This document shows, one piece after another, positions 1 through 64,000 of a DNA stretch of 64,000 nt; positions within the stretch are counted from its first letter, which is position 1; each line of letters begins with the position of its first letter. The notes below the pieces were generated by a model, which was not told the origin of the DNA, did not search any database, and was given only the letters and a program-made list of their open reading frames with translations. The stretch spans positions 226,061-290,060 of the forward strand of contig JAAVTG010000740.1 of assembly GCA_011947345.1 (NCBI GenBank), read 5' to 3'. A program made the translations under genes and the position numbers. This DNA comes from Phytophthora quininea (Eukaryota; Oomycota; Peronosporomycetes; Peronosporales; Peronosporaceae).

Positions 1-424
1 TCTTGTCCAACAACCCCGGCAACATGGCGTTTGAACAGGCGCCATTCAAACTCACAGCCGACTTTGTGGAGTTGATGGGCGGCCCACGCTCTGCGCAATT
101 CAGGCGATTCCGTTCTCTCTGCGTGCGCGCGTTCCTTGTTGCACGGAAGTATCGCCACCGGTTCGTGTTACTTGTGGAGATGATGTTGCACGGCAACGAG
201 CATCTCCCATGCTTCGCGGAGACCCGAAGGGCACCGTTGAGCGTCTGGCTGCTCGCTTCCAGCCGGACTTGGACATTAACTCGTGCGAAGATTTCGTGCA
301 CGAACTGATTGACGCGTCGCTCGACAATTGGCGCACTCGCTGGTACGACAAGTACCAACGTTGGATTGTGGGGTCTTTTAGACTTAGCAAGAGAGTTTCC
401 CCGATAGTTTTTGGCCTGCTATGA
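1..424 (+). CDS. Phosphatidylinositol 4-kinase (type III beta-like), C-terminal end
   Basis: Only the end of the gene is in the window. The first full codon is at base 3. The translation holds the end of a PI3/PI4-kinase catalytic domain: PGN-x-AFEQAPFKLT, then VELMGG, then LPCF, then a region ending YDKYQRWIVG. The order and spacing fit the C-terminus of class III PI4K beta/Pik1 better than PI4K alpha, which lacks the FKLT..FVE..GG arrangement. The enzyme makes PI4P, usually at the Golgi. The frame changes near 214: a missing C in the TTC-CGC step moves reading from frame 3 to frame 2. The stop at 422-424 lies about 14 codons past the expected end; a missing T in the run at 376-379 would put the stop there instead. 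Family assignment is firm; the subtype is inference. Confidence 0.8.
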
Positions 425-568
425 TGAAGAAGATACAAGACTAGGACACAGTGTAAGGCGTCTGCGGGCACCACCAATTCAGATTCAGACAGATTGTATC
501 GATGAACAGACGCGTCTATTGCTGCCATCGTGTCCTGCCGACAACTTGCCTGTGGATGGAGTGGTGCC

Positions 569-3500
569 ATGGACTCGCACATGACGCGCCGGGCTCGAAG
601 CGAACAGAAGAAGCGGATCAAGGCGGCGCAACGAAAACTGCAGCCTGGATGGAAGCCTGGTCGGTCCAAACGACGCAAGCAACTCGCAGCAGCTATGATC
701 CAGCGGAGCTACAGGTCACACTTATTGCGCCAAGCTTTCCAACGCAGTCGACAAGAAATCCGCTTCACTTTTGCTTCGCTGCAAGCGTTTGGTCGGGCGC
801 GAAGTCGCAAGCACTGGCGAAATGTAGATTTACGGAAGCTTTCGCGAGAAGAACTGCGTCTATTGGCGTTAACGCTTAACCTGCCATCGACAGGCAAGAA
901 AGTGCTGCTGATCTGTCGCATTCAACGCTGGGTGGATCAGCATGTTCTCGCTAATGACATGGCGGCGCAAGCGGCTGCAAAAGCGCTAGAAAATCGCCGT
1001 AAAGCCCAAGGCAGTGTCTACTACTGTGAAGCCCACCCAAAAGCTACTTTGGTCGACATACAACCACTGCGTGGCCACTACATCACCAGCGTCGCAGCGG
1101 TACGTCTCGTTCCGCTTCAGCACAATCTACACTTTCCTGACGAGGTTTGTAGGGAGCCGAGTCGGATGCCGTTTACGCGGTGGACGATGCTCGAGGTGCT
1201 GCTTGGCTGTGTCGAACTGGTGGCTTAGCGTCGCAGGTTGGGCTGTGTAGTAGCATTCACCGGTGCGACGAGTTTGAGCCAACTCCACGGGAAAGTCATT
1301 GGCTCGCGACTCCCGTGTTCTTGCACACTCTACGTGCAGAGCACATTGAGCGAGTGTTTGTGGCACGTGGGCATGCGGTGGCTCTCGCTCGTGCTGGCGA
1401 ACTCTTCAGCTGGGGGATAATGCGAACGGAGAGTTGGGTTTTGCAGCCGAAAGCGCGGCCCAAGTAGCTCGGAATCGTGCGACGGTGGTGGGAGCGATCG
1501 CGAACTACCAAGCAGTAACTGCTACGGTCGGAGGACATCACAGCATCGCTGTATGCGACCATGTTGCGGGTCATGACGGCGTGGTCTTTAGCTGGGGCAG
1601 CAATTCACACGGCCAGCTCGGAATCGGCATTTCGACCTCTGCAAATGGCAATGCGCCTACCGCTGGGCCCAAGAGTGTATCGACATTTCCTCGAGCTGCG
1701 GTTATCCACCAGGTTGCTGCATTACGCTCTGTCTCGGTTCGTCAGGTTTCATGTGGAGCGCTGCATTCGCTGGCGCTGACCTCCGACGGTAAGTTGTATT
1801 CGTGGGGATGCTCGGACGGTGGTCGATTAGGCCGCATTCGTCAAAAGAACTCTAGCAATGACATCAGCGATCCTGCGCTGATTGGAGGGAGCTCTCGGGA
1901 CTAATTGTAGTTAGTATTGCGTGTGGAGCATGGCACAGCGCGTGTATCGCGGCGGAGAGCTCTCAAGGTAAGGCCGGTCGCGTTTTCACGTGGGGTACTG
2001 GAATTTACGGACAACTTGGCGTTGGAAAGGCCCAAGTCACGTTCGAACCGCAACTCGTCCGCTTACCACCTCGTGAGATTGACGATGAGGTTTTGGTAAC
2101 GCGTTTAGCTTGTGGAACGCACCACACGGCAGCTTTGACTGCAGATAATCGCATCTTCACGTGGGGAAGCACGCGGGCTTTCCAAGGAACGCCGAAAGAG
2201 TTAGGACTACCGCAAGGAGAACGTTTTGGTCGAGTTGCTTCGTTAGCTTGTGGACGTACCTTCACCATATTCAACACTCTTTCTCGTGATTCAGCAAGTT
2301 ACGAGTGGCCCGAAGTTCGACGTCTTTGGCGTGACAATCCCGTCGTCATCCCCCGCTTGGATTTATCAAAAATGCCCGCAATACCGCTGAGCGATTCGAA
2401 CCCGCTTCCCCATTTGCTAAGGGCGCAAAGGCTGCCAAGCCCTTTAATGGTCTCCCGTCACCTGTTCGGCTTGAGCCCTTCGCTGACCGACGAGCACGCG
2501 AAGAGAAAGAAACTCGTGAGGCTGAGCGTATCGATGAAGTGAACATTGAAGCCATCGTGCACCCGCTATGCCGGTTGTGTTGGCGGTGCGACGGGTTTCA
2601 GTCGTCACCGCTGCGTCTGTGGGTGTGTCGACATTGCGCACATGAACGCCAGCTTCATGGGCCAAGGCGTGCTGGTGTTGCTATGAGTGAATATGAAGCC
2701 GTGCGAAAGGTTCAGTGTCTGCACCGAGCGCGTCGTGCCCGTCGTGTGCTACAGCAAGCTCGCGACCAGAGATATCAGCGGGTCTTTAGCATTGCCCACG
2801 GGGAGTTCTTTTACTACAATCTCTGGCAAGGGATTAAGTCATGGACTCGGCCCGCAGAGATCAGTGCGGACTTCGAAGTTCCTATCCGTGACCCCGACAT
2901 CTCACCTCAAATTTCGCCGCCATTGACACCCGACGAGGCTGCTATCAAAATTCAGGCGTGGTGGCGAGTCTTTGGCGCACGTAACCTCACGAGAAAACTG
3001 TTAAACGACCGATATGAGAAACACTTCGACCTGGAGAAAGAACGCGTGTACTACGTGCGTAAGCCAGAGATTAAAGGCGGCAAGAAGGAAGCACCAGTGA
3101 AACTCTGGGATCCGCCGCCACTGCTGCGCAAATTGTACGACCTTGGAGAGCCTATCGAGATTAAACGTTTGGCTAGGTTTGCTAACATGACTCCAGACGA
3201 AGCAGCTACGATTGTGCAGCAAGCCTACCGTTGCCACCAAGGACGTGAGTTCATGCGTAAAATCTTGCGGTCACGCATCAAAAGGCTTTGGGACGCGACA
3301 ACTAGCAGGTTTTACTATTACAATACTGCGACGAAGGAATCCTCTTGGGAGAAGCCTCGACTGCTACTTCATGAGGACGATGACAAACTAAGTCCCGGTG
3401 CCGTCACTCGAAACGGTAAACCTGGTGTCAGACGCCATGGAGTGGCGCTACGAAAGGAGATGTGCAATAATGAAGAAGCTGCCGCTCGCACAGTCCAAGC

Positions 3501-4266
3501 ACTTTATCGAAGGTTCGCCACCCGCAAGATGGTCTTGGAACAGCTTAGTCGACGGTATCGCAAAATTCTGGACCCTGTCTCGGGCCACGTTTACTACTAC
3601 GACTGTGTGGCCGGAACTGCTACCTGGTTCAAACCAATTGTACTTGGTGACTACGACCTCGAGCTTTTCGATGACTCCGCTGCAACTTCTCCGCTAACAA
3701 AGCGACAAAGTGTTTTAATTGCTCCATCGACGTTCTCAGCGGTGATCAACTTGCCTCGTATTAGTGAGCGAGCGCGGATTAAACGTCACAAACGAAAACT
3801 GCAGAGACTTCGACAAATGACACGCGACCAAGCAGCGGCACGACTACAGCGAATGTGGCGCACTCGTCGCGCCAAAAACGAACTTCGAGAACTGCTGTTT
3901 GATGCGTACGAAAAGATTTTCGATCCAACTACTCAACATTTCTACTACTACAACCGCAAAACAGGGGTGGCGAAATGGGAGAAGCCTGCACTGCTAGTAG
4001 GCGATGGCCGAGACATTAAAGAGACCAAAATCATTAAGAGGCGGCGATCAAAGACCATTACGACACCCTGGGAGGCGGAACAAGTGATGTTTGTCTTCAT
4101 GCGATGTGCTCTGGCACGTCTTGAGCTCCACCGACTGCTGCGTGAACGTATCCAAAAAGTATTCGACCCTCAAACGCAGCAGTACTATTATTTTGATAAA
4201 CTCACTGGCCAGTCTTCATGGAAGAAGCCTGTGACGCTGAAAGCGTACGATTTGCCACCGACATAG
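569..4266 (+). CDS. IQ-motif / RCC1-repeat / WW-repeat multidomain protein
   Basis: One gene of about 1,210 residues. An N-terminal basic IQ-like helix (MIQRSYRSHLLRQ) and a SAP-like helix pair (LSREELRLLALTLNLP) come first. A 53-nt intron follows at 1100-1152 (GTACGT..TTGTAG), keeping phase 0. Then at least five RCC1-type strands (FSWG, FSWGSNSHGQLG, YSWG, FTWGTGIYGQLG, FTWG) span 1390-2270, and a Cys cluster with C-x2-C pairs lies near 2565-2640. The last third alternates IQ motifs with six WW-like modules of the type DPxTxxxYYYNxxTGxxxWxKP (2770-4240). IQ motifs bind calmodulin or myosin-type light chains, RCC1 propellers are scaffolds or Ran exchange factors, and WW modules bind proline-rich peptides. 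The function of the combination is unknown. Single-base losses at about 1414 (G run), 1885 and 2405 split it into separate frames. ATG 569 is the first good in-frame start; an upstream exon is possible. Confidence 0.75.
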
Positions 4267-4273
4267 CTCCTTG

Positions 4274-7200
4274 TTACGGGACAGGTTGGCAGGAGTAGTG
4301 CAGCAGTGCACCGTTGGGTAAACGAACGAATGTCCCGACGCCCAGCTTTCTGCCACATGTTTGGCAACACTGTGACGACCACACCGTGACGGAGCCTTTA
4401 CGTTTCACAGATAGATGCTCACGCACCCTGAAGTTTTCCATCTTAGATAGCTGCTTTTTCACTTGTCCATTACGAAAGCGCTCGACTTGACGCTCAAGAA
4501 CGCGGCGAAAGAAAGCTGCTAAAGGCGCAGCAGATACATCCGGAGGCAACAGCTCAAGCGCCGTGGACACGTCAATGCGCTCTGCGTACTTGTTCAGCAC
4601 GCTGACAGCCGCGTTTACTGCTTCGTTTTGCAAGCCAGCGTTAGAAGAACGCCGCCACACTGGAGGAGGCTTTGGTGGCGAGCCTGCTACGCCTATTGTA
4701 GTTGCTACAGGTGCTCCAAGTTGCGGACGTAAGTAAATTGTCAACAGCGTCGAGTAGATAGAGGAATCCGCCGTCTTGGACTCATAGCACTTGTTGCAAT
4801 AAGCTTCAGCTAAGGCAGGGTCTTTCAGCTCCAGTGCATACAGTTGGAGCACCTCGCGATGGCGTCCCAGCTTTGATAATAGCGCTGCGTGTTCGTCCAC
4901 CATTTCAACAGGTGTGCGGTTGAGCATGCGCTCTGGATGATACGAAGCGCCTGGGAATTCAAGGAATTGAAGGAGCTTACGCCGTAGTAGTCCAGTGATA
5001 CCGCGCTGAGAACTAACACGGCTTGTCAGTCTTGGACTCTGTGGGGTCTTAGCCTGGATCGCATCCAGTAGCAGATACACCACTTCGTCGTGCAGCCTCG
5101 GGGTGAGCTGACACGTTCCTTCAACAATGACTTGCGTAAGATACTCGATCGCCAGCATTTGACTGCTTGTCAAAGGTAAGGTTGGCACGGACCCGTCGCT
5201 TTCGTCTGCTTCTGGTAACTCTGCGTCTTTAGAACTAGGTTCGGAGGCTGCGACTGAGCACGATTTCAGATGCTGAAGGATTGCTGCGGGATCAATGTCT
5301 TTCTTGGTAGCCGGTACTTCTCGCTGTGTGAAAATCGAAAGACCAAGCGCCGGGTTCACCGACAGTACTCGTCGCGAAAACTCAAACACCAACTCGGCGT
5401 GCTTCTTGCCTAGCACGCGGAGATATTGAGCGATCTGGACCATATAGTCGTGGGATGATTGCAGGTCGTCGGTGCTTTGCTTTTGTGGCTCGTTTCCTTC
5501 GGCCTTGTCCGACATCACATCGGCCGATGCAGCACTCCGTTCGAGGTCTTCTAGCAATTCAAGAGCCTTGCGGTGCAGTTGTCGCGCAGAGTAGAACGCC
5601 AAAACAGCTTTGAAGCGTCGATGGGCACGTAGGAAAATCTCGGCCTCACTAATTTCACACCAATTTTGACCGACGACGACGCCAAGCAGAGCACGCTTCG
5701 CTCGGTCTTCGTACTCGGGCTTTTCAGATACAACAACCAGACACTTGATGAGCATCGTGTCGATCAGTTCCAACTCGCTTTCCTGCTTTGGTCCAATTTT
5801 GCGACGCACGTCAAGTCCTAGCGAGTCAGGTTCATCATCCTGATGCAAATAGGCACTGCGCTTACGGCGCAAGAATCCAATCAACGCCAGTAGTCCTTGC
5901 ACTAGTGCGTCGCCCTCCAACACGTCGCTCTTGTTGTTGCTGACGTCCTTGTGTAGCGCGCTGGATTTACGAGGCAACAGGTTTCGAGGGAACAGCATTA
6001 AGATTTCCATCACGTCAATCTCACTCTGGAAAAATACTCCATCGCTTCCTGGAGTTGCGACGAGCGAAAGAGCTGAAAGCCATAGTCTGCGTATAGCTTG
6101 CGCTGGTCAGCGTCACTCAGCGGACTCTCTTCTGGACAGAGCTTGCATAAAGCCACAGCATCGTCAAGTCGGCGATTCCCTATGGACGCAGCGACTTGCT
6201 GGGCAATAGGAAGCATCCGATGCGTCTGCACGTCAAACGGCGCTGTCACTGTGAAGAAAGTTGCGGGTCCGTCCTCCTTTAGTTCCTGTCTGCTTAAAGA
6301 TGATGCAGTTACACGCGCAGACACCACGTTGATGGCTGCACAGCCGCCGTAAAGCGCCTTCACCGGTAAAGTCTGCACTAGTTTCAACGAGCCGAAATTG
6401 TATACAGCCACTCCATCCGCCTGCTCCAGCAACAGAAACGGGTGGTGATAATACGCTCCACGAGGTGCTGCGTTGTACACCAGCACTCGATCCACCTTCA
6501 CACTCAACCGACTGCTCGCTACGTCCAGCGCTTTTCCGTCGCCGCCTTCATACCGATTCACATGCTCACTAAATGCTCCGTAGATGTCTTCTTCTTCATC
6601 TGCAGGGTTCACCAGCTTTATCTCGTCATCTAATGTTAAAACAACAGCGTGATGTTTCCCACACAGCAGCACATCCATGACATTCTGTCGTCGTCGAGCC
6701 AAAACTCGACTTGGTAGTGCGACTGGTTCACACACACAAACGACACCTTCCAGAACTTCAGTCACCTGTTTGACTACCTCCTCCGAGACGTCCAGAGCTC
6801 GTCCACTATCCAAATTCAGTACACTCCAGTCCTTCTTGCCTTGGATAAACACATGACTCTCACTGATCAGCACCAATTGTTGTATGGGCACAAGATTCTG
6901 CAGTTCGTGTTGCGCTCTTGGCTCCAGCATGCGGTTCACTGTCCAGTCAAACACTTTAAGAACATTATTTTTCAATAACACCACTAATGTCTTGGCGTCT
7001 TCTTGAGCAGCGAATTGCACCGCCCCCTGGTATCTTCTCTGGCAACTAGTCCACTGACAGAGCCCCGGGAACCGTCCAGCTGCGGGTTACTCTGTAGTGG
7101 CAGGTCGTAGAGCTTCAGGCGGGTGTCAGATATCGTGGCGAAGACCCCCACGTGTCCAGGAACCGACTGCAGCTGTGGTACAGTTTCTTATAGTCGGTAT

Positions 7201-7404
7201 TGAACCGCAGAGAATTCAGTCGTCCATCCCCTATGTAGCTGCGCAGGTTTCCGTCCGTGGACCCCACAAACAGCAGCGGGGAGAGGTCGTCCCAGGGCAC
7301 GACACTGTGCAGGAGGCGCTCTGTCTGGGTCGGCCGCTTGGGCGGCGTCTCCACCTCCACCGTCGCGGCGGGCGCGTACGCCGCGGCAGCCCCAGATCCG
7401 TCAT
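4274..7404 (-). CDS. VPS39: Vps39/Vam6-like HOPS subunit
   Basis: A protein of about 1,040 residues in the family order: an N-terminal CNH (citron homology) propeller (VGSTDGNLRSY to about residue 300), a clathrin-heavy-chain-type helical repeat region, a Vps39_1 block, and a C-terminal Vps39_2 block. The last block ends in a treble-clef-like CQTCGRKL...LLHYSC motif. Vps39 links Rab7 membranes in the HOPS tether for late endosome/vacuole fusion; TGFBRAP1/Vps3 is the related alternative. The start is ATG at 7404, needing one missing base in the C run at 7390-7393 (plus strand). Further single-base losses lie at 7145-7149, 7023-7027 and 6030-6034, all in runs of four or more identical bases. 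It faces away from the giant gene across only 62 bp and converges on the preceding gene with 7 bp between stops. Confidence 0.88.
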
Positions 7405-7466
7405 AAAAGATACAAGGTTAGATATGATTGTCGACGTTGAAAGGGCATATCCAAAGGATCGTCAAG
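7405..7466. promoter_or_regulatory. 62-bp bidirectional spacer between VPS39 and the giant S74 gene
   Basis: The two start codons (7404 on minus, 7467 on plus) face away from each other. Both 5' leaders and core promoters must fit here or overlap the coding regions. I see no clear initiator (TCATTYY) motif inside it. Confidence 0.5.
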
Positions 7467-10400
7467 ATGGCTGGAGTGCAGGGCCTGCTTGGGGTTTTGC
7501 TGTTGCTGAGTGCTTTGGCACAGATTGGAGATGCTGCATGTGCCAACCAATGCTCGGGTCACGGTCGCTGCGGGACTTCCAAGTAGGAACGAGGAACAAC
7601 TGGAACAAGTGTTGCAATTGATGTATGTTATTGCTATTCTGTTTGTAGTCAATGTACGTGCGATGCAGACTGGGCCTTAGCGCCAGATTGCTCGCTACGG
7701 AAGTGCCCGAGGGGGTCGCATGGACGGATAAGGCCACGACGGCAAATGTGGCCCACGCCGCAGCTGAATGCTCGAACCGCGGCATCTGCGACCACTCCAA
7801 GGCAATAGTTACAAAATCGTGTACAGGCGACCAATACGGATGCCAACAGTGCTGTGTACTATGAACAGGGCGAGTGTTCGTGCTTCAACGGCTTCACGGG
7901 GGCGGCATGCCAACGACGTACGTGACGAAACGCTGCGGGGTCTTAAAACACCTAACTCATGTACTTGTAGTTCGCTGTCCATCGGACTGTTCCAGCCATG
8001 GACTGTGCTATTCTTCAGCGACATTGGCTTTAATGTTCGGTCCTTCTTCCTCTCCTAGCGTTGCAGGAAACGGATTCGGTCCCGTGTACACAAATTGGGA
8101 GAAGGACAGCATGTCGAGCTGCCTGTGTGATATGGGCTACACAGGTCCCGACTGCTCTCATCGTACGTTTATTTCGACCGCTTTGGTGTCTCTGTTTTTT
8201 TTTATGAATCGCTACGTGCAGTCATGTGTGCCAAGAACGACGACCCGCTCACGACAAATCAAGGGTACCGGACGATACAAATCACGGTCGGCGCAGATGC
8301 TTCGACCAACATTGCGCTGGCGGGGTCTGTTCGTATCGATTTCTTAGGAGACACCGCAGTCTTAGCTGCTAATGCTGTCGCAGATGCTGCACACCAAGCT
8401 GCGTGCGCAAGTGCGTTCACGAATTTGCGGAGTGTGCTGAGTGCAACCTGTACAATCACAAGCGTCAACTCAGTAACGAAGGGCGCGGTTTATACGGTGG
8501 CCTTCACGGCGTGGAACCCCTTGGGGGCAGAAAACAACTTGCTGTATCATGATGGAAATCCGCCACTCACCAGCTTCAGTTGTGACATCAGCAAAGTTAC
8601 GAGTGCCAACACTCCTACGTGCACAATAGCCGACGTTGTCGCTACCAACGTCATCGGTAAGATGTCTTTTATTGTTTTGAGAAAGATACTTCTAACGTTG
8701 CCTCCCTAGAACACGTTTACTGTTCAAACCGTGGTTTGTGTGACTTTAGTTCTGGGCAATGTGCCTGTTATGCCGACTTCAAAGGGATGGATTGTAACCA
8801 ACCGTCCAATGTTCCTGACAGCATCGATGATAACGACGGCTTTGTGATCAATCCCTTGGGTCTCACGTACGTTGGTACTGTCCTTCACTTAAAGACTGCC
8901 AAAGGCTCTCAGGGAGATTTCTACTTTTTGAATATTGAGTCCTCTACGATGGGCATTCTGACTATGGACGGATTGGGGAATACCAACCTGCTAAATGGGA
9001 ATCTCCAGATATCGACAGGTTCGTTGGCAATCACCACCAGCGCTCAGACTGTGACTGCTGCGGATATTGCGAACACTCACGTGTCTTTCACTGGAACGAC
9101 GTTGCGGGTCCGAACGACTCGACCATCAGCCACGTCGTTTAAATTGCTTGAAGCAATGACAAGTGGAGCGACCACCGTCGTTAGCATTCGTGGAGATGGT
9201 CTCACAACGATTCAAACTGGCGGACTTTCGATCGTCACAGGAGGAGCAACAATTTCCCACAACTTGGACGCTTCCACGCTCAGTGTCACCAATACAAACC
9301 CGTCATTCACACAAGCAATTCTGTCGCTGACATCGACGCGAGCCAGCCAGTTCCCATTGACCGATTTCAAATTTATAGACGCCAGTGCCAATAATGGTCC
9401 CAGCGCTTTTACTGTTGAGGCTTCTGGGAAGACAACCATCGCGAATGGAGGTTTGTTTGTGAACGGTTTTGGAGGTGGAACCATTTCAAATACAAATCCG
9501 GCAGCTCCGACGTTGACAGTGACTCCGCAGGCGACAAACTTTGTCAGTGATGCCTTGTTTATTAAAACAATCTCCACAGTTGCTCACAATATGATGAAAG
9601 TCACAATTGAAACCACTCCCGGTTCCCCGATTGTCTTATTCACAATCAGCAAAACAGGACTGACTACCATCACGCAAGGAGGGCTTTATGTAGCCCTTGG
9701 AGGAGCTACTATCGCTGCTGGAGGTCTACATGTCGGGACTGGTGGGCAAACAATTGACTATGGTGGGCTTCGAATCTTAAATGCTGGTGAGACGATCAGC
9801 TTAGGGGATTGAACGTTGCGGATGGTGGGGCGACTATTGTATCGACCTCACCTAGTGTCGACGTTATGGCAGTTCAAGCCACCGTGGCAACGTTTTCGAA
9901 CAACGCGAAAGTCCTTCATATCAACTCAGCGTCGACGAATCCAACTATGTACTACCTGTTGTACGCAGATACTGCTCCTGCGGGGCCGCTGTTTTCGATT
10001 CTTGGGACTGGAAAAACTGAGATATACAAAGGAGGTTTAGTGGTTGACGATGGGGGCAACCATCACCAACACCGGTACAGCAGCAACTACGCTCACGGTT
10101 TCAAACCCGCTTACGACTGGATTCACTGGCACGTTACTTTCGCTGAATGCTGCCACCGTAGACGCGACGAACGTAATTTACTCTCTGATCGACGCTAAGA
10201 TGTCAACAACGTCGATGTTCACAGTGGCCAACACAGGCCTTACAACAATTTCTGCAGGAGGGCTGCTAGTTACGGCAGGCGGGGCCACCGTCACGGCTGG
10301 CGGACTCAAGGTTTTAGGCGGCGGCTCGTCAATCACGGGAGGCCTCGTTGCGACAGACACGGGGTTCACGGTCACCACTGGCGGAGCAACCATCACAGCG

Positions 10401-13400
10401 GGTGGGCTGCTAGTTACGGCAGGCGGGGCCACCGTCACGGCTGGCGGACTCAAGGTTTAGGCGGCGGCTCGTCAATCACGGGAGGCCTCGTTGCGACAGA
10501 CACGGGGTTCACGGTCACCACTGGCGGAGCAACCATCACAGCGGGTGGGCTGCTAGTTACGGCAGGCGGGGCCACCGTCACGGCTGGCGGACTCAAGGTT
10601 TTAGGCGGCGGCTCGTCAATCACGGGAGGCCTCGTTGCGACAGACACGGGGTTCACGGTCACCACTGGCGGAGCAACCATCACAGCGGGTGGGCTGCTAG
10701 TTACGGCAGGCGGGGCCACCGTCACGGCTGGCGGACTCAAGGTTTTAGGCGGCGGCTCGTCAATCACGGGAGGCCTCGTTGCGACAGACACGGGGTTCAC
10801 GGTCACCACTGGCGGAGCAACCATCACAGCGGGTGGGCTGCTAGTTACGGCAGGCGGGGCCACCGTCACGGCTGGCGGACTCAAGGTTTTAGGCGGCGGC
10901 TCGTCAATCACGGGAGGCCTCGTTGCGACAGACACGGGGTTCACGGTCACCACTGGCGGAGCAACCATCACAGCGGGTGGGCTGCTAGTTACGGCAGGCG
11001 GGGCCACCGTCACGGCTGGCGGACTCAAGGTTTTAGGCGGCGGCTCGTCAATCACGGGAGGCCTCGTTGCGACAGACACGGGGTTCACGGTCACCACTGG
11101 CGGAGCAACCATCACAGCGGGTGGGCTGCTAGTTACGGCAGGCGGGGCCACCGTCACGGCCGGAGGACTCGTGGTGTCGGCGGACGGCGCCTCCGTCACC
11201 GCCGGAACGGCCGCCACGGCGCTCACCGTCTCCAACACGGTCGCGACTGGATTCGCCGGCACGGTGCTTTCTCTGAGCGTTGCGACCACGGGCACCGCCA
11301 ACGCTTTGATCGACGCGAAGGCGGGCGGCACGTCCATGTTTAAGGTAGCCAACAGCGGACTCACCTCCATTACGGCAGGAGGGCTCAGTGTTACGGCAGG
11401 CGGGGCCACCGTCACGGCCGGCGGACTCAAGGTATTGGCCGCAGGGGCGTCAATCACGGGAGGCCTCGTTGCGACAGACACGGGGTTCACGGTCACCACT
11501 GGCGGAGCAACCATCACAGCGGGTGGGCTGCTAGTTACGGCAGGCGGGGCCACCGTCACGGCTGGCGGACTCAAGGTTTTAGGCGGCGGCTCGTCAATCA
11601 CGGGAGGCCTCGTTGCGACAGACACGGGGTTCACGGTCACCACTGGCGGAGCAACCATCACAGCGGGTGGGCTGCTAGTTACGGCAGGCGGGGCCACCGT
11701 CACGGCCGGAGGACTCGTGGTGTCGGCGGACGGCGCCTCCGTCACCGCCGGAACGGCCGCCACGGCGCTCACCGTCTCCAACACGGTCGCGACTGGATTC
11801 GCCGGCACGGTGCTTTCTCTGAGCGTTGCGACCACGGGCACCGCCAACGCTTTGATCGACGCGAAGGCGGGCGGCACGTCCATGTTTAAGGTAGCCAACA
11901 GCGGACTCACCTCCATTACGGCAGGAGGGCTCAGTGTTACGGCAGGCGGGGCCACCGTCACGGCCGGCGGACTCAAGGTATTGGCCGCAGGGGCGTCAAT
12001 CACGGGAGGCCTCGTTGCGACAGACACGGGGTTCACGGTCACCACTGGCGGAGCAACCATCACAGCGGGTGGGCTGCTAGTTACGGCAGGCGGGGCCACC
12101 GTCACGGCTGGCGGACTCAAGGTTTTAGGCGGCGGCTCGTCAATCACGGGAGGCCTCGTTGCGACAGACACGGGGTTCACGGTCACCACTGGCGGAGCAA
12201 CCATCACAGCGGGTGGGCTGCTAGTTACGGCAGGCGGGGCCACCGTCACGGCTGGCGGACTCAAGGTTTTAGGCGGCGGCTCGTCAATCACGGGAGGCCT
12301 CGTTGCGACAGACACGGGGTTCACGGTCACCACTGGCGGAGCAACCATCACAGCGGGTGGGCTGCTAGTTACGGCAGGCGGGGCCACCGTCACGGCCGGA
12401 GGACTCGTGGTGTCGGCGGACGGCGCCTCCGTCACCGCCGGAACGGCCGCCACGGCGCTCACCGTCTCCAACACGGTCGCGACTGGATTCGCCGGCACGG
12501 TGCTTTCTCTGAGCGTTGCGACCACGGGCACCGCCAACGCTTTGATCGACGCGAAGGCGGGCGGCACGTCCATGTTTAAGGTAGCCAACAGCGGACTCAC
12601 CTCCATTACGGCAGGAGGGCTCAGTGTTACGGCAGGCGGGGCCACCGTCACGGCCGGGGGACTCAAGGTATTGGCCGCAGGGGCGTCAATCACGGGAGGC
12701 CTCGTTGCGACAGACACGGGGTTCACGGTCACCACTGGCGGAGCAACCATCACAGCGGGTGGGCTGCTAGTTACGGCAGGCGGGGCCACCGTCACGGCTG
12801 GCGGACTCAAGGTTTTAGGCGGCGGCTCGTCAATCACGGGAGGCCTCGTTGCGACAGACACGGGGTTCACGGTCACCACTGGCGGAGCAACCATCACAGC
12901 GGGTGGGCTGCTAGTTACGGCAGGCGGGGCCACCGTCACGGCTGGCGGACTCAAGGTTTTAGGCGGCGGCTCGTCAATCACGGGAGGCCTCGTTGCGACA
13001 GACACGGGGTTCACGGTCACCACTGGCGGAGCAACCATCACAGCGGGTGGGCTGCTAGTTACGGCAGGCGGGGCCACCGTCACGGCTGGCGGACTCAAGG
13101 TTTTAGGCGGCGGCTCGTCAATCACGGGAGGCCTCGTTGCGACAGACACGGGGTTCACGGTCACCACTGGCGGAGCAACCATCACAGCGGGTGGGCTGCT
13201 AGTTACGGCAGGCGGGGCCACCGTCACGGCCGGAGGACTCGTGGTGTCGGCGGACGGCGCCTCCGTCACCGCCGGAACGGCCGCCACGGCGCTCACCGTC
13301 TCCAACACGGTCGCGACTGGATTCGCCGGCACGGTGCTTTCTCTGAGCGTTGCGACCACGGGCACCGCCAACGCTTTGATCGACGCGAAGGCGGGCGGCA

Positions 13401-16400
13401 CGTCCATGTTTAAGGTAGCCAACAGCGGACTCACCTCCATTACGGCAGGAGGGCTCAGTGTTACGGCAGGCGGGGCCACCGTCACGGCCGGCGGACTCAA
13501 GGTATTGGCCGCAGGGGCGTCAATCACGGGAGGCCTCGTTGCGACAGACACGGGGTTCACGGTCACCACTGGCGGAGCAACCATCACAGCGGGTGGGCTG
13601 CTAGTTACGGCAGGCGGGGCCACCGTCACGGCTGGCGGACTCAAGGTTTTAGGCGGCGGCTCGTCAATCACGGGAGGCCTCGTTGCGACAGACACGGGGT
13701 TCACGGTCACCACTGGCGGAGCAACCATCACAGCGGGTGGGCTGCTAGTTACGGCAGGCGGGGCCACCGTCACGGCCGGAGGACTCGTGGTGTCGGCGGA
13801 CGGCGCCTCCGTCACCGCCGGAACGGCCGCCACGGCGCTCACCGTCTCCAACACGGTCGCGACTGGATTCGCCGGCACGGTGCTTTCTCTGAGCGTTGCG
13901 ACCACGGGCACCGCCAACGCTTTGATCGACGCGAAGGCGGGCGGCACGTCCATGTTTAAGGTAGCCAACAGCGGACTCACCTCCATTACGGCAGGAGGGC
14001 TCAGTGTTACGGCAGGCGGGGCCACCGTCACGGCCGGCGGACTCAGGTATTGGCCGCAGGGGCGTCAATCACGGGAGGCCTCGTTGCGACAGACACGGGG
14101 TTCACGGTCACCACTGGCGGAGCAACCATCACAGCGGGTGGGCTGCTAGTTACGGCAGGCGGGGCCACCGTCACGGCCGGAGGACTCGTGGTGTCGGCGG
14201 ACGGCGCCTCCGTCACCGCCGGAACGGCCGCCACGGCGCTCACCGTCTCCAACACGGTCGCGACTGGATTCGCCGGCACGGTGCTTTCTCTGAGCGTTGC
14301 GACCACGGGCACCGCCAACGCTTTGATCGACGCGAAGGCGGGCGGCACGTCCATGTTTAAGGTAGCCAACAGCGGACTCACCTCCATTACGGCAGGAGGG
14401 CTCAGTGTTACGGCAGGCGGGGCCACCGTCACGGCCGGCGGACTCAAGGTATTGGCCGCAGGGGCGTCAATCACGGGAGGCCTCGTTGCGACAGACACGG
14501 GGTTCACGGTCACCACTGGCGGAGCAACCATCACAGCGGGTGGGCTGCTAGTTACGGCAGGCGGGGCCACCGTCACGGCTGGCGGACTCAGGTTTTAGGC
14601 GGCGGCTCGTCAATCACGGGAGGCCTCGTTGCGACAGACACAGGGTTCACGGTCACCACTGGCGGAGCAACCATCACAGCGGGTGGGCTGCTAGTTACGG
14701 CAGGCGGGGCCACCGTCACGGCTGGCGGACTCAAGGTTTTAGGCGGCGGCTCGTCAATCACGGGAGGCCTCGTTGCGACAGACACGGGGTTCACGGTCAC
14801 CACTGGCGGAGCAACCATCACAGCGGGTGGGCTGCTAGTTACGGCAGGCGGGGCCACCGTCACGGCCGGAGGACTCGTGGTGTCGGCGGACGGCGCCTCG
14901 TCACCGCCGGAACGGCCGCCACGGCGCTCACCGTCTCCAACACGGTCGCGACTGGATTCGCCGGCACGGTGCTTTCTCTGAGCGTTGCGACCACGGGCAC
15001 CGCCAACGCTTTGATCGACGCGAAGGCGGGCGGCACGTCCATGTTTAAGGTAGCCAACAGCGGACTCACCTCCATTACGGCAGGAGGGCTCAGTGTTACG
15101 GCAGGCGGGGCCACCGTCACGGCCGGCGGACTCAAGGTATTGGCCGCAGGGGCGTCAATCACAGGAGGCCTCGTTGCGACAGACACGGGGTTCACGGTCA
15201 CCACTGGCGGAGCAACCATCACAGCGGGTGGGCTGCTAGTTACGGCAGGCGGGGCCACCGTCACGGCCGGAGGACTCGTGGTGTCGGCGGACGGCGCCTC
15301 CGTCACCGCCGGAACGGCCGCCACGGCGCTCACCGTCTCCAACACGGTCGCGACTGGATTCGCCGGCACGGTGCTTTCTCTGAGCGTTGCGACCACGGGC
15401 ACCGCCAACGCTTTGATCGACGCGAAGGCGGGCGGCACGTCCATGTTTAAGGTAGCCAACAGCGGACTCACCTCCATTACGGCAGGAGGGCTCAGTGTTA
15501 CGGCAGGCGGGGCCACCGTCACGGCCGGCGGACTCAAGGTATTGGCCGCAGGGGCGTCAATCACGGGAGGCCTCGTTGCGACAGACACGGGGTTCACGGT
15601 CACCACTGGCGGAGCAACCATCACAGCGGGTGGGCTGCTAGTTACGGCAGGCGGGGCCACCGTCACGGCTGGCGGACTCAAGGTTTTAGGCGGCGGCTCG
15701 TCAATCACGGGAGGCCTCGTTGCGACAGACACGGGGTTCACGGTCACCACTGGCGGAGCAACCATCACAGCGGGTGGGCTGCTAGTTACGGCAGGCGGGG
15801 CCACCGTCACGGCCGGAGGACTCGTGGTGTCGGCGGACGGCGCCTCCGTCACCGCCGGAACGGCCGCCACGGCGCTCACCGTCTCCAACACGGTCGCGAC
15901 TGGATTCGCCGGCACGGTGCTTTCTCTGAGCGTTGCGACCACGGGCACCGCCAACGCTTTGATCGACGCGAAGGCGGGCGGCACGTCCATGTTTAAGGTA
16001 GCCAACAGCGGACTCACCTCCATTACGGCAGGAGGGCTCAGTGTTACGGCAGGCGGGGCCACCGTCACGGCCGGCGGACTCAAGGTATTGGCCGCAGGGG
16101 CGTCAATCACGGGAGGCCTCGTTGCGACAGACACGGGGTTCACGGTCACCACTGGCGGAGCAACCATCACAGCGGGTGGGCTGCTAGTTACGGCAGGCGG
16201 GGCCACCGTCACGGCCGGAGGACTCGTGGTGTCGGCGGACGGCGCCTCCGTCACCGCCGGAACGGCCGCCACGGCGCTCACCGTCTCCAACACGGTCGCG
16301 ACTGGATTCGCCGGCACGGTGCTTTCTCTGAGCGTTGCGACCACGGGCACCGCCAACGCTTTGATCGACGCGAAGGCGGGCGGCACGTCCATGTTTAAGG

Positions 16401-19400
16401 TAGCCAACAGCGGACTCACCTCCATTACGGCAGGAGGGCTCAGTGTTACGGCAGGCGGGGCCACCGTCACGGCCGGCGGACTCAAGGTATTGGCCGCAGG
16501 GGCGTCAATCACGGGAGGCCTCGTTGCGACAGACACGGGGTTCACGGTCACCACTGGCGGAGCAACCATCACAGCGGGTGGGCTGCTAGTTACGGCAGGC
16601 GGGGCCACCGTCACGGCTGGCGGACTCAGGTTTTAGGCGGCGGCTCGTCCAATCACGGGAGGCCTCGTTGCGACAGACACGGGGTTCACGGTCACCACTG
16701 GCGAGCAACCATCACAGCGGGTGGGCTGCTAGTTACGGCAGCGGGGCCACTGTCACGGCTGGCGGACTCAAGGTTTTAGGCGGCGGCTCGTCAATCACGG
16801 GAGGCCTCGTTGCGACAGACACAGGGTTCACGGTCACCACTGGCGGAGCAAGCATCACAGCGGGTGGGCTGCTAGTTACGGCAGGCGGGGCCACCGTCAC
16901 GGCTGGCGGACTCAAGGTTTTAGGCGGCGGCTCGTCAATCACGGGAGGCCTCGTTGCGACAGACACGGGGTTCACGGTCACCACTGGCGGAGCAACCATC
17001 ACAGCGGGTGGGCTGCTAGTTACGGCAGGCGGGGCCACCGTCACGGCTGGCGGACTCAAGGTTTTAGGCGGCGGCTCGTCAATCACGGGAGGCCTCGTTG
17101 CGACAGACACGGGGTTCACGGTCACCACTGGCGGAGCAACCATCACAGCGGGTGGGCTGCTAGTTACGGCAGGCGGGGCCACCGTCACGGCCGGAGGACT
17201 CGTGGTGTCGGCGGACGGCGCCTCCGTCACCGCCGGAACGGCCGCCACGGCGCTCACCGTCTCCAACACGGTCGCGACTGGATTCGCCGGCACGGTGCTT
17301 TCTCTGAGCGTTGCGACCACGGGCACCGCCAACGCTTTGATCGACGCGAAGGCGGGCGGCACGTCCATGTTTAAGGTAGCCAACAGCGGACTCACCTCCA
17401 TTACGGCAGGAGGGCTCAGTGTTACGGCAGGCGGGGCCACCGTCACGGCCGGCGGACTCAAGGTATTGGCCGCAGGGGCGTCAATCACGGGAGGCCTCGT
17501 TGCGACAGACACGGGGTTCACGGTCACCACTGGCGGAGCAACCATCACAGCGGGTGGGCTGCTAGTTACGGCAGGCGGGGCCACCGTCACGGCTGGCGGA
17601 CTCAAGGTTTTAGGCGGCGGCTCGTCAATCACGGGAGGCCTCGTTGCGACAGACACGGGGTTCACGGTCACCACTGGCGGAGCAACCATCACAGCGGGTG
17701 GGCTGCTAGTTACGGCAGGCGGGGCCACCGTCACGGCCGGAGGACTCGTGGTGTCGGCGGACGGCGCCTCCGTCACCGCCGGAACGGCCGCCACGGCGCT
17801 CACCGTCTCCAACACGGTCGCGACTGGATTCGCCGGCACGGTGCTTTCTCTGAGCGTTGCGACCACGGGCACCGCCAACGCTTTGATCGACGCGAAGGCG
17901 GGCGGCACGTCCATGTTTAAGGTAGCCAACAGCGGACTCACCTCCATTACGGCAGGAGGGCTCAGTGTTACGGCAGGCGGGGCCACCGTCACGGCCGGCG
18001 GACTCAAGGTATTGGCCGCAGGGGCGTCAATCACGGGAGGCCTCGTTGCGACAGACACGGGGTTCACGGTCACCACTGGCGGAGCAACCATCACAGCGGG
18101 TGGGCTGCTAGTTACGGCAGGCGGGGCCACCGTCACGGCTGGCGGACTCAAGGTTTTAGGCGGCGGCTCGTCAATCACGGGAGGCCTCGTTGCGACAGAC
18201 ACGGGGTTCACGGTCACCACTGGCGGAGCAACCATCACAGCGGGTGGGCTGCTAGTTACGGCAGGCGGGGCCACCGTCACGGCTGGCGGACTCAAGGTTT
18301 TAGGCGGCGGCTCGTCAATCACGGGAGGCCTCGTTGCGACAGACACGGGGTTCACGGTCACCACTGGCGGAGCAACCATCACAGCGGGTGGGCTGCTAGT
18401 TACGGCAGGCGGGGCCACCGTCACGGCCGGAGGACTCGTGGTGTCGGCGGACGGCGCCTCCGTCACCGCCGGAACGGCCGCCACGGCGCTCACCGTCTCC
18501 AACACGGTCGCGACTGGATTCGCCGGCACGGTGCTTTCTCTGAGCGTTGCGACCACGGGCACCGCCAACGCTTTGATCGACGCGAAGGCGGGCGGCACGT
18601 CCATGTTTAAGGTAGCCAACAGCGGACTCACCTCCATTACGGCAGGAGGGCTCAGTGTTACGGCAGGCGGGGCCACCGTCACGGCCGGCGGACTCAAGGT
18701 ATTGGCCGCAGGGGCGTCAATCACGGGAGGCCTCGTTGCGACAGACACGGGGTTCACGGTCACCACTGGCGGAGCAACCATCACAGCGGGTGGGCTGCTA
18801 GTTACGGCAGGCGGGGCCACCGTCACGGCTGGCGGACTCAAGGTTTTAGGCGGCGGCTCGTCAATCACGGGAGGCCTCGTTGCGACAGACACGGGGTTCA
18901 CGGTCACCACTGGCGGAGCAACCATCACAGCGGGTGGGCTGCTAGTTACGGCAGGCGGGGCCACCGTCACGGCTGGCGGACTCAAGGTTTTAGGCGGCGG
19001 CTCGTCAATCACGGGAGGCCTCGTTGCGACAGACACGGGGTTCACGGTCACCACTGGCGGAGCAACCATCACAGCGGGTGGGCTGCTAGTTACGGCAGGC
19101 GGGGCCACCGTCACGGCTGGCGGACTCAAGGTTTTAGGCGGCGGCTCGTCAATCACGGGAGGCCTCGTTGCGACAGACACGGGGTTCACGGTCACCACTG
19201 GCGGAGCAACCATCACAGCGGGTGGGCTGCTAGTTACGGCAGGCGGGGCCACCGTCACGGCCGGAGGACTCGTGGTGTCGGCGGACGGCGCCTCCGTCAC
19301 CGCCGGAACGGCCGCCACGGCGCTCACCGTCTCCAACACGGTCGCGACTGGATTCGCCGGCACGGTGCTTTCTCTGAGCGTTGCGACCACGGGCACCGCC

Positions 19401-22400
19401 AACGCTTTGATCGACGCGAAGGCGGGCGGCACGTCCATGTTTAAGGTAGCCAACAGCGGACTCACCTCCATTACGGCAGGAGGGCTCAGTGTTACGGCAG
19501 GCGGGGCCACCGTCACGGCCGGCGGACTCAAGGTATTGGCCGCAGGGGCGTCAATCACGGGAGGCCTCGTTGCGACAGACACGGGGTTCACGGTCACCAC
19601 TGGCGGAGCAACCATCACAGCGGGTGGGCTGCTAGTTACGGCAGGCGGGGCCACCGTCACGGCCGGAGGACTCGTGGTGTCGGCGGACGGCGCCTCCGTC
19701 ACCGCCGGAACGGCCGCCACGGCGCTCACCGTCTCCAACACGGTCGCGACTGGATTCGCCGGCACGGTGCTTTCTCTGAGCGTTGCGACCACGGGCACCG
19801 CCAACGCTTTGATCGACGCGAAGGCGGGCGGCACGTCCATGTTTAAGGTAGCCAACAGCGGACTCACCTCCATTACGGCAGGAGGGCTCAGTGTTACGGC
19901 AGGCGGGGCCACCGTCACGGCCGGCGGACTCAAGGTATTGGCCGCAGGGGCGTCAATCACGGGAGGCCTCGTTGCGACAGACACGGGGTTCACGGTCACC
20001 ACTGGCGGAGCAACCATCACAGCGGGTGGGCTGCTAGTTACGGCAGGCGGGGCCACCGTCACGGCCGGAGGACTCGTGGTGTCGGCGGACGGCGCCTCCG
20101 TCACCGCCGGAACGGCCGCCACGGCGCTCACCGTCTCCAACACGGTCGCGACTGGATTCGCCGGCACGGTGCTTTCTCTGAGCGTTGCGACCACGGGCAC
20201 CGCCAACGCTTTGATCGACGCGAAGGCGGGCGGCACGTCCATGTTTAAGGTAGCCAACAGCGGACTCACCTCCATTACGGCAGGAGGGCTCAGTGTTACG
20301 GCAGGCGGGGCCACCGTCACGGCCGGCGGACTCAAGGTATTGGCCGCAGGGGCGTCAATCACGGGAGGCCTCGTTGCGACAGACACGGGGTTCACGGTCA
20401 CCACTGGCGGAGCAACCATCACAGCGGGTGGGCTGCTAGTTACGGCAGGCGGGGCCACCGTCACGGCCGGAGGACTCGTGGTGTCGGCGGACGGCGCCTC
20501 CGTCACCGCCGGAACGGCCGCCACGGCGCTCACCGTCTCCAACACGGTCGCGACTGGATTCGCCGGCACGGTGCTTTCTCTGAGCGTTGCGACCACGGGC
20601 ACCGCCAACGCTTTGATCGACGCGAAGGCGGGCGGCACGTCCATGTTTAAGGTAGCCAACAGCGGACTCACCTCCATTACGGCAGGAGGGCTCAGTGTTA
20701 CGGCAGGCGGGGCCACCGTCACGGCCGGCGGACTCAAGGTATTGGCCGCAGGGGCGTCAATCACGGGAGGCCTCGTTGCGACAGACACGGGTTCACGGTC
20801 ACCACTGGCGGAGCAACCATCACAGCGGGTGGGCTGCTAGTTACGGCAGGCGGGGCCACCGTCACGGCTGGCGGACTCAAGGTTTTAGGCGGCGGCTCGT
20901 CAATCACGGGAGGCCTCGTTGCGACAGACACGGGGTTCACGGTCACCACTGGCGGAGCAACCATCACAGCGGGTGGGCTGCTAGTTACGGCAGGCGGGGC
21001 CACCGTCACGGCCGGAGGACTCGTGGTGTCGGCGGACGGCGCCTCCGTCACCGCCGGAACGGCCGCCACGGCGCTCACCGTCTCCAACACGGTCGCGACT
21101 GGATTCGCCGGCACGGTGCTTTCTCTGAGCGTTGCGACCACGGGCACCGCCAACGCTTTGATCGACGCGAAGGCGGGCGGCACGTCCATGTTTAAGGTAG
21201 CCAACAGCGGACTCACCTCCATTACGGCAGGAGGGCTCAGTGTTACGGCAGGCGGGGCCACCGTCACGGCCGGCGGACTCAAGGTATTGGCCGCAGGGGC
21301 GTCAATCACGGGAGGCCTCGTTGCGACAGACACGGGGTTCACGGTCACCACTGGCGGAGCAACCATCACAGCGGGTGGGCTGCTAGTTACGGCAGGCGGG
21401 GCCACCGTCACGGCCGGAGGACTCGTGGTGTCGGCGGACGGCGCCTCCGTCACCGCCGGAACGGCCGCCACGGCGCTCACCGTCTCCAACACGGTCGCGA
21501 CTGGATTCGCCGGCACGGTGCTTTCTCTGAGCGTTGCGACCACGGGCACCGCCAACGCTTTGATCGACGCGAAGGCGGGCGGCACGTCCATGTTTAAGGT
21601 AGCCAACAGCGGACTCACCTCCATTACGGCAGGAGGGCTCAGTGTTACGGCAGGCGGGGCCACCGTCACGGCCGGCGGACTCAAGGTATTGGCCGCAGGG
21701 GCGTCAATCACGGGAGGCCTCGTTGCGACAGACACGGGGTTCACGGTCACCACTGGCGGAGCAACCATCACAGCGGGTGGGCTGCTAGTTACGGCAGGCG
21801 GGGCCACCGTCACGGCCGGAGGACTCGTGGTGTCGGCGGACGGCGCCTCCGTCACCGCCGGAACGGCCGCCACGGCGCTCACCGTCTCCAACACGGTCGC
21901 GACTGGATTCGCCGGCACGGTGCTTTCTCTGAGCGTTGCGACCACGGGCACCGCCAACGCTTTGATCGACGCGAAGGCGGGCGGCACGTCCATGTTTAAG
22001 GTAGCCAACAGCGGACTCACCTCCATTACGGCAGGAGGGCTCAGTGTTACGGCAGGCGGGGCCACCGTCACGGCCGGCGGACTCAAGGTATTGGCCGCAG
22101 GGGCGTCAATCACGGGAGGCCTCGTTGCGACAGACACGGGGTTCACGGTCACCACTGGCGGAGCAACCATCACAGCGGGTGGGCTGCTAGTTACGGCAGG
22201 CGGGGCCACCGTCACGGCTGGCGGACTCAAGGTTTTAGGCGGCGGCTCGTCAATCACGGGAGGCCTCGTTGCGACAGACACGGGGTTCACGGTCACCACT
22301 GGCGGAGCAACCATCACAGCGGGTGGGCTGCTAGTTACGGCAGGCGGGGCCACCGTCACGGCCGGAGGACTCGTGGTGTCGGCGGACGGCGCCTCCGTCA

Positions 22401-24729
22401 CCGCCGGAACGGCCGCCACGGCGCTCACCGTCTCCAACACGGTCGCGACTGGATTCGCCGGCACGGTGCTTTCTCTGAGCGTTGCGACCACGGGCACCGC
22501 CAACGCTTTGATCGACGCGAAGGCGGGCGGCACGTCCATGTTTAAGGTAGCCAACAGCGGACTCACCTCCATTACGGCAGGAGGGCTCAGTGTTACGGCA
22601 GGCGGGGCCACCGTCACGGCCGGCGGACTCAAGGTATTGGCCGCAGGGGCGTCAATCACGGGAGGCCTCGTTGCGACAGACACGGGGTTCACGGTCACCA
22701 CTGGCGGAGCAACCATCACAGCGGGTGGGCTGCTAGTTACGGCAGGCGGGGCCACCGTCACGGCTGGCGGACTCAAGGTTTTAGGCGGCGGCTCGTCAAT
22801 CACGGGAGGCCTCGTTGCGACAGACACGGGGTTCACGGTCACCACTGGCGGAGCAACCATCACAGCGGGTGGGCTGCTAGTTACGGCAGGCGGGGCCACC
22901 GTCACGGCTGGCGGACTCAAGGTTTTAGGCGGCGGCTCGTCAATCACGGGAGGCCTCGTTGCGACAGACACGGGGTTCACGGTCACCACTGGCGGAGCAA
23001 CCATCACAGCGGGTGGGCTGCTAGTTACGGCAGGCGGGGCCACCGTCACGGCCGGAGGACTCGTGGTGTCGGCGGACGGCGCCTCCGTCACCGCCGGAAC
23101 GGCCGCCACGGCGCTCACCGTCTCCAACACGGTCGCGACTGGATTCGCCGGCACGGTGCTTTCTCTGAGCGTTGCGACCACGGGCACCGCCAACGCTTTG
23201 ATCGACGCGAAGGCGGGCGGCACGTCCATGTTTAAGGTAGCCAACAGCGGACTCACCTCCATTACGGCAGGAGGGCTCAGTGTTACGGCAGGCGGGGCCA
23301 CCGTCACGGCCGGCGGACTCAAGGTATTGGCCGCAGGGGCGTCAATCACGGGAGGCCTCGTTGCGACAGACACGGGGTTCACGGTCACCACTGGCGGAGC
23401 AACCATCACAGCGGGTGGGCTGCTAGTTACGGCAGGCGGGGCCACCGTCACGGCTGGCGGACTCAAGGTTTTAGGCGGCGGCTCGTCAATCACGGGAGGC
23501 CTCGTTGCGACAGACACGGGGTTCACGGTCACCACTGGCGGAGCAACCATCACAGCGGGTGGGCTGCTAGTTACGGCAGGCGGGGCCACCGTCACGGCCG
23601 GAGGACTCGTGGTGTCGGCGGACGGCGCCTCCGTCACCGCCGGAACGGCCGCCACGGCGCTCACCGTCTCCAACACGGTCGCGACTGGATTCGCCGGCAC
23701 GGTGCTTTCTCTGAGCGTTGCGACCACGGGCACCGCCAACGCTTTGATCGACGCGAAGGCGGGCGGCACGTCCATGTTTAAGGTAGCCAACAGCGGACTC
23801 ACCTCCATTACGGCAGGAGGGCTCAGTGTTACGGCAGGCGGGGCCACCGTCACGGCCGGCGGACTCAAGGTATTGGCCGCAGGGGCGTCAATCACGGGAG
23901 GCCTCGTTGCGACAGACACGGGGTTCACGGTCACCACTGGCGGAGCTAACATTCTGGATACCACTACAGGAAACGCTGATACCGTTACGGTCAAGAACTC
24001 TGCCGGGGGCTTTACGGGATCGCTTCTTGTACTTGACTCGGTTGCGACCAGTGGCTTCAACTTGATCAATGCCAAGGTCGCCTCTGGGTCGGTATTCACC
24101 GTCGCTTCCACGGGAGTTACAACCATAGCAGGAGGCGGGCTCAGTGTGACTGGCGGGGTTACAATTGTTGATACGGGACTCACTGTATCTGCGGGGAATG
24201 TCGTCGTTTCAGCAACAACTTCGTCCACCGCAAGTACCAACGGAGCTCTTGTTGTTAATGGTGGAGTGGGCGTCGCAAAAGACATCCAGTGCGCCGGGTC
24301 AGTGTACAGCAATGGCGTTGCTTTGACATCCGATAAGCGGCTGAAGTATGCGATCCAGTCCATGGAGACGTCCGGGGACGTCATCAAGCGTCTTCGACCG
24401 GTGCGCCAGGTCCTTCTGCTGCATCATCCTGCATTGCTTTTTAACTCCAACGTGTTTGTCTTGCTGCTGCTTTAGGTGACGTTCGAGTGGCGACGCGACG
24501 AGTTCCCGACGCGCAACTTCCCCGCCGGAGTGACGCCAGGCTTCCTGGCCGACGAAGTGCAAAAATCCTCCCCGAGCTGGTACATGAAGACGGGGACGGC
24601 TACAAGTCGCTCAATTACGTGGGCATCGTGCCGCACCTCGTGCGCGCCGTGCAGGAGCTGCAGACAGAGCTCCGGAGCGTGCGCGAGCAGGTCGCCACAC
24701 TGCGGGCGGGAGGCGAATTGCGCGCGTAG
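7467..24729 (+). CDS. Giant secreted repeat protein with EGF-like modules and C-terminal S74 chaperone domain
   Basis: About 5,650 residues. ATG 7467 opens a signal peptide (hydrophobic VLLLLSALAQI, probable cleavage after GDA). Cys-rich EGF/teneurin-like modules follow (CSGHGRC, CSNRGIC, CPSDCSSHGLC, CLCDMGYTGPDC, CSNRGLCDF). Introns are at 7583-7648, 7918-7970, 8163-8221, 8657-8709 and 24410-24475; all conform to GT..AG and restore frame. From 8800 to 10300 there are several diverged solenoid units (GLTTI..GGL-V). From 10305 to 23947 lies the near-identical array. After two more diverged units comes a tail-fibre-like linker (GALVVNGGVGVAKDI), then SDKRLK, GFLADEVQK, DGYKSLNYVGIVPHLV and a short coiled coil ending at 24729. 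This end matches the Peptidase S74/ICA domain of phage tailspikes and MYRF. Probable one-base losses lie near 7714, 7801, 7814, 9805, 10456, 14046, 14590, 14899, 16628, 16703, 16740, 20791 and 24559, with a gain at 16650; the G run near 10050 also shifts frame. A surface or adhesive role is inference. Confidence 0.88.
10305..23947 (+). repeat. Mosaic tandem array of 402-bp (A) and 144-bp (B) coding units
   Basis: Two in-frame unit types alternate. B is 48 codons (LKVLGGGSSITGG..., ending GGATVTAGG). A is 134 codons and starts LVVSADGASVTAG; its last 48 codons are a B-like variant with LAAGA in place of LGGGS. From start-to-start distances I count 23 A units and 31 B units. Six B come first, then the number of B after successive A units is 1,2,3,1,0,2,0,1,0,4,1,2,3,0,0,0,1,0,0,1,2,1,0. 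Copies are almost identical at DNA level; the few substitutions seen include 12658 (C to G), 14641, 15164, 16750, 16822 and 16852. Within a unit a roughly 7-residue rhythm (TAGGLLV, TAGGATV, TAGGLKV) suggests a beta-solenoid. True copy number may differ because such arrays are hard to assemble. Confidence 0.93.
24221..24729 (+). other. Tail-fibre-like linker and S74 intramolecular chaperone (ICA) domain
   Basis: This is the end of the giant protein. The segment TASTNGALVVNGGVGVA resembles the linker common before phage tail-fibre C-termini. The S74 domain starts at the Ser codon 24329-24331 in TSDKRLK. In phage endosialidase the chain is cut just before this Ser, using it together with a Lys five residues on; here that Lys is codon 24344-24346. 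Later family landmarks are LRPV, FEWRRDEFP, GFLADEVQK and DGYKSLNYVGIVPHLVRAVQELQ, followed by a short coiled coil. The domain contains a 66-nt intron (24410-24475) and one missing A in the run near 24559. In characterised members it trimerises, folds the upstream fibre and is then released. Confidence 0.88.
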
Positions 24730-25481
24730 ACCATTTAGAAGTAAATAGTGTTGTTTTACATAATTTGGTAGCGGTGGTGGTGATCTTCAGGGGCTCTCGT
24801 GGACTTGACATACGTGTATGCACGCAACGCTCCGTGCTCGACCGTACAGCGTCTAAATGAAGGATGTGCGGAAAGAACTCGTTGATGCCTGGGAAGCTGC
24901 CCGATGCGGACACCTGATATGGTGGGGCAAGCCTCGTAACATACTCGGCGTCGGAGTGCTAATAAAAAATGATGAACAGCATTCGGATCCCTCTAATCTG
25001 CCACTCGGTTGCGGAACGACATCAGTGACGAAGACGTGATGCCCTTGTGCGTCGAGTGCTGCCTGGTGGACGAAAGCCTGCGCTACCAGTTGATGAAGGT
25101 GCGACGGATCAGTGACTGTGTGATTTACACAGTGTGAATCTTTCAATGGGAAGCAGAATAAACTCATTAGCACTGCGTTGTGAGAGCTGCAGCCCGCTTA
25201 CTGAGTGGAAAGATCGGTCAATCGAAGGGCTACAAAGGGGAGGCAACCGTGCGTGCTCTTCGTGGCGCGAGATGGGTGAACCAGCTGCGATACCACGGAG
25301 GGAATACACTTTGAATTGCTTAAGTGACTGCGAACTCGACGACATGAACGATCAATGCGTTCGAACCACGATAGCGCCGCCGTGGAAACTCCACAAAACC
25401 TGGAAATATATCGCTGGAAAAAACAAACGTTTTCATTTCGACGATATTGCATTTAGTAGAAATGTCGATCTCCGGTCTTCC
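24730..25481. other. Intergenic region downstream of the giant gene
   Basis: Apart from the doubtful small gene at 24857-25133, I see no supported coding region. The open frames on both strands from 25134 to 25481 lack family features and have no partner exons. Confidence 0.5.
24857..25133 (+). CDS. Possible small gene or gene fragment
   Basis: ATG 24857 opens a 60-codon frame (KDVRKELVDAWEAARCGHL). In the adjacent frame, from about 25000 to 25095, there is another protein-like stretch (RLRNDISDEDVMPLCVECC). One missing base, or a short intron, would join them, and an intron donor-like GTGCGA follows at about 25098. I recognise no family. It could be a decayed fragment, or coincidence. Confidence 0.2.
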
Positions 25482-26468
25482 TTAGCGTCGACCCTGACGT
25501 TGAAGCATTTCGTGAATACTCTCAATGTAGTCAGGCCCAATTCCACAGCAACCACCAACAATCTCGACCCCCAGCGATACCCATTGCGACACGAAATCGG
25601 TATATCTTTCCACTGCCAGGTCCGTACGCATTGCTTGCGGCTCACTAGACTCTGCCAGAGCCCAGTTGTCAGGTATGACCGTGAGCCGATTAGCGTAAGC
25701 CCCGAGTTGAATCTGGCGGCAGCGTAGACTTGCTTTCACTTCCCCGTTTGCATTTAACTCGGTCAGAGCTTTGCAGATCGCCTCTGGTTGTGAACAGTTA
25801 AACAGCATGGCACGCAGATCCACATCCACACTTCCGTCGGTAAAGCTTATCAGTTGCTGTGCTGCGTCGCATGCGCTCTCTCCACTGCGAAGTCTTCCTT
25901 GGCTGTTAATTGAGAAGGACACCATCACTTCACGTGTTCTTCTTGCACCGCTTGCTTGCTCCAAAGCTTTTTGCACTCCAAGCAGCGCCATCTTAGCCTC
26001 ATTTACCGACGACAACGTCTCCGCCAAATAACAGTCCACGTAGGGTGCCAACGTTACTGCGGTCATGGCGTAAAGCCGAACGCCTTCGTCCTGCTCCGGA
26101 ACTTTGTCCGCTCTGTAGCTTTCCAGTAGCGGAGGCAGAGACCCACAGACTTTGGGCGTTGTTCTGTTGGGATCCGCCGCAGTCCATTGCTCGCAGGCCT
26201 CTCTCGCTAGTCGTCCAGCCACTGCCGTGTATTTAACGATCTCGTCGTCGCTAAAGCCGACGCCTGGTGTCACCCCATAGTTGTTGCACGTGATCAAGTC
26301 AGAGCCGGCGGTCAGGAAGGACGAATGTACATCCCGCAGCAGCGCGTGATGCTGCTCGTGCATCAGTGCAGAGGCCGACCAGATCTTTCGGTCGTCTGGG
26401 AGGCCGCGTGTGAAGAGCTCCTCACCTGTTCCTCCATCTAGCAGCAGCACCCGCGGACGAGTCGCCAT
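25482..26468 (-). CDS. Homocysteine S-methyltransferase family protein (copy 1)
   Basis: 328 residues, uninterrupted, from ATG 26468; an upstream ATG at 26495 would add nine residues. The family's TIM-barrel landmarks are present: LLLDGGTGEELFTRG at the N-terminus, NNYGVTPGVGF, CGSLPPL, a first zinc-ligand Cys in FNCSQPE, and the paired Cys in VGGCCGIGP near the C-terminus. These three Cys bind the zinc that activates the homocysteine thiol. The methyl donor in stand-alone eukaryotic members is usually S-methylmethionine or S-adenosylmethionine. Product: methionine. It lies head-to-tail with a paralogue 126 bp upstream. Which donor it uses cannot be read from the sequence. Confidence 0.9.
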   Translation of the reverse strand: MATRPRVLLLDGGTGEELFTRGLPDDRKIWSASALMHEQHHALLRDVHSSFLTAGSDLITCNNYGVTPGVGFSDDEIVKYTAVAGRLAREACEQWTAADPNRTTPKVCGSLPPLLESYRADKVPEQDEGVRLYAMTAVTLAPYVDCYLAETLSSVNEAKMALLGVQKALEQASGARRTREVMVSFSINSQGRLRSGESACDAAQQLISFTDGSVDVDLRAMLFNCSQPEAICKALTELNANGEVKASLRCRQIQLGAYANRLTVIPDNWALAESSEPQAMRTDLAVERYTDFVSQWVSLGVEIVGGCCGIGPDYIESIHEMLQRQGRR

Positions 26469-26594
26469 AGCTTTGCGTGTTGCAACTCGGAACATATAAA
26501 TCCCACAAGAAAGTAAGGAACAAACACAAAGTGATCGGTGTTTTTCAGATCGTGAGATTGAAGAGAAGCGAACATGAACTATATGCAAGGCCGC

Positions 26595-27555
26595 CTACTG
26601 TGCCAGCATCTCCGTCATGCGCTGCAAGTAGCTGGGTGGAATGCCGCAGCACCCGCCGACAATCTCGGCGCCATCTTCAATCCAGCGCGCAGCAAACTTG
26701 CTGTAGATCTCCATGTCCATCACTGAATGCAGCGCGCCGGGGATCAGCGTCTCCTCCATGGCACCAGCCTTGGACACGGGCGAGATCTGGTCGCCGTAGC
26801 CGCCAAGACGGATGCCTCTCTTGGCCAACTCGCTTGTCAGCTCGGAAACTTCTTTGATCTGCATCAAGGCCTTGGCGATATCCTCCGGCTGCGAGCAGTT
26901 AAAGAGGATCGCGCACAACGGGCTGCGTTCCGTCTCCACGTCACCAGGGACGGCTTCGTCGCGACTGCAGAGCTCAAGCAGACCCACGACACTTTCAACC
27001 ACCGACTCGCCGCAGCGTAGCTGACCGGTGCTGTTAAGAGCAAATGACACCATCACGGGCTTCCCCAGCGACTGCACCGCCTCAACCGCCATCTTGGCCT
27101 CTGCAAGCGACGACATGGTCTCCGCAACGAACATGTCCACGGACGGGAGCAGCGCCTCGCCAATCAGCTTGTACATGTCGTGGCCCTTTGACGGTCGATC
27201 ATGCGGTCCGACCGGAAGCAGGGCATGAGTGGCGGCAGCGAGCCGCAGATCTTGGCGCTCTCCTTGCGACCAGCTTTCGCTCGAGCCTCGACGGCCAGCT
27301 CCCCGCCAGACTCGTGTACTCGCGAATCTCGTCAGCGGTGAAGCCCAGGCCCGGACTCACGTAGTAGTTGTTGGTGACGATCATGGTGGCGCCGTTGTCG
27401 AGGAAATCCTCGTGGGCTTTCTTCACCATCCAGTGGCGCGACGGCGACACCAACGCACTGGCCGACAGCATGTTGCGGTCGTTCGGCAGTCCGCGACGAA
27501 GCAGCTCGTGCGTGATACCTCCGGCAATGATGTCGATCTTCGTCTTGGAATCCAT
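26595..27555 (-). CDS. Homocysteine S-methyltransferase family protein (copy 2)
   Basis: About 320 residues from ATG 27555. It is collinear with copy 1: IIAGGITHELLRRGLPNDR, NNYYVSPGLGF, a Cys-Gly-Ser-Leu-Pro-Pro segment, ILFNCSQPED and VGGCCGIPPSY, so all three zinc-ligand Cys are kept. Two single-base losses split the frame, one in the G run near 27301-27304 and one near 27190; each lies in or beside a homopolymer and restores the family sequence when allowed for. The pair arose by tandem duplication and is clearly diverged at protein level, so the duplication is not recent. The TCATTTAAGAAT sequence about 30 bp upstream of the start is initiator-like. Confidence 0.87.
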
Positions 27556-27833
27556 GGATTTGCTTTCTCTTCTTCGCAGGAAAGCCGATTCTTAAATGAA
27601 AGCAAGACGGCCAACATGACAGCGGGTGCAATATGCGACCGGGGAAACGTGGCAGCCAAAGCTTTTCCAACGGAGTCCATTGGCCAAGTTGAAGTGGTTG
27701 CACAGATAACCTGTCTCGAAATGATCGCGTACGTATAGTGCAATCAAATGATCGGGCAGTCATTTCGAGATGGATACAGTTTGATAAATAGGGCGTGGTG
27801 CTTATCTTTTCGAAGGTTGAGAAGGGGTCGACG

Positions 27834-29282
27834 ATGGCGGACGAGCTGCCGGAGATGACGTGGATGAGCGTCGCGTGCGCGGCGGCGGGCGCCGTGCTGG
27901 TGCCGCTGCTGCTGCACCGCATCTTCATCCACAAGCAGGTGACGCACGAGAGCTCGGCGGGCTCGGGGTCCCTGGCGGACTACGTGGAGAAGGTGTGTCA
28001 ATGCCAACAGGAGTTAGTAGAAGACCCCTACTGACTTGTGTGACGCACTCCAGCATGGCATGAGCGAGCTTGACGCCAAGTTCCAAGTAGCGGTGGACTT
28101 TATTGCAGCCAGAGGCAACAACAAGCTCAGCAATGAGCAGGTGAAGCGACTTTAGTGTTGCGGAATCTATGAAGAGAGCTGACTGAGTGATATCTTGGCA
28201 GAAACTGACGCTCTACGCGTTCTACAAGCAAGCCCACTTTGGCAAGTGCAGTGTGGACAAGCCGTCCGCTGTGGATATGGTGGGCTCGGCCAAGTGGTGC
28301 GTGCATCTTTAAAGTTACGTGCGTTCTATGGCTGATGGAATTTATTGGTGCGCAGGGAGAGCTGGAGGGCGCTGGGAGAAATGGACCAGGATGTCGCCAA
28401 GCAGCAGTACGTCGAGTGGGTGCAGGATTTGTTTGAGGAGTTTGATGTGCGTGGCCCCAAGAGATGGCGCTCGTTGTCTGGTTCCTCGCCGCCAAAGGTT
28501 TCGAGTGAATCGCTGTCGCTTGACAATATATCGATGGCCGGAGCGGTCAGTATGCCCAAGGTCGATATGTACGTTAAACTAATTGCTGCAACTTCTTGCG
28601 GAGTGCTGAGTGGTTGCTGTAGGACGACAGAGGAATGGAAAGTGAAAGACGATGTGTTTAACTACGCAAGTACTGGAGATCTCGACAAGTTGAGGGCTGC
28701 GCTGGATGCAGGAGAAAACATCAATGCCCAGGTAAGTGTCGACAGCAAAGGAATACCCAGATCTGGTGATTGTTGATTGTCCTAGAGGATAGTTGTACGA
28801 TGTGCGTTGGAGCTTACCTCTACTGTTGTTGATGTGTGCGTGAATCAAAGGACCCGGAAGGCCGAACGATGATGCACTGGGCGGTTGACCGTGATCAAAC
28901 TACAATTGTCGAAGAGCTACTGCGGCGTAAGGCGTCGCCGAACGTTCAGGTACGACCGTGGTGGCTGTAGTATTATGGATATTTGTTGATGAGGCCTTTT
29001 GGATGTGCATTTGCCCGGCAGGATTCGGACGGCATGACGCCGCTGCATTACGCGGCGAGTTGCGAGCACGAGGAGATGGCCCAACTACTGGTAAGCTTAC
29101 AAACCGTTTAGCATACAATTTCGCTTCGCTTGCCGCAGAGCTAAGGTGGGATGTTGTCATAGGTCATGCACGGCGCGCTTGTGGACATCGAGGACCTCGA
29201 CGGCGAAACACCGCTCACGACGGCGTCTACCCAAGCGCTGCAGTCCATCATGGAGGACGGCTCGACAGCCGATCCGCAATAG
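27834..29282 (+). CDS. Membrane-anchored acyl-CoA-binding protein with ankyrin repeats
   Basis: Eight exons with no frame break: 27834-27992, 28054-28140, 28202-28296, 28356-28568, 28623-28731, 28851-28949, 29022-29090, 29163-29282 (316 residues). Residues about 8-28 form one hydrophobic helix (SVACAAAGAVLVPLLLHRI). An acyl-CoA-binding domain follows (FQVAVDFIAARGNNKLS, LYAFYKQAHFGKC, W-RALGEMDQDVAKQQYVEWV). A Ser-rich linker leads to three ankyrin repeats (DLDKLRAALDAGENINAQ, GRTMMHWAVDRD, DGMTPLHYAASCEHEEMAQLL). ACB domains carry long-chain acyl-CoA in the cytosol. The TM + ACB + ankyrin order is that of plant class II ACBPs, which sit on the ER or plasma membrane; animal ACBD6 lacks the TM segment. 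The promoter has an initiator-like TCATTTCGAGA at 27760. Confidence 0.93.
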
Positions 29283-29802
29283 ACGGAATCATCGGCGTTG
29301 CAGTGGATACCGAAGAGCACGGTAGGCAAGACAAGGACCCACAAAATCGTAGAAGAAAGGCATGCATTGCCAAGCTTGCCGGAGCCCAGCATGAGCAGGG
29401 TGAACGGCAGCTATGAACCGACCATTTTGGGGCTTTCCTCGGCGGTAATATCTGTCGTGGCGAAGGTGCTGGCGTTGCATGCTGCGGTCGGATGGCTGTG
29501 CGCGCAAATGAATCAGCTTTTGAAATTGCACCGTCCGTACAGATCTGGAGAGGAAATCAACCGGGATTATCCCATGGCTGTCGCGTTGTTGTGCGCGCAA
29601 AGCTCCAAGGAGCATCCTCCATGGCCGCGCTTACGGCAGCAAGGGTTCTCACGTTGACGCCCTTGGATGGAGCAACACGCCGTACGAATATGTTCATGCC
29701 AGCCTGGTGCTGGCAGTCGTATTCACATGCAAACGAGCTCATCACTCGTCGGCCAGTCCTATGTCGTTTGCTACATGCCCCTATCGCCGTCGCTCGTCCT
29801 TC
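29283..29802. other. Intergenic, no supported gene
   Basis: Open frames here (for example 29298-29657 on plus and 29289-29615 on minus) show no recognisable motif, and no exon signals join them to a neighbour. Nothing else was identified. Confidence 0.5.
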
Positions 29803-30806
29803 CTAAATACACTGGTCGAAGGGAGCGTCGTGGTCGTCGAGCTGCTCGGCGTACTTGATGAGATCCACGTGGTGTTTCACCGGCACGTTGCGCGGCGAGA
29901 TCATGGTCAGTTCCTCCATAGCGCGGGCGAAAGACACTTGGCGCGCCTGCTTGCAGGTCTGCAGCGCGCTCCGGCTCTTCATAATGCCGTCGTCAGACGG
30001 CACGGGGTCACGTTCAGCGCGCACAGCGTCGCGGCCGACTCGTTGCTCTCGGAGAAGGCGAACTCGACGGTCTTTCCTACCGCGATCGTCCCCTGCTCGT
30101 CGTTGAGGTTGAATGGGATCACCAGCGGCATCTTGTGCTGTTTGGTTGGTCGGCTGTTGACATTGCTACGAGCAGCTTTAGCGCTCTTGGCGTCCACACA
30201 CAAGTCGTGCGGGATGATGAATCCGTGCGAGCCCTGAATGTCGATGACCGTGCCGCAGTGCAGCACGTCCAGCTTGCTGGCCGTCTCGGCGCTGCTGTTG
30301 CGTCTCGGGGCGGCCTCTGCGACCGCAGACTCGAGCGCGCCGATGCTGTCCTCGCTCTGGCGTCGACCGGCCTTGGGCAGCGTGGTCGGGAAGGCCATGC
30401 TCATGTCCAGCGCCATGGAGGACGCGGCGGCCTCGGCGGCGGTCTCCTGCTCCGCGCTCTTGACGGGGGTCACGTGCGGCAGCGTGCCCTGGCCGCTGCT
30501 GCACGCGGCCATGTCCTTGGCCAGGTAGTCCTGGTAGCTGTGCGCCGTCTGCGGCAGCTTGAACTCCTGCACGGCGCTGGCGATGCTCAGCGCCACGAGG
30601 AAGAGCCCGGCGCCGGTCATCCAGAGCTGGAAGCGGCCCAGGCTGGACACGGCCAGCGCCAGCAGCATGAGCATGAGCACGGCGGCCGCGATGGGGCGCA
30701 GCGCCGTGGCCCTGGCGGTGGCATGGCTGGTGACGGTGCGCACGGCGTTGACGCCCGAGCGCAGGATCTTGGAGGACGCCTCTGCGGCGCGGCGGGTCTT
30801 GGTCAT
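29803..30806 (-). CDS. Two-TM membrane protein with cold-shock-like domain
   Basis: About 334 residues from ATG 30806. A basic N-terminus (MTKTRRAAEASSK) is followed by two hydrophobic segments, PIAAAVLMLMLLALAVSS and MTGAGLFLVALSIASAV, at about residues 45-85, with a short turn between them. A low-complexity Ala/Ser linker leads to a beta-rich domain (GTVIDIQGSHGFIIPHD, VIPFNL, GTIAVGKTVEFAFSESNES). This has the strand order of a cold-shock/OB fold, where GxV..GHGFI, FN and GxxVEF mark the first, third and fourth strands. The final helix is KQARQVSFARAMEELTMI. One missing base in the G run at 30004-30007 separates the last 60 residues. CSD proteins bind single-stranded nucleic acid; membrane tethering of one is unusual. 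The CSD call is based on pattern only. Confidence 0.65.
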
Positions 30807-31742
30807 CGCTGTCGGGAGGCTTCCACAGGCAGCAAGCCCCTCCTGTGTTGTCAGTCGCTCTGTATGATGGGGCTTCCCGGTCTGCTGCTTGACGCGCGGA
30901 CGGAAACTTCGTCTGTGCGGGGGTCGTTCCCCGGCGCCGAGCATACAAGAACCAAGTACTTTGAGTGGTCGGAAAGACCATAATGCGTTGGCAACATCGC
31001 AGCGGCCAATCACCGAGAGCCAGGCTTTTACGAGTGACCTGCGTAAAATAATGCCGCTGAACTCGAGCGATCAACAGCATTACTATGGGAACGCCGTTCT
31101 TATTCTTGATACCCCTTTCCAAAGCGACTCGGTTGAACTGCCAGCTGGACCGTCGAGCTCTTGGCTGAGCTTCGTCATCGGTGCTCGGTAAAAATTCATC
31201 GCTCTGTATGCGAAACGCAACGCCTTTGCTGGAGGTGATCACTTGCCAGAGCGACATCTTGCATCATGCCCCTGGCCTTGGCAGCGCTCGCTGTCGTCGA
31301 CATCGACCGCATAGAGGACTCGCCAAGCTGCAGGGTATCTGGGCGGTCGGATTCATTCATACGGCAACGCGGGCCTTCAAGCAGCAGAGCTGCCGCCCGG
31401 CTAGCTGTCACGGCTGGAGCGCCTGGTCAAATGCAACACCTGTAACGCTACCAACTGGAGGAATGGTCGTCTTTGAGATGCGGCTGCCGCTGGGCGTTGC
31501 GCGTTGGGCTGCGGCTGCAGTGCGGCTGCATGGTGAAGCCGTGAAGCCTGGCGAAGAAGCTGCCGCGAGCTTCTCATAGACGCGTAAACAGCTTGGGCCG
31601 GTCTCAGCAGGAAAATGTCGTTCGTGTGTATGTGCCGACTAAAGCGGACGCCGGCACCTGCACGAGCAGACGGCCTTCAAATGAAGGCCCCAGAGCAGAC
31701 CATAAAGATGGCGAGGGAGCTGGAGACGGCACCCAGGTAGAG
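30807..31742. other. Intergenic, no supported gene
   Basis: No open frame here has family motifs or intron signals that link it into a gene. The frames at 31181-31579 (plus) and 30889-31191 (plus) look compositional. Confidence 0.45.
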
Positions 31743-31920
31743 CAGACCATTTTGGCTACCGATCAAAATGGAGCTGCCTCTCGACCGCTGCATCATTTCG
31801 AGGGTTTTGGTCTGTTAGCCTCCGGACGAACGTGCATGTTTCATCTTTCTGAGCAAGAATATCGTCCTCCAACAACGCCAAGCTGCGATGCACGTGCTGG
31901 AGCAAGGGTGTATCGCGTAG
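31743..31920 (+). pseudogene. Decayed duplicate of the IFT121/WDR35 promoter and first codons
   Basis: This stretch aligns with 36790-36968, the leader and first about 30 codons of the intact gene. Shared blocks in order: GACCATTT, CAAAATGGAGC, CTCGA.CGCTGC, ATCTT.CTGAGCAAGAA, ATCG.C.TCC..CAACAACG.CAAGCT. The ATG region reads ATGTTTCATCTTTCTG against ATGTTCATCTTCCTG, so the copy is frameshifted at once and then runs into stops. About 9 bp is missing near 31900. Only the 5' end is duplicated. About 4.9 kb with transposon relics lies between the two copies. Confidence 0.8.
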
Positions 31921-33959
31921 AACAGAATATTATCATTTGTTGCTAAGTTCAAAAAAATTCATTTGTTAAAAAATCGCAATATGTGATACATACATGAAAA
32001 GCAGTAGCCAACGACGAACTGAAGCAAAGCGAGCAGAATTTGAGGAGAAGCAGTTTGCAGTAGCTTTCATACTATCTAGTGCCGTGAATATGTTCTTTCT
32101 CGTATTCTTTTCGGCATTTATATTGCTGGCATATTCTGTTTCATTATACTGACAAGGCTTCCAGTCAAATATGGTACAGTATTCAGCACTTTAGCTGAGG
32201 CGATTGTCACGATACTAGTTACTTAAAGTACTCAATGTCCCAGAAGCGCCTGGTTTACAGTACTTTTGTCGGTTGTCGCGATCCAGACGTCTGTTCTTCG
32301 TTCAATGGTGGCCTTCGAGAAGGTAACTCGCTTTGCATCATTCCCGGATCCAGTTTATCAGCAAGAACCAGATACGCTAAAACATGCGCACAAAGTCAAA
32401 CCTGTCTGACTGAATTGCCATGACACTCATACTTTTTCCGGGTCGTCTCAATCTCCCTGAAAGACAATCGAGTTTAAGGTCAACGGGAATCCAATGAGAT
32501 CAGAGAGGTTTCCGTAAAATAAAATCCTGGTTTAGATTCCGGTTGATAACTTGGACGGAGACCGGGACAGGGAAAGACAAAACTCAGGCTTCCGAGAGAT
32601 TAATACAGGCCATCAAAAGCCTCAGCAAACTGTGGTCACACATTGTTACTGGATTGATGAACATTGCTAGATTTTAAGAAGCATAACTGATAATATACAG
32701 CATGCCTACAGCAATGAGCAGTAACTATTTTTTTCTCCGTCTAGTCGACGTGACTGCGTGGACGCACGTCTCCATGAAGCTTTCTGCGGCACTGGCGCTA
32801 GGAACCACTGCAACAGCGGACGACCGATTTGGGTTTGCAATTCAAGAATCGACCAACATGGATTAATCGTTGCAGTTAAACCAAAGCTCTTTCTCTGGAA
32901 TCAAGACGCTGGTGGAACAGGCTAAACTTTTGGTGTGATCTGGGAGCAGATCGACGAGCTGCTCAATCGCTGATGAACTCGTGGTTTAGTGGTCTTGCAT
33001 GAACGAAGTGGTATGCTTCCCAGAGGAAAATATTCGTAAGGCCAGCGACACCAGCGTCGCTAGGACAGAGGGATGATTTCTGGTCGGAGCAGGATGCACC
33101 TTAGATAAAAGGTAGCGGTTGCTGAAGACAGGCAGAGTTTCACGAGGACGCGTCAGTCCCCCACAACGAATATCTCTCCCGTGTACAATGTTAGTCGCAC
33201 AATGGGCACAGGACTTGCTCTCGGCTTGGTATATTTTGAACTGCCTACTCAACCCCTACGCTTTCTCGACCTCTGCTGCTCTCTCTTGGTTTTCCCACCT
33301 TGTATCCTCATTGCTCGTCAGGCGCGTCCACGCCAGCCGCTCACTCATCCTCGGTTGGCCACCACCTACATACAATCACCGTGATTTTTCCACGCCATCA
33401 ATGCGCGCGCGGAAACACCTCTTCCGTGCCCACGGGTAATGAGTTCACTTGCGAGTCCGTCGCTGCCGAAGCATCCTCTACATCTCGGTCATTGAGCTGC
33501 TACCTGTGCCCAAGGTCACCGTCGAACATAACATACAAAATGGCAGGAAAGCCAGGGACAAGTTGCCTGTTATGGACCAAGCAGCAGGAGCCAGATGTCA
33601 TGCTGGAAGAACTTGATGAAGCTACACGTGCTTACGTCAGGAACATGAATAGCGCGTGAGCCGAGTTAATTGAACTTACTACGGTCGCGGAGGCGTACTC
33701 CGTGACATATGCTCTACAAACTGATGACGCAGTAGGTGTTTTGAAACACTCCGCCGAAAAACTGAATGTGACGCCGCAAAAGCGGCTGAAGGCAGCAGCA
33801 ATCCAAACAATAAGAAACATCGCGTAGATTGCATGACGGCCTCTACAGACTTAAGATCAGCGACTACTCTATTCATTATTAGGGCGGTCGACGGCATGTA
33901 CGAGGTAGTGACGACGACGACGCAACCAGAGCCGCTTCTTTGCTGGTGCCGTCGGGTCG
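31921..33959. other. Gene-poor AT-richer spacer
   Basis: Two kilobases without a supported gene, AT-rich from 31940 to 32750. No terminal repeats were recognised. Some of the sequence after 33100 could be decayed retrotransposon, but I cannot show it. Confidence 0.45.
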
Positions 33960-34990
33960 GCCACATCGGCTTTGCACCTGTCGGGCGCTAGTAAAAAGCG
34001 CTGCTGTTACCGAAATGGTGATCGAGCCGGGCGCGGACCCTTCGCGCTGCGTACCGAGGCGATTTGGACTGAAGTGCGTGCCTTGGAAGCCAGCGACGCC
34101 TTCGATCTTGTTGACCTGGCACATCTCCCGCCCAGTGTACGAGCACTGGACAACACGGTACAACTGCGGCTGAAGATCGCTGCCGACAGCACGATAAGAG
34201 GTATAACCCCGCGGCGACTGGCAGCAGTTCATGATTGACTACATTGAGACGCACTGACCGGTGACCGGCCTTGTCTGCGTCAAGATCTACTTCGCGTTGG
34301 TAGTCAAGCTCGGGTTGTATATGTGGCAGGGCGACGTACCGTCGGCATACTTGAAAGCCGACTCTATAGAAACGGCGTACGTGAAGCAAGTTCGTGGGTT
34401 TGAAAGCCGGGAGAGGAAACCAAGGTGTGGCGTTTGAAAAAGGCCCTGTACGGCCTGAAGCAGGCTGGGTGCTAGTGGAACCAATAAATCGACCGGTTCC
34501 TGCGTAGCCTCGGCTTGCAGCCCACAACTGGAGACGCATGCCTGTATTACACGTCCATGAATGGAAGCCTGCTGCTCGTCTGTATGTACGTCGACGACAT
34601 CCTGATCGTCCATGAGAACGAGGAGCATGTCCTGTGGATGATGGTGCAGTTGAACAAGAAGCACGCAGTCAAGGACCTTGTCGAGCCGACAAGCTTCCTG
34701 GGTATGAAAGTCCAGCGAGGCAACGGAGCGCTGCATTGTCCAAAAAACCTACGTGGATGGGACTCTGCTTCGCTTCGCGATGGACGCCGCCGAACCCACC
34801 CTACGCCAATGATACCGAGGGCGAGGCTCGACAATCTCGCGGACGAACCCAACGCAAGCGAAATCGAGTTCATGCGCAACAAGCCGTACCGAGAGGTCGT
34901 TGGTAGCCTTCTGTACCTCGTGGTCGTGTCGAGGCCCAAAATTGCCTTCGAAGTGAACCATTTAGCGCGACACTGTGCCAAGCCTCGGTG
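33960..34990 (+). mobile_element. Ty1/copia-type reverse transcriptase remnant
   Basis: Reverse-transcriptase landmarks of copia elements occur in order: a degenerate WTEVRALEASDAFDLVDL segment, then QGDVPSAYLKAD near 34333, YGLKQAG near 34450, YVDDILI near 34588, SFLGMKV near 34692, and a SRPKIAFEVNHLARHCAKP stretch ending at 34990. The frame is broken several times and has in-frame stops (34471-34473, 34481-34483), so it is not functional. RNase H and integrase are absent: homology stops at 34990 and different sequence follows. No LTRs were identified. Confidence 0.85.
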
Positions 34991-35159
34991 AGCTGCGTGG
35001 AATCTATCACGATATGATCGACGACAACGGATGGCGTGTTTTCTTCGAAGATGACGGCGGTAAGTAGTAGCTGTGTCGAATCCTGGTCGCCTCGGTAGAA
35101 CCGCAAGCTCTATGCGAAGACGTCTTTGCGATCCGTGCGCTTCCAAGTCTGCCGAGCTA

Positions 35160-35917
35160 AAGACGACGAGGGCGTCCTTCATTACTTGATCATGGAGAAG
35201 GCGCTCAACGATGAGGAAATTTTTCAGCACCAAAGACGCGACAAGCGCGAGCGCGGCCGAGAATAATGCATTCGCAACCGGTACACGCACGGTGAATGCG
35301 GAGAAGGTTGCGAAGCCAGTCGCCGGCCGACGATAACTGCCTCTGATACCGTGCCCGCATTGTGAAGTGATGCATCGGCTGTCCGAGTGTACCAAGGCAA
35401 CCGCTGAAGAGAAGGTCGAAATCCGCCGCAACTTGCGAGCGCAGAAGAAGAACAACAGCAAAAGGACGGCGCACGTCTGAAGCGACTCCGCCAATGCATT
35501 CCCACCGACGAAAAGACTGTGACGTTCAACGATGTTCTGAACACGCCTTTCTGTGTCGATACCGGTGCAGTCTGGACTGAAATTAGTCGACAGCATGCCG
35601 ACGAACTACTTCAACGCGATCCAACGGTGAAGATGGCCCGTCTGGACACACCAATCATAAGTGTCACGGTAGCAAAGCAAGATATTCGTTGCACTGCGGT
35701 GGTGCGTCTACGGGTGTTGCTGAACACAGCGGTCGGTCCCGTTGCTTTGCACAAACCTGTCGAGTGCTTCATCATCGACGATAATGAACCAGAATTCATT
35801 CCCGGGCAGGATATTCTGAAGAAACTCGGCATAGATATCGATCGTCAGCTCGAGCAGTTAACAGAGCGTGCTGACGATGATGAAGATGACCTAGTCGATC
35901 TCGATCTGAATGTGGAG
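35160..35917 (+). mobile_element. Retroelement gag zinc knuckle and aspartic protease remnant
   Basis: A CPHCEVMHRLSEC zinc knuckle (C-x2-C-x3-H-x4-C) lies near 35350, followed by a basic segment. From about 35519 there is a retropepsin-like domain: FCVDTGAVWTEIS carries the DTG-type active site, and FIPGQDILKKLGID is the second conserved loop before the C-terminal helix. It ends in an acidic run. This is the arrangement of LTR-retrotransposon Gag-Pro. The protease frame (35519-35917) is open while the gag part is broken. Confidence 0.7.
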
Positions 35918-36381
35918 CTCAGGTTTTCCCTGCCAATGCTACACACCTCGTTCAACCTGCTGACTCGTTTGTCATATCGAAGATTAAAGACGCATGGATG
36001 AAACGGTGGAATGAAGAAAAGTTGAGAATGGTTCAAAACGAGGAGTGGCAGAACACAGTGAGGCGAGATGGCTCGTGGTCTGGTGCTTTACGGAACCCAG
36101 GGAAGCAGTATTATCTCCGGCTTGCTGCCAGTGCTGTGGCTGACGTGAATGCTCAAAGGACAAAGAAGCACAATGTCTCGTATGCCCAAAAGGTTATGGT
36201 GCGGTGTGGACTTGCTCGAGTTTCGGGTGAATGCAGGATAGAGGAGTTAAGCGACGAGCTACAGCGTATTGTTTACGACCACTACGACTACTTTACGGGC
36301 CAACGTGTGCCTACAGATGATGACAGCAACACGAACATCGTTGACGACGACATACCACTCGCTCAAGAAGCGACAGTTTAA
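35918..36381 (+). mobile_element. Pogo/DDE_1-type transposase C-terminal remnant
   Basis: In the frame ending at 36381 the sequence reads FPANATHLVQPADSFVISK followed by KDAWMKRW, GSWSGALRNPGKQYYLRLAA and a basic helix. This is the segment after the last catalytic Asp of DDE_1 (pogo/jerky-type) transposases, where the L-P-NATH-L-QP-D motif is diagnostic. Everything upstream, including the catalytic core, is missing; protease-like sequence joins directly at about 35918. It is about 150 codons and open to its stop. Confidence 0.7.
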
Positions 36382-36874
36382 GTCCTATTAACGCTATTTT
36401 GTTGTACAGCAAATAGTCTTAGTTTTCATTTAGTGTTATTAACAGTAATTGACGTTGTGAGTTTCAGAAGGTGCCTCTCATTATTAGTGTTAGTAACTCT
36501 AAATGCTGTGAATAGTGTAGCAGAGCAAGTACGCTCGCTACACCAACGTGCGCTAGCCCTTGAAGATCCAAGAGAAGACATTCATGACAAAGGCCCCCGT
36601 TAAGAAGATAAAGTACTGTGATGGAATGGACTGCAATTTGGACAGTGAGTTGCTACGGAGGGGTCTTAAATGCAGGCACTCTCTTTGTTTCCACTCATCT
36701 TGTCCGTAAGTTCTTCAAAAGTCATAACTGTAAATATGGATATGCTCGGGGCTATTTGTGTATGCAAGTTTTGCGCCTGTGTTTTCGACCTGACCATTTG
36801 ATGCGTATCCAAAATGGAGCGGCCCCTCGATCGCTGCGTCGCTTCAGTGTTCTAGACGCTGGACGCCACGAACG
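36382..36874. other. Spacer and leader of IFT121
   Basis: 36382-36790 holds nothing I can assign. A Cys-rich reading (CDGMDCNLDSELL) near 36625 may be transposon-derived. From 36790 on, the leader is conserved in the decayed copy at 31743, including CCAAAATGGAGCGGC at 36810-36824, so it was copied along with the start of the gene. Confidence 0.45.
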
Positions 36875-39800
36875 ATGTTCATCTTCCTGAGCAAGAAGAT
36901 CGCCATCCCCAACAACGTCAAGCTTCGGTGCGCGTCCTGGAACACAGAGCAAGGATGGATCGCCTGCGGCGGACAGCACGGGCTGCTGAAAGTGCTGCGA
37001 CTCGAGTCGGCGGCGCAAGCGGACGGCAAAGGTCCGCGCGGCATCGCGGCCGCCAGCAACCTCACCATGAACCAGTCGCTGGAAGGACATAACGGCGCCG
37101 TAGTGTGCGCTACGTGGAACGCCAACTTCAAGAAGCTCACCACGAGCGACGAGAACGGCTTGATCATCGTCTGGGTGCTGCATCGCGGCATGTGGTACGA
37201 GGAGATGATCAACAACCGCAACAAGAGCGTCGTGCGGGACATGAAGTGGACCACCGACGGCCAAAGATCTGCATCGCCTACGAGGACGGCGCTGTGATCG
37301 TTGGATCCGTGGACGGGAACCGCCTCTGGGGCAAGGAGATGAAGACTCAACTCGCTTTTGTCGAGTGGTCACCCGATGGAAAGTCGCTGCTGTTTGTGAC
37401 CAAGGAAGGAGAAGTGGCGGTGCACGACGCCATGGGCAACAAGGTCAGCAACTTGACGTTGTACGCTGTCGAGTCTCGTGGCAACGACTACAAGATCATT
37501 GGCGTCCACTGGTACGACGGTATCGAAGGCCACATCAGCCAGGAGGCACCAACGTTGGCCATTGCGTTCCGTGATGGCAAAGTGCAGATCACTCGAGGCA
37601 GGTTCGATGAGAACGCCGTGCTCATTGACACCGGAATGGAATTGACGCAGGTGAGGTGGAACAACGACGGTAGCGTGATCGCGTTGGCGGGTACGCAGGT
37701 CGACACGTCGGGGTCGAAAAGCGACACGCCTAAAGAGTTCAACGTCGTGCAGTTCTACGATCCATTTGGGCGGCACTTGCGCTCGCTTCGCGTGCCAGGG
37801 AGTCGTATCGAAGCGCTTGCGTGGGAAGGCACCGGGCTGCGAATTTGTCTGGCAGTGGACTCGCACATTTACTTTGCAAATATTCGACCAGCGTACAAGT
37901 GGGGGTTCTACGCGAACACGTTAGTGTACACATACAACCGCGCAGACCAGATCGAGAACTGCGTCGTGTTTTGGGACACCAAGTCTGACGAGCGCTGCAC
38001 CAAGTACATTCGTGGACTGTTGGCAATCAAAGCTGCAGGCGATAATTGCGTTCTCGTGACCAAGATTTACAATGAGGACATGGGAGCAGGAGAGGTCAAC
38101 GGACAGATCGTAGACAATGACCAAGGCGTGTTCAAGGAGATTCAATACCAACTGATCCTTTGCGACACAATCGGAAGCCCCATTGAGTCCAAGATCATCG
38201 ACTTTGAGCCAATGTACGTGGCCATGACATCGCGCCACATCGTTGCTGCCTCTACAGATGCAATCTACGTGTGGCAATACAAGAACTCAAGCGCCAAGCT
38301 AACTGGCTTGGTGTCCGGCAACTCGAATGCCGTGGACGTTAGCACGATTTCCCAGTTGCTACAGCGCGGAGGAGGACGTGAGAAGGCCTTCTACATTGAC
38401 GAGACGCAAGGAATTGACGCCGTGCACTTTCGATACGTTGCTCGCCAGTTGGAAGACCCAATTTGCGCGATATGTGCCTCCGAAAGCTGGATATTTGCAG
38501 CGCGGGCAAGCGGGTTGATCCACTGCTTCACATTACCACACATTTCGTTGGAAATGAAGTACATCGTGAACTGCCGCCCTCAATTCCTGGCACTCAACTG
38601 CAATTCAACGCAGCTGAGTGTGATTGACATCAACGGAATGTTGACAATCATGGAGGTGGGAGCGGCGGGAAGTATAAACACCACGCAAGGTAAGATGTTG
38701 AACTTTGAGAAAAAGACGCGTGGGATGTGATGTGGGCGGAAGACAACCCCGAGCTCTTTGTGATGATGGAGAAGGCCCGAATGTACGTGTATCGCGGCTT
38801 GGAACCGGAAGAGCCCGTGTCATCATCGGGGTATCTCTGTTACTACAAGGATCTGCAGGTCAAGGCTGCTCTACTCGACGAGATTCTAGCCAACCCTGAG
38901 CAGCCGGACCGGAACATGGTGATCGAGTTCCAGACTCGATCATTGCGCGATGCCAAGGCCCTTCTGGATAACGTGGGCCTAGCTGAAGCTTGCGAATATA
39001 TCCAGGACCACCCGCACCCTCGTCTCTGGTCTCTCTTGGCTGAAGCAGCGTTGGATCAACTAGACTTTGGGATGGCAGAGCGCGGCTTCGTCAAATGTGC
39101 AGATTACAGCGGCATCCAGTACGTTAAACGCTTGCAACTGCTCAACGATCGAGTGAAGCAGAAGGCAGAGGTGGCTGCTTACTTTCAGAATTTTGATGAA
39201 GCCGAAGCGCTGTACCGCAAAATCGATCGTAAGGATCTGGCCATCGACTTACGCCAGAGACTTGGCGACTGGTTTCGCGTTGTTCAGCTTGTTCAGTCCG
39301 GCGGAGGCAACGACGACTTGCTAACGCATGCGTGGAATATGATCGGCGAATATTTCTCCGACCGCCACAAGTGGGACAAAGCGATCAAGTATTATACACA
39401 GGCGAAAAACACGAATGCATTGATGCAGTGCTATTACGCCTTGGGCGACTTTAACCAGCTTGAAGCACTCGTGAATGATATCCCCGAAAGCTCTCCGCTG
39501 TTGAAGGAGATGGCTGTGAAATTCACCCGAGCGGGACTGTGTCAATCCGCTGTGGAAACGTATGTGCGGATGGGAGACGTCAAGTCGGCCATCGACTCGT
39601 GCGTTCTTCTGAACGAATGGGAGCGAGCAGTTGAGCTCGCCGAGCAATACAACTTCCCACAGATTGAAAATGTACTAACCAAATACGCGAGCCATCTCAT
39701 GATGAACGGGAAAACACTGCAAGCGATCGAATTGTATCGCCGTGCTAACAAAAGTACCGAGGCAGCTAAACTTCTTGCGAAGCTAGCGAAGGATGTGCGA

Positions 39801-40519
39801 AAGAACCCGTTGCGTGCCAAGAAGCTGCACGTCTTGGCAGCTTTCGAGGTGGAACGGATGCGAAAGAAGATGCTTGATGTCTCTAATTTGACCACCACGA
39901 AAGGCACCACGGCAGCTCAAGTGACTGCGCAGACACTTGAAAGTCTTGTGCAGCACGATGCCGCGACAGGAGAAGATCGCTCCTTGGACAACCCGTGGCG
40001 TGGTGCTGAAGCCTACCATCTCTTCCTTCTTGCCCACCGCCAGCTATACAGTGGTCGTATCGAGCGTGCAATGCGCACTGCTCTCAAACTGGCAGCGTAT
40101 GAGGACATTCTAGAGGAGCGTGAGATATATTCACTCATTGCTCTCACGGCGTTCTACACGAAACATTACGAGCAGTGCTCCAAGGCATTCGTCAAACTTG
40201 AAACTCTTCCTGGTCTGGACGAGAAGGAGCTGCAGGCGATGAGCGAACTTGCTCTCAAGATATTCACGACCACGAGAGCGGAGCACCTGGACCCCACCAT
40301 GCGTCCTCAGGAGTGTCCGAATTGCCGTAGCTACGTCAAGGAATGGGACGCACGCTGCGCGAATTGCAGTCGCCCATTCCCGACGTGCATGATGACCGGT
40401 TCGTCGATCCAAGATCAACGCACACACACTGCAAAGCCTGCCGTCACGTGTGCATCGAAACGGAGATCCGTGACCAGAAGAACTGCCCTCTGTGCCACAC
40501 ACCGTTTTCTTTCGTGTAA
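36875..40519 (+). CDS. WDR35: Intraflagellar transport protein IFT121 (WDR35)
   Basis: About 1,214 residues and collinear with WDR35 of animals from end to end. It starts [19 protein letters not shown]. Then come two WD40 propellers ([42 protein letters not shown]), the linker [20 protein letters not shown], a TPR-like helical region ([52 protein letters not shown]), and C-terminal Cys-pair zinc-binding motifs (CPNC, CKAC, CPLC). WDR35 is a core subunit of the IFT-A retrograde train in cilia and flagella. Three single-base breaks interrupt the frame: near 37264 (A run), 38712 (A run, five in place of six) and between 40400 and 40440 just before the last Cys motif. Allowing for them gives full-length family similarity. 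The stop is TAA at 40517-40519. Confidence 0.92.
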
Positions 40520-40704
40520 ACCATTCTAAGAGCAGAAGGTAGACTAGCAGAGTGAAGACTAGCTACCAAGACATGATGAATGCCTTTGTTACTCATACAC
40601 CGCCCGTTGCCACGACCAACAAGTTTGGAGTGACCGTTCGAGTTCGTCGAGCGCAGTTGCCGTGAAACGACGCCAAGTAGTTGCCGAGGACGGTCGATTC
40701 CAGC

Positions 40705-43700
40705 ATGAAGGCAAGTAAGATCGCTGACTGTATTGTAATCCGCGAGTTTCGTGTGCTAATACCGCTCTTACCTGCTGCAGAAGCCCGCAGTTGTACAGAA
40801 GAAGGCTGAATCTAAGGCAGGCGACAAAGAGGCTGAAACTGATGACGCTGACGTTGACGAAGAGAAGAGGAGGAGGAAGCAGGGGATGAAGATGAGGAGA
40901 GCGACGAGGAAGTTGAAGAGGACACGGGGTTGACGGAGAACCAGAATCGACTTCTGTATTTGGTGTCTTTGTACTCAAAGCCGGCGATTCGCGCGTCCGA
41001 TAAGGAGGAGTGGATCCGCAAGCCAGCCTTGTTGGTATTGCTGTACGAAGCGATCGTGTCGAAAGCACTCGATTACGATTATGCGCCGTCGTCCGAGTTG
41101 GTCGAGAACAAGCGCAAATACTTTAACATCTCACAGGAAGGCAAGTCCGATCTCGACTTCTTGCGGGAAGAGGACCTCATCAACGGTCTCAAACTCTCGT
41201 CCAAGAGCTACCAGCCAGTGACGTGCTTTCAAATTTCCGAGAAGGGCCTGGAAATCGTATCCAAGATCAGCAAGACCGACAAGTTGGCAGTAAACGACAT
41301 GGCGTATGCTCCAGGAACGCTCCATCTTCTGCGTGTGGAATGGGATGGAGAAGAATACTGGCTTGTCGACGACGAAAGCGGATACCGTCGGCTTTCATCC
41401 GTAACTGAGACGGAAGACGTATCTTACGTCTCTAGTGCGTATATCCCCCAATGTCTTCGCTTCGGTGGACGGCCGACACTTAGCAACGCGCATCGAGCCC
41501 ACGAATGTGGTGTGAGCGATTCCAGTATTCGAGACCAATTGGACGAGATCATCACACTCAATTCCGTGTCTCTGATTGTCGCTGAGTACATTCCGTTCGG
41601 CTCGAACCAGGTCGTGCAGCTGAACTGCAATTTAGGCTCGACGGAGCGTGTCCAAGGAGGCTTTTTCACTGCGATCGTCGACGACAATGCAAGCGGAACG
41701 CAGATCTCGGTCGACCCAGGACTCACTTCTATCAACATTTTGGACTACACAATGACCAATCACGTCAACTTTGAGGCGGATATCCACTTCCCTGAGGCGC
41801 CAGGAGTTGTGCAGGTCGAGACCTTTGGCTGTTCGCTGACTGCAGCAGGGTCCTGCTTGTACGGCATGCAAGTGGAGGCCATTATGGATCGCATCAAGGA
41901 CAACATATCTCTCGACCATCTTTCCCGACTGCTAGTGGATGTGCACATGGACTCGTCCAAGATCGTCGACAGTGTTTTATCCGCATACCAGCGAGCACTG
42001 TTGATGCTTATTTTCTCAAATCATGCTGCTAGCCGCAACAAGATCAATTTGATTATCGCAAACGAGATCACACCCCACCTGACAGCAGAAGAATACATGG
42101 ACAAAGGAGAGTATGAAGATGAGTTGAAGCAGGTAATTGGAGACACCCGTGCTGCCTTCGACATCAGCGAACATGACACCCTCGTCTTCGGAGAGCACGG
42201 CTTACTAATTGCCGGTCCTAATAGCCGCCATCACGAGCCACTGCTGTGCAGCTTCTTGATGTACGAGTCCATGAACCTGTTCACCCAGAACTTTTCGGTC
42301 GCATGTTTGTTATTGTAGACGACATGGCCACAGTACGTAAGCTGATCAAGACGGCTGAGAAGGATCCCAACAGACTTCGAGACATCCGAACCAGACTCGC
42401 TGCGCTTTCGAAAGAAGTAATCATGATGGAGGAGACGCTGGGCTACTTGAAAGAGTCGCTGGACGAGGCCATCGTTCCCCCAGAGCCACCGGAGCAAGCA
42501 GGACGAAGTCTGTACGAACGCCTGCAGCTTGGAATTCACAGCAACCAGCTAAAGCGACGCGTTAAAGATTTGTATAAGAACATGTCCGGTGCGCGCCACG
42601 AACTGTCCGTGCTGAACGAGATGGCAAACATCGTGTCAAGCGAGAAGGATTTCCAGCAGAACGAGGCCATCCGCATGCACACGAGAACGCTATGTGAGTT
42701 GCAGGAAGTGAACGAACGCTCAGCGTCTACACTGATTATCATCAAGATGATGCTAAGCGGCCTGCTCGCGTTCAACATCCTCGACCGAATCACTGGAAAT
42801 TGGACGGTGACTGATGCCGACTGGATGAAGAGCTTCTTGGAGGTCATGATCTACGGGAACCCTGGCCTTTGGTTCTTCTTCAGTCTGTTTGCGTGGGTAG
42901 TCGTCGGTGGCGGTGTGATGTATTTGCTGCGTTACCTCACGTTCAAATCCCAAGGCGTCGTATCGATCAAAATTGAGCGGAAGTCGCCGATACAACTCAA
43001 GAACCTCACGACGTACTTACGCACCAAAATCCTCGATGTAAGGATTGCCATTCGATGCTAGTACTATTGAATGAAGAACTAACTTCTCTTGTCTGCTGTT
43101 TAGAATGAAACACATCATTATGAAGGTGGCGTGAGAGTCGCGAAAGTGGTGTGGAAGGAGAAGGACCGCAAAGAATGGGGTGGCACGGTTCCTACTATCG
43201 AGGTGCGTCGAGCGTCTCAGCTTCCTAATTGTAATATAATTCTGATAGTGTTGTTTTTGTAGTTGGAATACGACGAAGAGAACGCGTTCATGCTACGGAT
43301 CGCCATCTCGTACAAGAAGCGCCAAGCAGCCAAAGCGTTGGCGTTCAACGCTGACGAGCTGTACACGCGACTGATGCAGGAGCTCGACAAGGCCAACATC
43401 TTCGTAGACGCAGACAGCAGTGCGTCCACACAGCCATCCGCATCTACAGGCGCAGCATTGCCGACGTCAACGAGCAAAAAGAAGAAACTTCGACCCCACT
43501 GCAACGAAATAAACGCACGCCCACTTCAACTTCAATTTTTGCTAAACCACACCACCCAAATCGGGTTTTACAGCATAACAGCAAACTTCATGAAAATATG
43601 CTCTGAAACTGTCCATTTCAATTTTGAGCGGCCCAGATCCGTTCTGGAGGTACGTCGCTATCATGCTGGCTCCGAGGAGCTACCGTGCGCTGCAGCGGTC

Positions 43701-43727
43701 GCTCCGTACCGCCAGCGCTCTCCGTAA
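40705..43727 (+). CDS. Uncharacterised large protein with two C-terminal TM helices
   Basis: About 900 residues; I do not recognise the family. A probable first exon (ATG 40705, MKA) and a roughly 70-nt intron precede a Lys/Glu-rich acidic stretch. The main part is a long globular region (ENQNRLLYLVSLYSKPAIR, EEYWLVDDESGYRRLS, FGEHGLLIAGPNS). After 42330 it becomes helical (RDIRTRLAALSKEVIMMEE). Two hydrophobic helices lie at about 42735-42800 (TLIIIKMMLSGLLAFNI) and 42870-42930 (GLWFFFSLFAWVVVGGG). Two introns follow at 43038-43103 and 43203-43262, then a short basic tail. Helical stalk plus two closely spaced TM helices recalls CorA-like topology, but no signature motif was seen. Single-base breaks occur near 40865 and 42294 (T run). 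The 3' end is uncertain: the frame stays open to 43727, overlapping the next gene's start, so the true stop may be earlier. Confidence 0.6.
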
Positions 43728-46625
43728 GCGACGCAGCACCTTGCCAAACCCAGACGCGTCTCTTTAGAACTTCCTGCAGCCTCCAGGCCTCTCTCCGCCA
43801 CACAACCTCGATCTCTTCAGTCTGCATCCTACAGAAGATTCTCTCACGTGGTCTCCAGTCGCCCACCGATACCTGAAGATGAGTACGATGAGCTCAAGAC
43901 GTTTATATCCGACCCAGAGACGAGTGGAGCTCATGCAGAGCGAGTTAGAGACATTGTTACGCAGTGGATGCAGCTCCACGTGGACCCCAACATGCCTGGA
44001 CAAGATGCGACGGTCATGGTGATGGTAGCGGATGGCCTACAAGATGCTGACTTTGTTATGAAAGTGTACACACGACTACGTGACGGTGGCGTAGACCCGT
44101 CACCACTTACGCTGGAATACACAGCGGCAGCTTGCGGCAACCTTGGCCAATGGCGCACTGCGCTCGAAGTGATCGAGTTCATGCACCGGAACGTGGAGAT
44201 TATGCAGCCATCCTTGGATATTTATGAGAACGCGATTCGTTCTTGCCTTGTAGCCAAGAAATGGATGCGAGCGAGACATTTACTGGAGGAGATGAGGATC
44301 TACGGCTTGGAGGCTTCCCTAGAGCTGCATGTTGCGTCTATTCGCCTTTGTATTGATAGCGAGGAACCGACAGCGACAAAAATGTTGCTGCAGAAGTGTT
44401 TGGAGGTGTATGATGAAGAACTGGATGCAGAAGAGAAGCAGGAGGTTCTAATGGACTTATTTCGTGCTGCAGTGGACGCCAAGTCGCTCCCACAAGCGCA
44501 ATTCTTCCGTGACGAAATGTTCGTCAGGGGTTTTACAATCCCGGACGATGTATATACCCAACTGATTCATTTGTGTGCAGTGATGAGGCGATGGCATCAA
44601 GGCCGCGTATTGCTGGCGCAATTTGTAGACATCAATGCTGCGCCTCCAGAAGCTGCCCCATCCTTCCGATATACAGACGACGCTGTACGTCTTCTCCACG
44701 AGATGCATGCGCACTCAATTGAGGTTCCGTTGGAAGTATACAACGCCCTCCTACGGAATGTTGCACAGATCTGCTTGTTTGACGATGCCTTGCCAGTCTT
44801 TAAAGATATGCGTAAGCGTGGCATAACACCCGATGCAACCTCATTCGCAGCCATGTTGCACTCATGCGGGAAGCGCGTGAAGCAGTCCGAGCGCTTCTTT
44901 CAAGATTTAAAGCGGGCTAACTGCAAGCCTTCACTTGATGTCGCATACGCGTATCTAAAGGTCCCTAGCCGTGCCAAGGAATGGGAGGAAGTCCTGCGAA
45001 GGTATAGCAATATGAGTGACGACGGTCTGTTCAAGGACCTCTCGCTAGAGTCAGACGTTCGGATTCAATCTCTAGTAGCAGTCGCTTATGGCCGACTACA
45101 ACGTTCCGAGGAGATGCTGCGAGTGTTTACTTCCATGAAGGTGAAGGGGATGGAGCCGAACTTGTACGTCTATGGCGAGGCGCTGTTCGCGTATATTCGT
45201 CAGGGCCAATGGCGCCATTCGCTCATGCTGTTCGACCACTTGTTTCAACACCAAACGCCGGAGATGCAGGAGCGGCGTGCGTTGGAGAAGTTTTCAATGC
45301 TGTGGGACGCCGCAATTGTGGCCTGTGCACGAGGCGAACAGACAGAGCGAGCGGCAGTTCTCTACGACACGATTTTGCAGCAGCACGTGCGAATTTCTCC
45401 TGCAGCGTGCGAACGCCTTGTGCATCTGTTAACTAACGTGCCATCGTCTACGCTATGGGAGTCTCTAAAGCCGATGACGCATGTCCACCGCCGCTTGAAA
45501 GTGAATCAGTCCAATCCGCGTGTAGTCAACGCAGTTCTTACGCGTGCTGTCGAAGAGAATGACGACGCTCTAGCAGAACAGATCCTTCGAGAGGGTAAAC
45601 AAGAGCAACGAATTGTGCCCAACTCGATGACCTACGCGTTGATGCTGCGTCTGTACGCAAACCAAGAAGACCAGGCGAGTTTCCACAACTGGTGGCGTAA
45701 GATGGAGAAGGCGAAGGTTAAAACCACAGTCTTTGTGTTCCGTGCGCTGATGGACCATTTGAGGATCCTTGGCTCGGACTGCGAGAAGCCCGTGTATATG
45801 GAAACGATCGCCCACTTCCTCCAGTGTGAAGTGCCAGAGTCCCGCGACAAGAAACAGGTTGCTGCTTTCCTCGGACGAGAAGCTTTGAACACGATGGAAG
45901 GGCGCGGTATGAATCCTGACGCCTTGTGTATGGCGAACTACCTCCTGCTATCGCAAGAACCAGAGCACGTCACGCGTATTCTCACGTTCGTGGAAGACGC
46001 TTTAAAAGACAGTGAATTGAACGAGCAGATCACTCCACGTCTGCTGCACACACTGTTCGTCGCGCTCGGCGATTTCCCAGACAACCACCGCGTACGTAAG
46101 CTCCTAGTTACTATCACTAAAACCCGCCAAAGTGATCTGTCGGAGGACGCTTTGGCTGCGTACTGCGCCTCGAATGATGGCTCTCAAGCGTTGCTACTTC
46201 TCCGCGAGCTGTTAGACGCTGGCTGCTCTCTAAAGGACGAGCACGTCTTGTTCTTCCTTACCAACAGCTACACTGCTGGGTCGGCACCTCGTGACGCTGA
46301 AAACGTTCGGCCGAGGAGTGCAAATGGCGTGGTTGTCGACATGGCCTCACTGCTGCTTGAGAGCGAGGCAGTGGCCATGGAGTCGGCATGTATGGCCTTC
46401 CTCATTCAGCACGTCGTGGAGCTTTCCAAGTGGCAGCAACGTGACGTGTTTGAAGCGAGTACGCAGGAAGAGATTCATTCGATGAAGCAGCTACTGTTGA
46501 GAGCTTTCTCGAGCTTCTCGACCCCTCAAGTCTCCGAGTTTCTGGCTACGGTCGTTGACAAGAACGACCTCATCTTCGTGCAAAGCGTGATAGCGGAATT
46601 GCGGGAGCAGCAACAAGACGAATAG
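43663..46625 (+). CDS. Mitochondrial pentatricopeptide-repeat (PPR) protein
   Basis: About 988 residues. The N-terminus is Arg/Ser/Ala-rich without acids (MLAPRSYRALQRSLR, then SYRRFSHVVSS), a typical mitochondrial presequence. At least ten degenerate 35-residue PPR units follow, for example MHRNVEIMQPSLDIYENAI, LRNVAQICLFDDALPVFK, MRKRGITPDATSFAAML and MKVKGMEPNLYVYGEALF. PPR proteins bind organellar RNA one base per repeat and act in its processing, stability or translation. No C-terminal DYW, SMR or endonuclease domain was seen. One T is missing from the run at 43763-43765, which separates the first 35 codons from the long frame starting at about 43770. The start was chosen for the presequence. 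Confidence 0.87.
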
Positions 46626-46694
46626 ATTTAATTATGGCATATAGAGGTATACCATGACACCATAAGCAGTTGAAGTTGGTGTTTACTTCCCACT

Positions 46695-48112
46695 TTACTG
46701 CTTGCTCCACCACGAGAAGAACGGCTCCCACGCCACGAAGCCCGTTTTCCAAGGGTCGAGACTGCGGGCCACCGCTTGTAGTTGCTTCGGCGGCATTGTG
46801 ATCCCAAGTTGACCTGCCACAGCGACGAAAGCCGCATGTGTGACCTTCGCCTCCCGTTTGCTTTTATTTTTCTTGGAGTTGCTGGTAGTAGGCCCGCCGG
46901 TGGCCTTCAAGAACTCTCGCCACGCCTCATCTTGACGCATTTCGTGGGTCAATTGCTGGAGTACCGTGAGCGTCAACTTGTGGCTGATGCTGCGGTTCAC
47001 GCGGAAACGTTCGTGCAGTTTCTGCTGCTGGTCTTCATTCAAAGCCGCATATTGGGCCATGATGACAGCAGGTGGGACGAGTTCCTCCTCTGGCAGTGGA
47101 AATGCTACCGGTGGGATTGCAATGAGGCCCGAAACGGAATGGGCAGCGTTGGTCATGACAAGTGTCTCGCAGGCGTTCACGAAACCTGCCGGCCGAGACT
47201 CATTGTTAGTTTCGGTTGCGGCTGGTGTGTTACTGTCCTTGCTCTCCTTGCCCTTAGTCTGACGGCTGGCCAGAGAACTTCTACGTGAACTGGCAGGTGA
47301 CTTTGGTTGAGAAGATTGAGGCCTTCGTACTGTGAACGCGTTAGACGCAGCACAGCCATAGATTAACGCTCGCTCTCGATTGAAAACTGGATCCGAACTT
47401 GTTCGTGAGCGAGCAGACTGCGGTCGTCGTGGAGCAGGACTCGGTCGTTCGTCAGCTGAAGCGGACCGTGCGGATAAAGGAGGTCGTGGAGACTGCATCA
47501 TAGCGTTCCGAAGGAAACTCTCGTGTTGGGATTTCTGCTGCTGGAGCTGTTGTAAATATTCGTCTTGCCGTGCGACGTCGGATTCTTGTTGCGCTAATTT
47601 CCACCGCTGAGCGCGATTGTGCCGTTCATCTCGTACGTTCAAGTACATCCGCCATCGCTTATCTCGGCGTTGTAAATGCACTTGGACTTTGGCTTGTCGG
47701 ACGAGGTGCTCGCGCTCTAGCTCTTTTCGCCGCTGTTCGGCCACTAATTCCGACCGCTTTCGACTTGATACGGCGTCTCGGTGCGCTTTGGATCGAGCTG
47801 CCTGCTTGTCTTCGATTTGTTTTCTAGTCAACTCGTCCAAGTTTGTTGATGACTTTCGTAACCTGTAGAAATGTTTTCGCTTCTCCAACCAGTCGCGTTT
47901 CTCTTCTTCACTTACTTGAGGTAACATTCTGCGTATGCGGCCAGGGGTAAATCCTCCGGATCATCAGGATTTTCTCCTGCTCGATACGCGATCATCGGTA
48001 ACTGCTGCTGGAGCTGCTTTAAGTCTCGAAAGCTGTGGAAAATGCGGTGGCTGGCAGTGTTGACCAGAGCGTTTTTCCGCGCTGTTAGAAGTGAGGGGTT
48101 TGTAGCTTCCAT
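46695..48112 (-). CDS. Coiled-coil protein with C-terminal EF-hand-like segment
   Basis: About 472 residues from ATG 48112. An N-terminal segment with MIAYRAGENPDDPEDL leads to a highly charged Arg/Glu/Gln coiled coil (SSRKRSELVAEQRRKELE and on) at about residues 75-190. A Ser/Pro/Arg-rich disordered linker follows (PRPPLSARSASADERPSP). The C-terminal part carries an EF-hand-pair-like arrangement, RVNRSISHKLTLTVLQQL and LDPWKTGFVAWEPFFSWW, though the calcium loops are poorly kept. Function unknown. A missing A near 47925 splits off the first 65 codons. It starts 12 bp from the stop of the next minus-strand gene. Confidence 0.6.
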
Positions 48113-48123
48113 TGAGTGGCGTT

Positions 48124-49487
48124 TCACTGCTTTGTGGTAGACTTTCGTGTCAGCTTCGTTCTCACTTTTGTCTCGCTGATTTCACGCCATTTACCAAGGA
48201 AGACACTCCAACTAATGGGGTGGATCTCTACCAGATCGAACGCAAGTAAGTGGTCCCATGGCCTATCAAATAGTTCGTCGATAGATAAACCACTGCAGCT
48301 AGTCTTGGCAACAAGATGTCCTTCCGTTCTTGCTCTGTGGATCTTAGATTTGTCTCGATATCGGTTAGAGAACTTCCTGAAGCTAGTTTTAAGTTCATCC
48401 GGAAGGTTGGGGTGGCTCAGCAATGTCGGGATAAAAGCGGCTTCCCAAACGTGGGCCTTCATTTGATCTTTTCCCCACCCAGAGTAAGTTTGCAGAAAGC
48501 ATAATGCACTGCTCGGTAGGTTTCTGCTCCAAATTGATTGATCATTTCATGTGCATTCAGATCGCAGCAGCAGCGAGAAAGCAATTCGTTCCAAGCGATG
48601 ACTCGCTCCGGAGATGAACCTAGCCAATACAGAGTGTCGTCCTCTCTTCTAGCTTGGTTCTGCTGGGTATATCCTTCCAGAGCGACTTTCAAAGATTTAG
48701 CGCGAACTTCGTTTGTCGGTGTCAAGGCTGCCAACTGCTGGAACGTTGAATACACTTGCTGTAGATGCGATAATTCGTCTTCCTTCCGAATCGAGGCCAA
48801 CATATCTTGCAGAAAGAAATCATCTTGCTCGAGGAACTGCACTTGTCTGGGTACGAGATAAAAGCCGAGGATATTCTCGCTTGGGTCAGGAATGTCGACA
48901 ATATCGATCATCTCGGAAGAACCATCCGCTAAAGCGTAAAACCAGCAAAGCGGCAGAAATTCTTGACACCCACCGTCGTAATAGCGACTGATTCGACTGT
49001 AGACCTGCGCGTAATTGTCTTTGATCGTCTTCGACACGTATTCAGATAACCCTTCTCGTGACGAGATTTCGTCGTGGTCTTCACAGTGTTCTTCGTATCT
49101 CCCTCGCAGTAGCGATGGGATGTAGAACGCATGCACCCAGCCCACAGAGACGCCTGCTTGGTCATCGTCTCCGTCCACTTGGAACTGCATGATCATGTGT
49201 TGGTTGGCGAGATTTTCGTACGTCACGAGGCACAAGACACGAGCAGCAGCAACACGCAACGTTCGATCCGTCGACTGCAAGTCTCCGAACAGCACGTTTA
49301 ACAGTGGCGTCGCAGCATATCGCCGTACGATATCGTGACTCGAGTCTCCGAGGAGTTGGCCTACTTCTCTTTGAGCTTCTTTCGACTCGCTGCACTTGTT
49401 CGACAGCGTCGAATACACTTGAAGTCGCAGTCGTCCATCGTCACCCACCAGCCCTCGACGAGCGCAATCCTGCCACGACGGCTCCAT
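48124..49487 (-). CDS. ARM/HEAT-like uncharacterised protein
   Basis: About 455 residues from ATG 49487 (MEPSWQDCARRGL). The N-terminal half reads as short helical repeats (LQVYSTLSNKCSESKEAQR, RYAATPLLNVLFGDLQS, LRVAAARVLCLVTYENLA) like an armadillo/HEAT fold. The rest has no motif I recognise (YDGGCQEFLPLCWFYALADG, FHPNLPDELK-type helices, then a basic tail). One missing A near 48465 joins the C-terminal 110 residues to the main frame. Same strand and only 11 bp upstream of the coiled-coil gene, so their regulatory regions overlap. No function is proposed. Confidence 0.55.
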
Positions 49488-49597
49488 GATGATCAATGTC
49501 AAACGAAATCGTCGAAAATAGGTGTCGGGATGAAATGGTGAAGTGTTCATTCCGAATTAGAATACAAGCTAGCACACTTGCAGTATTTCAGTCCCAT

Positions 49598-50199
49598 CTA
49601 AGCTGCCAGCTTCTTGGTCACCTCGGCGAACGACTTGCCCTGGGTGGTGGCGACCGTCAGCTCGAGCTTGGACGGCTGGCGAGAGCCGTCACCGTTGGCG
49701 AGGGTGCCGGCACCCCACGGAGATCCGCCGTGGATCTCGTCCATGTTGAAGAGTTCGGGGCACGGTAGCCCAACGGCACAAAGGTGAGACCTTGGTGAGC
49801 CAGGAACGTCAGCGCTGTGAAGGCGGTGGTCTCCTGACCGCCACCCTGGGTGCCCGTACTGAAGAAGATACCGGCGGGCTTGCCCACCAAGGCACCGGAC
49901 GCCCACAGACCGCCGAGGGAGTCGAAGTAAGCCTTGACCTGCGATGGCAACGAACCGAAGCGGGTCGGGAAGCCGAAGAGGATGCCGTCGGCGTCCTTGA
50001 CCGTGTCGGCGGTGGCGATCGGGTGGTCCTTCTTGGGGGCAGCGTGGATCTGAGCCAGCAGCTCCTCGGGCAGAGTCTCCTGCACTTGGTAGATGGTGGC
50101 CTCGACGCCCGGAACGGACTCGATGCCCTTCTTGGCAGCCTCGGCGAGCTTGGCGACGTGGCCGTAGGTGGAGTAGTAGATGATAGCGATCTTGACCAT
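49598..50199 (-). CDS. NAD(P)H:quinone oxidoreductase, WrbA type (copy 1)
   Basis: 200 residues from ATG 50199. Flavodoxin fold with the FMN phosphate loop [12 protein letters not shown] at the N-terminus, [18 protein letters not shown], the [13 protein letters not shown] loop, and a GGSPWGAG segment that lines the flavin/quinone site in WrbA. The enzyme reduces quinones by two electrons without releasing semiquinone and protects against oxidative stress. One base is missing in the G run at 49757-49760, moving the last 50 residues to another frame. The gene faces away from its paralogue at 51350 across 1.15 kb. Confidence 0.93.
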
Positions 50200-50237
50200 G
50201 GTGGTGGTGGTCGAGTTGGACTTTAGCGAGGCAAGAC

Positions 50238-50253
50238 GAATTGGAGAATGAGC
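50238..50253 (-). promoter_or_regulatory. Oomycete initiator-like core promoter of WrbA copy 1
   Basis: Read on the minus strand the site is GCTCATTCTCCAATTC, about 40-55 bases before the ATG. It fits the published oomycete core-promoter pattern GCTCATTYYNCAWTTT very closely. The paralogue at 51350 has CTCATTCTTCAAT in the same place. Confidence 0.75.
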
Positions 50254-51288
50254 TCTTTGTGGAACTTTGCAGGGCGCCGCCGGCAGCGAGGAACTCTCCA
50301 ACTTGCAGTGTCAGGGCTGCAAGTGTGTCATTGCTTGTGGCAGTGGGCTCATCAACAACAGTTGACGTTGAAGTTGTCCTGTAAGACATTATACTTGAGT
50401 GGATTGACTGTAAAAGATGAAAGCATATCTCACAAGCATAAGCAACAAACGGACTGTGGTATATCATACCTGGTGAGAATAAGATTGATGTATCTATATC
50501 GAATTGAGGAGGGAAACGTTTAGGCAATCTTGTTGTCGAGTGTGACGTGGCAGCAGCTTGATTACCGCGCACCTCCAATTGGCCACCTTGCCTTTGATTA
50601 GTGTGTTGGAGCGCAGTTGCGAGCTCCGTCATGCCTGCTAGCGTACCTCCTGCGTCCTGCGTCGTCACGGCCGCTTTTTCCAGCGTTTTCCACCGCCGAC
50701 GAGGTTAAAGAAGACCTCCACCGTCCACTAGGTGGGGCATGAGTTGGACGTCATCTTCACCTAACCGAGTGAGGCCTTCCGGTGGCTGCACGGGAAGGAA
50801 GACAAACTAATCCGCTAATCCGCTGGTGCTTTGCACGTCGGCAAGACTTCCATGTTGTCCTGGTGGAGGGCTGGTCTGATACGCGAAAGCTTTGTGGCTG
50901 TCGGTTCCAGCAAGTTACAGATTGCAACTGGCGGATACTACCAAGCAGCTCATAAAGTGTTTCTCCGCCGACACCTCTCCTCCCATGCACCAAAAACTTG
51001 AGCGATCCGAGCTCAACGAACGCAGGAAGAATGCAATGCACGAGCTCTTGGCAACAATGTATCCATGTGATAACGTGGCGGCAACTCTCACTGATTGGTC
51101 CATCACGATGCACGATGACCATGTTGATCATGTTAACTTGCCTGGTCTTCTCTAACGAATGTCTTAGAACCGGTTCGCATTGACTCGATACCTTTTTCTC
51201 AAAGCGTTGCCACATGGACCAGGTTGGTTCGTATTCACACGATGAGTGAACCACAAGGGGTCATCGCTCGAGCCTCGAGCTCTCTCAT
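50254..51288. other. Intergenic between the divergent WrbA genes
   Basis: About 1 kb with no supported gene. The longest frame, 50757-51254 on minus, has no family motif. Short gene-like scraps near 50740-50950 could be decayed coding DNA but cannot be identified. Confidence 0.45.
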
Positions 51289-51301
51289 CTCATTCTTCAA
51301 T
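51289..51301 (+). promoter_or_regulatory. Oomycete initiator-like core promoter of WrbA copy 2
   Basis: CTCATTCTTCAAT, 49-61 bases before ATG 51350. It matches the core of the site upstream of copy 1 (CTCATTCTCCAAT) at 12 of 13 positions. Confidence 0.7.
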
Positions 51302-51349
51302 CGTCCTCGTGACCATCAAGTTCCAGTAACACTCCTCTCCTTATTTAGC

Positions 51350-51952
51350 ATGACGAACGTCGCCATCATCTACTACTCCACCTACGGCCACATCGCCACC
51401 CTGGCCGACTCCGTCAAGGCAGGCGTCGAGTCCGTTCCTGGCGTGACTGCCACCGTCTACCAAGTGCAGGAGACTCTGTCGGAGGAGATCCTAGGCAAGA
51501 TGCACGCGCCGCCCAAGCGTGACCTCCCCGTCGCTACGGCCGACACGCTCAAGGAGGCGGACGCCATCCTGTTTGGCTTCCCCACAAGATTCGGCGCCTT
51601 CCCGGCGCAGGTCAAGGCGCTGTTCGACTCGTGCGGCGGTCTGTGGGCCAAGGGCGAGCTGGTGGGCAAGCCCGCCGGTATCTTCTTCAGCACTGGCACG
51701 CTTGGCGGCGGTCAGGAAACCACGTCGTTCACGGCCGTGACGTTCCTGGCGCACCAGGGCATGACGTTCGTGCCTCTGGGCTTCCGCGCTCCGGAGATGT
51801 TCAACGTGGAGGAGGTGCATGGCGGCTCCCCATGGGGCGCAGGCGCGATCGCTGGCGGTGACGGCTCTCGCCAGGTCTCCAAGGCGGAGAAGGCCATCGC
51901 CACGACGCAGGGCAAGTCGTTCGCTGAGATCGCCAAGAAGCTCTCGGCTTAG
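51350..51952 (+). CDS. NAD(P)H:quinone oxidoreductase, WrbA type (copy 2)
   Basis: 200 residues in one uninterrupted frame from ATG 51350. The frame is open further upstream, but [19 protein letters not shown] is the family start and sits just after the initiator motif. Landmarks are as in copy 1: the FMN loop YYSTYGH, GFPTRFGAFPAQVKALFD, FSTGTLGGGQETT and [18 protein letters not shown]. The two copies have the same length and are highly similar along their whole length, so they are an inverted duplication. Codon third positions are strongly G/C, as expected for a well-expressed housekeeping or stress gene. Function: two-electron quinone reduction. Confidence 0.96.
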   Translation: MTNVAIIYYSTYGHIATLADSVKAGVESVPGVTATVYQVQETLSEEILGKMHAPPKRDLPVATADTLKEADAILFGFPTRFGAFPAQVKALFDSCGGLWAKGELVGKPAGIFFSTGTLGGGQETTSFTAVTFLAHQGMTFVPLGFRAPEMFNVEEVHGGSPWGAGAIAGGDGSRQVSKAEKAIATTQGKSFAEIAKKLSA

Positions 51953-52091
51953 AGCGCAGATCGCACGGGTCAAGATAGCAGCATCTTGATCAATAAAGTG
52001 TATCTTTTGGCTTTCACATTGTTAGAAGAGTTCGATCACCTCATTTACAGCTCATTCTTGAAGTGGCGATCTTTTCATACTATAGAGACGC

Positions 52092-53841
52092 ATGGCTACA
52101 GCAGTGGAATTGCGAGAACTCGAGCGTGGCGATGGCGCGTGGGAGAATATTCAGGTGCTGGATGGTTGAAACAGCAAACGTATAAATGTGAACTCACGAG
52201 CAACATGCAGGAAGTACTGCGCTTCGGCTTTCGGAGTTTGTGGGGAGCATTCGCTGCGGTGGACGGTCGTATTGTGGTGAGAGTCTGGCATGTTTGGATT
52301 GCAGTAGCAATGAGGTCTAAAAGGATTATGACTGCGAACAACAGGAGCTCGAGAAGACTGCGGAAGCCCAGAGAGTCAATACACAGAGACAGCAGCAGCA
52401 TTTGGAAGCTATCGCTCAAACTCTCAACGCAATGAGTGAGCAACTTCGAGTGTGAGTGGAGAATACATGTATGGCTGTATCTCCCTTTGCCTCTGAGGAT
52501 GTACTGCAGTGAAAAGGAAGAGGCTACAAACCAGCAGCTAGAAGCTCGAGTTCAGCATTTGGAGGATCAACATGACCAACTCTCAACGAACGATAGTGCG
52601 GTTAACACAGACAACATCGACAAGATGGCGCGACATCTCGCCTTGCTGGAAGAAGAAATGGGGCATGTCGTCGCAGCAGTCGATCGGAAAGCAGATATGG
52701 AGCTTGTACTAACTCAAGAGAAAAAGTTGCAAGACGAAATCCACTTGAGAGTAAGGAGAATGTCGCTAGAAGCTGCTACTGTTTAACGTTGTTTATTCCT
52801 ATGGTATACTAGTGCAAGAAGTCTGCGTTTGATCAAGAGTTCCGCGCCTTGCAGCAGCAATTTCAGATCCAGCGGCAGGAGCTACAGCAACGGCTTAAGA
52901 CGTCCTTGTCGGACTTGAAAACAGCACAAGAAACTCTAATGCACTCTACTCTAGATGAATGGAACAACGAGGCCAAAGAAAGCACTTGTCTGCGTGACAA
53001 GAAGCAGACCGAACGTTTAAGCTCCATAGACGACCAGATAAAGAGTTGCTGTGAAAGGATTCACATCCAGCAAAGTCGCCTCGATACTCTACAACAAGAA
53101 ATTGAAGAGCGTGTCTGCAAGATCGTTGCAACTGATCGAGAAGAAATATCTCGACAATGTAGTGACGCACACGGTCGCATCGATTATCAATTCCGGACGC
53201 AAGAGGAATCTTTTGAGCAATTTCGAAAGCAAAGTGAAGTTTTGAATGCCAAGTTCGAGAAGGTATCGGTTGAGATCCGAAGTGCAGTGGAAGAGCTGGA
53301 CCATCGTATTCTGGAGCGTGGTCGTCAAGGGATCGAGGAATTGCACCGTCAGATCGCTGAAGAAATGCACAACGCACTGAATGCGCTTGCTCCTGCCAAG
53401 GATAAGGAGCAGCGTAAGTTGAAGCAGCACCAGCACGTCGTCGGACGTAAAATGGCTGAGCTGGATCAAATGCTGCAGCTCGTCGGGCGACAGCTCATTC
53501 AAAACACGTCACAGTTGCAAGTGCTGCGCAATGAGCAGCTCGCGCATGACTTTCATCTTGATCTACAGAATGAAGATGACAATCTCTTCGGGGACGATCT
53601 CTTGGTGAGGTATGGAGATGCCACGAGAGACTTGTGGCCTGAAGTCGCTCCAAATTATGAACTTGGTGTACCTGAAGTGGATCGATCAATTGCGAGTATT
53701 AGCAATGAAGACGCAGCAGAACTGCAAGCACGACGATCCAAGCACCAAGTGCTACAGGAACAGCTCGACAAGAAACTCCATGACTACAGCCAGATTCTAA
53801 ATGTCAACCAAAGAGACGAGAAGACCACGCAGACCGCATGA
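52092..53841 (+). CDS. Long coiled-coil protein
   Basis: About 510 residues, unknown family. Exon 1 is 52092-52154 (MATAVELRELERGDGAWENI). Introns are at 52155-52210, 52452-52509 and 52750-52812. From about 52330 to the end it is almost all heptad-type coiled coil rich in Gln, Glu and Leu (QQELEKTAEAQRV, LALLEEEMGHVVAAVDRKA, LQQQFQIQRQELQQRLK). A short acidic non-helical stretch (LDLQNEDDNLFGDDLL) precedes the last helix. Exon 2 (52211-52451) changes frame in the A run near 52320, so its first part is uncertain. Such proteins are often cytoskeletal or flagellar, but nothing here proves that. Confidence 0.6.
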
Positions 53842-53953
53842 TTATCAAAAGAGTGATTACATTAGAAGAAAAGAGGCCTCGTCTTGAATCGCAGTGTGTT
53901 GATGATGAGGTTTGTATCGGTTTGCTTCGCGTCTGCAAATTATCATTCCCTTT

Positions 53954-55438
53954 TTAACTGATAGACGCGATGGGAGTCCCATTTCCGATACTGCCCCGTT
54001 CATCCAGAGACCCCGCCTCTAGTGCACCATTTCCGTTCGGCAGTGAGCCATTGGATCCAATAGCAGAGGACGTGTTAGCAGCTGTAGACGCGCTCATGAC
54101 GGCTAATAAATCGATCGAAGAAGGCGCGATTTCCATCCGAAGCGAAGCCTCCACATTCTCCAGAATTCCCCACAAGAACTCCTGCTCTTGCTCATACGTC
54201 ACCCCGTCATCATTGCCGCTGTCAAGAAGCGCCAGAATCTCCTCGTTCGACGGCTGCTGCGCTTGCACACGCGGCAGCTCAAGCGTCGTAAGCTGAGCTG
54301 AGAATTGCTCGCCCAATTTCTGCTCGTTTAGGAGGCTGTGAGAGGCCGTGACAATCTCGTTCTTGCGTTGCACAGCTTGCTCGGCTTCGAGTGGTTCGGG
54401 CACCTCGCTGATATCGATGAAAGCCTGCGCCGCACTCTCCACAATCCCACTCAGACGGTCGTTCTCGCTCATTACTCCCTTACCCGACCACATTCCACTG
54501 GACCGCCCGTTGCTGCCCAAGCCGCCCATTCCGAGCTCTCCGTGGAGATCCAGATGCTTCTCTAACTCCAAAAGTGCTGCAACGAGGCATCGTCGAGGAT
54601 GCCAGGCACCTGTAGCAGCCCATCTAACACAAGCAAAATAAAGTAAGTACTCATATAGTCGTCCTCATATCGAAATGACGTACCGAGATACTCTTGCAGA
54701 CTTGCCTGACGCTTTATCAAGAAGTTGGGGTCAAATCTAAGTACCAAATAAATTCGTCAGTGCACAAATAATATTAAAAAAACTTTGGGAATTCTCAGTG
54801 CAATGGATATCAAAGAGGTCACTAGCACGGGGAGAGCAAAAGACGGTAGGCCCGCCATAGACCGCCCAGTACTGCTTCGGGACGTCAACTCCAGCTAAAA
54901 GATCCGCCACTAGACTCGGGTCCTTGCTCTTGCTCAGATAAGATCAAGTGGTTTGGCAGTCCTCGACTGCAACAAAGCAGCCTCCTCTCTTCCTTTTCAA
55001 CAGTAGCGCCCCCTCGAGTCAGTGACTTGGGTCCAACTAGCCAGAGGAGTCTCACAACGCAGTACACTGTGGCTCCATAGCAGTCTCCCTCTCGATTGTG
55101 ACGTGCAGACTCTCCCCATTCCAATTGCGTTGCTCATCACTGAATTCCCCATATCTGTACAGCACCTAGAGACCTACCGGCCGAACCACTGCTTCTCCGG
55201 CAAAGAGGCCTCGATCAGGTCGCCGAAACGCCGCACGAGACGCGAGTGCAGCTGGTCGAAGTCGCTGAAGCGTCTGGAGATGCGCCACAGGCCGCCGTTG
55301 CACGAGATCTACGGCCACAGCGCGCGTCAGAGAGCGTAACCACCTAGATAGAAGAGCTAAGAAGCTGCTGACCTCGACGACGAACTCGGTGTGGTCCCCC
55401 ACCGTCTCGTAGCCCGTGATCAGCGCGCTCACGTTCAT
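53954..55438 (-). CDS. PX-domain protein
   Basis: Exons on minus: 55438-55373, 55308-55178, 54736-54684 and 54623-53954, about 306 residues. The joined exons make a PX domain: MNVSALITGYETVGDHTEF, then GLWRISRRFSDFDQLHSRL with the phosphoinositide-binding Arg-Arg-[FY]-Ser/Asp motif, then LPEKQWFGR, FDPNFLIKRQASLQEYL and DDASLQHFLELEKH. The remainder is a short helical and Ser/Gly-rich tail with no further domain. PX domains bind PI3P on endosomes. Two introns are 60-64 nt, but the second is 441 nt. One T is missing near 54570, just after the PX domain. An upstream exon cannot be excluded. Confidence 0.8.
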
Positions 55439-55603
55439 CTGCGTCGGAGTCTTCGGACCGCGGTGTGAAAACTGAGACCGAATAGAGAATGGGTATACAT
55501 TTCTGTAAAGTACGATTGGGTATGATTATTTTTAACTCTTGATTGAGAGCAACTTCAAAGTGAGACGAAAGGAAAACTTTACTTTGGTGGATCTTGGGGA
55601 GAC

Positions 55604-56696
55604 ATGGCGCACTACGGACGCTCTGGAGCGGACCGCGTGACGGTGGCGGTGGACCTAGATCACGCGCTGACCAAGCTGCTGGACGCAGCGGACAGCTGGC
55701 ACCAGGCAGAGCACGGCGAAGCGGTACGCCCGCTCTTTTCGAGATTTGAAGTACTTCTTCATTAAAAACTGGTTATATTCACGGTATGTTCTTGAAGATC
55801 AATGTGGACGCTATTGCCAGTCCTTGCTGGGCGAGTGTGTGGGGCGATAAGAGCAAGACGGAGGCGTTCTACCATTCTACGCAGTTCGAGGGTGAAGTCA
55901 AGGCCGTGCAAGGAGCTAGCGAGGCCCTGAAGCCACTACGCAAACACTTTTCTCTACTAGCCATCACCGACCGGCCTCGGTCGGTGGAGAAGCTGACGAG
56001 AGAGTGGCTGGACCAGCACTTTTCCGGAGTGTTCGACAAGCTCATCTTCCTAGACGAAGAGAGCTCGGACCACGTAGTCTCTCGTAAGAAGGAACTGTAC
56101 GAGGAGTTCAAAGTTAAGGTCGCAGTGGCGTCCGATGCTTGTCTGCTAACAGAAGCGGCGGTGGATGTCGGTCATGGCATCATTGTCGGCTCTGTACCCT
56201 GGACCAAGACGACCGGCGAACTGCGGAGTGGGATGGTACAGGTGGAGGACTGGCCAACCGCCCGAGGAGCTTTCGACCAGCTGATAAAGGATCTCGAGCT
56301 CAAGCCGATGGATAAGGTCTTTCCTGGGCCCCGACTCGCTCGGTACACAGACGACCTAGTGACAGTCTCGACACGGAAACCGGCAGGTAGGTACAGTCAG
56401 TATCTTTCGTTCCTTGTTCAGTAGTATAGACTAAGTCTGGGGACTGTTGCCACAGTCTTCTACGCCAACATCATCAACTCCAAGTTCACAGTGCAAAAGC
56501 AGGAAACGGTGCGACTACAGGCGGCCGAGGCGGCCATCACAACAGCCGTGCAGGCTGCAGAGATCCTGCGTCTTCAGAACAATGCCGTGACGACCAAAAT
56601 CTCGACCCGATACGCGCTGAACCGCCCCAAGGAGCGGGAGGCTACCGCGTGCCTAAACTGGAGTTGGTGTTGCAGCGTGTGGCGCGGAAGGCCTAG
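55604..56696 (+). CDS. HAD-like phosphatase family protein
   Basis: Exons 55604-55723, 55798-56386 and 56456-56696, about 316 residues. It opens with a HAD motif I of type D-x-D (TVAVDLDHALTKLL). A helical cap region follows, then motif II (LAITDRPRS), a helix with LTREWLDQHFSGVFDKLIFL, motif III Lys in SRKKELYEEF, and an Asp-containing motif IV (KVAVASDACLLTEAAVDVG). The layout resembles 5'(3')-deoxyribonucleotidase-type HAD proteins. The last exon adds a helix (FTVQKQETVRLQAAEAAIT) not expected in that enzyme. One G is missing near 56640 close to the end; allowing for it gives a stop at 56694-56696. Substrate unknown. Confidence 0.6.
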
Positions 56697-56803
56697 GCAG
56701 AGGGGGCAATGATTTGTGTCAGAGCAATAATCAAACGAGCAGCACGAGACGGAAACCAACAGGAAAAGACCGAACCAAAGGACGTGTATGAAGTCTCAGC
56801 TGC

Positions 56804-57086
56804 TCAATCGCCTCTAGAGGCCTTGGATCTGGCCTCCAGGTACTCTCGACGCCCCTCATCGCGCATCTGGCGGCGCTCCGCCTCGTTGACAGTCACAATG
56901 TCGTCTGCATCAAAAACATAGTCAGAGTTTTACTACGTTTGCAATGGATTGCCATCGTTGTAAGCACATACAGAAGCCCGTCTTGACCATAAAGACCTCC
57001 ATCGCTGCGCCAGTGACGAAGCAGATGGGCACCAGCTTCTTGAGGATCGGCGTGAGTGCCACCGTCGCTTGGTGATGCGGCGCCAT
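56804..57086 (-). CDS. SMIM4/UQCC5-like small mitochondrial membrane protein
   Basis: Two exons (57086-56972 and 56904-56804) joined over a 67-nt intron give a 71-residue protein. The core, ICFVTGAAMEVFMVKTGFYD followed by a charged tail with EAERRQMRDE, matches the SMIM4/C3orf78 family (PFxFVxGxxMEwxMxK..FYDv). In animals this inner-membrane protein (UQCC5) helps assemble complex III and contacts mitoribosomes. It has one TM helix, the family's usual length of about 70 residues, and no frame break. It is divergent from the SET gene with 130 bp between the start codons. Confidence 0.85.
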
Positions 57087-57216
57087 GTTGGTTGTGTGGC
57101 AGCAATTGATATTTACAATTTACGTAGCATAACATCATTTGGCCGTTACATGTACCCACTTACCCATTTTCCCAAAAGGACGCACAGCCAACGGAAACGG
57201 CAAGTACGTGGCAAAG

Positions 57217-58098
57217 ATGGAGACTGCAACGCTGCACTGCGGAGGCTTCCGCTGCCTGGATCGAGACGAATGCTACCACTACGACGAGAGCCTGAAGAAA
57301 GCGAACTTTATGCACGACGGCGCCGCGTGTAGCTCCGTGCTGGCCGAGGAGCAGCTCCGGTTCCGGTATCACAACCGCCACGGCCAAGTGCTCATGCTCA
57401 AGTGAGTAGTAATTTACAGTCTTTCAATTGCATCAATTGCTGATGAATCTTGCGCACTTTTAGCGCCGACGAAGTGCAAGATCTGATGAAGTGTACCTTC
57501 ACCAGCAAGCTGCTGTTCCAGCGGACCCATTTGCTGCGCAACTACGCGTTCTGGGGGTTCTCGGACTCGGTGGTGGACGGGTTTGACCAATTCGCACCGC
57601 TGGGGCATGCGATATTGGAAATCTCGCCGAAGGTTGCAATTGGACACGTCGCGATGCTCGACCACGTGGAGGAGCAGCCGCTCGGACTGTTTGCGGTGGA
57701 AGAGCTTAAGAGCTTTGAGTTTCTAGGGGAGTACACTGGCGTATTGCAGGTCGGAGTGAACGAAACAGGCAGACATGACCCGTATGGGATTTCGTATCCG
57801 TCCGTGTACGAAGGCGGTGATCTGTATGTGAGCGCCAGCGAGTACGGCAACGTGATCCGCTGCATCAACCACAGCGCCACTCCGAACGCTCGCTTCGTTC
57901 CGATGGTGCACCACGGCATCCTGCGGATCTTCTGCGTGCGTGATATTGAAGGGAACGTTGCATGTTACATGTGACTGACGTTTATTGTTGCAGTTTGTCA
58001 TTCAGGACATCAAACCGGGCGAGCAGATCTTCGTTAATTATGGCGCTGGGTACTGGAAATCGACGGGCATCGAGCCTGTCGCGTTCGACCAGCAATGA
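57217..58098 (+). CDS. SET-domain protein
   Basis: Exons 57217-57401, 57464-57935 and 57994-58098 give 253 residues with no frame break. The N-terminal part has several Cys/His (LHCGGFRCLDRDECYHYDE) and may bind metal. The SET domain follows: GLFAVEELKSFEFLGEYTG (SET motif I), a variable insert, then LYVSASEYGNVIRCINHS with the N-H-S motif that binds S-adenosylmethionine, and IKPGEQIFVNYG with the catalytic-type Tyr. The C-terminus is short, with no post-SET Cys cluster. SET enzymes methylate lysines of histones or other proteins. Target unknown; the lack of pre-SET and post-SET Cys suggests a non-histone substrate. ATG 57217 is the first plausible start; the open frame extends upstream to about 57139. 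Confidence 0.85.
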
Positions 58099-58449
58099 AA
58101 AGTCTTCGTGCACGTGTGATTGCAGTCAAATTTGCTCCAACTACCCAATGGTTTCTTTCCGGAAGACCCAAGAGGAGAAAGTCGTGTTTGTTCGTTGGTC
58201 GTCGCCCAGCTGGCTGTTGCCAAGGAAGAAAGCAAAATGAGTCGCGCTCCTGTACGACGATAGGACCATCAGGTACCAACGTCGATGGTCACCGAATTCA
58301 GATGAGGGCCATGCTAGCAAAGTGAAACTTCGAAGGCAACTATCGGGAGCATAGAACAACTTTTTCGTAAAATGAAGATAATGCAGAGCGTGACAAGACC
58401 ACAGTCTTTCATCTTAAGTAAAACGTCGACAGCCTACAACACGAACTCT
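58099..58449. other. Intergenic between the SET and CRN genes
   Basis: No gene recognised. The last part may belong to the 3' end of the CRN gene on the minus strand. Confidence 0.4.
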
Positions 58450-60353
58450 CGAATAACTTGGCGAAGTGGCCCTTCCACGAGGGATCTTGCCGCCTTCACT
58501 TCGCCAATTGAATGATTTCCTCCGCATCAGCACCGAAGTAGCACTTAGCGACCGAGAAGTTCATCCGCTCGAAGAGCATAGTCACTATCTTTCCATCCCG
58601 TGTAGGATTTCCAGCCAAATTGCTTCGATCAACGACGACGTAGTCGATTAAACCGAGCGGAGCATACTTCCCCGGAGTCGAGCCAAATGTCCGACAACGC
58701 TACTGTCATTTACGAGCAATTGGATTCCCCACCGAACGTTCCCATTCAGATGCAGGTAAAGATCAACATTTCCCTGATGGCCGGATTGGGCTGGACCAAG
58801 CTTGACGGGAACACCCGTGATAACTCTGGGCAAATGGAGCACGATTGGGGGTGTTTTCCGCCAAAGCAATCAGAAAAAGTTGCTGGAAAGTGGTCTCGTC
58901 GGGGAACGTGGTTGCCCACGGAACTGAGCGTTGAAGCACATCCGCCGACAAGCTTTTGATCACGTCCTTGATCAATTGACGCAACGTCTCTGGATTTCTA
59001 TCCCCACGATCCGGAAACAGCCACTTGCTGTAGTATCTCCCAGCCAGAGGCGAACAAAACTCGTAGCAACCGTAGGCACTCCGTGCCACAATACCTGCCG
59101 TCTCCAGACTTTGGAAAATTTTCGTGTCAGCAGCACTCAACCGCTCCAATGGATTGAAAACAAATAGCTTGATCAAAAATGCGCGAACGTCGGCGCTTAG
59201 TGTCGCGTGCTCAGCTCCAAAGAAGCTCTCCATATCGTCCACTAATTCACCAGACAGATAATATCCCAACAAAGTGTGGTGCTGAGGATGCTGGTTCTCT
59301 TGGAAACGCTTCTGGATCGCATCAATGGATGCGAGCAACGCACCAACGACTCCATTGCACTCACGTATGATCACCGTCACCACCTCGGGAAGTTGCATCC
59401 TTGGTGGCAGGCCGTTTTCCATCGTAATTAACTGGTGGGCTTCATCATCGGTGATCAAGAAGTCCAATCGTTGGAGTGTGAACGGCATATACTTTCTAAA
59501 CGCGACAGGACTGGTAGGGACCTGCGTCTCCAGCAAGTGCGTACCCGACAGTATAAACTGAATATGCCTCGGGGCCATGATCCCTGGCCTCGTGGTTGTA
59601 CAATAGGAATTCTCAGCAGGTCGACCCAAAACCGCATGTTGCCATACTGTCGCTAGCAATCGTCCAACACAAAGATGTGTAGCGTGCCGTCCTCGGGAAT
59701 CCGACACACCTTTTGACAATATCGATACCAAGCTTATCGAGCTGCTCTGTGGGATTCGAAATGACGTTCAAGTCAATGTAGTTGCAGCAAAATTCGGGGT
59801 GTTGAATGTCAAACAATGCCAGTAGCGATGTCTTCCCATACCCTGAGGGTGCTAACAGCATCACGAAGCAGTTCTCCTCCACACTGCTGTACAGCCGTTC
59901 CACCAAAGCTTCACGACGTAGGAGGAGATTCTCCGCATTAATCCCTTCCACTAGAGGTCGATACACTTTTTGCGTTGGAATTGTGGCGGAATCATCACCA
60001 GCACGCCAACAGGACCCTCACCTGCGATAAGTTGGTCCGGCTCGAGGTGGCCCCACGCATCGACTACTTCTGACAGACTGAAATCCGACAGTAGTTGATC
60101 CAAGAATTTCATTTCCGTGAGGTTGCCAGTGTAGACGGTTGTAGTCATCACGTCTTTCATGGTCACCCACGACCCGTCCGGGTTCCTTCCCCACAAAAGT
60201 GCGCAAATACATGGCGTCACATTTGATCGACGCCGAGACCTTGTCCTTGATCGCTTCCTTCAAGTCCTCGACTGTGTCGTCGTTGCCTACTTTCACCGAG
60301 AACACGTCTCCCGGACTTCCAGCGATTGCACAGTAGACCTTGGGTATCGCCAT
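58450..60353 (-). CDS. Crinkler (CRN)-family effector-like gene with NTPase and nuclease-like regions, broken frame
   Basis: Read from ATG 60353, the first about 55 codons are the ubiquitin-like N-terminal domain of oomycete CRN effectors, with the FLAK-position motif reading FVGK. The rest of the trafficking region (60190-59960) lies in another frame and ends in a hydrophobic VLVMIP stretch at the place of the family's HVLVVxP junction. A P-loop NTPase region follows (Walker A PSGYGKTS near 59840) and continues in a third frame to about 58790. The last part (58790-58450) has a WGI-type strand that fits the PD-(D/E)xK-like nuclease region of NTPase-type CRNs. At least four frame changes occur (about 60190, 59960, 59690-59640 and 58790), plus a further one near the end. 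CRNs are delivered into plant cells and act in the nucleus. Whether the gene is intact in the organism cannot be told from this sequence. No classical signal peptide is seen, as is common for CRNs. Confidence 0.8.
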
Positions 60354-60421
60354 CTCTTAGTGCGCTTGATTCCGACTCGTCAAGTTTTGGAATACGCATT
60401 TTGTTGCCAAAGTGTCAAGTG

Positions 60422-60441
60422 CAATCAATCAATCAATCAAT
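60422..60441. repeat. Short AATC tetranucleotide microsatellite
   Basis: About five tandem copies of CAAT/AATC between the CRN and RidA genes. Confidence 0.7.
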
Positions 60442-60586
60442 TAATACTTATAATCCCCAACACACGACGTCGGCGACGGAGTCGCTGGTCTAGCATTGCC
60501 AGTGAGATAGAACGAGTGTTAAATGCTATCGATTTACAAGCAACACCAACTGTGTCATAGCTTTACTGTAGCAACTGTGAGAAGTT

Positions 60587-61173
60587 TTATTCCTCGATCT
60601 CGACGACGGCCTCAATCTCAACGGCCACATTGAGCGGTAGCGCGTTGGTGCCGACAGCCGAGCGGGCGTGCACGCCCTTCTCGCCAAAGACCTTGGCCAT
60701 CGTGTCGGACGCGCCGTTGATGACGGCGGGCTGGGCCGTGAAGCCGTCCACGCAGTTGACGAAGCCCACGAGCTTGGTGATGCGCTTGACCTTGTCCAGG
60801 TCGCCCACCTCATGCTTGATGGTGGCCAGCATGCTGAGCGCCACGTAGTGGGCGGCGTCGTAGGCCTGCTCCTGGGTCACGTCCTTGCCCACCTTGCCCG
60901 TGATGAGGTCGCCGCCTGCAGGTTGCGGCAAGTGGCCGGCTGAGGTGCAATTTTGCAACGGTCAGTGACTTGGAGTTTGTACAGGAAACCAAGCAGAACA
61001 AACGTACCGAGGTAAAGGTGGTTGCCGGAGCGCACGGCGGTGCGGTAGTTGCCCTTGGGCTCGGCCACAGCCGGGAGAGTGTAGCCCAGCTCCTCCAGCT
61101 TGCGCTCGATGTGGACGGAGCGAGCGGCCTTGGCCAGCGGCTGCGACTTGGTCAGACGGAGGAGAGCGTTCAT
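60587..61173 (-). CDS. RidA/YjgF/YER057c-family protein
   Basis: Exons 61173-61008 and 60939-60587 flank a 68-nt intron and give 172 residues with no frame break. The N-terminus (MNALLRLTKSQPLAKAARS) is basic and may target mitochondria. The fold landmarks are ELGYTLPAVAEPKGNY, GNHLYLAGHLPQ, a central VNCVDGF, and HARSAVGTNALPLNVAVEIE near the end. The Arg in the last motif is the position that holds the substrate carboxylate in RidA. RidA members hydrolyse reactive enamine/imine intermediates released by PLP enzymes; this longer subgroup with an N-terminal extension resembles the YjgF_like group, whose reaction is less well known. CCAAT boxes lie in the upstream region (61255-61310). Confidence 0.92.
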
Positions 61174-61635
61174 GGTCGGAAGGCTGTCAAACGCGGATTG
61201 GAGGTGACGTCTGGTGCTTGCTTGTGGGGAAGATCGGCAGCGCATCCAAACCACGACAGGCATCTAATCAGGGTTTTAGCCAATAGGAATTAGAGAGGTG
61301 GTGATTGGTTGCACGCTTCAACTTTGACAAGCAACTTGCTTGTCAAGGCAGAGCTTGGTGGTTGCCGCCATGTGACGGGGTTGGAGCCTACGCTGCTTGC
61401 CATCGAGACGAGTTCCTGTGTTCGTGTGTGTATTTGCAACCGACCCGGGTTTTTCTTTCTTATTCCGACCTTCGCGGTCTGATGCATATCGCTGGTCCAG
61501 TAGGGATTGTTCTGATCTCTCTAGGACGAAGCAATTGAGTGGAGACTATTCGCACTTCTGCCCGCAACGTTCCATCCGTTGCGCTGCAAGAGGGGCTGGA
61601 GAGGGGTGACAAGCCTGTACAATTCGTACACGGTC
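61174..61635. other. Divergent promoter region between RidA and the PI4K-like gene
   Basis: No coding region is supported. Contains CCAAT-type elements near 61281 (GCCAAT) and on the minus strand near 61300 (CCAATCACC). Confidence 0.45.
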
Positions 61636-63154
61636 ATGGTAGCCGCCCTCCAACTCCCAGCGACTGAAATTTCGTCCCTTAGTCGACAACAAACGCCATC
61701 GATCACGAGCCGCGGACCAAGCGTGTCGGCCGCGGTCGTTGCGAACATCATGCAGTCGATCAGCATCGCTGCGACCCCCGACAAGTCGGCAATGCCCGTT
61801 TACCAAGTATCAACGTGACAACGATGAAAGTTTCAATGCCCCCGCCGCCCCTGCCTTCAAAGAAAAGGTCAATGCTACGCAGCCACCTGACACCAAATGG
61901 AAGAGCATGCAACCACTGTAAGTGTGTTTTTCGGTTCCAAAACTGCGTGCTTTACTTTGTATTCTAAACACTTTCGATGCAGGGTCAGCATCGAAGTTTT
62001 GAAGCATGGTACACGCTCTGGAAGTAGCGTGTACACTGAGGAGATTTCACTTCTCGCGAACCAGGTGCAAACTGGATTGCAAGCTCGTGTCGCTCCCGTT
62101 CTGATCGATGACTGCACTGGTGGAGTCTACTACCTACGCGATAATAACCGTCGCCTGGCAGCGATCTTCAAACCTGCAGACGAAGAAGCCTACGCCGTCA
62201 ACAACCCCAAAACAATCCCGAGCCAGTCAAAGGCCTTTCTGGTATCCGAGAAGGTATCTCAGCTGGAGACTGCGCGCTTCGTGAAGTCGTAGCGTATTTA
62301 CTCGATCATCAACACTTCGCCAAGGTGCCGACCACTATGTTTGCATCGGTATTCCACCCAGAGTTCAACTACAAAGGCTCGCGAAGCTTCCACCGCAAAG
62401 TTGGCGCGGTGCAAGCCTACATACCTCACAAAGACACTGCTGATGACTTGGGTTTTGTCAAGTTCAACGCTGATGATGTCCAAGCGATTGCCATCCTCGA
62501 CATCCGTCTAGCCAACCAAGATCGTCACGGCGGCAACTTGTTAGCGGTGGCGACGTCTACAGCCAAGCAGGTTTCGCTTATCCCCATTGACCACGGTGCC
62601 TGCTTACCTCGAATCTCTGCACTATCGGAGACCAGCTTCGTGTGGCTCTTTGGCCCCAAACCAAGCAGCCGTTCTCGTCCTCGGCACTGGAATATATCGC
62701 AGCATTGGACGCGAGCCGAGACTTGAAGCTTCTCGAGTCTAATCTACCAGCAGGCTACCAGCTCGAACGGGAGGCGGTGCTTACGCTTCTTGTTTGCACT
62801 GCGTTGCTGAAGTTTTGTGCACTCGAGCGCAGGATGACTGCACATGATATTGGACTGCTCATGTGTCGTGAAGGAACCGCCAGCCAGCAAGAAATGAGTC
62901 CCAGTGTACTAGAGCTTCTTGTAGTGTCGAGTAAACGCGACGCAGCTGTGATGAAAGCCGAAGCGCTGTTAATGCTTGAAGCCAAACAGCGTCGAGTACT
63001 GTCCAAAGCATCGATCCAAGACAAGGCGTGGTACAACTACATGACGGTTTTCATGGCGGCATTCCGACGAGCTAGTGTCGCACTTCTCAGCCAAATAGGA
63101 ATGATTCTGTCTTGTCACTGCCGTTTGCTGAGTAGATGTTGTCAAGTTGAGTAG
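61636..63154 (+). CDS. Type II-like phosphatidylinositol 4-kinase
   Basis: About 485 residues from ATG 61636. One intron is at 61918-61982. The catalytic domain resembles plant type II/gamma PI4Ks: GVYYLRDNNRRLAAIFKPAD carries the ATP-binding Lys, the catalytic loop is DIRLANQDRHGGNLL, and the metal-binding motif is LIPIDHGACLP. The C-terminal helical part (LEREAVLTLLVCTALLKFC) also fits. No ubiquitin-like domain precedes it, unlike several plant members. Three one-base breaks occur: about 61805, about 62260 and about 62650 (T run). The end overlaps the convergent coiled-coil gene by 68 bp, so the true stop may be a little earlier. Several plant gamma PI4Ks are reported to act as protein kinases, so lipid activity is not certain. 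Confidence 0.82.
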
Positions 63155-63988
63155 CTATCCGTTTCTGCATGTCGTGTAGTAGTTCTTCCAGCCACCGGTT
63201 CATTGGCACATCTGTCTGAGGGCTGGAGCCATCTTCAGCTTGCATGAACACAGTTGTAAACAGTGGTAAAACCTCGTTTTCTATCGTTCGTTTGACACTG
63301 GCGTGTTGAGGAGTTGATCGACACATAATCGACCCCAACTCTCCAACTTTGCTGGACTGGGATCCATTGGTATTTACTTGCACATTAACTGTTGGAGCCA
63401 CCACACATAAACGAAGAGATGCCTCGACAGCTCGCTCCAGTGCTCTCGCATGAGATCGCTTCTGTCGTTGCATCATTTTGACTTGTTCACTCAATTCCAC
63501 TTCAACTTCAGAGACTCTGTCCTTCAGTGTAAGATTTACTTGCTCGGCAGCTTGAAGAGTCTCGGACAGACGACGATGTTGTGCCAAGTTGTCTTCCAGG
63601 GCTTTATCGAATTCAACCCTGGCAAGCTCCGCAGCAGATTTCAGTTGTCGCTCCTTCTCGGCGCTAGTCAAGACCAACTCGCATCTTTCTTCTGTCAACT
63701 TCTGCAGTTTCTCTCGAAGCTCTTGGATTATCTGGTGCATCTCATTATTCGATGCTTTCAATTCCGCGGATAGCGTCCTTAATCTATCACTTTCGGAGAC
63801 TTTTTGCTCGATCCGCACTTTCAACGCTTGCACGAGGTTTTGTTGGCGTTGATCTTGATTGGCCTTCGTGTCTTGGATCTGTTGTTTGAAAGCTTGAATA
63901 CTCTTGTCTTTGTGGCAAGATTTGCATCAAGTTGCAGGAGTTTCTCGTAGGCCGTCTGAAGTTTCTCTTCGTATTTAGTACTCGTCAT
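63087..63988 (-). CDS. Coiled-coil protein, possibly partial
   Basis: About 300 residues. From about 63950 to 63440 the translation is a continuous heptad-rich coiled coil (LRTLSAELKASNNEMHQI, LREKLQKLTEERCELVL, LAQHRRLSETLQAAEQVN). A Ser/Val-rich linker with APTVNVQVNTNGSQSS follows, then a short helical C-terminus (MNRWLEELLHDMQKRIA). A missing A near 63905 joins the first 25 codons. ATG 63988 is the first Met in the window, but the frame is open to the window edge, so the gene may begin outside. Family not recognised. Confidence 0.6.
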
Positions 63989-64000
63989 GTAGATCCGCAA

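Follow-up and report, generated by a model that had tools for sequence, protein, structure and literature searches.

The gene at 7467-24729 on the forward strand of the window, by which we mean the whole 64,000-nucleotide stretch of Phytophthora quininea DNA analysed here (host assembly 87.2 Mb, 993 contigs), joins a head homologous to mastigoneme proteins to a very long array of GG repeats and a C-terminal Peptidase S74 domain carrying a Ser-Lys dyad, and a shorter paralogue of the same design is spread widely among oomycetes. We propose, with slightly better than even confidence, that the product is a secreted protein in which the mastigoneme-type head bears a trimeric, self-cleaving fibre of phage type, its likeliest place being a non-tubular part of the flagellar hairs. 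Each module is known and the combination is already in the databases, unnamed. Literature searches returned no paper on the combination of EGF head, GG repeat and S74 in oomycetes, none joining oomycetes with peptidase S74 and none joining the tubular mastigoneme with endosialidase; endosialidase together with Phytophthora was found in the polinton paper only.

Gene structure and the mastigoneme-type head

The gene runs from an ATG at 7467 to the S74-coding 3' end (Table 1). Its five introns, whose boundaries were placed by eye on GT-AG ends, lie in the N-terminal part with one inside the S74 domain, as the original prediction had it. A hydrophobic leader, called by reading the sequence, follows the ATG and agrees with the secreted-type N-terminus expected there, and the EGF-like modules score above their Pfam cut-offs (EGF_Teneurin, 45.3 bits against 24.3; EGF_2, 24.5 against 22.1). 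The claim that this is a nuclear gene is supported. The exon 4 piece (67% identity) and the exon 5 piece (65% over 358 aa) match one and the same Nothophytophthora protein (P0039), whose sequence is continuous over the position of intron 4, and 157 residues of the tail show 61% identity to a protein of P. fragariaefolia (P0038) that additionally bears an ankyrin part, perhaps a fused gene model. From these identities we infer that the reading frame has long been kept by selection.

Table 1. Features of the gene in window coordinates
Feature	Position	Strand	Content
Exon 1	7467..7582	+	Start codon and hydrophobic leader; the first Cys-rich/EGF module begins here
Intron 1	7583-7648	+	66 bp, GT-AG
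Exon 2	7649..7917	+	First two EGF modules, bearing the mastigoneme signature; translation interrupted at two apparent frame breaks
Intron 2	7918-7970	+	53 bp, GT-AG
Exon 3	7971..8162	+	Third Cys-rich/EGF module
Intron 3	8163-8221	+	59 bp, GT-AG
Exon 4	8222..8656	+	Alpha/beta domain between EGF modules, NNLLYHDGNPP motif; 67% identity to P0039
Intron 4	8657-8709	+	53 bp, GT-AG
Exon 5, first part	8710..10259	+	Fourth EGF module, then fibre repeats that have diverged; frame broken near 9812 and again near 10050
Tandem array	10260..23960	+	144-bp and 402-bp units, GC 67%
Exon 5, last part	23961..24409	+	Diverged repeats, neck, first half of S74; Ser codon 24329, Lys codon 24344
Intron 5 (inside S74 domain)	24410-24475	+	66 bp, GT-AG
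Exon 6	24476..24729	+	Second half of S74, short C-terminal tail; one frame break

When spliced exons 3, 4 and the start of 5 (252 aa) were compared with the PDB at E<=1, all six matches were chains of 9ufe, a solved tubular mastigoneme with OCM3, OCM5 and OCM6 among its chains; the best reached 1.4e-14 and one chain aligned over query residues 2-240. The Nothophytophthora protein likewise had 9ufe for all six of its matches at E<=0.1. For an unrelated membrane protein of the same genome with only single EGF modules, used as a control, the best PDB match was again 9ufe (3.4e-9, in short stretches only), so that such a hit alone is unspecific, and the mastigoneme claim therefore rests on span and order. 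Mastigoneme-type genes of the same genome were located with a 9ufe stretch as query, which gave 32 matches, and the gene on contig C561 matches 9ufe at 4.5e-60. Exon 1 and the start of exon 2 are collinear with residues 1-35 of the C561 gene, and the four head pieces, cut by eye and kept separate at frame breaks, are collinear with C561 and C704, each scoring above the best of 500 shuffles. Judged by this sequence comparison, the head is a member of the EGF family of stramenopile mastigonemes (Ocm/Sig1/Mas-type). The original prediction had missed it, and its presence leads us to favour flagellar hairs over adhesion of cysts or appressoria. In this genome mastigoneme-type EGF genes form a family with members on C561, C114, C704, C74, C578, C570 and C521, among them a tandem pair on C561 and C114.

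The exon 4 domain (window 8224-8658) is modelled as an alpha/beta fold (pLDDT 78.2). Among the structures listed, those closest to it are flagellin-type domains and chains of phage tail tips, capsids and sheaths, a likeness that perhaps reflects no more than a widespread arrangement; 9ufe was unlisted in fold searches with the head domain, the library searched possibly not containing it. A direct phage origin of the head was set aside after tblastn of an exon-5 piece (359 aa) gave no match in 50,697 phage records. Seven of these records were matched by the P. fragariaefolia protein, all within its S74 part.

The repeat array and the S74 end

The array accounts for about 4,570 residues, so that the solenoid repeats originally described are present while their length is slightly below the 4,900 residues given. 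It is made of units of 48 residues (144 bp) and 134 residues (402 bp), and 140 of its 147 segments of six common kinds, as delimited by anchor words, are identical to the commonest form of their own kind; four of the remaining seven are short by one base and three carry substitutions only, and three further segments, fused via a lost anchor word, are each one base short. GC content is 67% in the array as against 50% in the head. Glycine recurs as GG with a period of seven residues, the lag-7 autocorrelation being 0.79 and 0.47 in the two array units and 0.61 in a short paralogue (P0001). The Nothophytophthora counterpart has a similar repeat design built of different unit sequences, from which the arrays seem to be renewed within lineages. 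As the allelic contig C231 starts inside the array, the length given here depends on the assembly. Triple beta-helices rise 4.8 Å per rung, and at that rise for each seven residues the array would span about 0.31 µm, which falls short of the 'micrometre-scale' fibre first suggested. A single-chain model of the paralogue's repeats was poor (pLDDT mostly 50-63), with matches to phage S74 fibres at TM about 0.1.

At the C-terminus the predicted S74 domain was confirmed. With its two exons joined and translated as far as the following frame break, the domain matches Peptidase_S74 (PF13884) at 23.2 bits against a cut-off of 22, covering positions 1-51 of the 58 in the model; unspliced, the piece from the first exon scores 17.6 bits, below the cut-off. 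The Ser-Lys dyad lies in S-D-K-R-L-K at 24329 with Lys at Ser+5. Self-cleavage of MyRF is reported to require S587 and K592, the counterparts of endoNF residues S911 and K916, and to be confined to the trimer (passages of PMC8326128).

Directly before the S74 domain (window 23961-24330) stands a neck motif, STASTNGALVVNGGVGVAKD. Scored by a self-made pattern that misses both the P. fragariaefolia and the Nothophytophthora protein, the motif is present in seven of nine environmental proteins found with the tail of the gene and in 0 of 37 short paralogues. Since the paralogues are without it, the fibre ends of the giant gene and of the paralogue may differ in origin or function, and the motif gives a hint that the giant gene's end may be the closer one to environmental fibre proteins. 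The tail search for relatives of the giant form, limited by protein length, returned eleven hits, two of them named (Nothophytophthora and P. fragariaefolia). An attempt to identify the donor of S74 with FastTree over a stretch of about 110 residues was dropped: the tree placed the short paralogues apart from polinton-like loci and the P. fragariaefolia protein outside the paralogues, with weak deep branches and rows preselected by the dyad motif.

A shorter paralogue family among oomycetes

PF13884 is matched at 12 places in the genome in addition to the split copy in the window. One, on C172, is a paralogue of about 1,000 aa with leader, EGF head, GG repeats and an S74 domain that lies in one open frame, whereas that of the window gene is split by an intron; C195 carries, at the contig end, an S74 end near-identical to it. 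Relatives of the paralogue made up 37 of 37 hits in one protein search and 32 of 41 in another, the other nine carrying S74 and covering <=14% of the query where the coverage is given. Named hits come from Phytophthora, Plasmopara, Lagenidium, Globisporangium, Pythium, Achlya, Saprolegnia and Aphanomyces, and the paralogue from our genome shares 74-77% identity with most of the Phytophthora hits, 68% with Plasmopara and 61% with a P. cactorum fragment. In P. nicotianae the short EGF-S74 paralogue is F441_20154. All 12 aligned members have S74 and the dyad, 11 have EGF_2, and by alignment the head domain is common to the giant form and this family (P0001 against P0039, E 1e-42). The order of EGF, repeat and S74 thus recurs in Phytophthora, Pythium-type genera and Saprolegnia, where the original prediction had suggested looking for it, and the architecture is not unique to the window gene, many oomycetes having the shorter version deposited unnamed.

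The genera of the named hits are zoospore-forming, though Globisporangium ultimum seldom makes zoospores. Hyaloperonospora, Bremia and Peronospora are missing among the named hits, many hits being nameless and database coverage possibly incomplete, and it is suggestive only that the distribution of the paralogue tracks the loss of flagella. Albugo, likewise missing from the named hits, keeps its zoospores (a passage of PMC3471859).

Some other S74 loci of the genome resemble polinton-like elements. Matches on C752 (L022, L023), C34, C469, C737 and C738 lie in seemingly polinton-like viral elements, and on C752 a Pox_A32-type ATPase (35.8 bits) adjoins the S74 match. Long SGGS-repeat open frames with S74 were observed at C691:198001-208000 (L020; 43.0 bits, with a PHROG tail-fibre match), at C691:236001-246000 (L021; 51.8 bits, the repeats continuing after S74) and on C88 (L024); these look like a third, cellular-looking S74 type.

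Proposed function, alternatives and known systems

We propose that the mastigoneme-type head probably serves to attach the protein either to the zoospore surface or to the assembly of the flagellar hairs. Secreted chains would meet via their C-terminal S74 domains, which would nucleate a trimer, and the GG repeats of the three chains would probably coil round one another as a long beta-fibre, folding from the S74 end. By analogy with phage tailspikes and MYRF, S74 would cut itself off at the Ser through the Ser-Lys dyad, leaving the head to anchor the fibre to a mastigoneme-type lattice. Such a trimeric self-processing fibre is plausible. On this view the standard part would be the short and broadly conserved paralogue, and the giant form would be a longer, lineage-specific one, its length varying through unit duplication.

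Zoospores of P. parasitica have tripartite tubular hairs of 1.5 µm that end in tiny hairs, a further type of hair that is non-tubular and has no known function, and, on the hind flagellum, fine hairs (passages of PMC9068220). As none of the 11 PDB hits of the S74 query at E<=10 was a 9ufe chain, the 9ufe shaft, as solved, seems to be without an S74 protein, and S74 proteins would then sit outside it; the tip filaments or fine hairs would be the likeliest site. The main text of a paper on the P. parasitica zoospore membrane proteome has 0 occurrences of S74, and we know of no identification of the protein of tripartite-hair tip filaments. It is conceivable, although on balance we doubt it, that in the tripartite flagellar hair of stramenopiles the tip filaments, or else the fine hairs, are phage-type trimeric fibres, consisting of a mastigoneme head and a GG-repeat shaft, folded and released by an S74 domain of phage, viral or bacterial source and set in length by the number of tandem units. 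If the flagellar proposal is true, a eukaryotic flagellar appendage employs the folding machine of virus tail fibres, a viral part has found a new use on the eukaryotic cell surface, S74 has another eukaryotic use besides the MYRF transcription factors, and those parts of the tripartite hair that the known shaft proteins leave unexplained have a candidate gene, one that ranges from Phytophthora to Saprolegnia and Aphanomyces.

Whether the window copy is intact bears on this proposal, as its frame is interrupted by several one-base breaks: apparently two in exon 2, the two early in exon 5, about seven in the array and one in exon 6. Breaks in head, array and S74 alike would suit a decaying pseudogene, or a locus that is not one transcript, with the short paralogue as the working gene, and so would the presence of the S74 break in both haplotype contigs (C231 shows zero differences between 24089 and 24735). 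The frame is, however, kept in the Nothophytophthora and P. fragariaefolia relatives, the latter reading on through the region of the S74 break, two of the three allele differences in the tail are silent, and similar breaks affect conserved neighbours. WDR35/IFT121, a flagellar transport gene (window 37105-40526), has its second propeller in two frames (model positions 1-248 and 253-320 of 321, break at about 38727), and the second of two tandem homocysteine S-methyltransferase genes just downstream (25485-27934) is spread over three frames, one of its breaks being missing from the allelic contig. Since these genes are broken too, the breaks in the window gene are probably assembly errors, and we consider decay of the gene rather unlikely. 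A nearly perfect array and an allelic contig that starts within it could also arise if the assembly had fused two genes through the repeat; the same order of head, repeat and S74 within one protein in the short paralogues of many species makes such a chimera highly improbable.

The site of the fibre can also be read otherwise, the head being a common stramenopile extracellular EGF module and the protein an S74 fibre secreted into the cell coat, the extracellular matrix or a cyst adhesive. The 32 own-genome matches of the mastigoneme stretch, several of them in multi-module genes, and the 9ufe top hit of the control protein fit this; we nevertheless think it unlikely, if worth keeping in mind, as the full four-module order and the between-module domain are conserved, where the control shares short EGF stretches only. 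We give very little credence to the idea that the whole gene was captured from a virus, polinton-like or other, in which it encoded a fibre. The S74 domain, originally described as best known in eukaryotes from MYRF, is not restricted to it, polinton-like viruses carrying S74 widely and S74 fibres being common in them (passages of PMC12220804); on contig C752 of this assembly, S74 ORFs stand close to an ATPase of viral type, and the neck motif is shared with environmental tail relatives and not with the short paralogues. Against whole-gene capture stand the introns, the leader and the mastigoneme head, the eukaryotic neighbours (Vps39, WDR35, homocysteine S-methyltransferase), the finding that 0 of 32 head-type matches fall on contigs of viral-looking S74 loci, and a one-gene S74 tree too weak to place a donor. 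Ten of the 60 window ORFs were scanned, among which there were no virion genes and no viral ATPase or capsid genes beside the window gene, the seven with Pfam hits being all of eukaryotic types. Viral capture of the fibre end only is compatible with the mastigoneme-head fibre that we prefer.

Compared with known systems, the window gene resembles the fibres of polinton-like viruses, which are likewise large modular proteins with a C-terminal S74 domain found in protist genomes, yet those fibres have viral gene neighbours and the viral-looking S74 contigs here are without a head-type match. Phage tail fibres and tailspikes (endoNF, distal subunits of long tail fibres) similarly have a repeat shaft followed by S74 with the Ser-Lys dyad; unlike them, the window gene has a eukaryotic head, introns and a secretion leader, and no virion genes were found nearby. 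MYRF and MrfA carry a eukaryotic S74/ICA domain with the same dyad but are ER-membrane transcription factors, and in the window gene no DNA-binding domain was matched by Pfam in the scanned pieces, which leave out exons 1-2 and most of the array. The unnamed oomycete 'EGF-like / Peptidase S74 domain-containing' proteins, mostly of 850-1,400 aa, share with the window gene the EGF-domain-EGF head, the seven-residue GG repeats, S74 and its dyad, whereas the large tandem array and the neck motif, both present in the window gene, are missing from them (the neck in 37 of 37). With the tubular mastigoneme proteins (9ufe chains, Phytophthora Mas) the window gene has in common the leader, Cys-rich/EGF modules in the same order and the domain before the last module, but beyond the head the window gene continues with GG repeats, thousands of residues long, and ends in S74.
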